64,000 nucleotides of DNA from Arcuatula senhousia (Eukaryota > Mollusca > Bivalvia > Mytilida > Mytilidae): assembly GCA_963971305.1 (NCBI GenBank), contig CAXARO010001820.1:1-64000 (forward strand), read 5' to 3'. Shown here piece after piece: positions 1-64,000 of this stretch. A program made the position numbers and the translations under genes. Every line of letters begins with the position of its first letter. The first letter of the stretch is position 1. The notes beneath the pieces are model-generated. The model did no database searches. It was not told where the DNA came from and saw only the letters and a program-made list of their open reading frames with translations.

Positions 1-99
1 AAGCTTAGAACGGGGGAGAGAGGAAGGAGAAAAATGGGCGGGAGAAAGGAGAAGACGATGTCCTGTCCGCCCCTTCTATTATGTTGCCAAAAATGCGCC
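1..99. other. Unassigned purine-rich start of window
   Basis: G/A-rich stretch with no reading frame or repeat that I recognise. Confidence 0.3.
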
Positions 100-475
100 T
101 GGCATTTGTTCAAGTCTAACGGTTCAATAGTTTAAACGTATTTATTTATACTGGATAGGGAAACAAGCTAAGCTTATGTCCCCTCCAGTTGGCGATTTGC
201 GAGTGTGAACCTTGTACATAGCGGCCCCCATTGAGCCCACTCTTATCTTACTCTACAAACGGAGCTTTAAAAACATGCATGTGGTATTGCTCTACCCATA
301 CACGGGACAACTTTTTTCGTCCCTTCCGTCGTTTCTCGAGACCATCCTCGTCAATGGTGTCGAAAGAGAGTAGGAAAATTGGTCCATGAAATATTCAACC
401 CGAACCTTAGTGTTAGTAGTCCGACGCGCACCGGCTTCCAGCTTTCATTATCCCCGAGCCCAACGGAGTTGGGGA
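100..475 (-). repeat. tRNA-headed SINE-like repeat, decayed copy
   Basis: This stretch aligns by eye with 46190-46556. Shared pieces are the phrases around GTTTAAACGTATTTATTTAT, CGGCCCCCATTGAGCC and CACGGGACAAC. The other copy keeps a tRNA-like head with A and B boxes on the minus strand. Here that head (about 425-450) has lost several bases and would not fold. It is a dead copy. Confidence 0.6.
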
Positions 476-519
476 GGGGATATAGCGTTTGGTTCGTTCG
501 TACGCAAGTACCTAAGTAT

Positions 520-1262
520 GTAATAGTTTTTGTTTTGTCAATAACTTAGAAACTAAACATCATAGAGGGATGATCTTTGGTCAGTAGGTACATCTTTGAT
601 GGGAGTCAGCATCAGTACCAAAATTTTATGACCTTGACCTATATTTTCCGCATGAATGGCTCAGGTTAAAGTTTTGGTTAAGGTCCATATCTCAGCAACT
701 ACAAGTGATAGAGAGATGATATTGGGTCAGTGGGTACATCGTGGAAAGTAACCAGCATCAGTACCAAAATTATGTGTCCTTGACCTATTTTCTGCATGAA
801 TGACTCGGGTTAACGTTTTGGTTAAGGTCCATATCTCAGCAACTGCAAGTGATAGAGAGATGATATTGGGTCAGTGGGTACATCATGGATAGTAATCAGC
901 ATCCGTATCAAAGTTAGGTCACCTTGACCTACATTTTCCACATGAATGACTTGGGGTAAAGTTTTGGTTTAAGTCCATATCTCAGCAACTGCAAGAGATA
1001 GAGGGTGATATTGGGTCAGTGGGTACATCATGGATAGTAACCAGCATCTGTATCAAAATTAGGTCACCTTGACCTACATTTTTTCGCATGAATGACTCTG
1101 GTTAAAGTTTTGGTTAAGGTCCATATCTCAGCAACCTCAAGTGATGGAGAGATGATATTGGGTCAGTGGGTACATCATGGATAGTAATCAGCATCCGTAG
1201 CAAAATTAGGTCACCTTGACCTACATTTTCCGCATGAATGACTTGGGTTAAAGTTTTGGTTT
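520..1262 (+). repeat. Tandem repeat, five units of about 145 bp (family E)
   Basis: Five diverged direct units repeat about every 145 bp. Each contains the phrases GGTCCATATCTCAGCAACT, GATGATATTGGGTCAGTGGG and AGGTCACCTTGACCTAC. The same unit type, more diverged, fills 25645-26250, where a 5' hairpin cap is kept. No cap is recognisable here, so this is probably the core of a truncated element. Confidence 0.8.
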
Positions 1263-1938
1263 AACTTGTAGAAAACTTTTAAATTTACATAAAAATACTT
1301 AAAATCATTGACGGTTGAGGGGATTAGCTGTCGTGTGCGACTGCTCCATTTCTTTATTATGGTTAGCTCTTTGGTTGTGAAGCTACGAGTTAATTTCACA
1401 GTTACATACATCATATAAGAAAATTACGGACATCAATCAAAAATAATTTTATGAGTTACGTACATCACGTATGTTTTTTCAGAGTCGTATAACTCGTGTA
1501 TTGTCCTGAAATAAACGTATTTTACAAATCAGAACAATAAAGGAACATACAATTATTAATCTTTGACTTAATAATATTTATCAAAACTTGATAGGATATG
1601 AACTAATCTAAATTCAAATTTTGCCACTTTTTACTTCCGCCATCTTACGTACATCAGTTTAATACCAGTGCTGTATGTGTTTTGTTTTATACGGAAAACT
1701 TGATTTTAGTGTCCTGTTAATTTTCTGCTGAATATTGAAATCTCAAAATTATGACCTCATCTTGCAGTTCAGTCTTGGTCATTATTGTCATCATTAATCT
1801 GTTCTCAAGCACATAAAATTGTAATAAAATACCAAGAGGATTTTATATGAAATGGAGACCCCACTGTGTGAGCAAATTCCTATATAAAATCCAGGGTTAA
1901 TTAGTGCACCAGATATCAAATAGTATTATATACTGAAT
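1263..1938. other. No gene seen
   Basis: AT-rich sequence with stops in all frames. No exon with plausible splice sites was found that could continue the gene starting at 2298. Confidence 0.4.
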
Positions 1939-2073
1939 AATACATGGCAAAATCTGTATCTCATGCTATATTTACCCTAGACACCTATATCATGCTGAGG
2001 GCCAAAGGCCCGAGGTTTGATATAGGTCGAGGGTTAATACAGCATGTGATGCAGATTTTACCATGTAATGTTC
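1939..2073. repeat. Foldback (imperfect palindrome) of 135 bp
   Basis: The outer arms TACATGG(C/T)AAAATCTG at 1939-1954 and 2058-2073 are inverted copies. The inner arms around CACCTATATCA and TGATATAGGT continue the pairing. The centre is the palindrome GGGCCAAAGGCCC. The whole could fold into one long hairpin and may be a small foldback transposon. At 2156-2225 a short motif, GCGATATAGG, repeats several times. Confidence 0.65.
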
Positions 2074-2297
2074 ATTATATCATATATTTTAGGCAAAAGT
2101 TAAAAATATATTGATATTTTTATTGTAGGTATATTATTGATATTTTGTTCCGAATGTCGGGGTGCGATATAGGGTAAAGGGGTGCGTTATAGGGGGTGTG
2201 ATATAGGGTATGCGATATAGGTGATGTTCTTTGTCTTATAATGCATATTTAAAAAGACTGTATAAATACTTAAATATATGATATTGTCTTTTTTCAG

Positions 2298-2555
2298 TCT
2301 GGAAGTGCTGCACTTAAGACCCATATCACAGGCTGTCTAGTGCATCACAGAAGACTCCATCTTTACACAGATCTTCTTCAGTGGCCTCATGATCCTAATC
2401 TGACTATAACATGCTTAATTGATGCAATATCAACAGATATAGATGCTTTACCTCCCACACTTTACATTCAATGTGACAATTGTGGGAGGGAAAACAAAAA
2501 CAAATATGTTATAGGATTTTTAGGATACCTATGTCTGGCTGGGTATGTCAAAGAG
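2298..2555 (+). CDS. DUF7869-like gene, first visible exon (86 codons)
   Basis: The exon lies between acceptor TTTTCAG and donor GTTAGT and is phase 0 at both ends. It opens with SGSAALKTHITGCLVH and carries CDNCGRENKNKYV followed by a hydrophobic stretch (GFLGYLCLAG). Reading runs on for only a few codons into the intron before a stop, which supports the donor. Confidence 0.82.
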
Positions 2556-5500
2556 GTTAGTATTATATTTTAAAGTACAGTTCCATGTAAAATTCAGAAA
2601 TTTGCAATATCATAACGGCACATTGTTATCTCAGAATTTGTTTAAGGGAGTACAAGCCTGAGATTTTTTGTAATTGAAAGTTATTTAAAATAGAAAATTG
2701 GGAAAGAATAGCTAAAAATAGCTAGACTTTATGAAAAAAGTTTTCAAAACCATGGAGCTGTTTCATCCGTCATCGGGCGTCCGTCATCCGTCGTCCGTCC
2801 GTAAACTTTTCAAACGTTAACTCCTCTGACACCATAAATCCCTCTTATACCAAATTTAGCACACTTGCTTATTGGCATTAGTGCTACAAAACTGATGCTT
2901 GGATTTTTGATTTTTCAAAAAACATGGCCGCCATGGCTAAAAATAGAACATAGGGGAAATTGCAGTTTTTTGCAAATAACTCAAAAACGGTCACAGATAT
3001 CAAAATTCTGGCAGCGAGCAAAAGTGATCAACTTGTCAAGATCTATCTACTCTGAAATTTTGAAGAAGATACAGCAACCCATGTAGGAGTTATTGCCCTT
3101 TTTCGGATTTTTTCTTAAATTTCAACTTAGTTTATTGAATATCTCATAAACGGTTTGAGATATCAGTGAAATTTAAATTGCATATTGTAAAGAATATCAA
3201 GATCTACGAAAAATGTAATTGGGTTAGCCTTGTAGGATGATTTATTATAGGAGTTATTTCCCTTTAAAGGCGAAAATTTATCATTTTTACTGTGTTTTAG
3301 TAATCAGAATAAGTACTTTCAAACATTAACTCCTCTGACACTGTAAATCCAATTGCAACCAAACTTGGTGTGGTTGATCTTTAGGGTATGGTTTACAAAA
3401 CTGATGCTTGGATATTTGATTTTTTTAAAAACATGGCCGCCGTAGCTAAAAATAGAATATAGGGGTAAATTGCAGTTTTTTGCAAATAACTCAAAAACGG
3501 TCACAGATATCAAAATTCTTGTAGGGGGTAAAAGTGATTAGCATGTCAAGATCTATCTACCCTAAAATTTTGAAGAAGATCTGGCAACCCATGTAGGAGT
3601 TATTGCCTTTTTTCCGGATTTTTTCTTAAATTTCAACTTAATTTATTGAATATCTCATAAACGGTTTGAGATATCAGTGAAACTTAAATTGCATATTGTA
3701 ATGAATATCAAGATCTACGAAAAATGTACTTGGGTTAGCCTTGTAGGATGATTTATTATAGGAGTTATTTCCCTTTAAAGGCTAAAATTGATCATTTTTA
3801 CTGTGTTTTAGTAATCAGAATAAGTACTTTCAAACGTAACTCCTCTGACACCATAAGTCCAATTGCAACCAAACTTGGTATGGTTGTTCTTTAGGGTACA
3901 GTTTGTAAATTATGTCTTCCCCCACTTTGGTGGGGAGACATATTGTTTTTGTCCTGTCCGTGCGTCTGTCCATCACAAAGTTTGTCAGGGCAACTCCTCT
4001 GAAACTACAGGACCGAATTTCACGAAACTTGGTATGTAGGTAGTACACCATATGTAGATGTGCATACTACCAGAAAATTTTGATTCGTCAATTTTGGTGT
4101 GAGTTATGGCCCTTTGAACTTAGAAAAATGGCTGAAAATCACTATTTTCATCTTGTCAGCGCAACTCCTCTGAAACTACTGAAGGGAATTTTATAAAACT
4201 TGGCATAAAGGTAGTACATTATATGTAGTTGTGCATACTACCAGGAATTTTTGATCCATCAATTTTTGTGGGAGTTATGGCCCTTTGAACTTAAAATTTT
4301 AAATTTTCATCTTTGCAACTCTTCTGAAACCTTTGGACAGAATTTTACAAAACTTGGCATGAAGGTAGTACACCATAATGTAAATAGGTTTACAGTCAGA
4401 AATCTCCCCCATAACTATAAATGGGGGAACGGGGGAGACATCGTTTTTGCTCATGGCAAAAACAAACTTTAATTAATGCTTGGATTTTTGATTTTTCGAA
4501 AAACATGGCCGCGGTGGCTAAAAATAGAACATAGGGGTAAACTGCAGTTATTTGCAAGTAACTCTAAAACGGTCACAAATATCAAAATTCTTGTAGGGGG
4601 TAAAAGTGATCAGCATGTCAAGATCTATCTACCCAAAAATATTGAAGAAGATCTGGCAACCCATGTAGGAGTTATTGCCCTTTTTCCAGATTTTTTCTTA
4701 ATTTTCAACTTAGTTTATCGAATATCTGATAAACGGTTTGAGATATCAGTGAAATTTAAATTGCATATTGTAAAGAACATCAAAATCTACAAAATATGTA
4801 ATAGGGTTAACCTTGTAGGAGTATTTATTTAGGAGTTATTTCCCTTAAAAGGTGAAAATTGATCATTTTTACTGTGTTTGTTTTTATGATTTTACAATTA
4901 AAAAAAACTGTTTTTGAAGACAGGAAAGTTTGTTTCAATATAATATTGCTTCAGCTCAATCAGGGCTTTAGGCCATAGAAATCAGGTGAGCGATTCAGGC
5001 TCCTGGGAGCCTCTTGTTAAGATATAAGCACCGAAAAATATGGCGGGAAAAAATCTTCTCTGGATTTTTCAAAGGAAATATATTGAAAATTCTTTTTCTG
5101 TTTTAACATAGAAATTATAATTAGAATTGGTAGAAAATTTCAAAAGGAGTTTTTTAGGACCTTCTCTAATTAGTAATGAACAAAATTTAATATTAGGAAA
5201 CCATGTTGGAATTTTTTTAATGCATTTGAATGGATAAAAGCCGAGAATCCCGAAAATCTTCAGTTTCTGATGCTCGTACTCCCTTAAATGAAAGATATTG
5301 GTTCTAAATAGACCAAATTTAATATTTATCTCACAAAATTTGAGATTTTGGTTTTTAAAACCCCCTATGTGGAATTTATATTCTTTTACTTTGGCCCATT
5401 TTGCCAATATAATCTATGTAAAATATTGAAAACTAGATCTGAATTTTCAGAAAACTACAATCATCTTCTCTATAACTATACACGTTTTTGAACTAGTAAT

Positions 5501-8500
5501 GACCAATTCAATATTATCCCAACAAAAAATAGCTGGAAAATACAGTTACAAAAATTACTATTATTTAGTTGATTTGTATATGAAAGAAGTATGGGAAATT
5601 TTTCCCTCCAATTTTTTGCATTTATTATTTCCTATACATTTCATTGAAATTTAAAATACATTTTCACAACTATTTTATTAGTAGCTATTGCAGTAAATTC
5701 ACATAAAAAATCAAAAATACATGAAAATATACAAAGAGATCATGACGTTTTGAGAAAATGATTATCAAAATCCAACATTTTACATAGGCTTCTATGAAAA
5801 ATTGATAATTATGTAGAAATAATATCTCTGTAATTTGTAAAATTGAAATGAATAACTGTCCGTATCCTTTTTATTTTGCCAAAATCAACTTAAAATCAAG
5901 AATTATTGAAGATCTGAGATAGTGATGTGCCACCAGTTTTCTTAATTTTACATGGAACTGTACTAGTTTCATTGTCCCTAGCAATTTAGGGACTGAGTAA
6001 TGGTCTTTGATCAGTAGTCGGTCATACAATCTTGTGGACACAGCTCCATTAAACATTGTTAACATGTTACATTGTTATATGCTGCACCTGATCGTCATCC
6101 TCAATGCAAATACACATGCATATTATTGTCTTCTTGTTTGTATGTCAACTCCATGTATGATCAGTTACAAAACAAGTTTGAAGTTTCATTGTGGTCTAGT
6201 AATTTTTTGCCGAGTTATGGGATTTGGACATTAAAAATTCTGCTATAATCACAGATTTCCACACTTTTTTCTAAATGCTTGATGATGTTGAGCTGTTTGT
6301 TTATAAGGATCTATTATGATGAGTAATAAAGCAAGTTTTAAGTTTTATTCTGGTCCAGGAATTTTTGGCTGAGCTACTACTCTTGAACAATTGTTCAAAA
6401 ATTTGCTAAAATCACAATTTTAAAGCTATCACCAGTCCATCCCAGTGGCAGATGCAGGGGTGGTCCCACAGCGCATTGGACCTCCCCCTGCTCGAGCAAA
6501 AAATATGAACATGCAATTTCATTTTGGAATTTGTTAATAATGATCAAATGTCACAAGTACCTGTGGGCCATAAAAATAATTAACAACCTGTATGGTTTTT
6601 CTTAATTTATATAATTAGTGAGGTTTGAGTGGTGGCATATTTATTTAACAATTTACACATTAAATATTCTTATTAAACTGCTTTTTGTCTCGCCTTTGCG
6701 AAGCAAAAAGGAGACTAAGGTATGGCTTTACTGGTGGCGCGGCTACGGCGGCGGCGTTAAAAATCTTGGGTAAGTCAAGAACTATAAGTCCTAGGTGTAT
6801 GAAACTTCGTATGCATGTGCCCCAGTAGTAGCTTAGTACATCTGCATCCCCATCTTTTGACCTTGACCTTGATTTTCCGGTTGAGCAACTTTGACAATTT
6901 TCAATACATTATAATAGGCTGGGTAAGGTTTTATGATTACCTTTATATCTAATACTATAATTCCTAGGTGGATGAAACTTGGTATGCATGTGCCGCATTA
7001 GTAGTTTAGTACATCTGCATCCCCATCTTTTGACCTTGACCTTGATTTTTCAGTTGAGGGACTTTGACAATTTTCAATACATTATAATAGGCTAGGTAAG
7101 GTCATAACTCAAGAACAAAAACTTGGAATGCATATTCCCCAGCATCTTCGCTAGCCTAGCTTTGAAGAGGAGGGGGCGGATCGGAACCCTTGGGCAGCGA
7201 AGATGATTCCCCAGTGGTAGCTTAGTAAATCTGCATCCCCATCTTTTGACCTTGTTTTCCGATTCAGCAACTTTGACAATTTTCAATACATTATAATGGG
7301 CTGGGTAAGGTTTTATGAGCACCCTCATATCTCAAGAACTATAAGTCCTAGGTGGATGAAACTTGGTATGCAAATTCCCCAGTGGTAGCTTACTACATCT
7401 GCATCCCCATCTTTTGAATTTGACCTTGATTTTCTAGTTAAGGGACTTTGACTATTTTCAATGCATAATAAAGGGCTGGGTAAGGTTTTATGAGCACCTT
7501 CATATCTCAAGAACTATAAGTCCTAGGTGGATGACTTTAGGTTTGCCTATTCCCCAGTGGTAGCTTAGTACATCTGCATCCCCATCTTTTGACCTTGACC
7601 TTGATTTTCTGGTTGAATGACTGACAATTTTCATTAGGCTACAATATGTCAAGGGCTTTTTATAGGAAGTTTTTTCCATGACTGTTATAGATGCATGACT
7701 ACATGTGGGAGTTAACATTGAATCAATTTTACTGATAGTGCGGAAAGGCGAGACATACTTTAGGTCACTTTTGTTAATAAAGAGTTTGCATTTCTTTGTA
7801 GCATCAAAATATAATCTCATATTGATGCAGCATTAAAAAATAAATTATTCAAGTTACAGTCCTATAAATTTGGTCAGTAAGTCTGTTTAATTTAAGTGGA
7901 CAATGCAACTGCTTGAATCAGCAACCTTGCGGTTATAACTCATTCAGTGTATAGTCTAGTATGTGGTTGTACCCTGTATTGATATAATGCCGGAAACAAT
8001 TTAGCCCCAATTCTTTGCCCAGGTGGATCACAGGGGCCTGCTCTCGGCTTTAGTGATTGAGAGTTCATGTGTGACCAGCTACTTTTGTAGAAAAATATCT
8101 AGGTTGTAGCATATTGACTTTCATGACAAAGTACCCGGAGCAGGCCCTTGTGGGTGGATGAAGAAATGACAGGTCAATTTAAGACAAGATATATGGACAG
8201 GATATGGAGTACGTATTCTTGATATATGTATACAGAACAACGTCCTAGCAAATGAACAGAGCTTTTAATGCTCTTCTTCACCCCAAATTTACAGGGAGTC
8301 TTTCAACGTGGAGCAAAATCTCGCACCTAACTGCAAGTTTGGGACGACCTTGTAAGCTCATTCACAGTCAAAGAAATTTGGAAGTGGAGTTTGGTGGACA
8401 GAAGTCCTATTTTCATCAAATAAATCAAATTTTCTTCATATGTTGAATGTAAAATTTTGCCAAAAATAACTGGGCCGAACCAATTTTTGGTGAATATTTT

Positions 8501-11500
8501 GACAGTGGTCCGGCCTAATTTCGATGACTGCATTCATATGCCTTGTAAGGGTCCATAGAAATACCCAAGAATACCCAAAAATACCTTAAATACCTCTTAT
8601 TATTGACAAAATACACATAAAACCTCAAAATATAGTAATTTAATTCTAAAATAAATGTTTTATCCTAAAAACGATGTTTAACATTGAGGTCTACTAATAA
8701 ATTTCAATATACAGATACCAAAAAGAAGACAAAAAATATTAGAAATTGATTTCTGTGTGTTCTTTTATAAAGGTTTTAGTAGTTATTTCTTTAATTTATT
8801 TTATGGACGTCGTTTATTTTTTCAAACGTTTTTTCTATTTCTTTCAATTTTCTATTGGGTGATGGGGTGGAGTGAACATTACAATTGTCTTCGTTATAAT
8901 TATAAGTAAAGCAAACTGACAGGATATTGTTTTGATAATTATACCATAAATCGCTAAAACAATCAGCAATAAATTAATTACGATTAAATGAACGCTCTGA
9001 CGCATGTGATACTGGTACCTCAAAAGGTGTTTAAAATGTTCAAATGCAATAAATTATACTATTATTAATTGATTAAATGAATGTTATAAATGTAAACTAT
9101 TATAAAATGCATAGTTTTTGTTGTTTTGGGGGTATTTTGGGGTATTCTTGGGTGTTCTTGGGTATTCTATGCTATTTCTATGGTCCGGTTTCGTTAGGTG
9201 CCAGATCATCTTTTCTGTTTGGGACCACCCCTAAATTTTGTCCTGGATCCGCCCCTGCATCCTTTTGTGTGTCAGTCATCAAAATCTTTGTCACAATTTT
9301 CTAAGGGACTATTTTATATTTATATAAAAAATTATTATTGTTATGTAATGCTATGGATATATTTATTTTCTTGATACATATACATGTATTTTATAGTAAA
9401 ACCATTGCTCATAGGATTTAGTTAATTACAGGTACATTTATCATTTTTGATAAAAGGACATACTCATGAAGATATAGACCAGCGATTTTCAAAGATATCA
9501 CACAGATTGAGACAAGTGCATGCTCTGACGTTGCCAGATTTGCAAAAAGAAGTACGGTCCAGTTTTCAAGACCAACCACACACAGACATTCTCCATTGTG
9601 TATGGGATGTAAAACAATGGATTGACAGTTGTTTGTGTGATATATCTGCACACTCATACCAACACCAATTCTGGTAATTTCTTTGTTTGGGACTACTCCT
9701 ATAACATAAGAGGTCTCTCATACCTCTCCGAACACCATTTTTCAATGCACACTTTTCCTCCTGATTTTGGTCGGAACATTTTTATACGACCGCAAAAAAT
9801 TTGTGGTCATATTATGGTATGATGCTGTCGTCGTCGTCGCCCGCATCTTCTGCGTCATCGTCGTTGTCTGTTAACTTTTTAGTGTTTCCACGATAACTTT
9901 AGTTCTAGTTATTCGATTGACTTCAAACTTGGCAGTGTTGTTCCTTACTATAAAATGATGGATGGGATTGATTTTGGGGTTCCCCCCTTTTTAGCTCACC
10001 TGGACCGAAGGCCCATGTGAGCTATTGCCATCACTTGGCGTCCGTCATCGTCTGTCGTCGTCCGTTAACAATTATTAGAAAATCTTCTCCTCTGAAACCA
10101 CTGAGCCAATAAGTCTGAAACTTTGCAAAAATGCTTTTTAGCATGCTGGGCACAAACGATCCTCATTTTAAAAAGATTCGACAAAAAACATGGCCTCCGT
10201 TGCTAAAAATAGAACATGGGGGTCAGGCTATTGTTTTTGGCTTATATTTCAAAAAGTATAGGAGATAGAGGAATTCTAAAGCAACCTTCCTTCTTCGGCT
10301 CGTTGAGCTCTACAAAAGTCTTCATTGAGTCAAAGTTGTCAGATGACCCCTTATAGGAGTTATGGCCCTTTAAAGGTAAAAAATGACGTTTTTTCATGTT
10401 TTTGCTATGTAGATTGAAAACTATTGCACATAGAGATTAGCTGTTGCTTGTTTAAATGTTCAGCTCATTCATTAAGCTCTACAAAAGTCTCCATAGGGTC
10501 GAAGTTGTCAGATGACCCCTTATAGGGGTTTCGGCCCCTAAAAGGTGAATAATAGTGTTTTTTGCCTATAGAAAGAAAACTATAGCAGATAGAGAAAAAC
10601 TGTTGCTTGCTTAAATGTTCAGCTCATTTAGCTCTACAAAAGTCTCCTTTGGGTCGAAGTTGTCAGATGATCCCTTACAGGGGTTTCGGCCCCTAAAAGG
10701 TTAAAAATAGTGTTTTTTGCCTATAGAAAGAAAACTTTAGCAGATAGAGAAAACCTGTTGCTTGCTTAAATGTTCAGCTTATTTTGCTCTACAAAAGTCT
10801 CCTTTGGGTCTAAGTTGTCAGATGACCCCTTATAGGGGTTTCGGCCCCTAAAAGGTGAAAAATAGTGTTTTTTGCCTATAAAAAGAAAACTATAGCAGAT
10901 AGAGAAAACCTGTTGCTTGCTTAAATGTTCAGCTCATTTAGCTCTACAAAAGTCTCTATAGGGTCGAGTTGTCAGATGACCCCTTATAGGAGTTATTGCC
11001 CTTTAAAGGTAAAAAATAATGTTTTTTGCCTATAGAATGAAAACTATAGCAGATAGACAAAAACTGTTGCTTTTGAAATGTTCAGCACATTTAGCTTTAC
11101 AAAAGTCTCCATAGGGTCAAAGTTGTCACTTATTAGATAGGGGCTTCGGCCCCTTAAAGGTGGAAAAAATTGTTTTTTTGCCTACAGAATGAAAACTATA
11201 GCAGATAGAGAAAAAGGGTTCCTGGCTTAAATGTTCATCTCATTTAGCTCTACAGAAGTTGTCAGATGACCCCTTATAGGGATTATGACCCCTTAAGGAT
11301 GAATTAGTTTTTTGCTTATAGAATGAAAACTATTGCTTGCTAACCATTCAGCCCATTAAGCTCTACAAAAGTCCTGACAGGGTTGACATCAAGACCAGGT
11401 GAACAATTCTGGCTCCTGGGAGCCTCTTGTTTTGTTTAGAAATTAGGGTCCAAAAATGCTATTTCTTTGTTGGTTTCCACAATAACGAAAGTTGCGGAAG

Positions 11501-14500
11501 GTGAGACTTAGGTATGGTGTTTCCAACGGCGGGGGCAGCTGACTTTAACATTTTACACTGTTTATATACATGATATAGGACTTGAACATATTGTAAGAGT
11601 TTTTTCTGTCGTCCGTTTAACAACTTCTACTCATGGTAGAGCAATGATATTTGGTATGCATCATCATCAGCATAATTGTAGATCAAATCCAAGGTCAATT
11701 AATGCATATGCCCCCACCATCATGGTCCACTGACTTAAACATTTTACACTGTTGATATAGGACTTGTACATGTTGTAAGAGTTTTTTCTGTCGTCCGTTT
11801 AACAGCTTCTACTCATGGTAGAGCAATGATATTTGGTATGCATCATCATCAGCATAATTGTAGATCAAATCCAAGGTCAATGTATGCATATGCCCCCACC
11901 ATCACGGTCCACTGACTTTAACATTTTACACTGTTTATATTGGACTTGTACATGTTGTAAGAGTTTTTTCTGTCGTCCGTTTAACAGCTTCTATTCATGG
12001 TAGAGCAATAATATTTGGTATGCATCATCATCAGCATAATTGTAGATCAAATCCAAGATCAATTTATGCATATGCCCCCACCATCACGGTCCACTGACTT
12101 TAACATTTTACACTGTTTATATTGGACTTGTACATGTTGTAAGAGTTTTTTCTGTCATCCGTTTAACAACTTCTACTCATGGTAGAGCAATGATATTTGG
12201 TATGCATCATCATCAGGATAATTGAAGATCAAATCTAAGGTTGATTTGTGCATATGTCCCCACCGTCACGGTCCACTTACTTTGACATTTTACACTGTTT
12301 ATAGTACTTGTAAGATTTTTTTCTTGTGACTGTTGAACAACTTTTACTCATGGTACACCAATGATATTTGGTATGCATCATCATCAGCACAATTGTAAAT
12401 CAAATCCAAGGTCAGTTTTTGTATATGCCCCTGCTGTTACGGTCCACTGACTTTGACAAATTACACTGTTTTAGGACATTGTTTCTGTGTCCAACAGCGA
12501 CAGGCGAGACATCTCTCTGTGTTAACAGTTTATGATTATCCAATTGCTTTGTAATTTGGCAGTGATGTTCCTTACAATAAAAGGATGGATGGGATTGATT
12601 TTGGGGGTGCCCCTTTTTTTTGTTTACAAATTAGGGGCCCAAAAAGGGGAAAATAATTCAAATATTTTATTTGTTCTTACAATAACTTTAGTGGTAGTTA
12701 GCCAATTGCTATGAAATTTGTCAAGGATTGTTCTTACCATAAAAGAGTGGGCCTGATCAAATTTTGTGACCCCCTTTTTCACCCGTTACAAAATTAGGGG
12801 CCAAAAAGTGCTGAAATCAAAATTTTTTTTATTTTTGGTCCGATTTTGAAATTTTTTTTTGCAAGTTTCTTCTTGTCAAGTAGCCTTTCCCAAAAAAAAT
12901 TAAATTGTTGTGACCCCCTTTTTTTCACCCATTCGAAAATTAGGGGCCAAAAGGGGTCAAAATCGATTTTTTTTTTTATTTTTGGTCTGATTTTGAAATT
13001 TTGTTGGCAAGTTTGTTCTTGTGAAGTAGTGAATCCAAAATTTAGATAAAATTTTTGTGACCTGATCAAATTTTGCGACCCCCCCCCTTTTTCACCTGTT
13101 ACAAAATTAGGGGCCAAAAGGGGCTGAAGTCGAAATTTTTTATTTTTGGTCTGATTTTGAAATTTTTTTTTGCAAGTTTGTTTTTGTCAAGTAGCCTTTC
13201 TAAAAAAAATTAGATTGTTGTGACCCCCCCTTTTCACTCATTAGAAAATTAGGTGCCAAAAGGGGTCAAAATCGAATTTTATTTATGTTTGGTCTGATTT
13301 TGAAATTTTGTTAGCAAAGGAGAAGGGATGATAAGGCCTCTTTTTGGTCTAAAAAATAAAAGTTATGAAAATGTGTCTATATTTGCTCATAATATAGAGT
13401 AAAGATTACTTTAAAGAAAAACATATCACAAACTTTTAGTACTTAATGTATAAACGTCATAATGCCGTCATAATGTTAATCATTATTACAAAAAGTGAGA
13501 AAATCATTAATTTTCAGCTGATTTGGAGCTATATTTTGGATCAGAAAACAATGTGCACATTCAAGAAACAACTTTATATTTTAAGACAGTATTTATTAGA
13601 GCAATAAAAAGGTTATGTGAAAGTATAAAGTTGTTTCTCGCGTGTGCTCATATTTATCTAGTCCTAAATGTATCTAAAAAACGAACAAAAATGATGAAAA
13701 TTGTCATAAATTGGTACATACATGATTTTTAGGTTATATTTTTGACATAAGAATCACACTTGATCCCCAAAACCTGTATGTATTTTCATTTTTCAGCATT
13801 TTCAGGAATATTTTAGGGAAATTTGACAGCTGTATTAAAAAGTTGAAAATTGTTGAAAATAATAGTTCAAAATAAGGCCTTATTGCCCCTACTCCTTTGT
13901 TCTTGTGAAGTAGTGAATCCAAAATTTAGATTTAATTTTTGCAACCTGATCAAATTTTCGACCCCCCCTTTTTCACCCATTATAAAACTAGGGGCCAAAA
14001 GTGGCTGAAATTGAAATTTTTTATTTTTGGTCCGATTTTGAAAAAAATTTTTTGCAAGTTTGTTCTTTTCAAGTAGCCTTTCCCAAAAAACATTAAATTG
14101 TTGTGACCCCCCCCCCTTTTCACCCATTAGAAAATTAGGGGCTATCCAAATTTTTTTATTTTTGGTCTGATTTTGAAATTTTGATAGCAAGTTTGTTCTT
14201 GTGAAGTAGTGAATCCAAAATTTAGATTAAATTTTTGCGACCTCCCCTTTTTCACCTGTTACATAATTAGAGGCTCAACAGTGGCAAAAAATTCAAATAT
14301 TTATTTGTCCTCATAGTAACTTTGGTCCTAGTTGAGCCAATTGCTATTTCATCTCATTTTGAAAAAAAAATTCCGTTTGAAATGTGAACAGAAAGTCCAC
14401 CATAAGCTGCATGTGTCAAAAACCTTTGTCAGTCCACCATGGGCTGCATGTGTCCAGAGCAATTGGCTATCCATATTAGCCTAAAACCTACAGGGTTTAA

Positions 14501-17500
14501 CATGTTGCGGTCGTATCATGATGCGCTTGGCGAAGCTTTTTATTTATCCTTTAAATCACTTTTCATGCATATTTCCTTATATAGTGGCTTCTATAACCGT
14601 AAAATTTTACCAAAAAGTACTGACAAAACGAAACTAAATTTCTTTGGTAACTATTATTTTGTTTTGCCAGTTTATTGAAAATAATCCTAAATTTGTATTA
14701 TTTCACTATAAACAAATCATCAATGGCCACCTTATTTGAATATTGTGGATTATTTACAATTTTTGTCTCGCCTGTGACGAATAGTGGCGGAAGGCGAGAC
14801 ATAGGTATTACTTTCCGGCGGCAGCGGCGTAAACTTTTTTGTAAGACTTTTGTGGACACTGAATTGCTTGAAAAGTATAAAAGCAAGGTATTTGATATTG
14901 GTTATATAGACAGTTGAGGTTATGGTCTACGCAACTGTTACCCTGCTATTTGACCCTGATCCCATTTTCATGCTCCAGTGACTCTGTAAACTTAGACCTT
15001 TTTACAGGCTGAAAACTTTCTTGTAAGACTTTTCTGGACAGTGAATTGCTTGAAAAGTATAAAATCTAGGCATCTGATATTGGTTATATAGACAGTTGAG
15101 GTTATGGTCTACACAACTGTCTTTGTGCCGAGTGACCCTGACGCCATTTCCACACTCCAGTGACTCTGTGAACTTAGACTATTTTACAGGCTGAAAACTT
15201 TATGTAAGACTTATGTGGTCAGTGAATTGCTTGAAAAGTTTAATAGCTAGGCATTTGATATTGGTTATATTGACAGTTGAGGTTATGGTCTAGGAACTGT
15301 TACCGTGTCGTGTGACACTGACCCCATTTCCATGCGCCAGTGACTCTGTGAACTTAGACCTTTTTGCAGGAACTATAAGTCATATGTTGATGAAACTTGG
15401 TATGCATATGCCCCAGTAGTAGCTTAGTAAATCTGCATCCCCATCTTTTGAACTTGACCTTGATATTTTTCTAAAAAATGCCTGACCAAATGACTGGCAA
15501 AATTTTTCAGCTTTCCAGAAGTCTGAATACAGGGATGTAAGTACTTTCATTTTGTTCATTGTAAATCAATTAGGATGCTGGAGGTTAGAATGGCAACAAG
15601 TCAAAATATAGCATGCCATACGACCTCCAATGTTGTTGGAGTATGTTTGGGACATTACTGGCTATGCTTTTGATTGTATTTTAAATGAATAGACCTACAG
15701 TGCAAATGTCTCTTCCTACCCAGCACAAAAGGGTCCATTTAACATAACTGAACGCTTGGCCATTGATATTAAGATGGATTAACATCATTATGGAACAAAT
15801 TTATTGTATTATTCTTAAATTTCTCGGGAACTACATAAAAGATCCTTATGAATTTGCATGTATGTATGCCAGAGATTCTGAAGGTATTTTGATTATTACT
15901 GGACCGATCAACAATTTTCAAGCAATTTCAGCAATATTTTAATAAAAATTCCAAAATTATTACTGGACAAAACCAATTTTTACCAGACATTTGGTTCGGT
16001 CCGACAGACTATCAGTATCACTGTATGCTAGTTCAAGGGCTAAAAGATTTGCTCTTATTTAATATCTGTATGTCTGAGATACTTGGGTTATATTTTTAGG
16101 TTGTATTGTGACCGTCCAAACCATGTTAACTTCAAATACAGACGCTTCTCAACAGACAGTTGGCAGCCTGAAAATGATGATCAGCAGTTGGAGTTGTTTG
16201 AGTTGAATTTGAATGGAGATCATATCTCTCCTCCAGGTGCTCATTATTATATTGCATGTTATGTGTTGTTGGGGTGGCAACAATTAGTTTTTGGACCATA
16301 ACTCAAAAAGTATTCTCAAATAATCTTGAACTCAAATAATATTCAGTTTGGTAAAGCTTTTGAATACTGCGGAATATGACAAAAGAAACATGATAAATGT
16401 TTTAAGGCCAAAATAAAATATATGTCTGTTTCCGATTGCCCGACCTACCTGGATTAAGAAGCCCCTACCTTAAACATTTTATTGATATGTGTAAAAAATT
16501 CTTTTTAGCTCACCTGACCCGAAGGGTCATGTGAGCTATTGTCATCACTTGGCGTCCGTCGTCCGTCTGTCGTCCGTCAGTCGTCCGTCTGTCTGTAAAC
16601 TTTTTCAAACGTTAACTCCTCTGACACCATAAGTCCAATTGAAACCAAACTTGGTGTGGTTGATCTTTAGGGTATGGCCTACAAAACTATTGTTCGGATT
16701 TTCGATTTTTCAAAAAACATGGCTGCCGTGGCTAAAAATAGAACATAGGGGTAAATTGCAGTTTTTTTGCAAATGATCAGCATGACAAGATCTATCTACC
16801 CTGAAATGTTGGAGAAAATCTGGCAACCCATGTAGGAGTTATTGCCCTTTTTCTGGATTTTTTCTTAATTTTCAACTTAGTTTATAGAATATCTCAAGAA
16901 CAGTTTGAGATATCAGTGAAATGTAAATTGCATATTGTGCAGAACATCAAGATCTGCAAAATATGTAATTGGGTCAACCTTGTAGGACCATTTATTTTAG
17001 GAGTTATTTCCCTTTTTTTGCAAATTGATCATTTTACTGTGTTTTTTTATGATTTTACAATAAAAAAAATTGTTTTTGAAGACAGGAAAGTTTGTTTCAT
17101 TATAATGGCTTCAGCTCAATCAGAGCTTTAGGTCATAGAAATCAGGTGAGGGATACAGGCTCCTTAGAGCCTCTTGTTTTGTGAACTCAATTCCTCTTAG
17201 ACCGCTTGATGGATTTTGATAAAATTTTGTAGGATTGTTTGTCATGATATGTAGTTGATCATATTGCACCACCATTTTGATTCGACATTTTTTGTACGAG
17301 TTATGGGACTTTATCGACCTTGTTCATTTTAGGTCATAGGAACACTTTGTGAGCTCAACACCTCTTAGACCGCTTGATGAATTTTGATGAAATTTTGTAG
17401 GATTGTTTGTCATGATATGTAGTTGATCATTTTGCACCGCCATTTTGGTTCGACATTTTTTGTAAGAGTTATGGGACTTTATCGACTTTGTTCATTTTAG

Positions 17501-20500
17501 GTCATAGGAACATTTTGTGAGCTCAACTCCTCTTAGACCGCTGGATGGATTTTGATGAAATTTTGTAGGATTGTTTGTCCTGATATGTAGTTGGTCATAT
17601 TGCACCGCCATTTTGATTCAACATTTTTGGTAAGAGTAATGGGACTTTATCGACTTTGTTAATTTTAGGTCATAGGAACACTTTGTGAGCTCAACTCCTC
17701 TTAGACCGCTGGATGGATTTTGATGAAATTTTGTAGGATTGTTTGTCATGATATGTAGTTGATCATATTGCACTGCCATTTTGATTCGACATTTTTTGTA
17801 AGAGTTATGGGACTTTATCGACTTTGTTCATTTTAGGTCATAGGAACACTTTGTGAGCTCAACTCCTCTTAGACCGCTGGATGGATTTTGATGAAATTTT
17901 GTAGGATTGTTTGTCATGATATGTAGTTGATCATATTGCACTGCCATTTTGATTCGACATTTTTTGTAAGAGTTATGGGACTTTATCGACTTTGTTCATT
18001 TTAGGTCATAGGAACACTTTGTGAGCTCAATTCCTCTTAGACCGCTTGATGGATTTTGATGAAATTTTGTAGGATTGTTTGTGATGATATGTAGTTGATC
18101 ATATTGCACCGCCATTTTGATTCGACATTTTTTGTAAGAGTTATGGGTCTTAGACTGCTTGACAGATATTTATTTATATTCATTACTTTGCTGTTTGTAA
18201 TATTTTATATGCACCTTTGATGCGGCAGTGGACATAGCCATGTGTAACATGTCCTTGTTAATCTTAATCCGCTTATCAGTCCTGTAAAATTCAGAAATTG
18301 GTCCAATAAGTCCTGGAATTGTGCGGTACAAAATGTGTATGAATCGTGATATATGAAACTTGGTATATAGATAGAACACCATATGAAGATATGCATACTT
18401 TCAAGAAAGTTTGATACTCCAAATTTTGTAGGAGTACATCCCTTTATACTTTATAGTAAAAATTTTCTGAAAATTTGCTTTTTTCATTTCATTTCGAATC
18501 TGAACAGAATTTAAAAAAAAAATGGTACATGTTTATTGATAGAGCATAAATATTCTGTATGTTTTTCTGTGTACTGGTGAAATCATATAAAAATGATATA
18601 ATAATAGTAATAATAATAATAATAATTATAATAATCAAAGCGTCATATATAAATGTGCATATTACCAGAAAATTTTGTTCCTTCAAATTTTGTTGGAGTT
18701 GTGGCCAAACTTGATTATATTGTTGAAATCTCTGTAAACCACAACAGACTGAACATAAACAAAACAATATTATACAAAAATTTGGGAAACATGAGTGAGA
18801 CATTGTTTTTCAAAATGTAGCTCTCTTCTTTTGAAAGGTGTTCCCAAGTATGTGACGCCACACTATGAAGCTGCACGGATGGAATCTGTTAGATCAGCTA
18901 TTGAAAAGACAAAGACATTTCTAACATTTGATCAATTTAATTGGTGGAAAGATTTTTTGGAAAATCCAGATCAGTATGTGAATCGGCAATTAGTATGGCC
19001 TTTACTGAAACTGAAGAAGGTGAACAGAGTTCTAGATATACCAAAAGTTCCAGAAAGCACACAACCATCATGCATAAATAGCATGATAGTAGCTGAAGGT
19101 GTTGTGAGAGAGGTAAGCATTATTTATGTTTTTATGTTGCTGCAATGTGTTGCAGATTTTTTAAATTTGCAAAATCTTCACATACTTGACAGTTTGTTTT
19201 ATGTGGTGACATTGATATTGTATATCATATCAATATTATTATCATTAATGTTTATAATTCAAACAAGAAATTGCATGCTAAGCATATCCCAACTCGTTTC
19301 AACAACTTATTTGACTTGACAAACAGGAAGTAGATGTTCTACAAACCCCAAAAAGGGTAGATCTGTACAACTCATTACTGTTAAGGTGTATACCAAATTT
19401 CAAATCAACCCCTATAGTAAAAGATGAAAAATCTGTAACAAAACTTTTGGATGGAAGGATGGAAAAGGTGATTGCGATATTGGCCCTCTTTATAGAGTGG
19501 CGGTATAGTATGATATAATCTAGAAATTACTGCAACACTTATGAAAGATATTACTGTATGGTTTCTTTTTTAGCTCACCTGACCCAAAGGGTCATGTGAG
19601 CTATTGTCATCACTTGGCGTCCGTCGTCCGTCTGTCCGTCCGTAAACTTTTCAAACATTAACTCCTCTGACACCATAAATCCCACTTATACTAAATTTAG
19701 CACACTTGATTATTGGCATTAGTGCTACAAAACTGATGCTTGGAATTTTGATTTTTCGAAAAACATGGCCGCTGTGGCTAAAAATAGAACATAGGAGTAA
19801 ATTGCAGTTTTTGCAAATAACTCAAAAACCGTCACAGATATCAAAATTTTGGCAGAGGGTAAAAGTGATCAGCATGTCAAGATCTATCTACTCTGAAATT
19901 TTGAAGAAGATCCAGCAACCCATGTAGGAATTATTGCCCTTTTTCCAGATTTTTTCTTAATTTTCAACTTAGTTTATTGAATATCTCATAAATGGTTTGA
20001 GATATCAGTGAAATTTGCATATTGTAAGGAACATCAAGATCTACAAAATATGTACCATTTATTTTAGGAGTTATTTCCCTTTAAAGGTGAAAATTGATGA
20101 TTTTTACTGTGTTTGTTTTTACAATTTAGAAAAACTGTTTTTGAAGACAGAAAAGTTTGTTTCATTATAATATTGCCTCAGCTCAATCAGGGCTTCAGGC
20201 CATAGAAATCAGGTGAGCGATTCAGGCTTCTGGTAGCCTCTTGTTATTAGGATATACTACTTTTGCATAGTATTGTATTTTATATATTTTGTAGTAATAT
20301 AACTAATATAAATGTGAAATTCAAAACATTCAATTTCTTTTGAAAAGGAAATCTATTGAAAATAAGTTACTTATGTCCCTTTGGTACAATATCTGATTAA
20401 TGATTCACTTTAATTTTAGGGTGAAAGAAAAGAAAATCCTCCCTTAAGACTAATGAAGATAAAAATAAATTGTACATTTATATAACTACATAATTTTATG

Positions 20501-20560
20501 CTTTCTTTTGTCTTCTAGGTTACAACAAAGAAGAAAAGAAAGAATAATGCAAGGAAATGA
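2298..20560 (+). CDS. Multi-exon gene, 3' part: transposase-like DUF7869-type protein
   Basis: Six exons join with consistent phases: 2298-2555, 9432-9673, 16100-16236, 18838-19112, 19327-19467 and 20519-20560. Together they give 1095 nt, or 364 residues plus a stop. All introns follow GT-AG. Two hallmarks come in order: CDNCGRENKNKYV near the end of the first exon, and GHTHEDIDQRFS early in the second. I remember this pair from a widespread, uncharacterised metazoan family labelled DUF7869. The conserved D-N and H-T-H-E-D residues suggest an RNase-H-like, transposase-derived fold, but that is inference. The protein ends in a Lys/Arg-rich tail (TKKKRKNNARK) that could be a nuclear signal. There is no signal peptide or membrane segment in the visible part. 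The 5' end is missing: the first visible exon starts in phase 0 after TTTTCAG, and no start codon was found upstream. Introns 1-3 (6.9, 6.4 and 2.6 kb) are mostly repeats. No lesion was seen, so the gene may be functional. Confidence 0.8.
2556..2749 (+). other. Start of intron 1, nothing recognised
   Basis: Non-coding sequence between the exon donor and the first repeat element. Confidence 0.5.
2750..5018 (+). mobile_element. Hairpin-capped tandem-repeat element, family A copy 1 (with nested family C)
   Basis: The 5' cap is degenerate. It is followed by the CGTCCGTC-rich patch at 2776-2802 and by units of about 510 bp starting near 2810, 3325 and 3832. Each unit opens with AACTCCTCTGACACC. 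The 3' end carries ATCAGGTGAGCGATTCAGG and the hairpin GGCTCCTGGGAGCC followed by CTCTTGTT. Another element interrupts the third unit at 3910-4473. No protein is encoded; short frames here are chance. It is probably non-autonomous. Confidence 0.75.
3910..4473 (+). mobile_element. Hairpin-capped element, family C, nested in family A
   Basis: The 5' hairpin has arms CCCCCAC and GGTGGGG flanked by TGTCT and AGACA. A CTGTCCGTGCGTCTGTCC patch follows, then three units of roughly 190 bp containing CAACTCCTCTGAAACT and AAACTTGG. The 3' end repeats the right half of the cap (GGGGGAGACATCG). The host unit resumes with ATGCTTGGATTTTTG at 4476, so the insertion is younger than its host. Confidence 0.75.
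5019..6445 (+). other. Intron 1 sequence; two weak units at about 6080-6430
   Basis: 5019-6000 shows nothing recognisable. Near 6080-6430 two diverged units of about 175 bp share AACAAGTTTGAAGTTT and AAGCAAGTTTTAAGTTT, followed by a GAGTTATGGG-like phrase. They resemble cores of the tandem-unit families, but no cap is visible. Confidence 0.4.
6446..6481. repeat. Possible terminal repeat of a DNA element
   Basis: CAGTGGCAGATGCAGGGGTG plus GGTGGTCCCACAG resembles, inverted, the stretch at 9218-9260 (GGGACCACCCC and CTGGATCCGCCCCTGC). The two may be the ends of one decayed element of about 2.8 kb that later took other insertions, or two separate copies. Confidence 0.35.
6682..7770 (+). mobile_element. 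Hairpin-capped element, family B copy 1
   Basis: It starts with TTTTGTCTCGCC, a short AAGCAAAAAGGAGAC arm and a GGCGCGGCTACGGCGGCGGC patch. About five core units of roughly 165-180 bp follow, with AAGTCCTAGGTGGATGAAAC, TTGGTATGCA and CATCTGCATCCCCATC. The 3' end is AAAGGCGAGACATACTTTAG. It is non-coding. Short minus-strand frames across it are repeat shadows. Confidence 0.78.
8029..8152. mobile_element. 124-bp MITE with 15-bp TIRs and 7-bp target duplication
   Basis: The left end CACAGGGGCCTGCTC (8029-8043) and right end GAGCAGGCCCTTGTG (8138-8152) are inverted copies with one mismatch. They are flanked by the direct repeat GGTGGAT at 8022-8028 and 8153-8159. This is a complete miniature DNA transposon. 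The superfamily is not assigned. Confidence 0.85.
8550..9186. mobile_element. TIR element of about 640 bp
   Basis: The left end contains CCATAGAAATACCCAAGAAT and a second ACCC-rich repeat. The right end contains GGTATTCTTGGGTGTTCTTG and CTATTTCTATGG. The ends are inverted copies over about 35 bp, and the interior is AT-rich without a transposase frame. No clear target duplication was seen. Confidence 0.6.
9432..9673 (+). CDS. DUF7869-like gene, second visible exon (80 codons + 2 nt)
   Basis: The exon lies between acceptor AATTACAG and donor GTAATT, phase 0 in and phase 2 out. It carries LSFLIKGHTHEDIDQRFSKI, the strongest family motif here, and ends in HSYQHQFW. Without splicing the frame stops at once after the donor. 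Confidence 0.85.
9993..11432 (+). mobile_element. Hairpin-capped element, family A copy 2
   Basis: The 5' cap has arms AGCTCAC/GTGAGCT. A CGTCCGTCATCGTCTGTCG patch follows, then roughly seven units. Four consecutive ones at 10490, 10644, 10797 and 10950 have a period of about 153 bp, with GCTCTACAAAAGTCTCC and GTTGTCAGATGACCCCTTAT. The 3' end is GGCTCCTGGGAGCC plus TCTTGTT. It is inserted inside a T-run of the family D core, consistent with insertion at TT. Confidence 0.82.
11490..12530 (+). mobile_element. Family B copy 2, 5' cap truncated
   Basis: It begins with half a cap (GTTGCGGAAGGTGAGAC). Five units of about 180 bp plus a diverged one follow, with TTCTGTCGTCCGTTTAACA, GGTATGCATCATCATCAGCA and CAAATCCAAGGTCAAT. 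The 3' end is ACAGGCGAGACATCTCTCTG. The family D unit resumes with CCAATTGCTTTG at 12540. Confidence 0.78.
13315..13899. mobile_element. TIR element of about 585 bp inside family D array
   Basis: CAAAGGAGAAGGGATGATAA at 13315 and the inverted form of TTATTGCCCCTACTCCTTTG at 13880-13899 are matching ends with a few mismatches; AAGGCC follows inward on both sides. The family D unit continues with TTCTTGTGAAGTAGTG directly after. The interior is AT-rich, and a 69-codon frame there has no recognisable product. Confidence 0.65.
14356..14755 (+). other. Intron 2 sequence with one short duplication
   Basis: A phrase of about 20 nt, CCACCAT(A/G)AGCTGCATGTGTC-like, occurs twice between 14395 and 14455. 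Otherwise nothing is recognised. Confidence 0.4.
14758..15480 (+). mobile_element. Family B copy 3 with mixed core units
   Basis: The 5' hairpin GTCTCGCC...GGCGAGAC is followed by CCGGCGGCAGCGGCG and three units of about 180 bp with GTAAGACTTTTGTGGACA and GATATTGGTTATATAGACAG. The last unit (15369-15480) switches to the core of copy 1 (GATGAAACTTGGTATGCATA). No 3' cap follows. It is a chimeric and probably truncated copy. Confidence 0.7.
16100..16236 (+). CDS. DUF7869-like gene, third visible exon
   Basis: Acceptor TTTTTAG is followed by one base completing a Trp codon split with the previous exon. The exon gives LYCDRPNHVNFKYRRFSTDS and a WQPEND segment, then leaves in phase 1 at donor GTGCTC. 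The phase match across a 6.4-kb intron is the main support. Confidence 0.75.
16507..17178 (+). mobile_element. Hairpin-capped element, family A copy 3
   Basis: A clean 5' cap has arms AGCTCAC/GTGAGCT and TGACCC/GGGTCA around GAA. A GTCCGTC patch follows, then about one long unit (AACTCCTCTGACACCATAAG), a 3' ATCAGGTGAG and a worn hairpin GGCTCCTTAGAGCC plus TCTTGTTT. Confidence 0.82.
17179..18150 (+). repeat. Family F tandem repeat, six units of about 169 bp
   Basis: Units near 17180, 17349, 17518, 17687, 17857 and 18026 are highly similar. They contain CCTCTTAGACCGCT, GATGAAATTTTGTAGGATTG and GAGTTATGGGACTTTATCG. The block abuts the 3' end of a family A copy directly. No own cap was seen. 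Confidence 0.85.
18151..18812 (+). repeat. Decayed family C fragment with (TAA)n microsatellite
   Basis: Phrases such as ATGAAACTTGGTATATAGAT, CATACTTTCAAGAAA and GGAGTTGTGGCC match diverged family C units. GAGTGAGACATTGTTTTTC at 18792-18810 matches its 3' cap. 18600-18640 is a TAA-type microsatellite. Confidence 0.55.
18838..19112 (+). CDS. DUF7869-like gene, fourth visible exon
   Basis: A pyrimidine-rich acceptor (CTCTTCTTTTGAAAG) enters with two bases that complete the split Gly codon. The exon encodes GVPKYVTPHYEAARMESVRS and a WWKDFLENPDQYV segment, and leaves in phase 0 at a strong GTAAGC donor. This looks like the C-terminal helical part of the protein. Confidence 0.85.
19327..19467 (+). 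CDS. DUF7869-like gene, fifth visible exon (47 codons)
   Basis: The exon follows a 214-nt intron with acceptor ACAAACAG. It encodes EVDVLQTPKRVDLYNSLLLR and ends LLDGRMEK. The donor GTGATT is weak, so the 3' edge is less certain than the other junctions. Confidence 0.65.
19572..20245 (+). mobile_element. Hairpin-capped element, family A copy 4
   Basis: The 5' cap AGCTCACCTGACCC/GGGTCATGTGAGCT folds into a hairpin. A CGTCCGTCTGTCCGTCCG patch and one long unit follow, then ATCAGGTGAGCGATTCAGG, a mutated 3' hairpin (GGCTTCTGGTAGCC) and TCTTGTT. It sits in the last intron of the DUF7869-like gene. Confidence 0.82.
20519..20560 (+). CDS. DUF7869-like gene, last exon with stop
   Basis: Acceptor TCTTCTAG leads in phase 0 to VTTKKKRKNNARK and TGA. 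The basic tail is plausible for a nuclear protein. A near-consensus AATAAT lies 29 nt downstream, but no clear AATAAA was seen. Confidence 0.6.
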   Translation, partial: VTTKKKRKNNARK

Positions 20561-20639
20561 TGAGAGCAAAGGACACCTTTTGTGCTAAATAATGTGTATA
20601 CATTTATGTGCTTTACTTTTATTATTGTATCATCTGCAA

Positions 20640-21250
20640 AGCAGAGACATAGTGTGCTGCTTTACTGGCAACCATCTTTTTAACTTGACCTTGACTCAGG
20701 TTTTATAAGACACTCCATATCTCAAGAAATATTATTCTTTACCATAAATGGTATGCCTGTGCCATAGTAGCAGTTTAATAAATCTGGATCCTCATCTTTT
20801 GACCTTGGTCATGATTTTTTGGTTCAGAGATTTTCCAGAATTAAGTTTCCTCTCTGACCTATTTTTCTTAATAGATAAAACCCTAAAATGACCATTTTTG
20901 AAGAGAAAAAAATATGTCTGTGTGCATTTTACTCGGCTGTAGCCATTTGAAAATGAACCAATTCAGCCATTTTCACCAATTTTCATCATTTTTGGTCCTT
21001 TTTGGGACATTTTTCAATAAACGTATTTAGTTATAGAATCAAGTTTTCCCTCAAAAGTTTCTTATTTGTGGATATGATAATTTTGAACCAATCTAACATG
21101 CAAAAAGTATAGGTTCATGTTGATATAAGAAAATTTCCTCCCAAAAACATGCTATTTTTGGTCATTTTCAGGACATCGTAAAATCTGTAAAAATCAACAT
21201 TTTTCTAATCTTTTGTCAATAAAACGTCCTGAACAATCAATTCAAACCAA
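20640..21250 (+). repeat. Decayed family B fragment and unassigned sequence
   Basis: 20640-20840 keeps CTGCTTTACTGGCA, CATATCTCAAGAA and CTTTTGACCTTGG phrases of the family B copy 1 core. 20841-21250 holds two similar TTTTTGG(T)C...GGACAT phrases but nothing identifiable. Confidence 0.5.
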
Positions 21251-21251
21251 A

Positions 21252-21558
21252 ACCAAACCAAAGGTCCATGTGAGCTATTGACATTGCTTTGCAGATAGAA
21301 ATTAGATTTTGCTTGCCTAAATGTTCAGCTCATTTAGCTCCACAAAAGTCTTCATAGGGTCAATGTTGTCAGGTGACCCCGTAAAGAGGTTACAGCTCCT
21401 TAAAGGTGAAAATAGAGTTTTTTGCTGATAAAATGAAAAATATTGCAGATAGAGAGAAGCTGTTGCTTGCTAACCATTCAGCTCATTTAGACTACAAAAG
21501 TCTTCATATTGTTGATATCAAGACCAGGTGAGCGATTCAGGCTCCTAGGAGCCTCTAG
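21252..21558 (+). mobile_element. Family A fragment, internally deleted
   Basis: Half of a 5' cap (GGTCCATGTGAGCTATTG) runs into core units with GCTCATTTAGCTC. It ends in CAGGTGAGCGATTCAGG and the hairpin GGCTCCTAGGAGCC. Part of the core is missing. Confidence 0.7.
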
Positions 21559-21730
21559 TATTTCTTTTTAATGTGAATGTTCTTTTTCAATTAAGGCAGG
21601 ATTTATTTGTAATAAAATTTTTAACAATAACTTTGAAAATTACATTAATTTATTATTTTTAATATTTATTAATTTTCAAAAAGTTATTCTTTGAAACATT
21701 CTATAAAATTACTATTTTTTCATAAAGTTT

Positions 21731-22390
21731 TTTTGTCTCGCCTGCGACAAAAGTCGCAGAAGGCGAGACTTAGGTATGGTGTTTCCGACGGCGGCAGCGT
21801 TGTCCACAATTTGTAAGAGTTTTTTCTGTCATCCGTTTAACAACTTCTACTCATGGTAGGCCAAAGATATTTGGTATGCATCATCATCAGCATAATTGTA
21901 GATCAAATCCAAGGTCAATTTATGCATATGCTCCCACCGTCACAGTCCACTGACTTTAACAATTTACACTGTTTATATAGGACTTGTACATGTTGTAAGA
22001 GTTTTTTCTGTCGTCCGTTTAACAACTTCTACTCATGGTAGGTCAATGATATTTGGTATGTATCATCATCAGCATGATTGTAGATCAAATCTTAGGTTGA
22101 TTTATGCATATGCCCCCCACCGTCACGGTCCACTGACTTTGACATTTTACTTTGTTTATAGGACTTGTAGGAGTTTTTTCTTGTGACTGTTTCACAACTT
22201 TTACTCATGGTAGACCAATGAAATTTGGTATGCATCATCATCAGCATAATTGTAAATCAAATCCAAGGTCAGTTTATGCATATGCCCCTGCTGTCACGGT
22301 CTACTGACTTTGACATTTTACACTGTTTTTGGTACATTGCTTCTGTGTCCAACAGGGACAGGCGAGACATCTCTCTGTGTGAACAGTTTA
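21731..22390 (+). mobile_element. Hairpin-capped element, family B copy 4 (complete)
   Basis: It has the best family B cap: arms TGCGAC/GTCGCA around AAAA and GTCTCGCC/GGCGAGAC. GACGGCGGCAGCG follows, then three units of about 180 bp with GGTATGCATCATCATCAGCA, and the 3' end ACAGGCGAGACATCTCTCTG. It is non-coding. Confidence 0.85.
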
Positions 22391-23029
22391 TTTTATTTTA
22401 AAATATCTCTATACTTAGATTAATATTAATATATGATCATAAATTTGAATAAAAAATTATTTTTGTTTACTAAAAGGTTATAAAATAATCAAAACTTGTA
22501 TTTTTACCTTATAATTAGTGTTCTAATAACCTTCTAATTCTTATCAAAACAGATGGAATTGTATAAACATGTATTGAATTTTTTGGTTGGCATTTGAGGA
22601 ATATGTCCGATATAAAATGTTGGCATTTGAGGAAGACACCAAATCACTGATGTCGTTTTCCATGGCAACGCAGATTTAATATAAAAATTATGACATTTTT
22701 ATTGAAGGTATATCAGGAAGGGTGTTCACAAGAATTTTAAAGATTATTTATGAATATGCATTTCTCGCTTCAAAGGGATTTTTTAAAGTCCTTACAGATA
22801 ATTCGTGTTAAATATATAAAACATGGACCTTTCATATTTATACCAAAGGCCATGTTGGGTATTGTCATCACTCTATGTCTGTAGTGGTCTGTCACTAATT
22901 ATTTATTATTAATTAATTAACTAATACATACATAATACATTAACTTCAGTAACCTATATTATTAATATTATTATTTTTCTCTTTTTCTTAATACTTAAAT
23001 AATTGTAATCATCTATATTAAAGAATTAG
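22391..23029. other. No gene seen
   Basis: AT-rich. A short phrase TTGGCATTTGAGGAA occurs twice (about 22590 and 22622). Otherwise nothing is recognised. Confidence 0.4.
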
Positions 23030-23765
23030 GTTTTTGCCATTTGGCAGATACTCCAGTCAACTTGGGTAAAAATATTGCTAATATCAAACAAAGGCTAAGT
23101 GATCATTCAATACAAGAACGATATAGTAAAATAACAGAAAGTAATAAGTTGTCCTTTTACAGAAATCTTTATAAAATTAATGAAAGGCCTGGTTATGTAG
23201 ATATCTGCAGATTTAGAACTGACAGATCTACGATTTGCAAATATAGAATCAGCTCCCATTCTCCTGCCTCAGAGAGGGGCGCTATAAAAACATCCCACCA
23301 AATGCCCTCTTATGTACTAAATGTGAAAACAAACAAGTTGAGGACGAATTACATTTTTTATACAATGTCCCAAATATAGTCTTTATAGACAAGAATTAAA
23401 TCACAAGATACAATGTGGATTTAACAACCCTCACTACTCCATAGAAAATAAACTTAACCTACTACTTAATAATCATTCTCCTCTTGTTCTAAAGGCTATT
23501 ATTGACTATATTACTAAATGTCAAGAAAACTAATTTTCTCTACAACTATTTTAATTTCTTCTCCTTTTAGATCACTAGTATATGAAACTTAGTCATCACC
23601 TCCCCAGGTTACAGTTATAACTATTTTTAATTAGAACTTTACGTTTATTTTACTTTATTGTGTTATTAGTCTGTTGATTGATTTAATTTGTGTCATAACC
23701 ATTTATTACAAATGTGTTTGAACAAATAAATATTTCGTATTTCGTATTAATTTTCGTATTAAAAT
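23030..23765 (+). mobile_element. LINE 3' end (5'-truncated, frameshifted)
   Basis: The first frame (23041-23379) reads CRFRTDRSTICKYRISSHSP. One missing base near 23282 shifts the frame. The following frame keeps LLCTKCENKQVEDELHFLY, the Cys/His motif found at the C-terminus of many non-LTR retrotransposon polyproteins. A second slip follows near 23368, and the next frame ends at a stop near 23532. The 3' UTR ends in short ATTTCGTATT repeats, a typical LINE tail. It is a dead copy; I do not assign the clade. Confidence 0.7.
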
Positions 23766-23854
23766 TTCAAAAAAAAATTTGTTTTTGTTGTATACATGTA
23801 TTGTTATCTAACAAATTTTGAGCTACACATAAAGTTCTTATAAAATAAAAAAAA

Positions 23855-24345
23855 ATATGTGCGAAGCAAAAACAAGACTTAGGTATGGCTTTACTGGCAG
23901 CATTAACAATCTTGGGTAAGGTTTTATGAGTACAATAAGTCCTAGGTTGATGAGACTTGGTATGCACATGCCCCAATTGTAGCTTAGTACATCTTTTCCT
24001 TGACCTTGATTTTCCGATTGAGTGACTTTGACATATTTTCAATACATTATAATGGGCTGGGTAAGGTTTTATGAGCACCATCATATCTCAAGAACTATAA
24101 GTCCTAGGTGGATGAACCTTGGTATACAATTGATCCAGTAGCAGTTTAATACATCTGTATCCCCTTATTTGACCTTGACTTTTTATTTATGGTTGAGCAA
24201 CTTTGCAATTTTCAATACATTATAATAGGCCAAAGGTTTTATATAAGATGGTATTTTCCATGACTTTTATAGATGCATGACTACATGGGGAACTTAACAC
24301 TGAACCAATTATACTGATAGTGTTGAGAGCAAGACAAACTTTAGT
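23855..24345 (+). repeat. Family B fragment, copy 1-type core
   Basis: A half cap (GTGCGAAGCAAAAACAAGAC) is followed by about two core units with AAGTCCTAGG and ACTTGGTATGCACATGCCCC. The 3' cap is worn (GTGTTGAGAGCAAGAC). Confidence 0.65.
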
Positions 24346-25214
24346 GTCCACTTATGTATTGAAAACAAATGGGTTTTTTTAATAAAAATTAATTTTAACT
24401 CAAAAAGCTGAAATGATTTACGTTTGACAATATGTCTTTGTGTATTCACTAGTATTTTTATGATATTGAAATCTGACCAAAATAAATGCAAAAAAGCTGG
24501 TGCCATTTTTTTTTTAACCCACCCACATATGAGTTTTGTTTTTCAATTTGTCGCAAATAAGAATCTTAATTTTTTTTACCTGACCAAAAGGATTATTTTA
24601 GCCGGTGTAAAATTTGGCGTTTTCCATCCCAGCAGGCTATAGGAGCTATTGTCTTCATTTGGCCTTCTTCCAACGTTAACTTCTCTGACACCATGGAACT
24701 TATGGTTGTTCGTTAAGTATGATACAACAACCCACGCAGGAGTTATTGCACTTTTGGATAGGTTTTGTTAAATTTCATTTTCAACCATTACTGAAAGAAA
24801 AAAATTTGAAGACGGGAGAGGATGGTTTCATACATGAATTTGTCAGTCCAATAAGGAATTTAAACTTTACATGTAGATGTCAGGTGAGTGATTGAATCTC
24901 GTGGGAGCCTCTTGGATTTTTTAATTTGAAAAACTACCTGACTAGTGTGCAAATCACATACACAATATTTAAGAAAATCAGGTAGTTGTGCGCTAGAATA
25001 ATCTTAGGATTTCAATAATGCAGAAAAAAAAGAGTTTTAAAGGGGCAATTGAATCTAAAAATTATGTTGAAACAAAGAAAAAGGTAGACACATAATGCAA
25101 AACACATCCAAATACAAGCCGGCTCAAGTTAAAGTGAGATTAGATGATCCAGAAGAATAAGCACAGCTCCAGCCTGGGAAAAGGTCAAAGATAATACCTG
25201 TGTAACTCGTTAGC
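24346..25214 (+). repeat. Family A remnant (24636-24915) in otherwise empty sequence
   Basis: 24636-24915 keeps AGGAGCTATTGTCTTCATTT, GTTAACTTCTCTGACACCAT, CAGGTGAGTGATTGAATCTC and GGGAGCCTCTTG. The flanks 24346-24635 and 24916-25214 show nothing recognisable. Confidence 0.6.
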
Positions 25215-26405
25215 AGGCCTGAACTGAGGGGACATGTGTGCTATACACTTGGCTCCCGTCGTCGTCATTAAATACCCCCCAAAAAAATTTTAGACTTGGC
25301 AAAAGGACATGCGAGATGTTGTCATCACTTGGTGTCCGTCATCCGTTTGACAATAATTCAAAAATATATGAAACTCATGGACAGAATTTTATGAAACATT
25401 GCATGATTATTTCTTTAGGGTATTGGCCTCAACCATTTGAAATGTTGAAAACATGGCACAAGTTACTAAAAATACAACATGTGTGTCAGAAAGTAATTTT
25501 CAGCTCACTTGACCCAATGTGAGCTATTGTCCGAAGTCTGTGTGTGAACTTTTCCAAACGTTAATATAACTCGCCTCACACAATAAGTCATAATTTCTGT
25601 GGTTGTTCTTTAGGGCATGGTGTACAAAACTATTTTGATTTTTATGTCCCCCCCTTACGTATGTGGGGCGGACATATAGATTCACCCTTGCCCGTCCGTA
25701 CATCCATAACACTTTGGTTAAGTTCTTTGTTTAGGTCCATATCTCGGGTACTTTATGTAGTAGGGCTATGATATTCCACCAGTAGTAGGGCTATGATATT
25801 CCACCAGTAGATGTGTGTTGGGTAACATGACACAACCCACTAAGAATAAGGTCACTGTGACCTATTTACACTTGAACGACTTTGGTTAAGTTCTTGGTTT
25901 AGGTCCATCTCTCCGGTACTTTATGTAGTAGGGCTATGATATTTCACCAGTAGATGTGTGTTGGGTTACATGACACAACCCACTAAGAATAAGGTCACTG
26001 TGACCTACTATTTACGCTTGAGTGACTTTGGTTAAGTTCTTGGTTTAGGTCCATCTCTCCGGTACTTTATGTAGTAGGGCTATGATATTTCACCAGTAGA
26101 TGTGTGTTGGGTTACATGACACAACCCGCTAAGAATACGGTCACTGGCCTACTATTTACGCTTGAACGACTTTGGTTGAGTTTTTGGTTTAGGTCCATAT
26201 ACAAATGCATGTAAATAACTAGCGGGCCATATCCGTGGCTTACAGACACATTTTCTTGTTGTTTTTATTGTCGACCAAAAATACTGTCGTGATAAATTTT
26301 AGTAGAACACAGAGGTGAATTGCAGATTTTTTTTTTTGGAAAAACTCAAAACTACCACAGATGCATGCTCTAAGCATATGGTAAAGGTGAACAGCATGTC
26401 TATAC
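25215..26405 (+). repeat. Decayed family A copies, one opened by family E
   Basis: Two worn family A starts are visible (about 25300-25345 and 25503-25545: AGCTCACTTGACCC, GTGAGCTATTG). The second continues to 25644, is interrupted by the family E element, and resumes at about 26265 with AGTAGAACACAGAGGTGAA and AACAGCATGTCT. Confidence 0.6.
25645..26250 (+). mobile_element. Family E element with 5' hairpin, nested in family A
   Basis: The 5' cap has arms ATGTCC and GGACAT with C-run/G-run inner pairing around TTACGTATG. CTTGCCCGTCCGTACATCC follows, then about four units of 130-145 bp with GGTCCATATCTC, GTAGGGCTATGATATT and GTAGATGTGTGTTGGGT. Its core resembles 520-1262. Confidence 0.72.
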
Positions 26406-26809
26406 TGAGTTAACTGTTGATTTTTACAGTCGGTTGAATAATATGGTTGCTATCTGCGGTCTTGTCTATAATCTGTTGAATAATATGGTTGCTATCTGCT
26501 GTCTTGGTGTGTTTACTAAGTTGAATAACATGGTCGCTATACAGTGTATACTGTCTTATTGTGTTTATTCGGTTGAATAATATGGGGTTGCTATCAGCTG
26601 TGTTTAGTCCATTGAAAAATATGGTCGCTATCTGCTGCCTTATTGTGTACACTCCGTTGAATAATATGGTCGCTATCTGCTGTCTTGATGTGTATACTCC
26701 TTAGAATAATATGGCCGCTATCTGCTTCATCATGTGTTTAGTCTGTTGAATAATATAGACGCTATTTACTGTCTTTCTTTGATTACTCCGTTGAATAATA
26801 TGGTCCAGG

Positions 26810-27847
26810 GATCACCACAGCTGCAAATTCAAGGGTGGTGCAATCCGACAATAGTTTTTGTCTCGCCTGCGACGAAAAGTCGCTGAAGGCGAGACATAGG
26901 TATTGCTTTCCGGCGGCGGCGACGGCGGCGGCGGCGTAAACTTTTTTGTAAGACTTTTGTGGACAATGATTTGAAAGAAAAGTATAATAGCTGGGCTTCT
27001 CATATTTGGTATATAGACAGTTGGGGTTATGGTCTACGATACGCACCCCATGCCATTTGACCCTGACCCCATTTTTATGGTTCATTGACTCCGTGAACTA
27101 AAATGTTTTTTCGGGCCAAAGAACTACTTTGTAAGACTTTTGTGGACAATGATTTGAAAGAAAAGTATAATAGCTAGGCTTCTAATATTTGGTATATAGA
27201 CAGTTGGGGTTATGTTCTATGCAACACAACCGATGCTGTGTGACCCTGACCCCATTTTCATGGTTCAGTGACTCCGTGAACTTAGATGTTTTTTTCGGGC
27301 CAAAAAGCTACTTTGTAAGACTTTTGTGGACAATGATTTGAGAGAAAAGTATAATAGCTAGGCTTCTGATATTTGGTATATAGACAGATGGGGTTATGGT
27401 CTACGCTACGCACCCCATGCCGTGTGACTCTGATCACATTTTGATTGTTCAGTGACTCTGTGAACTTAGATGTTTTTTCGGACCAAAAAACTACTTTGTA
27501 AGACTCTTGTGGACAATGATTTGAGAGAAAAGTATAATAGCTAGGCTTCTCATATTTGGTAAATGGACAGTTGGTGGTTGATTTTCAATGATGTTTCAAT
27601 AATTGACATAAATGCAGTCTTTGCCATTGGTTTACTTCTGGTATCTGTGATTAAATTTACAAAGTATGTGCATTTTCTATTTAAATCATCATTTTTCTAT
27701 TAATAAAGTAAAAATGAAATTATTAGAGCACAAAATTCAAGGGTAGGGGATAAAAATTCTAGAGTGTGGGTAAAAATTCAAGGGTGGGAAAAAAAATCAA
27801 GAGTGGAGGAGCACCAACCTTGAATAGCCTGTGCATGGTGAACCCTG
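26810..27847. mobile_element. TIR element (hAT-like ends) inside the minisatellite
   Basis: The left end CAGGGATCACCA and right end TGGTGAACCCTG are inverted with one mismatch, and the similarity continues inward to TTCAAGG(G/T)TGGTGC. CAGGG-type ends are common in hAT elements, but no transposase frame or clear target duplication is seen. A family B element is nested within it. Confidence 0.65.
26853..27580 (+). mobile_element. Hairpin-capped element, family B copy 5
   Basis: An intact cap (GTCTCGCCTGCGAC, loop GAAAA, then GTCGC...GGCGAGAC) is followed by a strong CGGCGGCGGCG patch. Four units of about 180 bp with GTAAGACTTTTGTGGACAAT and TATTTGGTATATAGACAG follow. No 3' cap is present. A minus-strand frame of 100 codons across the cap is a shadow. 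Confidence 0.78.
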
Positions 27848-28646
27848 TAGTCGCTATCTGCGGACTTGTGTATAATCCGTTGAATGATATGGTCGCTATC
27901 TGCTGTCTAAATGTGTTTAGTCCGTTGAATAATATGGTCGCTATCTGCTGTCGTGATGTGTTTAGTCCGTTGAATAATATGGTCGCTCTCTGCTGTCTTC
28001 ATGTGTTTTCTCCGTTGAATAATATGGTCGCTCTCTGCTGTCTTCATGTGTTTTCTCCGTTGAATAATATGGTCGCTATCTGATGTCTTGATGTGTATAT
28101 AGTTTGTTGAATAATATGGTCGCTATTTGATGTCTTGGTGCGTTTAGTTCGTTGAATAATATGGTCTATATCTGCTGTCTTGGTGTGTTTAGTCCGTTGA
28201 ATAATATGGTCGCTATCTGCTGTCTTGGTGTGTTTAGTCTGTTGAATAATATGGTTGCTATCTGCTGTCTTGGCGTGTTTAGTCCGTTGAAAAATATGGT
28301 CGCTATCTGCTGTCTTGGTGTGTTTAGTCTGTTGAATAATATGGTTGCTATCTGCTGTCTTGGTGTGTTTAGTCTGTTGAATAATATGGTTGCTATCTGC
28401 TGTCTTGGTGTGTTTAGTCCGTTGAATAATATGGTCGCTATCTGCTGTCTTGGTGTGTTTAGTCTGTTGAATAATATGGTTGCTATCTGCTGTCTTGGTG
28501 TGTTTAGTCCGTTTAATAATTAAATGATAGCTATATATACTGTCTTGATGTATATATTATGTTGAATACTATGGTCGTTATATACTGTCTTAAGTCCATT
28601 GAATAATATATATATATGGTTGCTATCTGTGATCTTGCGTATACAG

Positions 28647-28798
28647 AGGCGGATCCGATCAGAAGTTTTGCTAATAGGTGGTCCACTGACCGGCCAAGGG
28701 CGGGGATCTGGTCATGCTTTAATGATTTCGTATATGCATGTGTAGCTAGACAACTATTTTTTTCTAACGAAATGTGGTGCCCCCTCCTGGATCCGCCT
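28647..28798. mobile_element. 152-bp element with perfect 10-bp TIRs
   Basis: AGGCGGATCC at 28647-28656 and GGATCCGCCT at 28789-28798 are perfect inverted ends. It sits inside the minisatellite, which resumes after it. It is a small non-autonomous element of unassigned superfamily. Confidence 0.7.
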
Positions 28799-28875
28799 AT
28801 AATAGTATGTGGAATAAACTGGTCGCTATCTATACTGTCCTGTTGTCACGTGGATAGTCTGTTGAATAATATAGA

Positions 28876-29569
28876 CTTGGAATAAAATACTATTGATATC
28901 TGCTCTCTTATCGAAGTTCTGTTGATATTTCGTTTTGTTCTATACAATGTAAATAAAATTCGACTAAATTTAATAATATTAAAAAAGTGCAGCCATAAAC
29001 CTTTAGAACATTCATTTCAGACAATTTTGTTGGTTGCAAATGTTTATCAAACTAATTTTCATAGAAAAAATATGCTCGTCCGCGAGCGCTCATTTGGCAC
29101 CGGAAGAGAACAACTCACCGGACCAATAAGCCGTTCCGTTATCACGAAAATTACGTATATTTTTATACATTTTTTTGAATTATTTAACAAATTCAAAAAA
29201 GCATTTAAAAATTATTTATATATATATGTACTATAATATGTTGTTGACCTTTTTATTTGTCAATGACCTTTAAAATTGGCGCAATATTGTGAGAAAACAT
29301 TATCAACATGATCATTTGTGCGCTTGCAATCAACTGAGAAAATATGCAACTTGAAGCGTCTACATGATGGAGATGAGGAAAAATGGCGGAAAATAAACTG
29401 GTAAGTTTATTTGTGCTATATTTTTGTTTTGCAATGAAAATTTTATGATAAATATTTAATATACACACCAAGGAAGCGTGTGGTCGTGTGTTCTTTGTTT
29501 CTTTCCCATTTCTATCATTAAATACATTTATTATTGACCAACATACAATAAATTGTAGAATATAAACAT
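28876..29569. other. Mostly empty; one possible first coding exon
   Basis: At 29383-29400 a start codon in good context (AAAAATGGCGG) encodes MAENKL and is followed directly by a consensus donor GTAAGT. It could be the first coding exon of a gene to the right. The phase does not join cleanly to the acceptor at 31083, so the link is unproven. Confidence 0.3.
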
Positions 29570-29860
29570 GATTAAGGTAACAACAGAATTACCTAACGGA
29601 GATCAATTTCATATTCCAGTTCTAAACAGAAGAGAAGTTAAACTCTGCTTGAGTATTAGTAGATCGCAATGGTACTGACTCGGTATATGCATTTCAAATA
29701 AAATGGTGGGTTAAACCAGGTTTTGTGGCGCGCCAAACTTCCCCCTTCCATTGCGATCTTATGATCCAGTTACACAATACACAACATTGTTGTGGCGCAT
29801 AATAGGTAAAGCAAGGTGATCATCTCAGTACAGCAAATATTACGACATACTGTAAAAATT
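29570..29860 (-). repeat. Repeat with inverted GATCGCAATGG arms, copy 1
   Basis: GATCGCAATGG (29662-29672) and CCATTGCGATC (29748-29758) face each other across a conserved AATGGTGGGTTAAACCAGG segment. Copies lie at 45680-45970 and, inverted, at 48425-48720. Another shared part is GTGATCATCTCAGTACA. The family is not identified. Confidence 0.7.
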
Positions 29861-30359
29861 CATTCAAAACATTGATCAATCATGACAAATACACATGACT
29901 GTAATCATCAATTTAATAACGAATATTCATAACATAAAATATATATACACATGTACCCATGAACATTAATTTGCCGTTTTTAAAAAAGTAACATTTAGAT
30001 GTCACCGGGAATAATTCTCAGTTTATTCATAATTATTGCATTTGACTTTTGACACAAAGTTTATGTAGGTCATTGTAGGTGGTCATCTTTGGCCACACTT
30101 GCTTCCCCTAAATTAAAACAACTAGCTGGTCTTTTTTATTCATACTGATTGACTTTTATTGTGTGTCATTTTTGTACTCTGTTTGGGATTAATTTAGAGG
30201 GAAGGTTGGATCCACAAAACTAGTTTCACCCCGCCACATACCATATGTGCCTTTCCTTTAGCCAGGAATCCCTTTCATTGTTTTGTCTGTGATGTTCTCC
30301 TTTCCTTTGTTTTTCGTTCTATGTCCAGAGGGGGGTCTTTCAGTTGTGATGCTGGGATT

Positions 30360-30610
30360 GGTTTGAATCTTATACATTTGATTCTGTCCTTGGGCCTATA
30401 GCAAGATGGCTAGCAGCGCCTGTTGGCTTTGTTGAAGGCTGCTCGCTGTCTTTTGTTGTGGATTCTAAAATGTTTGTTGTTTGGTTGGAGTAGTGGCATG
30501 TACATTTATTCCATATTTCATTATTTTCTATCATATCTATTCCATTTTCAGATAAAAATTTAACTATTGGACAAATCTTTTCATGCATGTATCTCCGTCC
30601 ACCATGTATT
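30360..30610 (-). repeat. Unnamed repeat, also at 49600-49820
   Basis: Read on the minus strand, GAGCAGCCTTCAACAAAGCC and TATAGGCCCAAGGACAG match 49760-49815. The part around TATTCCAT matches the arm of a hairpin at 49623-49713. A 72-codon minus-strand frame exists, but its product is not recognised. Confidence 0.45.
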
Positions 30611-30765
30611 GTTTTTACTACATTTAGGGTCAGTTACTTGGTGAAACCATTGGTCAAACACTTTTACTATTGATCATTCCAATTTTGGTTATTAACCATT
30701 GGTTCATTCTATAAAATCAAACTAATTCTAAAATTTACATGTCTATGTCAACACCATTTCATTTG

Positions 30766-31032
30766 CTAAAATTTTAGAAAAAAAACTACTTTGCTAAAAT
30801 TTTAGCCTATTTTTGGAAAGTTTCATATGCTAAAATTTTAGCTCCAATTTTTGTTGACATTTTCTCAATGTATTTTAAAAGCGCTAAAATTTTAGTGAAA
30901 CATCTTTACGACATTGTTTTGGAATGTTTCACATGCTAAAATTTTAGCTCCAATTTGTGTCAACATTTTTATAGCGCTAAAATTTTAGTGAAACATCTTT
31001 TCGACATGTGAACTAATTCACTAAAATTTTAG
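30766..31032. promoter_or_regulatory. Seven copies of the palindrome CTAAAATTTTAG
   Basis: Exact copies start at 30766, 30794, 30830, 30884, 30936, 30977 and 31021, spaced 28-54 bp. Several carry conserved flanks (TGC before and CTCCAATTT after; GCG before and TGAAACATCTTT after). The array lies about 350 bp upstream of the STAND/ankyrin frame. Perfect 12-bp palindromes at this density could be dimeric protein sites or remains of a minisatellite. Function is inferred only. Confidence 0.5.
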
Positions 31033-31083
31033 CCCTTGCTTGTAAATTTTCCAAATAGATTTTGTTATTTATTATCTTTTCAG

Positions 31084-31380
31084 GTGTTTTGAAATATTGG
31101 TTAAAGAGACCAACCAGAATACCTTAAGGTATTGTTTCTCCTCAGGGAAACGTTCAGGGCCTGTTACAAACAGATCAGGTTATGCATGTTTCTTTCGAGA
31201 GAGAATCGTACAAAACTTCGATGAAATGTTACAAAATAGATCTTCTAGGGGAAACAATAGAGGTATACTGAGGTTTCATGAGATATTTCAAGAAAATATG
31301 TGAAAACAAGGGTAAAATACAAAAATGGATGTAAAAGATCAGAAAAACTCAGGATGAGAATAGAATGCACTTTATCATAA
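31084..31380 (+). other. Possible degraded or spliced 5' part of the STAND/ankyrin gene
   Basis: An acceptor-like TATCTTTTCAG precedes 31084, and a frame of 68 codons from 31097 ends at 31303. I see no P-loop or other nucleotide-binding motif. All frames are closed before 31381. The stretch is either non-coding or the worn 5' part of the gene. Confidence 0.3.
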
Positions 31381-34300
31381 CAAAATGCACTCTGTTTAGA
31401 TAGAATTGAGAATTTAACTTTATTCAACTTTTTTCCACTTTTATGCTCATGGTTTAGCCGTATTAAGAACCCGAGACTTTTTACCCATCCAGTAGAAGTA
31501 ATTGATGCCGAAATCAAAGGTTTCAGGAAAAAATCATATCCATCTTTCATTGCACTGGCATTACTTGTCCTTTATGATAATGATCTCGAGAAAGAGAAAC
31601 TGAAGAGTACAGAAACGGATGAAATGATTGAAGAAATTTGCAAGGAATGTGAAATAGAACAAGCCAATAGAATTCGACCAGAATATGTGACCTTTAAAAG
31701 ACTCATGGGAGTTTTTATCAGCGAATCAGATCACGGCTACACAGCAGTCCATGATAAGATGTTTGATATCATTGCCATTTCTGTTTCGTCATTAATCATG
31801 GGTGTCATTATAAAGTATGCTAGCTCTTCGTTTGTCAGAAATCGATTACAGTTTCAATCTTTTGGAGAGAACAACCTTGCCAATGTTATATATGTCCATG
31901 TAGAACAGGAAGACTTGTATCTAAACAGACAAAAGTCGGAGATTCAAAAACAAAATTATTGGGTCGTCTTTGGAAACCTGAATACAAAGTATGAACAGTA
32001 TCGCAAACGATTTATTGAATATATAGAGCATCACTTTACTTCAAAGGATTTCCAACAAAACTCTGAAAGTATCACCCCACTGCATGTTGTTGCTTCACTT
32101 GGCTATATAGAATATGTCAATTATTTCGTCAAAACCAATAGGTTTCATATGAACATAAGTGATAGCGACGGGAGAACACCAATGGCGACTGCGTGTGAAA
32201 AGGGACACCTTTCCGTTGTTCAATATCTTCATACCTATGTCAAACAATTCCCTAAGATGATGAAAACCACTAATGAAGGTTGGTCTCCATTACATCTGGC
32301 TGCATATTATGGACATATTGATGTGTTGCAGTTTCTTATACAAATAAAACTAGATATCAATTTAACAACCAATTATAACTGTACACCATTCGTTCTAGCC
32401 AGTGCAAAGGGACATTATGAGACAGTCAAACATTTGTTAGACATGAATGGAGACACTTTAGATAGTCAGGTAGATACAAGGATAAAGGCTGAGAATGGAT
32501 CCTCAGCTTTACATGCTGCATGTTATTTTGGTCATACAAAGGTTGTAGAACTACTAATTAATGTCGGTATGAATGTCAATCAAACCACTGATAACAACTA
32601 TACACCATTGTTTCTAGCCAGTCAAGAGGGACATTATGAGACAGTCAAACATCTGTTAGACATGAATGGAGACACTTTAGATAGTCAGGTTGATACAAGG
32701 ATAAAGAATGAGGGCGGATGGACAGCTTTACATGCTGCATGTTCTAATGGTCACACAAAAGTTGTAGAACTACTTATTAAAGTTGGTATGAATGTCAATC
32801 AAACCACTGATAAGAACTTTACACCATTGTTTCTAGCCAGTCAAAATGGACATTATGACACAGTCAAACATCTGTTAGACATGAATGGAGACACTTTAGA
32901 TAGTCAGGTAGATACAAGGATAAAGACTGAGGATGGATGGACAGCTTTACATAGTGCATGTTATTATGGTCACACAAAAGTTGTAGAACTACTTATTAAT
33001 GTTGGTATGAATGTCAATCAAACCACTGATAAGAACTTTACACCATTGTTTCTAGCCAGTCAAAATGGACATTATGACACAGTCAAACATCTGTTAGACA
33101 TGAATGGAGACACTTTAGACAGTCAGGTAGATACAAGGATAAAGACTGAGGATGGATGGACAGCTTTACATGCTGCATGTTTTAAAGGTGATACAAAAGT
33201 TGTAGAACTACTTTTTAATGTTGGTTTGAGTGTTAATGACCAAATTAATAATAAATGTACACCATTGTATCTAGCCAGTGAAAATGGACATCATGATACA
33301 GTCAAACATCTGTTAGACATGAATGGAGACACTTTAAACAGTCAGGTAGATACAAGGATAAAGACTGAGGATGGATGGACAGCTTTACATGCTGCATGTT
33401 TTAAAGGTCATACAAAAGTTGTAGAAATACTTTTTAATGTTGGTTTGAGTGTTAATGACCAAATTAATAATAAATGTACACCATTGTATCTAGCCAGTGA
33501 AAATGGACATCATGAAACAGTCAAACATCTGTTAGACATGAATGGAGACACTTTAGATAGTCAGCTAGATACAAGGATAAAGGATGAGGATGGATCCTCA
33601 GCTTTACATGCTGCATGTTATTTTGGTCATACAAAGGTTGTAGAACTACTAATTAATGTCGGTATGAATGTCAATCAAACCACTGATAACAACTATACAC
33701 CATTGTTTCTAGCCAGTCAAGAGGGACATTATGAGACAGTCAAACATCTGTTAGACATGAATGGAGACACTTTAGATAGTCAGGTTAATACAAGGATAAA
33801 GAATGAGGGCGGATGGACAGCTTTACATGCTGCATGTTTTAAAGGTCATACAAAAGTTGTAGAAATACTTTTTAATGTTGGTTTGAGTGTTAATGACCAA
33901 ATTAATAATAAATGTACACCATTGTATCTAGCCAGTGAAAATGGACATCATGATACAGTCAAACATCTGTTAGACATGAATGGAGACACTTTAGATAGTC
34001 AGGTAGATACAAGGATAAAGAATGAGGGCGGATGGACAGCTTTACATACTGCATGTTCTAAAGGTCACACAAAAGTTGTAGAAATACTTATTAATGTTGG
34101 TATGAATGTCAATCAAACCACTGATAAGAACTTTACACCATTGTTTCTAGCCAGTCAAAATGGACATTATGACACAGTCAAACATCTGTTAGACATGAAT
34201 GGAGACACTTTAAACAGTCAGGTAGATACAAGGATAAAGACTGAGGATGGATGGACAGCTTTACATGCTGCATGTTTAAAAGGTCATACAAAAGTTGTAG

Positions 34301-36090
34301 AAATACTTTTAAATGTTGGTTTGAGTGTTAATGACCAAATTAATAATAAATGTACACCATTGTATCTAGCCAGTGAAAATGGACATCATGATACAGTCAA
34401 ACATCTGTTAGACATGAATGGAGAATTAATAGATAGTCAGGTAGATACAAGGATAAAGACTGATGATGGATGCACAGCTTTACATGCTGCATGTTTTAAA
34501 GGTCACACAAAAGTTGTAGAACTACTTATTAATGTTGATATGGATGTCAATCAAACCACTAAATATAACTTTACACCATTGTATCTAGCCAGTCAAAAGG
34601 GACATTATGAGACAGTCAAACATCTGTTAGACATGAATGGAGAATTAATAGATAGTCAGGTAGATACAAGGATAAAGACTGAGTATGGATGCACAGCTTT
34701 ACATGCTGCATGTTTTAATGGTCACACAAAAATTGCAGAACTACTAATTAACGTTGGTCTAAATATAAATGATAATGCCTTGGACAACAGAACACCAATT
34801 CTACTAGCTATTGAAAGTGGCCATCATGATGTTGTCAAACTTCTCCAGGATATGGGTGCAGAGACAGGGAACAATGAAAGACATGCAAATACTAATAGGA
34901 AGGATGATGATAGTATAGAAGATGACTCGAGAGGCAATGATCCAAATGTGAAGAATAGTACAAATGAAGAGGATACAAATATCAAAGCTAGTACAAATAA
35001 AGAGGAGGATACAAATAATGAGGATAGCACAAAGATAGAGGAGGATACAAAAATGAAGGATAGTACAAATAAAGAGAAGGATACAAATATCAAAGCTAGT
35101 ACAAATAAAGAGGAGGATACAAATATAGAGGTCGATGCAAGTATGGTGGATAGCCCGAATATAGAGGAGGATATAAATATAGAGGTCGATACATGTATGG
35201 AGGATAGTACGAATATAAAGGAGGATATAAATATAGAGGTCGATACTTGTATGGGGGATAACACGAATATAGAGGATATGAATATAGAGGTCGATACAAG
35301 TATGGAGGATAGTACTAATATAAAGGAGGATACAAGTATAGAGGTCGATACAAGTATGGAGGATAGTACAAATATAGAGGAGGATACAAATATAGAGGAG
35401 GATACAAATAAAGAGGTCGATACAAGTATAGAGGTCCATACAAGTATAGAGGATAATACTAATATAGACGATACAAATATAGAGATCGATACAAGTATTG
35501 CAGCTAGCACAAATAAAGAGGAGGATACAAATACCAAAGCTAGTACAAATAAAGAGGAGGATACAAATACCAAAGCTAGTACAAATAAAGAGGAGGATAC
35601 AAATACCAAAGCTAGTACAAATAAAGAGGAGGATACAAATACCAAAGCTAGTACAAATAAAGAGGAGGATACAAATACCAAAGCTAGTACAAATATAGAG
35701 GAGGATACAAATACCAAAGCTAGAACAAATAAAGAGGAGGATACAAATACCAAAGCTAGTACAAATAAAGAGGAGGATACAAATACCAAAGCTAGTACAA
35801 ATAAAGAGGAGGATACAAATACCAAAGCTAGTACAAATAAAGAGGAGGATACAAATACCAAAGCTAGTACAAATAAAGAGGAGGATACAAATACCAAAGC
35901 TAGTACAAATATAGAGGAGGATACAAATACCAAAGCTAGTACAAATAAAGAGGAGGATACAAATACCAAAGCTAGTACAAATAAAGAGGAGGATACAAAT
36001 ACCAAAGCTAGTACAAATATAGAGGAGGATAAATATAGGAAAGATGACACAAAGGGATGGCTTAGCAGCTTTACAGACTTTCTCTGGTAA
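31381..36090 (+). CDS. STAND (nSTAND3-like)/ankyrin-repeat protein, 5' incomplete
   Basis: One frame is open from 31381 to the stop at 36088-36090. The first Met is at 31624, giving 1488 residues. But 81 in-frame codons before it carry family features (FNFFPLLCSWFSR and SYPSFIALALLVLYDN), so the true protein begins further upstream. From memory this matches the region after the nucleotide-binding domain of mollusc nSTAND3-ankyrin proteins, which are putative intracellular sensors. The P-loop NTPase domain is not visible. The order is a winged-helix-like region (to about residue 140 from Met), then about 26 ankyrin repeats (residues 147-1080), then an acidic Thr/Asn/Lys/Glu repeat tail and the end GWLSSFTDFLW. 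No signal peptide is seen. AATAAA occurs at 36371 and 36431. Either the gene has unseen 5' exons or it is 5'-truncated. Confidence 0.8.
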   Translation, partial: QNALCLDRIENLTLFNFFPLLCSWFSRIKNPRLFTHPVEVIDAEIKGFRKKSYPSFIALALLVLYDNDLEKEKLKSTETDEMIEEICKECEIEQANRIRPEYVTFKRLMGVFISESDHGYTAVHDKMFDIIAISVSSLIMGVIIKYASSSFVRNRLQFQSFGENNLANVIYVHVEQEDLYLNRQKSEIQKQNYWVVFGNLNTKYEQYRKRFIEYIEHHFTSKDFQQNSESITPLHVVASLGYIEYVNYFVKTNRFHMNISDSDGRTPMATACEKGHLSVVQYLHTYVKQFPKMMKTTNEGWSPLHLAAYYGHIDVLQFLIQIKLDINLTTNYNCTPFVLASAKGHYETVKHLLDMNGDTLDSQVDTRIKAENGSSALHAACYFGHTKVVELLINVGMNVNQTTDNNYTPLFLASQEGHYETVKHLLDMNGDTLDSQVDTRIKNEGGWTALHAACSNGHTKVVELLIKVGMNVNQTTDKNFTPLFLASQNGHYDTVKHLLDMNGDTLDSQVDTRIKTEDGWTALHSACYYGHTKVVELLINVGMNVNQTTDKNFTPLFLASQNGHYDTVKHLLDMNGDTLDSQVDTRIKTEDGWTALHAACFKGDTKVVELLFNVGLSVNDQINNKCTPLYLASENGHHDTVKHLLDMNGDTLNSQVDTRIKTEDGWTALHAACFKGHTKVVEILFNVGLSVNDQINNKCTPLYLASENGHHETVKHLLDMNGDTLDSQLDTRIKDEDGSSALHAACYFGHTKVVELLINVGMNVNQTTDNNYTPLFLASQEGHYETVKHLLDMNGDTLDSQVNTRIKNEGGWTALHAACFKGHTKVVEILFNVGLSVNDQINNKCTPLYLASENGHHDTVKHLLDMNGDTLDSQVDTRIKNEGGWTALHTACSKGHTKVVEILINVGMNVNQTTDKNFTPLFLASQNGHYDTVKHLLDMNGDTLNSQVDTRIKTEDGWTALHAACLKGHTKVVEILLNVGLSVNDQINNKCTPLYLASENGHHDTVKHLLDMNGELIDSQVDTRIKTDDGCTALHAACFKGHTKVVELLINVDMDVNQTTKYNFTPLYLASQKGHYETVKHLLDMNGELIDSQVDTRIKTEYGCTALHAACFNGHTKIAELLINVGLNINDNALDNRTPILLAIESGHHDVVKLLQDMGAETGNNERHANTNRKDDDSIEDDSRGNDPNVKNSTNEEDTNIKASTNKEEDTNNEDSTKIEEDTKMKDSTNKEKDTNIKASTNKEEDTNIEVDASMVDSPNIEEDINIEVDTCMEDSTNIKEDINIEVDTCMGDNTNIEDMNIEVDTSMEDSTNIKEDTSIEVDTSMEDSTNIEEDTNIEEDTNKEVDTSIEVHTSIEDNTNIDDTNIEIDTSIAASTNKEEDTNTKASTNKEEDTNTKASTNKEEDTNTKASTNKEEDTNTKASTNKEEDTNTKASTNIEEDTNTKARTNKEEDTNTKASTNKEEDTNTKASTNKEEDTNTKASTNKEEDTNTKASTNKEEDTNTKASTNIEEDTNTKASTNKEEDTNTKASTNKEEDTNTKASTNIEEDKYRKDDTKGWLSSFTDFLW
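32506..34850 (+). repeat. Eleven 222-bp ankyrin modules (two repeats each)
   Basis: Each 74-residue module reads as an ALHAAC...GHTKVVE(L/I)L repeat, then a TPL(F/Y)LAS...GHY(D/E)TVKHLLDMNG repeat, then the linker DSQVDTRIK. The modules are almost identical at DNA level. Two sub-types alternate (NVGMNVNQTTD and NVGLSVNDQINN), which points to recent tandem duplication and gene conversion. Module number is likely variable between alleles. Confidence 0.9.
35505..36030 (+). repeat. 36-bp coding minisatellite (12-residue repeat)
   Basis: About 14 nearly identical copies encode STNKEEDTNTKA. The only common variant is Lys to Ile (NIEED). A more diverged version reaches back to about 34960. Because the unit is a multiple of three and lacks stops on either strand, two long minus-strand frames (about 400 codons each) are open across it; these are shadows. 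Confidence 0.95.
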
Positions 36091-36985
36091 TAAACAGATC
36101 AAAATGAACATCCACACAGCAGAGAACACAGTGTTGAAGCCAACATACATGTATCAACATTAAAATTTAAACAGCTGGTATGCTTAAAAAATTAATTGTA
36201 AAATATGAACAATAGATTGATGTTTTATATATGTTGTCCTAACACATTTTAAGTCCAGATATCCCCACTCTGTTGTCCTAACACATTTAACGTCCAGATA
36301 TCCACACTCGGAAACAAATGAATATTTAGCAAATTTTGATGTCACAAGAACGTCCTCATTTAAGTTTCAGAATAAAGATTTACAGTTTGAATATGCATGT
36401 GTACCAGGGAAGTTTGTGCAATATTCTCACAATAAAATTATAAGATATATCACACATATAAAATCATCTATAACTTAGTCCGTGCTCACTCTGACACCTA
36501 AACAAGTTTAAAACTATTGTAGTCCGATTTTTAAATCAACATTTGTCGATAATTATCAACCGAAACTGAAATTCGCTCATCTGTTTGTAAATAAACATGA
36601 GTATTTGGAAATTTTAAAGTATAAAATATTACTTTCGTCTGCTTAAATTTTGCAAATTTTACAAAACATGTTGCAAATTTTACAAAACATGTTTCACGCA
36701 AGCAGTGTGAATGTGACCTAATAGTTGATCTTTTATGTTTAATGTTTTTATAACAATACACATTATAGAATGAATCATTATGCACTTTATCAATTGAAGT
36801 GTATCTAGATATTTTTGTCATTGACATTTGATATAGTTCATGTATCTTATTTTAATACTATTAACATTTCTGTCACAGTTTTTTTTCAAACTTGCATTCA
36901 TTAGTTGGTTAAAAAATGTCGAGAATCGACGGATAGAACTTAAAGATTAATAAAGCTACTTTACTTTTTAAGTTAATAAATTTAT
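36091..36985 (+). other. 3' flank of the STAND/ankyrin gene
   Basis: A direct repeat of about 40 bp (GTTGTCCTAACACATTT...) occurs at 36233 and 36273, and GCAAATTTTACAAAACATGT is doubled near 36650-36690. Poly(A)-type AATAAA lies at 36371 and 36431. No gene is seen. Confidence 0.5.
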
Positions 36986-37960
36986 AGCTCACCTGGCCGT
37001 CACTTGGCGTCCGTCGTCGTCGTCGTCATAAACTTTTCTTCGAACTCCTTCTCCTCTGAAACGGCTGCACAGATTCAAACCAAATTTGGTCTGGTGGTAC
37101 TTTAGGATATCCCCCAAAGAACTGATGTGGGGATATTTGATTCCTCGAAAAACATGGCCGCTGTTGCTAAAAATAGACCAGGGTAGTCAGACTACTGTTT
37201 TTGGCTAGTAAATCAAAAAGTATAAGAGATAGATGAAATCTGATGCCACCCTACTGCTTCAGCATCAAAAGTATACAAAAGTCTCCATTTTGGTCCAAGT
37301 TGTCAGATGACCCCTTATAGGGGTTACAGCCCCTTAAAGGTGAAAAATAGCATTTTTTTTCATGTTTGAAAACTATTGCAGATAGAGAAAAGTTGTTGCT
37401 TGCTTAAATGTTCAGCTTATTTAGCTCTACAAAAGTCTCCATAGGATCGAAGTTGTCAAATGACCCCTTATAGGGGTTATGGCCCCTAAAATAACATTTT
37501 TTCATATTTTTGGCCTATGTAATAAAATATATCGCAGATAGTGAGAAGCTGTTGCTTGCTTAAATGTTCAGCTCATTTTGCTCTACAAAAGACTTTATAG
37601 GGTTGAAGTTGTCAGATGACTCCTTATATGAGTTATGGCCCCTAAAATAACATTTATTTTCATGTTTTTGGCCTATGGAAGGAAAACTGTAGCAGACAGA
37701 GAGAAGCTGTTACTTGCTTAAATGTTCAGCTCATTTAGCTCTACAAAATTCACCATATGATTGAAGTCGTCTGATGATCCCTTATAGGGGTTACAGCCCT
37801 AAAATAACGTTTTTTTTCACGTTTTTGGCCTATTGAATGAAAACTATTGCAGATACAGAGAAAAGCTGCTGCTTGTCAGCTCATTTAGCTCTACAAAAGT
37901 CTTTATAGGGTCGACATCAAGACCAGATGAGCGATTCAGGCTCCTGGGAGCCTCTTGTTT
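36986..37960 (+). mobile_element. Hairpin-capped element, family A copy 5
   Basis: The 5' end is AGCTCACCTGGCCGTCACTT with the right cap arm deleted. A CGTCCGTCGTCGTCGTCGTC patch follows, then about five units of 150-170 bp (GCTCTACAAAAGTC, GTTGTCAGATGACCCCTTAT). It ends GATGAGCGATTCAGG, the intact hairpin GGCTCCTGGGAGCC and TCTTGTTT. Confidence 0.82.
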
Positions 37961-38965
37961 CTACAGTTTAGTCGTCCATGTTACTATAAATATAAATGGA
38001 TTAGCATTATACTTATATGTTTAGAAATGATTTTAGTGTCATTGCATTATTATAAATGATAAGTTTTACTTTTACTTTCGATCATAATAATTTTTTATTG
38101 AGACGCATTTATTTCTGATGTTGGCACATGTGTATACGTTGTTATTGCTGCCTAAGTTATTTATTAAGTTTACCTATAACATGTTCTTCAGGTTTATTTT
38201 TGTGTAACGTTTCTTAGATATTTATTGACAATAAATAGCTATAGCTAGTTTTGTTTTAATTCACCACAAACTTTATTTTTTGACTTCACATTATATTAGT
38301 TCACTCATGGCTTATAGTCGGATTTTACAGATTATACTTATTGACCCATAGCGTTTTAGTCTGAGTGGGAAATCCGGGTTATTAAATGGGTAATGTCGGG
38401 TGGCGGGCCTCGGGATGTGATTTTTATACAAGTTTTCTCATAAGCTACTTACCACAGATCCCATATGTTATTCTCATCACCAGCAGAGGGTCCCATACTG
38501 TGGTATTTGATTTCAGGTATGTTGCTCAACTACTTCCTGTTTAACGAAGTAATTTTTCACTTTGAAAGATTTTACATGGTAGACAGTCATGAAAAATTTT
38601 GTTGATTCAATAATTATAACACTTTATTCAATCGATTCAATAAAATAAAACAAATGATAGTTATTCATTTAATATAACAATTGATTCAATAAAATAAAAC
38701 AAATGATATTTATTCATTAATTGTAACACTTTATTTAATTGTATACAAAAGGAACATATTTTTAGTCGCTTAAAGTTGTAAAAAATGTTTTGATTTAAAA
38801 AGATTTTTTATTGCAATATATGATAAAATAAAATAAAAGGAGAATGAAAGATATTATATGTTATTATGATATTATGATATCTTATTCATTTATATAGTAA
38901 AGACATTTGTAGAAAATGCACCCATATGAAAGGAAATTCATGTTTGTAATCATGTATATATATGC
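37961..38965. other. No gene; short AT-rich duplications
   Basis: 38630-38735 contains two to three copies of TTGATTCAATAAAATAAAAC. Otherwise nothing is recognised. Confidence 0.4.
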
Positions 38966-39158
38966 ATTATTTATGCATGGTCTATTTATAGCTATCTCTA
39001 ACGTGTTATGTTCATGCTCCATTGGATTCCACAGAAACTGCAGAATGCAAGATTATTCGAATTTGATAATATATATGAATGTCTAGAATATAATCAAACA
39101 ATGTTACTGTAATTTCAACCCTGAAAATCATCTGACAAACAGATTTTGATTTTTTGAG

Positions 39159-39261
39159 TGCCCTCAGCGAGGATCGAACTCACAACATTTGGGACATCTA
39201 CGGCGTATGCGCCTAGCTAACAGAACAGAGGTTGTAACCACTACGCCATCCTAGGCTCCTC
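39159..39261 (-). repeat. tRNA-like sequence, copy 1
   Basis: Read on the minus strand it has an A-box-like TGGCGTAGTGGTTA and a B-box-like GAGTTCGATCC, correctly ordered. The flanking acceptor-like arms pair only partly and the spacing is long. It looks like a tRNA-derived SINE head with a possible internal pol III promoter, not a working tRNA gene. Confidence 0.6.
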
Positions 39262-39596
39262 AAAAGAAGAGCTTTCGTTTGGGTAGTGTTACTTTTCCAT
39301 GTGAAGTACAATTACAACTTATTCTGCTAACACAATGTATGAAGCGTCGCAAGGTGTTTTAATTACAGAGCTATTGAATTGAATATACACACGGATTCAT
39401 CAGAGTTTTTGATAAATTCCATAGCCTTGTGATATTTATGCATGGTCTATTTATAGCTATCTCTAACGTGTTTATGTTCATGCTCCATTGGATTCCACAG
39501 AAACTGCAGAATGCAAGATTATTCGAATTTGATAATATATATGAATGTCTAGAATATAATCAAACAATGTTACTGTAATTTCAACCCTGAAAATCA

Positions 39597-40004
39597 TAAT
39601 AATAATAATAATAATACAAGAGATTTATAGCGCCCTATCTATATACAATACCCTAAGACGCTTTACAGTGACAATAAAACAAAATGAAATACATGTACAC
39701 AAAACAAAATAAAAGTAAAAAATATGTAAAAAGATGAATAAAATAGTAAAATGAATTAAGATACCTAAAACTTAACGAAATTTGACTATGATAAAATATA
39801 AAAAAATGAAATATAAAGTTAACGTGAAAAGGAAAATGATCAAAACTGCTAAATAAAATGGAAGAAGATAAATAAAACATAAAAAATACTAGTAGACCCA
39901 AATATGTCAATAAGCAATTTACCCTGGACTGATGTAAAACAATCATCTTTATCAGATAAAAATGTAAAGAGATATGATATATGATAGAAGATATATAAGA
40001 TAAA
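39597..40004 (-). mobile_element. SINE/LINE 3' fragment with (ATT)n tail and 8-bp target duplication
   Basis: The direct repeat AAAATCAT flanks both ends (before 39597 and at 40005-40012). Minus-strand reading ends in CGCTATAAATCTCTTGTATT and an (ATT)n tail. This type of 3' end (GCGCTATA plus ATT repeats) is shared by many L2/CR1-mobilised SINEs. It inserted after the 470-bp unit had duplicated, since the neighbouring units lack it. Confidence 0.75.
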
Positions 40005-40036
40005 ATCATCTGACAAACAGATTTTGATTTTTTGAG

Positions 40037-40139
40037 TGCCCTCAGCGAGGATCGAACTCACAACATTTGGGACATCTACGGCGTATGCGCCTAGCTAACA
40101 GAACAGAGGTTGTAACCACTACGCCATCCTAGGCTCCTC
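40037..40139 (-). repeat. tRNA-like sequence, copy 2
   Basis: Same as the copy at 39159-39261, inside the second 470-bp unit. A and B boxes are unchanged. Confidence 0.6.
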
Positions 40140-40501
40140 AAAAGAAGAGCTTTCGTTTGGGTAGTGTTACTTTTCCATGTGAAGTACAATTACAACTTAT
40201 TCTGCTAACACAATGTATGAAGCGTCGCAAGGTGTTTTAATTACAGAGCTATTGAATTGAATATACACACGGATTCATCAGAGTTTTTGATAAATTCCAT
40301 AGCCTTGTGATATTTATGCATGGTCTATTTATAGCTATCTCTAACGTGTTTATGTTCATGCTCCATTGGATTCCACAGAAACTGCAGAATGCAAGATTAT
40401 TCGAATTTGATAATATATATGAATGTCTAGAATATAATCAAACAATGTTACTGTAATTTCAACCCTGAAAATCATCTGACAAACAGATTTTGATTTTTTG
40501 A

Positions 40502-40604
40502 GTGCCCTCAGCGAGGATCGAACTCACAACATTTGGGACATCTACGGCGTATGCGCCTAGCTAACAGAACAGAGGTTGTAACCACTACGCCATCCTAGGC
40601 TCCT
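40502..40604 (-). repeat. tRNA-like sequence, copy 3
   Basis: Same as copies 1 and 2, in the third 470-bp unit. Confidence 0.6.
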
Positions 40605-40812
40605 CAAAAGAAGAGCTTTCGTTTGGGTAGTGTTACTTTTCCATGTGAAGTACAATTACAACTTATTCTGCTAACACAATGTATGAAGCGTCGCAAGGTG
40701 TTTTAATTACAGAGCTATTGAATTGAATATACACACGGATTCATCAGAGTTTTTGATAAATTCCATAGCCTTGTGATATTTATGCATGGTCTATTTATAG
40801 CTATCTCTAACG

Positions 40813-42640
40813 TGTTCATGAAGAGCTCAATGAGCACTAAAGCAACATCCATTTTTAACAACGCTGATGTTGCAAAAACACTGTCCACCTTACACGACAA
40901 ATATGTTGTTGTACCTGCAGACAAAGCACCAAATAACATCATTTTTGTGTGCAAGAAACACTATATTGAGTGCTTGACAGTTGAATTAGGGGTTAGTTGT
41001 ACCAACAATAGCAGCACGTACACAGCTACAACATTGTCTAAGGAGGAAATTATTGACAATCATAAATCTGTCATTTCCTCCTTCGGGCTCTCTGTTGGTG
41101 CTGACAATGATGACATTCCATCCCTGTATTGGATTCCTAAATTACATAAAAATCCATACAAACAGCGCTTCATTGCAGGGTCATCGAAATGTACCACTAA
41201 ACCTCTAAACCTCTTTCAGTCCTGTTGACCTCAATACTGACGGCAATAAAATCCGGCCTCCAGAAATATTACGATTGTTGTTATTCTAGAAATGGTGAAT
41301 TCGAAAGAACTGATGGAGATTCTTAACTCTAAATCAGTTTCATCTTGCAACAGCATCAAGACTTTCGATTTCTCCACACTTTACACTTCTATTCCACATG
41401 AACAACTCAAGTCACGATTGGCACAGCTGATTAAACGCAGCTTTTTCAAAAAGAATGGAAAACGCAGGTACAAATATCTGGTAGTCGGTTATAATAAGAC
41501 TTACTTCGCCATCAATGAGTCTAAAAGTAAGAACAAATTTACAGAAGATCAAATAATCGACATGCTCAACTTTCTTATAGACAACATATTTGTTCAGTTT
41601 GGTGGACGTGTTTTTCAGCAAACAATAGGGATTCCAATGGGCACCAATTGTGCACCTTTGCTTGCTGATTTGTTTCTTCATTCATATGAAGCAGACTTCT
41701 TACAATCTCTTCTAGACAAAAAAGATCGTAGACTAGCTCTCTCTTTTAACCTCACGTTCCGTTATATTGATGATGTCCTTTCACTGAACAATTCTCGATT
41801 TGGTGACTTTCTCCATCTCATATATCCCCCGGAACTTGAGATAAAGGACACAACGGATTCTAGGAAGTCTGCTTCATATTTAGATCTACATCTCGAAATA
41901 GACTCTCAAGGAAAACTATCAACAAAGCTCTATGACAAATGTGATGACTTCAACTTCCCAATCGTCAACTTTCCCTTCGTGTGTAGCAACATTCCGTCCG
42001 CTCCAGCTTATGGAGTTTACGTATCACAATTGATTCGTCACTCCAGAGCTTGTGGGAGTTACATCGATTTCCTTGGCAGAGCGTCACGTTTGACACAGAA
42101 ATTGCTAACACAGGGTTATGTTGCTCCTCGGTTGCTGTCTTCACTCAAGAAATTTTACGGTAGACACCATGTACTCATAGATAAATATGGGATTTCTATC
42201 TCTCAGATGAGTGCAGATGTCGGTTTGTCATATGGTTTTGTTTTGTCTTCCTTTACCGGATTTGACACACTGAATTGTAAATTGGCAGCGCGGCGGGTGT
42301 GCTATAGCAGGCAGGAACCGCTTACTCTTCCGGAGCACCCGAGTTCACTCTTGTTACGACTTGAGTTCGCGTTGTTGATTTCTGTTCGGTTGTTTTTATG
42401 TTTTGTGTTTCCTTGTGCTGTTCTTGTTCATGTTTACCGGTTTTGTCGTTGCCTTTTCGGACTTTTGACAATCGAATGCCCCTTTGGTGCCTCTGCTTAT
42501 TTGATAAATGTAATCCAACTCATATTAGTCTTTCAATATACGACCTGGTATGCAAGATATCTTTGTTATATTCTTTCTGTTCTGCCTTTACAAACATTTT
42601 ATTAAATATGATTAAAACCTTGATTTTGAAAACTTTATAA
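40813..42640 (+). pseudogene. Penelope-like element with reverse transcriptase, 5'-truncated and broken
   Basis: The first frame (to 41228) has the N-terminal RT part (PSLYWIPKLHKNP). The second (41292-42605) has FDFSTLYTSIPH, GIPMGTNCAPLLADLFL, FRYIDDVLSL and SYLDLHLEID, the ordered RT motifs of Penelope-like elements. Two lesions lie between them. One is an 8-bp tandem duplication at 41199-41214. The other is a 23-bp gap at 41297/41298, judged against the copy at 47418. Together they are a multiple of three, so only the part between them is misread, but it contains a stop. No GIY-YIG endonuclease domain is recognisable after the RT. The last about 100 codons look like translated 3' UTR (CTTACTCTTCCGGAGCA is shared with the other copies). 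The 5' end is fused to a 470-bp repeat unit. Confidence 0.85.
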
Positions 42641-43189
42641 TAATAGAAGTTTAACGATGTTTATGTTTTTAAAACATTTGTTTCATCAGCGTGTAGACAA
42701 ATAGGTTGACAATAAAAATATATGACAATTTTTAATGTTTTTATTATACATGTATATATTATGATAACTACATGTATAAGCAAAACACTGACCCATAAAA
42801 TATTTTAACAATTAGTTTAGCATTTATATTGTACTTTTTCATGAGAATATCTTTGTGGTCAACCGCTTGCCCATTTTCAGTTTAGAGCTCCATTTGCCAC
42901 TTTGAGAATATTCTTCACTTTTGAATAACACTTTTTAAAAAAAACGATAGAATCATTTTTTTGTAAATCAATGCTTGTTTCATTAACTTAGATATATTAA
43001 CTGCAAAATCCATCACAAACACTACTGAGAAATATTTCACTTTTCATTCAAGTAATAGGGTAATGTTTTGCTTCATTATAAATATTATGAAATATTAGTC
43101 CCATGACCCCTTCATTAATCATTTAGTAAGCGCTAGATGAAATGTCTGTATGGCAGTATATGTGTACCATCAAATGTTATTTCTATTTT
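42641..43189. other. No gene seen
   Basis: AT-rich sequence downstream of the Penelope-like element. No hammerhead core (CTGATGA with GAAA) was found here on either strand. Confidence 0.4.
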
Positions 43190-44720
43190 TTATCACCACC
43201 ATTTTGTGTCTTAAGTTGTTGTCTGTTTTGAATTTTACTTTCAGATTTCAGATTTTTTATGTTAAAAAATGACCGCCATTGTTAAAAATAGAACATTAAT
43301 AGCTTATATGTATAGACATATCATTCACTGAAAAATAAATCTCATTATGTAAATGTCAAATATAAGATGAGTATTAATATATTGTTGATGTCCAGTAAGG
43401 CTTTTATCGGGACGTTGAATGATGGTGGCAAATGCAGTTATAAAACCATCGACTCGCCTAAGCGATCAGCTCATCAATTACAAGCTTTGTAATTTTTTCT
43501 CTTGAAATTTACCTACTGTAAATTATTCCCTTATGGCAAGTGAGATGGCGGATGTTATACCCCAAACGTCGGTGGCCGCATCCACATATAAAAAGCAAGT
43601 ATTACATCAGCCATATTGGTATGGTAGATACACCAAATATGCACAATGCTTGATTAAAATAGTGGCTGTAACTTACATTTTTTGCACGTATAAACACTAA
43701 AAGATGGATGATTTATGTCATTTATTGCGTACAGATAAATACAAAATCAACCATAATGGTATGGTAGGTGCATCGTACACCGTGATATGTTACCAACAAA
43801 AATTTCGTTGTCTGTCGTTGTCATTTTGAAAAGATTACTTGAAAACTTAGCACATTTCGTTCATATGATGTCAAATCTATCTGATGTTCTTTGTAATGGT
43901 TTTCGCATGTTTAGGTCAAATAAAATGACCTCCGTTGTTACACATAGAATAGAAAGCAACAACATACACAAATGACTAATAGTTCAGAAAGTATCGACCT
44001 AATAGCATCTTAACCTAAAACGCACTACATATAACGAAGATTTGCATTATGGTATTTTATATTTCCTATTTGTTGAGCTTATTCCATTACAATGCTGTCG
44101 TCGTTGGTAAACAATTTCAAAACGTTTCCAATATTAATGGAACTATGTAGGAAAATATATTTGACATGTTGCAGTAATTAACCTTCTTAAAATGGAATCG
44201 AAAAAAAAAACATGGCCTCTGTTACTTAAAATAGAACATAGGATGAACTAAACATTTATGGCCCTGAGCTCAACAACTATCACATATATAAGCAATCTGA
44301 AGGGTCATTTCCTCTGAAAATGAAAACTGTTGCCTGTATTATCCGTCAGTTATTAAGCTCTACAAAAAACCATTCAGAACTAAAATGTCAGATGATTCCT
44401 TATAGTGCTAATGGATTTTTCGAGGTAAAAATACTGTTTTTCGTTATCCTTCAAAACTAAAACTTTGCATATTTGGAAAGCTTTTTGTTTACTTATACTG
44501 CCACCCCTTTAACATTTCCAAAACTAAATTTGGTAGCGGTTGTCAAACGGTCGTCCTTTAAGGACATGGGTAGCGTTTCTTTTGTTTTTGCTTTATAGAA
44601 TAGAAACTATGACAGATTGAAAAAAAACACCAAAAAAATCTTTTTCAAGTTGCTTGATACAAACAGTCAGCTCATACACCTTTACAAAAAATATGCTTTG
44701 AGGCAAAATATTTAATAAGA
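43190..44720 (+). repeat. Very old family A remnants
   Basis: Worn phrases of the family A core recur: GTTAAAAATAGAACATTAAT (43275), ACATGGCCTCTGTTACTTAA (44209), AAGCTCTACAAAA (44355) and GTCAGATGATTCCTTATAG (44388). No caps remain. Confidence 0.5.
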
Positions 44721-44784
44721 TGTTTAGTTCCCATAAGATACGTTAGAGGCTTGATGAAAACATATAAGATGCACCAATGGGACA

Positions 44785-44900
44785 TTAGAATGTCAAAAGT
44801 CTGAAAGGGCAACGACAAAACCAGTCACAACCCACGACAGCAACACGATTAAGCACATAGAAATACAAAAACATACAATCAACAACGAAACCTCAGGTCG
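44785..44900 (-). mobile_element. Penelope-like 3' fragment, minus strand
   Basis: GTCAAAAGTCTGAAAGGGCA and ACGACAAAACC match, inverted, the 3' part of the element at 42440-42480. It lies head-to-head with the plus-strand fragment that starts near 44900. Confidence 0.6.
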
Positions 44901-45423
44901 TCATGTGCTTGTATGCAAATACGGGATTTCTATCTCTCAGATGAGCACAGATGTTGGTTTGACATAGAGTTTTGTAATGTCATCCTTTCCGGATTTGACC
45001 AACACTTAATCGATCTTTGGCAACGTGACGGGTGTGCTATAGCAAGCAGGAACTGCTTACTCTTCCGGAGCACCTGAGTTCACTCTCGTTTCGACTTGAG
45101 TTCGCGTTGCTGAATGCGGTTTTGTTGTTATGTGTGTGTGTTTTATGTTGTTATGTGGTTTGTTTTGTTGTGATGATTTTTTGTCTGCCGGTTTTGTCTT
45201 TGTCTTCACGGTTTTATGATACTGATTACCCCTTTGGTACACCTTTGCTTCTTTCGTAGTTTAGTTTCTCGTTCGACATTTTATGGTTTTATTCTTTGCT
45301 CTTCATATTCATATAGTGTTTGGCAATTTTAACCTTTGGTAGAGCGCCTCTGATGAGTCTTGAATAGACGAAACGCGCGTCAGGCGTAGCAAAATTTATT
45401 GTCTGGAACTTTGTTGTAATTTA
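44900..45423 (+). mobile_element. Penelope-like 3' end with hammerhead
   Basis: It starts in the last RT codons (KYGISISQMSTDVGLT). It runs through the shared 3' UTR (CTATAGCAAGCAGGAACTGC, CTTCCGGAGCACCTGAG, TACCCCTTTGGTAC), then a unique stretch, and ends with a hammerhead motif and ATTGTCTGGAACTTTGTTGT. A 75-codon frame here is UTR. Confidence 0.75.
45344..45387 (+). ncRNA. Hammerhead ribozyme (type I, minimal stem III)
   Basis: Stem I is GCGCCT (45344-45349) with AGGCGT (45382-45387), six pairs including one G-U. The core is CTGATGA (45350-45356). Stem II is GTCT/AGAC with loop TGAAT. The second core is GAAA (45370-45373). Stem III is ACG/CGT with a two-base loop. The cleavage-site C is 45381. 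All core bases are present. Very short stem III and location at a Penelope-like 3' end match the hammerheads known from Penelope-like elements. Self-cleavage is predicted, not shown; such minimal forms often act as dimers. Confidence 0.85.
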
Positions 45424-45545
45424 AATTGGTAACGAGAGTGAACCCAGAAACACCGGAAAAGTAAGCAATTTCTGCTTACAATGAAACACCGGTTGCCCTG
45501 TCAATGGTCGATTCAGTGTGTAACATCCCATATTTGTTGCAAAAA
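45424..45545 (-). mobile_element. Penelope-like 3' fragment, minus strand, diverged
   Basis: GAGAGTGAACCCAGAAACAC and GGAAAAGTAAGCAATTTCTG are a worn inverse of the CTTACTCTTCCGGAGCA region. The fragment follows the hammerhead directly in opposite orientation. Confidence 0.55.
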
Positions 45546-45679
45546 GTAAAGAGACATTTTGTTTTGATAAGCACCATTGCATTAGTTTAAGAAGAGTCGG
45601 TTGCATGGGTCATAGAGGATTGGTGTTTGTTTAAAAGATTTGAGTCTTAGTTGTCATACTTAGAAATTTTACACGTACC

Positions 45680-45970
45680 TACATAAGGTAATAACAAAAT
45701 TACCGAGTTTGGAGAATCAATCTAATATGTTCATACGACAAGACAAAATAAGGAAGATATACCGAAACAATTGAAGATCGCAATGGTCCTGACTTGGTAC
45801 AGGCATTTCAAAAGAAATGGTGGGTTAAATTAGGTTTTAAGGCCCGTCAAACCTTCTCCTTCCAGTGTGATCTTAGGGTCCAGTAGTTACACAAAAATAA
45901 CAGGTTTGTGAAGACAAATTAGGGACGCTAATGTGATCATCTCAGTACATCAACCAGCCAAACACTAATC
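45680..45970 (-). repeat. Repeat with inverted GATCGCAATGG arms, copy 2
   Basis: GATCGCAATGG at 45776 and the worn arm CCAGTGTGATC at 45862 flank AATGGTGGGTTAAATTAGG, followed by GTGATCATCTCAGTACATC. It has the same order as 29570-29860. Confidence 0.65.
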
Positions 45971-46189
45971 AAAGCAAGAACTAACCATTTTTTAGGAGAT
46001 CGTATGAAACGTATTTTCTTATAACCTTGGTCTAATAATCGGTTACGGAGAAAGCGGTGTCGGATAAACAAATCTGAAAAATTTGTACAAGCCCTGGCAT
46101 ATCCAAAGTTATAAATTTGACTGAAAGTAATAAATTTGAGTACATGCATGCATGATGACAGCATCGGAATACATAACAAGGCGTTTAGG

Positions 46190-46556
46190 ATCAATTTATT
46201 TAGTTTAAACATATTTATTTATCCTGGATTGGGAAACAAGCTTAATGCTTATGTAAATCCCTCTCCAGCTAGCAGTTTGCGAGTGTGGCCTTTGCAGCGG
46301 CCCCCATTGAGCCTACTCTTATCGAACTCTACAAAGGGGTCTTTAACGTGCATGGGGTATTGCTCTCCACATACACGGGACAACCTTTTTTCGTCCCTTC
46401 CGAAGGACTAGCATCGCTCCTTGAGACCATCCTCGCAAATGGTGTCAAGAGAGAGTCGGAAAATTGGTTCATGAAATTTTCACCCCGGACGAGGATCGAA
46501 CCACGAACCTTGGTGTTAGTAGCCCGACGCGTTAACCACTACACCACCGGCTCTCC
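46190..46556 (-). mobile_element. tRNA-derived SINE
   Basis: The minus-strand head (46484-46556) has A-box-like GGTGTAGTGGTTAACGCG and B-box-like GTGGTTCGATCCTCG. The body to 46190 aligns with 100-475. Two plus-strand frames here are shadows. No target duplication was identified. Confidence 0.7.
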
Positions 46557-46689
46557 TTTTATAGTTTCAGATCAATTTATAGTTTCTTTTGTGTTCAAGT
46601 TGGAATTTTTTTTAGGTTAATTGTCTGTGATTTTTTTATTTATATATTGTTTTGCATTTTATTATTTTTTTAATAAGAGCAATTTTGGT

Positions 46690-46760
46690 GAACATTGAAA
46701 ATCACAATGTGCGTCAGGTGAAGCAAATTTTATTGCCTGTAAATTTCTTGTACTGTTTTA
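46690..46760 (+). repeat. Remnant of a hammerhead-flanking sequence
   Basis: TGTGCGTCAGGTGAAGCAAA and TTATTGCCTGTAAATTTCTT resemble the sequence just 3' of the hammerhead at 45378-45412. The CTGATGA and GAAA core is lost. Confidence 0.4.
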
Positions 46761-46851
46761 TTCTGATAACAAATATTTAGGAGATCTTTTATCATTTACC
46801 CTTTTAACAAAAGGCTCAGATACATTTTAATCAATTTGAGACTTCCCGTGT

Positions 46852-47152
46852 GTTATAACTTATAATATTAGACCGCAAAGCCCAGCCAATACACGTTATA
46901 ACTTATATTATTAGACCGCTAAGCCCAGCCAATACACGTTATAACTTATTTTAGTAGACCGCTAGGCCCAGCCAATACACGTTATAACTTATTTTAGTAG
47001 ACCGCTAGGCCCAGCCAATACACGTTATAACTTATTTTATCAGACCGCTAAGCCCAGCCAATACACGTTATAACTTATAATATCAGACCGCTAAGGCCAG
47101 CCTATACACGTTATAACTACTTTATTAGACCGCTAAGGTCAGCCAATACACA
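46852..47152 (+). repeat. 43-bp minisatellite, seven copies
   Basis: Units start at about 46852, 46895, 46938, 46981, 47024, 47066 and 47109. Each contains GTTATAACTTAT, TAGACCGCTA and CCCAGCCAATACAC. The copies differ at a few positions only. Confidence 0.9.
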
Positions 47153-47409
47153 TTACAAAACACTGATGACCTGATTTGAAATACACTTTTTTTTGGAAAA
47201 CGACTTATCTCTCTGAAATTTTTAAATATGCTTGGGATTTCAAAGAAATAGGAAGTAGAAAATCCATAACAAAAAAATGTATATCATCATGTGCTATTAT
47301 ATGTTTTATCAGCTGAACCTTTACAATATGCCATAAGAAAATGTAATGAAAAAAAGGAATTGCTGTAACTAATACAAATGTAAGAAGCAGAGGTTCCAAT
47401 GGGGCATCC

Positions 47410-48400
47410 GAATTTTAAAGAGGAAATCATTGAAAATCACAAATCTGTCATTTCCTCCTTCGGCCTTTCTGTTGGTGCCAATAATGATAAAAGTCCATCC
47501 CTGTATTGGATTCCTAAATTAAATAAAAATCCAAACAAACTGCGCTTCATTGCAGGGTCATCCAAATGTACAACTAAGCCTCTTTCAGTTCTGTTGACTT
47601 TAATACTTACGGCAATAAAATCCGGCACCAGAAATATTACGATTGTTGTTATTCAAGAAATGGTGTCAATCAATTGTGGATCCTGAAGAATTCGAAAGAA
47701 CTTATGGAGATTCTCTAAATCAGTTTCATCTTGTAACAGCATCAAAAAAAGCGATTTCTCCACACTATACAATTCTATTCCACATGAACAACTGAAATCA
47801 AGATTGGCACATCTGATTAAACACATTTTTTTCAAAAAGAATGGAAAACGCAGATACAAATATCAAGTAGTCAATCATACCAAGACTTACTTTGTCATCA
47901 ATGAGTCTAAAAATAGAACAAATTTACAGAAGACCAAATAATCGACATGCTCAACTTTCTCATTGACAACATATTTGTTCAGTTTTGGTGGATGTGTTTT
48001 TTAGCAAACAGTAGGGATTCCAATGGGCACTAATTGTGCACCTTGCTGATTTGTTTCTTCATTCATATGAAGCAAACCTCTTACAATCTCTTCTTGACAA
48101 AATAGATCGTAGACTAGCTTTCTTTCAACCTCACGTTCCGTTATATTGACGATGTCCTTTCACTGACCAATGTTCGATTTGGTGACTTTCTCCATCTCAT
48201 ATATCCCCAGGAGCTTGAGATAAAAGACACAACGGTTTCTATGAAGTCTGCTTCATATTTAGATCTACATCTCGAAATTAACTCTCAAGGAAGACTTTCA
48301 AGAAGGCTCTGTGACAAACGTGATGACTTCAACTTTCCAATTGTCCACTTTCCCTGCTTGTGTAGCAACATTTCGTCCGCTCCAACTTATGGAGTTTACG
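47410..48400 (+). pseudogene. Penelope-like RT pseudogene
   Basis: The same RT as at 40813-42640, with many small indels. Readable pieces are PSLYWIPKLNKNP, a worn YTSIPHE region, PMGTNCAP and SYLDLHLEINSQG. It stops at GGAGTTTACG near 48399, where an unrelated TTTAATTAGTG duplication begins. It keeps the 23 bp missing from the 41297 site. Confidence 0.85.
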
Positions 48401-48424
48401 TTTTAATTAGTGTTTTAATTAGTG

Positions 48425-48720
48425 TTTGACTGGTGTGCTGTACTGAGATGATCACCTCAATACCCCTATTGTGTCTCACAACTATGTTGTGTTCTATGGA
48501 CATTACCGGATCCTAAGATCGCAATGGAAGAGGGAGGTTTGGCGCCATAAAACCTGGTTTAATCCACCATTTCGTTTGAAATGCCTGTACCAAGTCAGGA
48601 CCATTGCGATCCACCAGTTCTCCGGTATGACTGATTCGTTTTTGTCATTTTCTCTGGACTATGAGATTGATCATTCAAGTTCGGTAGTTTTGTTATTACC
48701 TTTATATTCTAAGTTGATTG
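48425..48720 (+). repeat. Repeat with inverted GATCGCAATGG arms, copy 3 (opposite orientation)
   Basis: GATCGCAATGG (48517) and CCATTGCGATC (48601) flank a GGTTTGGCGCCATAAAACC segment. GAGATGATCACCTCAATA lies at the left end. It is inverted relative to copies 1 and 2. Confidence 0.65.
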
Positions 48721-48724
48721 CAAC

Positions 48725-48850
48725 ATGTGCAACATAACCCTGTGTCAGCAATCCTGTGTCAAACATGGCGCTCTGCCAAGGCAATAAATGTAATGCCCGC
48801 AAGCTCTGGAGTAACGAATCAACTGTGATACGAAGAATCCATAAGCAGCA
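48725..48850 (-). mobile_element. Penelope-like RT fragment, minus strand
   Basis: AACATAACCCTGTGTCAGCA, AAGCTCTGGAGTAACGAATC and GTGATACG match, inverted, the RT C-terminal region (compare 63560-63670). It lies tail-on to the plus-strand pseudogene. Confidence 0.6.
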
Positions 48851-48889
48851 GCGGAAATTTAGGACCAGAATTATAAAATATCTTAAAGA

Positions 48890-49400
48890 TATCTAATGCC
48901 AAGGTTTTCATTTGGCGTACTTTAAATGATGGTTGGTAGCTGAGAATTTTCAATCAAGTATATGTGCTTATATAATAGTCGTAGACAAATCTTAGGGCAC
49001 GCTTCTGTATTTTTGTCTATTTTTTGTGTTATTTTCGGAGCAGAAGTGCCAAACAAGAGGGCAATAGCTGATATTAGACATCATGAATGAATGGTATATT
49101 GTAAATTTTGTGACTTTGTTAAGATGTGTAGCAATTCGTTTTAACTCTTGCTTACTATTTGATTAAGGCTGTTTTAAGTCCAGCTTAAAATAGATTTTGA
49201 AACGAAGCAGCTACACCTCTTCATCGCTATTTATGTTGTTGTCGTTGAAATTAAATGTTTTATTTTTTACTGAGTTTTAGACCTAATGCCAATGGCCTTG
49301 AATTTTGTAGGGTTAGCCTGCATTTTATTGAATGAGAACCATGAGATCAGGGATTCATTGTCTTCTTCCAGAGATGAAATAACTATATCTAAAGATTTGT
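48890..49400 (-). pseudogene. LINE reverse-transcriptase fragment, minus strand
   Basis: Minus-strand translation in broken frames gives LISWFSFNKMQANPTKFKAI and then MMSNISYCPLVWHFCSE and RALRFVYDY-like pieces. The WF...N.MQANP.KF and FxMSNxxYCPxVWHFC patterns are typical of the C-terminal half of CR1/Jockey-type LINE RT. Frameshifts and stops separate the pieces, so it is long dead. Confidence 0.72.
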
Positions 49401-49599
49401 AAACTTTCAATTGACAGAAAAAAGTTTTAGTGGGTTTAAATCTCTACGTTTTTGTCATTTTGGAATCCTAATTTTTTTCCCCACAACTTGCAAACATTTT
49501 CACGCCTCACTCTCACGGAAACTTGTGTCATGTTTCGATTTGCTTTTGTTTTTTCGTTCGTTTTTTTGAGATTGACTGTTTTTTTATTGTTTAATCTCT

Positions 49600-49820
49600 A
49601 AATTACCGCTTGTTATGTGAGATGTGTCGCGTACACCTATTCCACATGTAATTATTTTTTATTTCATCATACTATAGAAAATAATGAGATGTCGAATAAG
49701 TGTACGCGACACAGCCCACAATTAAACGGCAATTAAGAAAAACCACAATGGACAACCGCCAGCAGCCTTCAACGAGGCCATTTGGCACTGCTCGCAGTTA
49801 TGCATTTGGCCCATGGATTT
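49600..49820. repeat. Repeat with a 25-bp inverted pair
   Basis: The arms at 49623-49647 and 49689-49713 are inverted copies with two mismatches; both contain GTCGCGTACAC or its complement. The 41-nt loop is AT-rich. The part after it matches 30360-30610 inverted, and a similar arm (GTCGCGTACAATTATTCC) appears at 51144. Confidence 0.7.
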
Positions 49821-50689
49821 AATAATAACTATAAACCACGAAATAATACCTATGAGCATACCTTAAACACTATCTACTGTGATACCCAAAATAATATCCC
49901 TACATAACTGCTTATTTTGATCAAAACACCCTATCAAATCAGGTACCAAGTCAGATTTTCTACACAAAAGATAAAAATTATGTAAAAACTATCACCAAAT
50001 CTTAGCTTCAAGTAAATCTGATAAATCTAAATCATTCCAAATGCTTTATAGTATGTAATAGGCTGTGTCTGTCTTGGACATTAAGGACTAAATTGCAAAA
50101 TTCCCATTTTAAACCAAATTCAAATGAAATTTATCAACATCTGGTGTGTGTTGGTGTTGGTGTTCAACACCCTTTATCGACGCAAATGGGCCATTACGGG
50201 CGGTCTACATCCGAAAATGAATTATTAGTAGACACATGCAAAGTCCTAACATCGCTTATTTAATTAAGAATATACTAGTAATCAACAGTCATGTATGATC
50301 TGCTTAAAATTGCCCAATAAAGACAAAGTATATAGGTAAAGGAATAAAATCTAATAAAAACAAAACATAAAATACGCTTCCTGTTTCATTGTTAGATTCA
50401 TATTCATGACTCTGCATATCGTATCGAATAGAACTTTTCATGATTTTATTCAAAACCGTAATCTCTGAAAACAAAATAACCAATCATGAATTAATCCAAA
50501 CAAATCATCTGAAAGAAGAACTTCAGATAGTTATCGCCCTTAAACTGTCTGTTCAAACAAAACCTTATGTGTTCGTCACTGGTAAAAAAAATCAAACAAT
50601 CTATTATGTCGAGCTTTAACCTGAAACTGAAAATTAGAAGCTAGATAACATATCTGTCTCAGACTAATGCATCAAAATTATCTTTAGTT
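49821..50689. other. No gene seen
   Basis: AT-rich; no frame, cap or repeat is recognised. Confidence 0.4.
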
Positions 50690-51194
50690 GAACCAGAATT
50701 TAAATCCCGAGCTGACGAGTCATTTTTTATAAAAAAAATCACCATGATCACGTTTCGTCGTGTAATCGTTGCACATCAGAATAATAAAATTTCCACAGGA
50801 AAGAAATTATTTATCGATCTTAACAAAAAATAAAATCAACCAATGAACTGAACAAATTAATCAGTTACGCTATACTAGACTTTTTCGGAAACTAACTATA
50901 GTCATACTCATAGTCCTATTCATACTCATATAATAGGAACAAATAGTGTGGGTTTTTTCAAAACATTTAAATCATCAATCAAAATGACCACAAATTGCAC
51001 GGCTGGTAAGGTTGTCAAGGTTAATTAAAATGCAAGATACATATAAATGTGATGATGAGATGTACACGAAGAAAAACGAAAATAAATGCAACTTCCATTG
51101 TCAGTGGATTTTTTAAGTTGCTGCTCATATATGTAGGTTGAGTCGCGTACAATTATTCCATATCTCTTTATCTTTTATTCCATTTATATTCAAA

Positions 51195-51615
51195 AATCTA
51201 TGCGCAAAACAATACAATTCAAAGAGGGGCATTCGAGTGTCAAAAGTCCGAAAAGGCAACGACAAAACCGGTAAACATGAACAAAAACCGCACGAGGAAA
51301 CACAAAACACAAAATCAACCGAATAGAAATCAACAACGCAAACTCAAGTCGTAACAAGAGTGAACTCGCGTGCTCCGGAAGAGTAAGCGGTTCCTGTCTG
51401 CTATAGCACACCCGTCGCGCGGCCAATTTCCAATTCAGGGTGTCAAATCCGATAAAAAAAGACAAAACAAAAACCCTATGACAAACCAACATCCGCACTC
51501 AACCGAGAGATAGAAATCCCATATTTACCGTACAGGTTCACCGTAAAAATTCAATGTAATTCCCACAAGCTCTAGAGTAAAGAATCAATTGTGATAATTG
51601 TGAATCTAAGGATTG
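51195..51615 (-). mobile_element. Penelope-like 3' fragment, minus strand
   Basis: Inverted match to 42000-42500. It holds GTGCTCCGGAAGAGTAAGCG, CTATAGCACACCCGTCGCGC and, at the right end, the RT C-terminal codons (GAGATAGAAATCCCATATTT). Frames inside are 3' UTR. Confidence 0.75.
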
Positions 51616-51639
51616 CTTAAAAAAATTATCGTAAAAAAT

Positions 51640-52370
51640 CCAAGGTTATCACAATTTTATAAGATGTGTTTTAATGCACCTAGGTCTTATAGGGTGTCGG
51701 TTTAACTGATGGGGGAATACCGAAGTACCGGGTAACAACATACCATTGTCAGGTAGCTGATGAACTAAATTACAGGCGGACAACCCGTTTTTATAAGTTA
51801 CAAAGTTGTAAATGGACTTTTCGTATTTTGCAGTTTGTAGTTGAGTTAAACTCCTGCCCAAAAAGACATCTTTTCAAGTTTTGACCGTTTCTATAGCATA
51901 AAGCTTGTCCTAAGAGGTCTAAAGAGTGAGTGTCAGTTGGTTTTTCACCCCCTAGCGATGAACATGAAGTGGATGATAAAATGAACATGAGATGGTGATT
52001 AGAAATATGGGGTGGGATACGGAACAAAGGAACAGTAAATTTTAAAAACAACATGAAAAGGTTTGAGGTGGGTACGGGCAAAAGATTTAGCCCATGTGGT
52101 GCACTTCTAGTCGATTCACAATGGAATCTTTAACGTGCATAAAGCGTATTACTCTTTCAACACATTGGCCTACTATGGCCAGCGGTCAGGGTTTCCGTAT
52201 TGTAGACCTGACGGGCGAGGGTCACCCTATTCAGCCACCTAAGGTACACACCTGGTCGCTTGGTGTGAGATGAGCATTAACCCGATTTCAGAATTCCAAG
52301 GCCCTTCGCTGCCTTTTACGACAGGTTGTGCTCTGCTGTTGGCCTATTTGCCACCCGGGCAAAACGCTTG
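51640..52370. repeat. Unidentified composite repeat
   Basis: ATCTTTAACGTGCATAAAGC and a following ATTACTCTTTCAACACAT phrase resemble the SINE body at 46335. The rest, including TGTAGACCTGACGGGCGAGG and GCCACCCGGGCAAAACG, has a transposon-like look, but I cannot name it. No coding exon is seen. Confidence 0.35.
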
Positions 52371-53039
52371 TCTTAATGTACTTTATAAAATTTGACTCGG
52401 TGTATTACCGACTACTGTTAATGCTTGAACAAATATATAAATAAATTCACGGTGTGTGATTTTTAACAAAGGAAAGTAAAACGATAAAGAACAGGTTTGA
52501 AAAAAGAACACCCTATAAGACTATCGGAGTAAAATGTTAACAACCGCATTTGTGTTGACTAATTTCGGACATTTTCAAAGAAATTATTGTTCTATTTGTT
52601 TTAATATCACCTTGGTCTAAAAGCACAACACGTGTCATGTCCGTTGGATATATATTTACAATATAACATGCTTGACTATTATTTATTTGGACAACAAATT
52701 AACTATGCATCATCAGACTCCGAAGAGTTGACGCCAATCGCTTATATTCTTAAAATGTTTAATAAATACAATTAAATAATTATGTCGAATATTGCTTTTA
52801 CTAGTTTTAATCCGTCAAGACCATTGGTGCAAGTATTATTATATTCAATTCATCGCGTTGGTAACGAGTCAATTATTTCGGAAATCGCATTTAATTCATA
52901 CCTAAAAGACAAAGAAACTTAGGTTTCGCAAAATCTTGTAATTAATACTTCTATTGGAACCAACTTCTCACGAGTCCATTAACCAGGTGTGAACATGTTC
53001 ATTTCAATTTCTACATAAACGTTTTGATACACCCCCTAA
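52371..53039. other. No gene seen
   Basis: AT-rich sequence; nothing recognised. Confidence 0.4.
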
Positions 53040-53190
53040 CAAATTGAACCCAAGTAAGAGTATGAATAGGAGTATAACTACGACTATGATAGTTTCCGAA
53101 AAAGTCTACTAGTAAATAAACCGGAGTTAATGAGGAATTGTAAACTCGCTTCTCAAATCACAATTAAATATTTTCATATTACAAAAATGT

Positions 53191-54209
53191 ATAACGATGT
53201 CTTGGAAAAGGACGGGCTATGTTTTGTTCCCTTTAAAAAAATGAAATTTGATGCTCAAATATTGATTAATTTGATATTAAGTCATGAAAATTAATAAATC
53301 TACATGTTTGAAACAAAGAAATGATATGTAACGGGGATGAAATAATCTTACTGATGATCTCCCTTGAATCAGAGACTTTTGTGATGTATCAATGTTTCAG
53401 TGGAATACGACTTCTATGAATGATTGTAAAAGACATTTGAACGTTATATTTCTTTAATTTGAGGATAACTACCAGCCGTGAAGATAGTGCATGTGATGAA
53501 CTTTGCTGTATTTTTGGAACTTACATACCATGGAAAAATCTACTTATGAACTATTGAACTGTTAAATTTGAAATTTGTACTGGGTTCGATCTGAACCATG
53601 GGATGACTAAATTGTCCCGATCTTTCGGCCTTCAACGGGTGCCAGATTTTCTCGTATGTTAACGAGTGGCATGGCATTCTTTGAATTTAAAAATTATGAT
53701 TTTCGGCTGCATTGTTGAAATAATAATATGTATTAGTTATAGTCTTTTGATAATAAAGTATCTGAACATCTATGGAGTATTGCCTGCTGCCTAAGCTCGA
53801 TCCCTGTGGACGAACCGTACTCGACAGTTCGCCAGACACAGACCTGGTGTGGCACATCCGACCCTCCTGTTACAGATAAAATATTCGTTTAGCCTTTGAT
53901 CAAACTTGATGAAAAAGTGGCTTTTTCTCATAATTACTAACTATTTGGAATATTTTTGTGTTTTTGGCTGTAATAACTACTAGTATGAGCGGAAAAGCGA
54001 CCCACAAAAATATTTTGATAGATTTCACAGTTTTATTGTTTTTTGCACGCCATATGTCAAATTTGCAATAAGATTTTGCCCTTTCCAAACAATATAACTT
54101 CTGAATCACAAAATCACATCGTTATAATTAAATATTCCAATTTTGAAAAAAAATGTCTAATTTAGGGGACTCAATCCTGCTCTTATCCTATCTTGTCCTT
54201 TTGTAGCAT
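53191..54209. other. No gene seen
   Basis: A single GGGTTCGATCTGAACC at 53582 is B-box-like but without an A box. No repeat or exon is recognised. Confidence 0.35.
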
Positions 54210-54275
54210 ACTTAGAATTAAAAACCCGAACTGACGATTCATTATTTATAAAACAAATATTTACATGATTTACAC

Positions 54276-54652
54276 GCTTTACACGATTTATACAGTTTGG
54301 TAATGTAAAAACATTTGATTGTGAATTGAAAAGCGGGTTAACAATTCTTATGGCATTTTGAACAAGACATTTTTCGATTTGCATGAAGCAGCAATCCCTG
54401 ACTCTTTTGTTTATATCTCAGATGAGCAAAGACGTAGGTTTTATAAATTATACATAAGAATAATAAAATTTCCACAGAAAAGCTATTTTAAGTCGATCTT
54501 AACAAAGAAATGAAATCAACCAATGAACTAAACAAAATAATTAGTTACGCTATAGACATACAAATACAGGAGTTAATGAAGAATTGTTAACCCGCTTTTC
54601 AATTCACAATCAAATGTTTTTACATTACCAAACTGTATAAATCGTGTAAAGC
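54276..54652. repeat. Perfect 73-bp inverted repeat (foldback)
   Basis: 54276-54348 and 54580-54652 are exact inverted copies (73 of 73) around a 231-bp spacer. Perfect arms imply a recent event or active conversion. A minus-strand frame of 75 codons over the left arm is not recognised. Confidence 0.92.
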
Positions 54653-54796
54653 TGTGAAGCATCCTTAGATAGAAATTATGTTTCTTTTACGTATATAAAT
54701 AATTGGCATTTTGAACAAGACATTTTTCGATTTGCATGAAGCAGCAATCCCTGACTCTTTTGTTTATATCTCAGATGAGCAAAGACGTAGGTTTTA
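54351..54796 (+). repeat. 93-bp direct duplication
   Basis: 54351-54443 recurs at 54704-54796, apparently without change. It begins TGGCATTTTGAACAAG and ends ATCTCAGATGAGCAAAGACG plus TAGGTTTTA. The end resembles the ISISQM codons at the Penelope-like RT C-terminus. One copy lies in the spacer of the inverted repeat and one outside it. Confidence 0.8.
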
Positions 54797-55079
54797 AGAG
54801 GCTGTCCAAGCAAAACCCAGGCAATAGCTGACACATGACAATTTTTTTTTTAATTTTCATTGATTTCACATTAGGTTTACATCCATTCCCCAAAACGAAG
54901 GCAGATTTTTGGTCTAGTAAAGTGATAACTTAGATATAATTTATATAGAATGCATTAAAGGGAGATAACTCTTGCATATTTGCAAAATTTGGTTGCTTTG
55001 TACATGTAATTCATTTTCCACGAAAGTCTTAAAAAACGTTTACAATCCCCAAAGGACAAATTCACATAGTTCTTGGAGC

Positions 55080-55400
55080 GTAAAAATAGGGTAAATGTGA
55101 TATGGCATGGTATCGGTTGTAAAAGATCACACTGTTACATATCTGTATGCCAAATATCAGATGCCCAGTAATTTTACTTTTAGCAATCACAGAGTCATTT
55201 AAGTTTGAAAATCGGGTCAGGTACCAGTTGCCTAGACCTCAACCAAAAGTGTATGAGACTAAATACCATATGCCTAAGTATCATACTTTTCTAAAAGTTA
55301 TTGTTCACAAAAGATTTTCAAAAAGGTAGTCGCCGCCGTTGCTGCTGGAAATATTGTAATATAAAGTAATACCCACTGTTTTTCAGAGGCGATACAATTA
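55080..55400 (-). repeat. Family B fragment, minus strand
   Basis: AAGTATCATACTTTTCTAAA and TTGTTCACAAAAGATTTTC are worn inverses of the copy 5 core. GTCGCCGCCGTTGCTGC at 55330 is the inverted triplet patch. Confidence 0.55.
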
Positions 55401-56107
55401 CAAAAGACACTTACTATGCATGCTCTATACCTTTTTTTTATATCTTTGAAATTTTACATGGGCAGTCATCTCAGTCACGACAAAAAATGATTTAAATTTT
55501 CAAATTATTTATTTATTAACTCGAATGTAGCCACTAATTGGTGTAAAACAACGTGACTGGTGATTGTTTTATAAGTTGTTGTCTGTCTGCTGTAGTGATA
55601 TGATAACGTGGGTATTCTTTTTGTGCGTCATAACCGGTTTTGTATAACTATCAGATTCGAAGAATGCAACGAAAAGGAGGATTGGGTTGGCTTCATGAAA
55701 CCTGGTGTAACCGTTTAAGTTCGTTGTAACCCTGAGTTCTTTTTTTCCATATATATAACGCGTTATTTCTGCCTAACCCCATGTTTCAAAATGATTGTCC
55801 ATATGATCAATGAATTGTGATTAAGTTTCCAAGCATTCTTTAAATTTTAGTCGAGTGGAATTACAATCAGTGTGTCACATGTTTTATCAATTTGTCAATT
55901 ATCTGTTGGCTCCTCCCCGGGCTCTTCCCTTGCGCTTTGCACAATCCAATACTCTTTTCTTTCAAATTGAAAATGACAATATTCTATTTAATTACCTGTT
56001 TAAAATTAGTTTAAATTATGACATTTTGATTCGATATAATCATTTCTAACTAGACGAATTGTGATGATACATAAACTTTGTATTTCTCACTTCGTAAATT
56101 TTACAGA
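55401..56107 (+). other. 5' flank of the fibrinogen-domain gene
   Basis: No gene is seen. TTTTACAG directly before the ATG at 56108 could be the acceptor of a 5' UTR intron, so the promoter may lie further upstream. Confidence 0.4.
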
Positions 56108-56521
56108 ATGAAACTTTGCGTGATTATTCTATTTCTTAAATTGTCATATGCACAATTATCAAATAGGACCACAACCGAGAACATTTTTGTAGAGGAAAGA
56201 GCTTTGTACAGCACACCGCATACAACTGTAAGTGATGTAAACACTGCAATCAAATGTGCAATGCTGTGCAGCAGAAATCCTAAATGTTGTGGCTTTACTC
56301 AAGAAACATCAACCTTCAGCTGCCTCCTGTTTGATAATCAAACATCAAACAATTGTCAGAATACAACCGATGGCAGTGTGGAATTACAGTATGTTAAACA
56401 GCTGTCAGATTGCAGTGAGTTACCACCAGACCAGCCCAGTGGAGTCTGCAGAGTGTATCCATCGAGGCAGACTGCCGTGTTGGTTTATTGTGAAATGAAT
56501 GACGCCGGAGGTGGATGGACG
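56108..56521 (+). pseudogene. Fibrinogen-domain gene, exon 1 (138 codons)
   Basis: Starts at the Met of the signal peptide. An upstream in-frame Met at 56078 would bury the signal, so 56108 is preferred. It holds the PAN-like segment and the fibrinogen start (DCSELPPDQPSGVCRVYP, CEMNDAGGGWT). Donor GTAGGT, phase 0. Intact. Confidence 0.82.
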
Positions 56522-56940
56522 GTAGGTTGTAATTAAGTAGTTATGATTATTTTGAACAAATTTTAGAACGAAGCTTTCCTATAGAAATTTGCTGGCTATA
56601 CAAATTCCTGTTTTATTTTGCTACGACAAAATGTCTTGAGTAAAGGATTTTAATACAATATGGTAAATTTATTTAGCTTGAAGGTAAACATAATACGACA
56701 TGTGCAAGTGCTTATTTTCTATCCCCATAAAAATTATAAGTAAATGTTTTTGATTTCTTAGCCTAGTCAAAATTTTCGAAAACATTAAAAAACGAATATT
56801 CGAAACTATTTAATTTTTTGTCGGATGAGGTCGTCAACGCATGTCCTTCTACATAACAAGATTCGATGCAGAATGCTATACAAAAAACAATTCAGTGTGT
56901 CAATAAAGAGTAGTATTGTACTGTACGTCTTTGATTTTAG

Positions 56941-57037
56941 GTTTTACAACGGAGACATAATGGCAGTGAAAACTTCTACCGTTTCTGGACTGATTATAAG
57001 ACATGATTTGGGGATTTTGAGAACGAATTCTGGCTAG
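56941..57037 (+). pseudogene. Fibrinogen-domain gene, exon 2 with premature stop
   Basis: Acceptor TGATTTTAG, then VLQRRHNGSENFYRFWTDYK and T, a TGA at 57004-57006, then FGDFENEFWL. Reading continues in the family sequence after the stop, so this is a point nonsense change. Donor GTATGT, phase 1. Confidence 0.85.
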
Positions 57038-57230
57038 GTATGTAACTAATTCAATTACTCGTAATGACAGACTTTAAATACAAGGTATGTAAATAATTCA
57101 ATTACTAGTAATGACAGACTTGTAAATACAAGGTATGTAACTTATTCAATTACTTGTAATGACGAACTTTTAAATACAAAGTATGTTACTAATTAAATTA
57201 CTTGTACTGACGAACTTTTAAATACTAGCA
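57038..57230 (+). repeat. Four-copy 47-48 bp repeat starting at the exon 2 donor
   Basis: Units begin at 57038, 57085, 57133 and 57181, each with GTATGT and then ATTCAATTAC-like and AATGAC phrases. The first GTATGT is the splice donor itself. Three more potential donors (two preceded by CAAG, one by CAAA) follow in the intron. Confidence 0.85.
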
Positions 57231-57529
57231 AAAGTATCGCTCGTCCTATTGTTAAAAGATTTTTCAGAGAACAAGGACAAAAGCTTTCATATCAATACTG
57301 ATAATTTGAAGATAAAAAATTATTTCATTTAATTAACATTTATGTACCCTTCATACATTTTCTCATGTAAAAATATTGAGTGACCTATTTGAGACAAACC
57401 TTATATCTTAATATTTGATATAATATAGAATGGATGTGGTGAGCTGCCAAGTAAGAAGGGGTGTCCGTGTGCCAACAGTGATGAAAATCATCTTTTTAAA
57501 GCCGTTGAAACCGGAAAATTCAGCATAGG

Positions 57530-57617
57530 GTTGAGCTTGAATCAAACCAATACCCTGTCATCTTTGGCAACTTCGCCTGCACTGTGTCCAGCGCCTTAGA
57601 CCACTAGATCACCTAGG
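57530..57617 (-). repeat. tRNA-like (SINE head) remnant in intron 2
   Basis: The minus strand has A-box-like TGATCTAGTGGTCTAAGGCG and B-box-like GGTTTGATTC. It is worn; no body or target duplication was defined. Confidence 0.5.
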
Positions 57618-57794
57618 CTAGATAAAAATCTAGCTCTAATATTTACCACTTTTATTTTTTATATTTATAAAAGGAATAATTTTTAGAATTAAAATAATCA
57701 CATACACTTGCAATTGTGTTTGATTAAGTATTTGTAAGCAATATTCATGTAAGTTAAAGACATTTCCTTCCTTTTCCGTTCTTTTTATTTACAG

Positions 57795-57961
57795 GAAACG
57801 ACATCATTCATACCATTACGTCACAGAAGCATTACAAAGTCCGGTTTGACCTTGAGGATATTGATAGTCTGACTGCCTATATGCTGAATACCAGAATTTC
57901 CACGTAGACAATGAAGCCATGAACTACGGTTTGAATATTTCCGGCTATTCTGGAACTGCAG
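57795..57961 (+). pseudogene. Fibrinogen-domain gene, exon 3 with 2-bp insertion
   Basis: Acceptor TTTACAG. It reads GNDIIHTITSQKHYKVRFDL and EDIDSLTAYM, then falls out of frame at TATAT (57878-57882) and meets a stop at 57904-57906. Skipping two bases restores NFHVDNEAMNYGLNISGYSG. The donor GTTATA is poor. Confidence 0.8.
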
Positions 57962-58034
57962 GTTATAACAATGTTAACAGATTACACTCAATGTATTGTT
58001 CGCCAAGTTTAACTCAAGTTATGTTATTATAATT

Positions 58035-58470
58035 GGGGGGGGGCATTTATTTCCGAACCATAACTCAAAAGTTGTCAACTGATTTTGATGCAACTTTGGG
58101 ATATTGTTACTTATCATAATAAGAGGAACCTATTGATTTTGGGTAAACCCGCTCAAGGTAAAGGTCTTGCACGAACAGAAATACGTTAGAAAATCTATTG
58201 AAATAAAGGTTTCCGGACCATAACTCAAAATGTTGTCAACCCATTTTAATAAAACTTAGGGATACTTTTCCATATCATAAGAGGAGGAATCCTGTAATTT
58301 TTTGTTTCAATTCCGTCAAGTGGCAGACAAACCTTACAAAATTTGTTTAATTAAAGGTTTCCGGAACCAACAACTAAAAAAAAACCATTGTGAACTGATT
58401 TTAATTAAACTTGAGGATAACGTAACATACCATATGAAGATAAAATCTATTGAGTATAAAACAGAATTTA
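58035..58470 (+). repeat. Three tandem units of about 155-165 bp (family I)
   Basis: Units near 58047, 58207 and 58355 share CC(A)TAACTCAAAA, TTGTCAAC(T/C)(G/C)ATTTT and an AAACTT(A/G)GGGATA-type phrase. They belong to the same broad core type as families A-F. No cap is visible. Confidence 0.65.
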
Positions 58471-58897
58471 ATGTGGTCTTGACGTTCTGAGCGTTTCGAC
58501 ATTCTTGAGCCAAACGCTTCAAACAATCATAGAATAAACAGCAGCTATCGCGAATAAAATAGCAAATTTAACAACCAATACAAGACACGTGGGCATCTGG
58601 TTCAATAGTTTTGCTATTATTATAAAAAGGCAAATAGAAGGATGCTTTATACTGATTTATCTAACCAGCAAAAGCCCTTTTACTGACAAGAAAAAAATCT
58701 TTCAACTGATTCGTGTCTGCCTGGTAAAGGATAATTACGACAAGATATATGAAAACAATATTTAAATTTATTAAAAATCGATACGGTTGTACCTGGAATG
58801 AAAAATGTTCGTATAATTCTCTTTTGGTACATTTTGAATTTAAAACTGTTTTACAATAAAAATATCAAATACATAAGAAATACCTTTACCTCAGTAC

Positions 58898-59068
58898 AGG
58901 TGGAGGCTTGAAATGCCGTTTTCTACCAGCGATGCTGATAATGATTAGGCGACTAATTTATGTGACAGTGAGCTCAAAAGTGGATGATGCCATGTCCGCT
59001 ATACGGGTAGACTTAAACGTAATGTATGAACCCGGAGTGTCTCATGCCATGACAATGTATTGAAATCA
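58898..59068 (+). pseudogene. Ghost copy of the last fibrinogen exon
   Basis: It aligns with 59209-59400. TTTTCTACCAGCGATGCTG against TTTTCTACTAGAGATGTTG, then GATAATGA, and near the end GTATGAACCCGGAGTGTCTC against GTATCAACCTGAAGTGTCTT. Indels and stops (TAG at 58946) show it is dead. It marks an old exon or partial gene duplication. Confidence 0.75.
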
Positions 59069-59208
59069 TTGATTCGAAACAGCGTTGCTTGAAATGACCA
59101 TTTTTCGTGTAAGACTTCTTTAATATATTTTTTATTCATCCGCTATTTGAAAACTTTGAAATATCAAATACTGTAGAACTCTTTTCATTTACCTTAATTT
59201 TTATATAG

Positions 59209-59468
59209 GTAGTCCTGAAGAACTTGATTTTGCGACGAACGGCATTGTACCCTTTTCTACTAGAGATGTTGATAATGACAAATGGTCGTCCACATTAACA
59301 TGTTGCGATGACAGACAAGGTGCCTGGTGGTTTACCGACTGTGGTCTTAGTAACATCAATGGGATGTATCAACCTGAAGTGTCTTGGGCCACGGCAAGGT
59401 TTTGGTGGCCATGGAGAGGTGGAAATAGCCTGGCTAAAACTAGGATGATGATAAAACCTGCATTATAA
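59209..59468 (+). pseudogene. Fibrinogen-domain gene, last exon (intact)
   Basis: Acceptor TTATATAG. It completes a Gly codon and reads SPEELDFATNGIVPFSTRD, VDNDKWSSTLTCCDDRQGA, WWFTDCGLSNINGMY, ending MMIKPAL and TAA. The Cys pair and Ca-site Asp residues are kept. Confidence 0.85.
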
Positions 59469-60040
59469 GCACGTATTGATTGAAGCTACTAGACTGATCT
59501 GAATCTGAACTAATTATCAGTTGTTAAAATGCCAATTTAATGTAATTGTTTTTTTCTCAAGGACACCTGTGAGGTCGAGATTCTTAGATAGCATTCAGAC
59601 ATTTTCACTTGCTTTCTCAGACAATGAGGTCACATAAACCAGTAGTAGTAATTTTTCATAATTGTTTTTAGTAGATTTTTCTAATAAATTTTAGTTGCAT
59701 TGATATTTCTTTTTCTTTCCATTTTGGAAATGAATTGTTTGCAACATTTTAAACCCACCAACGTTGTCCTAACCCATAAGCGAATTTGAGATCAAGGTTA
59801 TACTTACAATTTTCAACTCTATCAGACAAGGACTATAAAAAGGATTGTTGTTTGAACTTAGTCGGACGGAGCAACGAGATAAAACATCTCTCTATTACGC
59901 TTGATGTCCGTCCGTCCGTGTCTATTTGTCTTGAAAATATCCGGAAAATAACTTGAAATACCTTAAAAGAATTAAACCACATTTGAACAGCTGTTTATTA
60001 TCACAAGGTAAAGGTAAAATTTGACAAAATTGATCAGTCG
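59469..60040 (+). other. 3' flank; one triplet-patch fragment
   Basis: AATAAA at 59683 is a candidate poly(A) signal. At 59870-59930, ACATCTCTC and GATGTCCGTCCGTCCGTGTC look like a cap and patch scrap of a hairpin-capped element. Confidence 0.45.
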
Positions 60041-60051
60041 TTGCAAATTAA

Positions 60052-60393
60052 ATTGTCTGGAATTTTGTTGTAATTTATATTTCTAACATCTGTGATGGTT
60101 AACGCTGCTGGTGGAGTTTTAATTCCCCTATTTCGGTCCACTCCGGCACTAACACTTTTGTGTTGACGAACTTATTAAAGCTATAAACTATCTGTTTTAA
60201 TCTACCCCAGACAATGGTTGGTCTTAGTCATAATCTGGTTTTTAGTTTTGGCATTTTGGGGTATAATTTTTCTAAGTATTCATACAGTTTTTGACATTTT
60301 AAATTTTAGTAGAGTGCATCTGGTGAGTCTTAAATAGACGAAACGCCCATCAGGCATAGAAAAAATAATTGTCTGGAACTTTGTTGTAATTTG
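60052..60393 (+). mobile_element. Retrozyme-like unit with decayed hammerhead
   Basis: The post-hammerhead phrase ATTGTCTGGAA(T/C)TTTGTTG occurs at 60052 and again at 60368, 316 bp apart. The hammerhead homologue lies just before the second (60314-60357). The same phrase follows the intact hammerhead at 45398. This looks like one monomer of a hammerhead-delimited element. Confidence 0.6.
60314..60357 (+). ncRNA. Decayed hammerhead ribozyme
   Basis: Stem II GTCT/AGAC and GAAA are kept. The essential core reads CTGGTGA instead of CTGATGA, stem III has a C-A mismatch, and stem I has an A-G mismatch. Predicted inactive. Confidence 0.75.
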
Positions 60394-60808
60394 TATATCC
60401 AGCAAAAATCTCCAAATATTAAACATGTTCTTTCGTAGTTAATAACTTCTTCGATTTACTGATATTTAAAAGTTATTACAATTGTACAGCATTCAACATG
60501 TATCAATGTTCATAGGACCTATTAAAATTCATAATCAATAAATATTTAATAATGATAATAAGTGCAAATTCCATAAAAAAGACCAAAAACAAATAAACTC
60601 CGATAAAGACTAATGAAAACTAATAAAGAATACATCGATGCATAGCTTTATTCATGAATAATAAACTTATCGATTAACACTTAAAATAGAATAAAAAGAT
60701 GAGCCCTGTTGACACGTTGACAATGTGGGGAGAGGGAAACAGTTAAACATTATTGATTACATTGTGATCTTTACACGGAATGTAGACAAAAACTACAAAC
60801 ACGACTTA
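60394..60808. other. No gene seen
   Basis: AT-rich flank of the hammerhead array; nothing recognised. Confidence 0.4.
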
Positions 60809-60982
60809 CGAGTACTGGCATATGTGTTGGAAAGACACAGTTTACATATTTCCAAAATTTGACAACGTTTGGCCGTTTCTTTAAAAAATGATAAATTTAT
60901 GTTTGGTCATTGTTGTAATATTCTTGGCATTTTTTTAAAATCAAATCTAATATTCTACCGGTTTTCCAAGTTTCTACTCCTA

Positions 60983-61024
60983 GCGTGTCTGATGAAGGTT
61001 AATCCAGAAAAGCGCTTCACACGC
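60983..61024 (+). ncRNA. Hammerhead ribozyme 1 of 5 (390-bp array)
   Basis: Stem I is GCGTGT/ACACGC (six perfect pairs). The core is CTGATGA at 60989-60995 and GAAA at 61007-61010. Stem II is only GG/CC plus an A-A contact around TTAAT. Stem III is AAG/CTT with a two-base loop. Cleavage C is 61018. Outer pairing of TTTC and ACT (60971-60978) with AGT and GAAA (61025-61031) may extend stem I. Confidence 0.82.
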
Positions 61025-61373
61025 AGTGAAATTTTACTTTTGTATATTATTAAAATCATTTCAATATGTGGATCGTGTCTTTTTGGCCCATATTCCATAT
61101 TCTTTCGTTTTTAATATTATTTCAGAGTTTGGCTTTAGTGCCGTGTGGAGGTCGTAGAAAGCTTCCCCGTGCTTCAGTTGTATGCTCTTATATATTTGCG
61201 AGTACTGGAATATGTGTTGGAAAGACACAGTTTACATATTTCCAAAATTTGACAACGTTTGGCTGTTTCTTTAAAAAATGATAAATTTATGTTTGGTCAT
61301 TGTTGTAATATTCTTGGCATTTTTTTTAAAATCAAATCTAATATTCTACCGGTTTTCCAAGTTTCTACTCCTA

Positions 61374-61415
61374 GTGTGTCTGATGAAGGTTAATCCAGAA
61401 AAGCGCTTCACACGC
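61374..61415 (+). ncRNA. Hammerhead ribozyme 2 of 5
   Basis: Same as copy 1, except stem I reads GTGTGT: one C-G pair becomes a G-U pair, so the fold is kept. Core and stem III are unchanged. Confidence 0.82.
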
Positions 61416-61763
61416 AGTGAAATTTTACTTTTGTATATTATTAAAATCATTTCAATATGTGGATCGTGTCTTTTTGGCCCATATTCCATATTCTTTCGTT
61501 TTTAATATTATTTCAGAGTTTGGCTTAAGTGCCGTGTGGAGGTCGTAGAAAGCTTCCCCGTGCTTCAGTTGTATGCTCTTATATATTTGCGAGTACTGGA
61601 ATATGTGTTGGAAAGACACAGTTTACATATTTCCAAAATTTGACAACGTTTGGCCGTTTCTTTAAAAAATGATAAATTTATGTTTGGTCATTGTTGTAAT
61701 ATTCTTGGCATTTTTTTAAAATCAAATCTAATATTCTACCGGTTTTCCAAGTTTCTACTCCTA

Positions 61764-61805
61764 GCGTGTCTGATGAAGGTTAATCCAGAAAAGCGCTTCA
61801 CACGC
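61764..61805 (+). ncRNA. Hammerhead ribozyme 3 of 5
   Basis: Identical to copy 1 across stem I, both core segments, stem II and stem III. Cleavage C is 61799. Confidence 0.82.
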
Positions 61806-62153
61806 AGTGAAATTTTACTTTTGTATATTATTAAAATCATTTCAATATGTGGATCGTGTCTTTTTGGCCCATATTCCATATTCTTTCGTTTTTAATATTA
61901 TTTCAGAGTTTGGCTTTAGTGCCGTGTGGAGGTCGTAGAAAGCTTCCCCGTGCTTCAGTTGTATGCTCTTATATATTTGCGAGTACTGGAATATGTGTTG
62001 GAAAGACACAGTTTACATATTTCCAAAATTTGACAACGTTTGGCCGTTTCTTTAAAAAATGATAAATTTATGTTTGGTCATTGTTGTAATATTCTTGGCA
62101 TTTTTTAAAAATCAAATCTAATATTCTACCGGTTTTCCAAGTTTCTACTCCTA

Positions 62154-62195
62154 GCGTGTCTGATGAAGGTTAATCCAGAAAAGCGCTTCACACGC
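62154..62195 (+). ncRNA. Hammerhead ribozyme 4 of 5
   Basis: Identical to copy 1 in all motif positions. Cleavage C is 62189. Confidence 0.82.
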
Positions 62196-62544
62196 AGTGA
62201 AATTTTACTTTTGTATATTATTAAAATCATTTCAATATGTGGATCGTGTCTTTTTGGCCCATATTCCGTATTCTTTCGTTTTTAATATTATTTCAGAGTT
62301 TGGCTTTAGTGCCGTGTGGAGGTCGTAGAAAGCTTCCCCGTGCTTCAGTTGTATGCTCTTATATATTTGCGAGTACTGGAATATGTGTTGGAAAGACACA
62401 GTTTACATATTTCCAAAATTTGACAACGTTTGGCCGTTTCTTTTAAAAAATGATAAATTTATGTTTGGTCATTGTTGTAATATTCTTGGCATTTTTTTAA
62501 AATCAAATCTAATATTCTACCGGTTTTCCAAGTTTCTACTCCTA

Positions 62545-62586
62545 GCGTGTCTGATGAAGGTTAATCCAGAAAAGCGCTTCACACGC
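62545..62586 (+). ncRNA. Hammerhead ribozyme 5 of 5
   Basis: Identical to copy 1 in all motif positions. Cleavage C is 62580. It is the last motif before the array ends at 62682. Confidence 0.82.
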
Positions 62587-62682
62587 AGTGAAATCTTACT
62601 TTTGTATATTATTAAAATCATTTCAATATGTGGATCGTGTCTTTTTGGCCCATATTCCATATTCTTCCGTTTTTAATATTAT

Positions 62683-63164
62683 ATCTACTAACTGGTTGTA
62701 AGCACAATGATTTGAACGTGCTCCTTTTGGAAAAAAAAGACAATAAAATAACATAAACCCAGCGACTTCGTTTGATAACATATTTTCCTTTTTTATTGAT
62801 TTCATATTTTTAAGCGTCCATCTATCAAAAGTTGCAAAGTGAATAATACAGGAGTAAATTTAGAAGCGAGTGATCAAATATACCAGTACACGCGAAAACA
62901 TCTGTGTCTAAAGTTTGACACACACCAAATACAGAATACACATGTTAACTGGTGATTAGTAAATAAGAAAACACATTTTAAAAAATTGTGGCTCTTGATC
63001 CCTTGGATTTGGCTCGGTTCGAATACATTTCATTTTTTTTCGTGTTTTTCACACCCTTCTTAAACTATCTTACGAATTGAACGTATTTTCCTCTAGATCA
63101 CAGGAGAGAACTAAAAGAAGAAGAAATGATTACATGCAACTATGATTAAATAGTTATGAATTAA
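62683..63164. other. No gene seen
   Basis: AT-rich spacer between the hammerhead array and the minus-strand Penelope-like element. No hammerhead core is found here on either strand. Confidence 0.4.
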
Positions 63165-64000
63165 TTGAAAGAAGCAATGGTGTACCAAAGGGTAATCAGT
63201 ATCATAAAACCGTGAAGACAAAGACAAAACCGGCAGACAAAAAATCATCACAACAAAACAAACCACATAACAACATAAAACACACACACATAACAACAAA
63301 ACCGCATTCAGCAACGCGAACTCAAGTCGAAACGAGAGTGAACTCAGGTGCTCCGGAAGAGTAAGCAGTTCCTGCTTGCTATAGCACACCCGTCATGTTG
63401 CCAAAGATCGATTAAGTGTTGGTCAAATCCGTAAAGGATGACATTACAAAACTCTATGTCAAACCAACATCTGTGCTCATCTGAGAGATAGAAATCCCGT
63501 ATTTGCATACAAGCACATGATGTCGTCCGTAAAATTTCTTGAGTGATGACAACAACCTGGGAGCAACGTACCCCTGTGTTAACAATTTGCTTGTCAGCCG
63601 TGTAGCTCTATCAAGGAAGTCGTTGTACTCCCCACATGCTCTGGAATAACGAATCAATTGTGATACGTAAACTCCATATGCTGGAGCGGACGGAATGTTG
63701 CTACACAGAAAGAGAAAGTTAACTATTGGAAAGTTGAGGTCATCACGTTTGTCATAGAGCTTTCTACAAAGCCTTCCTTGTGTGTCAATTTCGAGAAATA
63801 GATCCAAATATGAAGCAGACCTCCTAGAATCTGTAGTGTCCTTTACCTCAAGTTCCTTCGGATATATGAGATGTAAATAGTCACCAAATCGAGGATTGTT
63901 TAGTGAAAGGACATCATCAATATAACGAAATGTAAGATTAAAGGATAAAGCAAGTTTGCGGTCCTTTTTGTCTAGAAGTGATTGTAAGAAGTCTGCTTCA
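63165..64000 (-). mobile_element. Penelope-like element, 3' part, continues beyond the window
   Basis: From right to left it holds the RT frame, the RT end, and the shared 3' UTR (GCTCCGGAAGAGTAAGCAGT, CTATAGCACACCC, GTACCAAAGGGTAATC). It ends near 63165. It is closely similar to the fragment at 44900-45245. No hammerhead follows within 480 bp. Confidence 0.82.
63454..64000 (-). CDS. Penelope-like reverse transcriptase, C-terminal part, open to window edge
   Basis: A single open frame of about 180 codons runs from the window end to a stop at 63454. It contains FRYIDDVLSLNN (the catalytic YIDD motif), SYLDLFLEIDTQG, SNIPSAPAYGVYVSQLIR and KYGISISQMSTDVGLT. No break is visible, unlike the copies at 40813 and 47410. 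It may belong to a more intact element to the right. As in the other copies, no GIY-YIG endonuclease is seen after the RT. Confidence 0.82.
   Translation of the reverse strand, partial: EADFLQSLLDKKDRKLALSFNLTFRYIDDVLSLNNPRFGDYLHLIYPKELEVKDTTDSRRSASYLDLFLEIDTQGRLCRKLYDKRDDLNFPIVNFLFLCSNIPSAPAYGVYVSQLIRYSRACGEYNDFLDRATRLTSKLLTQGYVAPRLLSSLKKFYGRHHVLVCKYGISISQMSTDVGLT

Follow-up and report, generated by a model that had tools for sequence, protein, structure and literature searches.

The tandem array at positions 60809–62682 (+ strand) of the 64,000-nucleotide stretch of the Arcuatula senhousia genome analyzed here (the window) is a copy of an element of a described kind, the retrozyme, whereby the family was matched by published descriptions only. 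Most probably it is a retro-inserted, non-autonomous, non-coding mussel retrozyme that was copied from a fixed internal start. This confidence covers the retro-insertion and the fixed start; whether a circle or a multimer served as template, and which enzyme copied it, are less certain. Retrozymes as such are already known, and what is new are the mostly fixed 3′ ends and the dispersed copies. For the proposed insertion of animal retrozymes by reverse transcription of circular RNA, a mostly fixed 3′ end ~98 nt past the cut, together with variable 5′ ends and near-blunt sites, provides a precise signature that one can look for in other genomes with retrozymes.

The array contains 4.8 head-to-tail units of 390–391 bp, as delineated by TRF (period 390, 4.8 copies, 98% matches), unit alignment and an unoccupied homologous site. 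A descriptor scan located five type I hammerhead motifs on the + strand, at 60983–61024, 61374–61415, 61764–61805, 62154–62195 and 62545–62586, with predicted cuts after C61018, C61409, C61799, C62189 and C62580, respectively. Their C3 residues (60989, 61380, 61770, 62160 and 62551) lie at steps of 391, 390, 390 and 391 bp. Each motif reads GCGTGT-CTGATGA-AGGTTAATCCA-GAA-AAGCGCTT-C/ACACGC, except that the second unit has GTGTGT, a single C-G to U-G change in stem I. The type I core, the C at the cleavage position and the stems are found in 5/5 units of the window, with six pairs in stem I, three in stem III and all core bases in place. The scan thus agrees with the initial annotation on the 390–391-bp steps, the complete core and the six-pair stem I. 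The three pairs that it assigned to stem III were likewise borne out, but its two-base loop was not: because the folding model does not permit a 2-nt loop, two pairs (AA/TT) closed by a GCGC tetraloop are the better reading of stem III. The weak GG/CC stem II also stood, with the addition of an A-A mismatch at its first position, the base of the stem, so that GG/CC are its only pairs; this feature, described as unusual, has a precedent in axolotl. Since AAGCGCTT is palindromic, dimeric pairing between two motifs is conceivable. As the five copies are near-identical, they count as one insertion rather than five independent observations.

The searched genome comprises 1.04 Gb in 1803 contigs, with C1–C14 of 48–86 Mb each. 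Allowing up to 3 mismatches, the motif has 5486 genome matches and a reversed control 0. Unit bases 1–18 match 67 places, present on each of C1–C14; the first six of these bases are the 3′ strand of stem I, and position 1 is, here as for all unit positions, the base that follows the predicted cut. CTTCACACGCAGTGAAATT, a pattern for copies that start at the cut, gave 3673 exact matches. The 18-base pattern was too variable for counting and was used to pick loci. Four samples were drawn. Sample A consists of 29 arrays, the window array included, from the best listed unit matches (40 of 773 candidates were scored), and is biased toward close copies. Sample B holds 20 of the first 26 chromosome-1 loci with an exact motif; of the six skipped, two belonged to A, and among the remaining four at least three have several units, so that this sample leans to short copies. 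Both were picked by cut-spanning sequence and therefore under-sample copies that start at the cut. Sample D was chosen from the 67 places by unit bases 1–18 only and holds 40 loci, the 27 left out being further units of the same arrays, sample A loci, the window, three unplaced contigs and one C14 locus; its loci are not all independent, as L144 and L145 share flanks, as do L140, L153, L154 and L155. Sample C comprises 20 pieces adjoining an exact control 42-mer, the first 14 chosen for a non-exact motif and the last 6 unconditioned; L114, which lacks a homologous motif, and L118, whose first bases are missing, were excluded, leaving 18. L061 is represented by the larger of its two pieces.

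In the window, the 3′ junction lies at 62678–62682 (+), 98–102 nt past the last predicted cut, at a position that most sampled copies share; the BLAST end, 105, extends through chance matches in the flank. The 3′ end falls at unit positions 91–106 in 25/29 loci of sample A, which include the window array, and in 18/20 of sample B, so that 43 of these 49 arrays stop 91–106 nt past the predicted cut, with a mode of 98–99. Sample D gave the same picture, with 30 of the 32 ends inside the fetched piece at 91–106 and two exceptions; the other eight pieces run on into further units. The six exceptions in A and B are L047, L050, L054, L055, L078 and L079, the last two sharing flanks and being duplicates of each other. 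By contrast with these fixed 3′ ends, the 5′ ends scatter, which argues against LTRs. The 5′ junction of the window array (60806–60809, +) corresponds to unit position ~178–181 and varies among loci; in samples A and B there is a peak at 151–172 (13/49), which may represent a reverse-transcriptase stop. Copies range from 139 bp to 7.5 kb, and 12/20 in sample B, from which some multi-unit loci were skipped, are 359 bp or less. In sample D, 39/40 copies extend over the cut position (38 as judged by script, and L129, with a small gap, by eye), while L128 starts at or near it.

Comparison with homologous sites revealed where the array went in. The joined flanks of the window array match C8 at 91% over 303 uninterrupted bases and C3 at 86%. 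The unoccupied C8 site reads CACGACTTATATCTAC continuously, and the array sits between CACGACTTA and TTATATCTAC, with a target duplication of 0–3 bp, at most TTA, that is ambiguous with unit sequence. In the C3 homologue ten bases are missing beside the site. As the target matches both C8:1827280–1827630 and C3:158630–158960 (86–91%, against the window contig C1770), the site is part of a duplicated or low-copy repeated sequence. For nine other loci the fetched DNA includes a paralogue without the insertion: five are near-blunt (L032, L036, L057, L058 and L062), three carry ~9–18 extra bases on the 5′ side relative to the unoccupied paralogue (L031, L052 and L068), and in the ninth, L077, the junction is ambiguous. 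Target duplications of at least 5 bp occur at 22/49 loci compared to 104/286 mismatched-flank controls, which is not clearly above chance, and there were none longer than 8 bp at the 49 loci. For metazoan retrozymes, target duplications longer than 4 bp are described as present "when present", i.e. as optional (PMC7229834).

The fixed 3′ end, the variable 5′ end, copies that continue across the cut and arrays that are absent from homologous sites together point to one internal start of reverse transcription, which in the window array would be the stretch 62678–62682. A circular or multimeric RNA template, and not satellite growth, fits these data. In the mechanism we propose, the hammerheads of the individual units probably cut a multimeric transcript, and the monomers would be closed to circles, as in published mussel retrozymes. 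Copying would fall to a reverse transcriptase provided in trans, most likely by a Penelope-like element, which would begin its cDNA at a single internal position ~98 nt beyond the cut, pass round the circle one or more times and stop at a variable place. The length of a single insertion could then lie anywhere between part of a unit and ~19 units, its 3′ end being fixed, its 5′ end variable and its target nearly blunt.

The window contains a candidate for the mobilizing element. Open reading frames at 40722–42605 (+) encode a reverse transcriptase of a probable Penelope-like element, an assignment based on a nearby hammerhead and on the reverse transcriptase motifs, which we take to be Penelope-like. 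The Pfam RVT_1 match for 41250–42605 (E = 1.8e-5) reaches 25 bits and thus falls short of the curated cut-off (29.6). A canonical type I hammerhead at 45344–45387 (+; Rfam RF00163, 36.5 bits) probably belongs to this element. Other genomic copies of the Penelope-like element have a common 3′ end at 45253–45259 (+), in ...GCTTCTTTCGTAG; of 20 pieces fetched from the 40 best-scored candidates, 19 stop at 45253–45266. Another shared 3′ end, considered at 45422, was dropped when 2/4 aligned pieces ran past it. Among the 120 matches listed for the local reverse transcriptase, the named mollusc matches are to Pinctada imbricata, at ~62% identity. A second, partial copy of the reverse transcriptase (63454–63999, − strand) runs off the window; it has the same motifs as 41250–42605 and by itself no Pfam match. 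Since the retrozyme unit codes for nothing recognized and has no reverse transcriptase, it could at most be a parasite of Penelope-like elements. Such elements are also present in the M. galloprovincialis genome that harbors retrozymes, and the same study proposed that the circular RNA of retrozymes is a template for a reverse transcriptase of non-LTR or Penelope-like type (PMC7229834).

A LINE-type retrotransposon or another reverse transcriptase, rather than a Penelope-like element, could instead be the mobilizing enzyme, which we regard as a distinct possibility, if short of probable. The repeats of Nematostella have LINE-like 15-bp target duplications (PMC4918200), and Pfam detected no endonuclease domain in the local reverse transcriptase frames or in seven relatives. 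However, the present mussel family seems to differ from Nematostella, in that no clear target duplications are found. Moreover, an internal start has been described for a Penelope-like element, PAc of the lizard Anolis. Its hammerhead cuts 26 nt after the start codon, while reverse transcription starts 111–118 nt into the open reading frame, where genomic copies end (PMC11167929); by our subtraction, the start is 85–92 nt beyond the cut, strikingly near the 91–106 of the retrozyme. PAc, which prefers AT-rich sites (PMC11167929), differs in being autonomous and protein-coding, whereas the retrozyme codes for nothing recognized. Also arguing against a LINE-type enzyme, TTCTTTCGT is present near the 3′ ends of both the retrozyme and the local Penelope-like element. 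This sharing was reached in 190/20000 shuffles and 48/13130 pairs of windows (~1% or less); the offset to the end differs between the elements, and another 10-base match between the two occurs elsewhere, so that the shared TTCTTTCGT may be taken as only a lead. We put forward, tentatively and with slightly less than even confidence, that animal retrozymes are copied in the Penelope-like way: the reverse transcriptase would recognize the circular RNA and start at a single internal site ~90–100 nt beyond the hammerhead, every array would preserve the outcome of a single round of rolling-circle reverse transcription, and retrozymes and Penelope-like elements would have in common a retrotransposition module made up of ribozyme and start site.

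Genomic DNA cannot separate a circular template from an uncleaved multimer. In the latter case the hammerhead would be weak or protein-assisted and dispensable for insertion, an alternative that we judge somewhat unlikely. It accords with the weak stem II and a predicted fold that is not a hammerhead, and with the 39/40 sample D copies that cross the cut position. In addition, hammerhead mutants of PAc still insert in vitro (PMC11167929), which keeps the alternative alive. In M. galloprovincialis, however, retrozyme RNA reaches high circular levels, mostly as monomer circles, and a cloned repeat self-cleaves at ~0.1 per minute (PMC7229834). Variation within arrays speaks to the same question. 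In 14 arrays of at least four units, 55 base changes are found in a single unit and 13 are shared between units; among indel columns, 192 are single (165 of these in L047, probably an end alignment artefact) and 16 shared. The mostly private base changes form a star pattern, which fits the origin of all units from one circle and counts against an uncleaved multimer, while the 13 shared changes, which lend that alternative some weight, indicate that some arrays were later altered by exchange or were copied from a multimer.

If the hammerhead were instead inactive, by chance or decay, the unit would be a SINE-like element. Its A-A mismatch and the Rfam results for the window would suit this explanation: Rfam did not call the array motif in the whole window with the gathering score as threshold, nor did it in 60000–64000 with E allowed up to 10. 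A whole-genome search with RF00008, in which the control was silent as well, gave no match and carries no weight here. The minimum-energy fold of the 42-nt motif piece is not a hammerhead, as GAAG pairs with CUUC at the cut side. Against an inactive hammerhead, the chance match rate is near zero. In 12 Mb of first-order Markov sequence scanned on both strands, with at least two pairs in stem II and a mismatch allowed at its first pair, there were 0 matches with stem I of at least 6 and stem III of at least 3 pairs; lowering these minima to 5 and 3 pairs gave 1 match (~0.005 per window), and to 4 and 2 pairs 8 matches (~0.04 per window). A mismatched hammerhead can also be active: HHR_Amex2 of axolotl, whose helix II has a basal U-U mismatch, reaches 22% cleavage within one hour when present in a monomer repeat, and its dimer shows more cleavage than the monomer (PMC7229834). 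HHR_Amex2 resembles the present motif in the helix II base mismatch and in a helix III of two pairs with a tetraloop, and differs in having U-U rather than A-A, in its amphibian host and in its ~350-bp unit. The motif region is moreover one of the more uniform stretches within the unit, with a mean diversity over 29 loci of 0.006 compared to 0.028 elsewhere; 30/390 circular 42-nt windows are lower, one of which is the stretch 71–112 around the 3′ end. On balance, an inactive hammerhead is improbable.

The initial annotation had named random core mutations in other genomic copies as an outcome that would count against it, and on this point the data are divided. The core is intact in 17/18 copies of sample C, a sample drawn mostly for non-exact motifs, and 3/27 changes fall in the 13 core positions, all of them in L110 (P = 0.016). 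Of the 40 copies fetched for sample D, eight have an incomplete or gapped motif; among the 32 ungapped motifs, 23 keep the core and nine have it changed, in keeping with the inactive-hammerhead explanation, and 11/25 changes are in the core, partly through one shared A-to-G subfamily. Core changes are also found in L047, L050, L051, L054 and L055. The retrozyme core is thus usually, not always, kept; the evidence for strong purifying selection on it is mixed, sample C having few core changes and sample D many. The genome-wide counts of motif and control 42-mer (5486 versus 3542) were discarded as a measure of conservation, since truncation at the 5′ side is enough by itself to depress the control count. 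The single wobble in stem I of the second copy had been taken as a hint of selection on RNA structure, a reading that gains no support, since in other genomic copies stem I also has changes that break pairs.

A subfamily of L140, L153, L154, L155, L156 and L162, several of which share a flank, has the A-to-G change at the first stem III base (15.1). Within a single unit of the window array, an inverted repeat pairs 61063–61097 with 61206–61240 (both +) and corresponds to helix 45–79/188–222 of the circular fold. Covariation in this repeat was not convincing, with no double changes and with 26 pair-keeping single changes versus 16 breaks. The same fold contains a predicted hairpin at 127–150, and the 5′-end excess at 151–172 lies just 3′ of it.

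The tandem units of constant length that are 98% alike, and the changes shared between some units, would suit an ordinary DNA satellite grown by unequal crossing-over or rolling-circle DNA with the hammerhead as a passenger, but this is highly improbable given places on all of C1–C14, fixed 3′ and variable 5′ ends, clean unoccupied sites and many copies below one unit (12/20 in sample B at 359 bp or less). A classical satellite evolves in place and has no fixed ends, so that the label satellite, used in the initial annotation, is misleading for what is a dispersed retroelement with mostly fixed 3′ ends and otherwise intact sites.

The array very likely belongs to a described family, the comparison with MN642551–MN642576 being by description and not by sequence. 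The genome of Mytilus galloprovincialis contains ~5000 type I hammerheads in retrozymes with repeats of ~350–390 bp (Cervera and de la Pena 2020, PMC7229834). These are like the present array in their mussel host, hammerhead type, repeat length and thousands of copies. The kinship with mussel retrozymes that had been suggested is therefore upheld, by the published type I repeats of ~350–390 bp and the 5486 motif matches found here, and the further suggestion of an undescribed family becomes unlikely, as the descriptions of M. galloprovincialis retrozymes agree in motif type, repeat length and copy number. The abstract and several main-text sections of PMC7229834 describe no fixed 3′ end or blunt site. 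As in metazoan non-LTR retrozymes in general, the 390-bp repeat is tandem (within a range of ~150–450 bp), dispersed, below 50% GC and non-coding: the GC fraction is 0.332, and the only stop-to-stop frame of at least 100 aa in the array, 62329–62676, has no Pfam match. Plant LTR retrozymes are similar in being non-coding, with a hammerhead in each repeat and a circular RNA intermediate, but their hammerhead is of type III, and they possess LTRs, along with PBS and PPT, and 4-bp target duplications (PMC4918200, PMC7229834).

Several other features are present in the window. Upstream of the array, a degenerate hammerhead of the same Penelope-like element lies at 60314–60357 (+), with A6 changed to G and a score of 17.3 bits, below the gathering score. 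Between it and the array, CATGTTCTTTCGTAGTTAATA at 60424–60444 is 86% like the retrozyme 3′ end over 21 nt. Many other tandem arrays, with TRF periods of 43–183 bp, are present, at 562–1261, 10294–12470, 17178–18151, 26938–28520 and 46852–47155. An ankyrin-repeat frame of 1569 aa at 31381–36090 (+) contains tandem units of 219 and 36 bp, and its best 22 matches listed are all Mytilus proteins, those of M. galloprovincialis and M. trossulus first.
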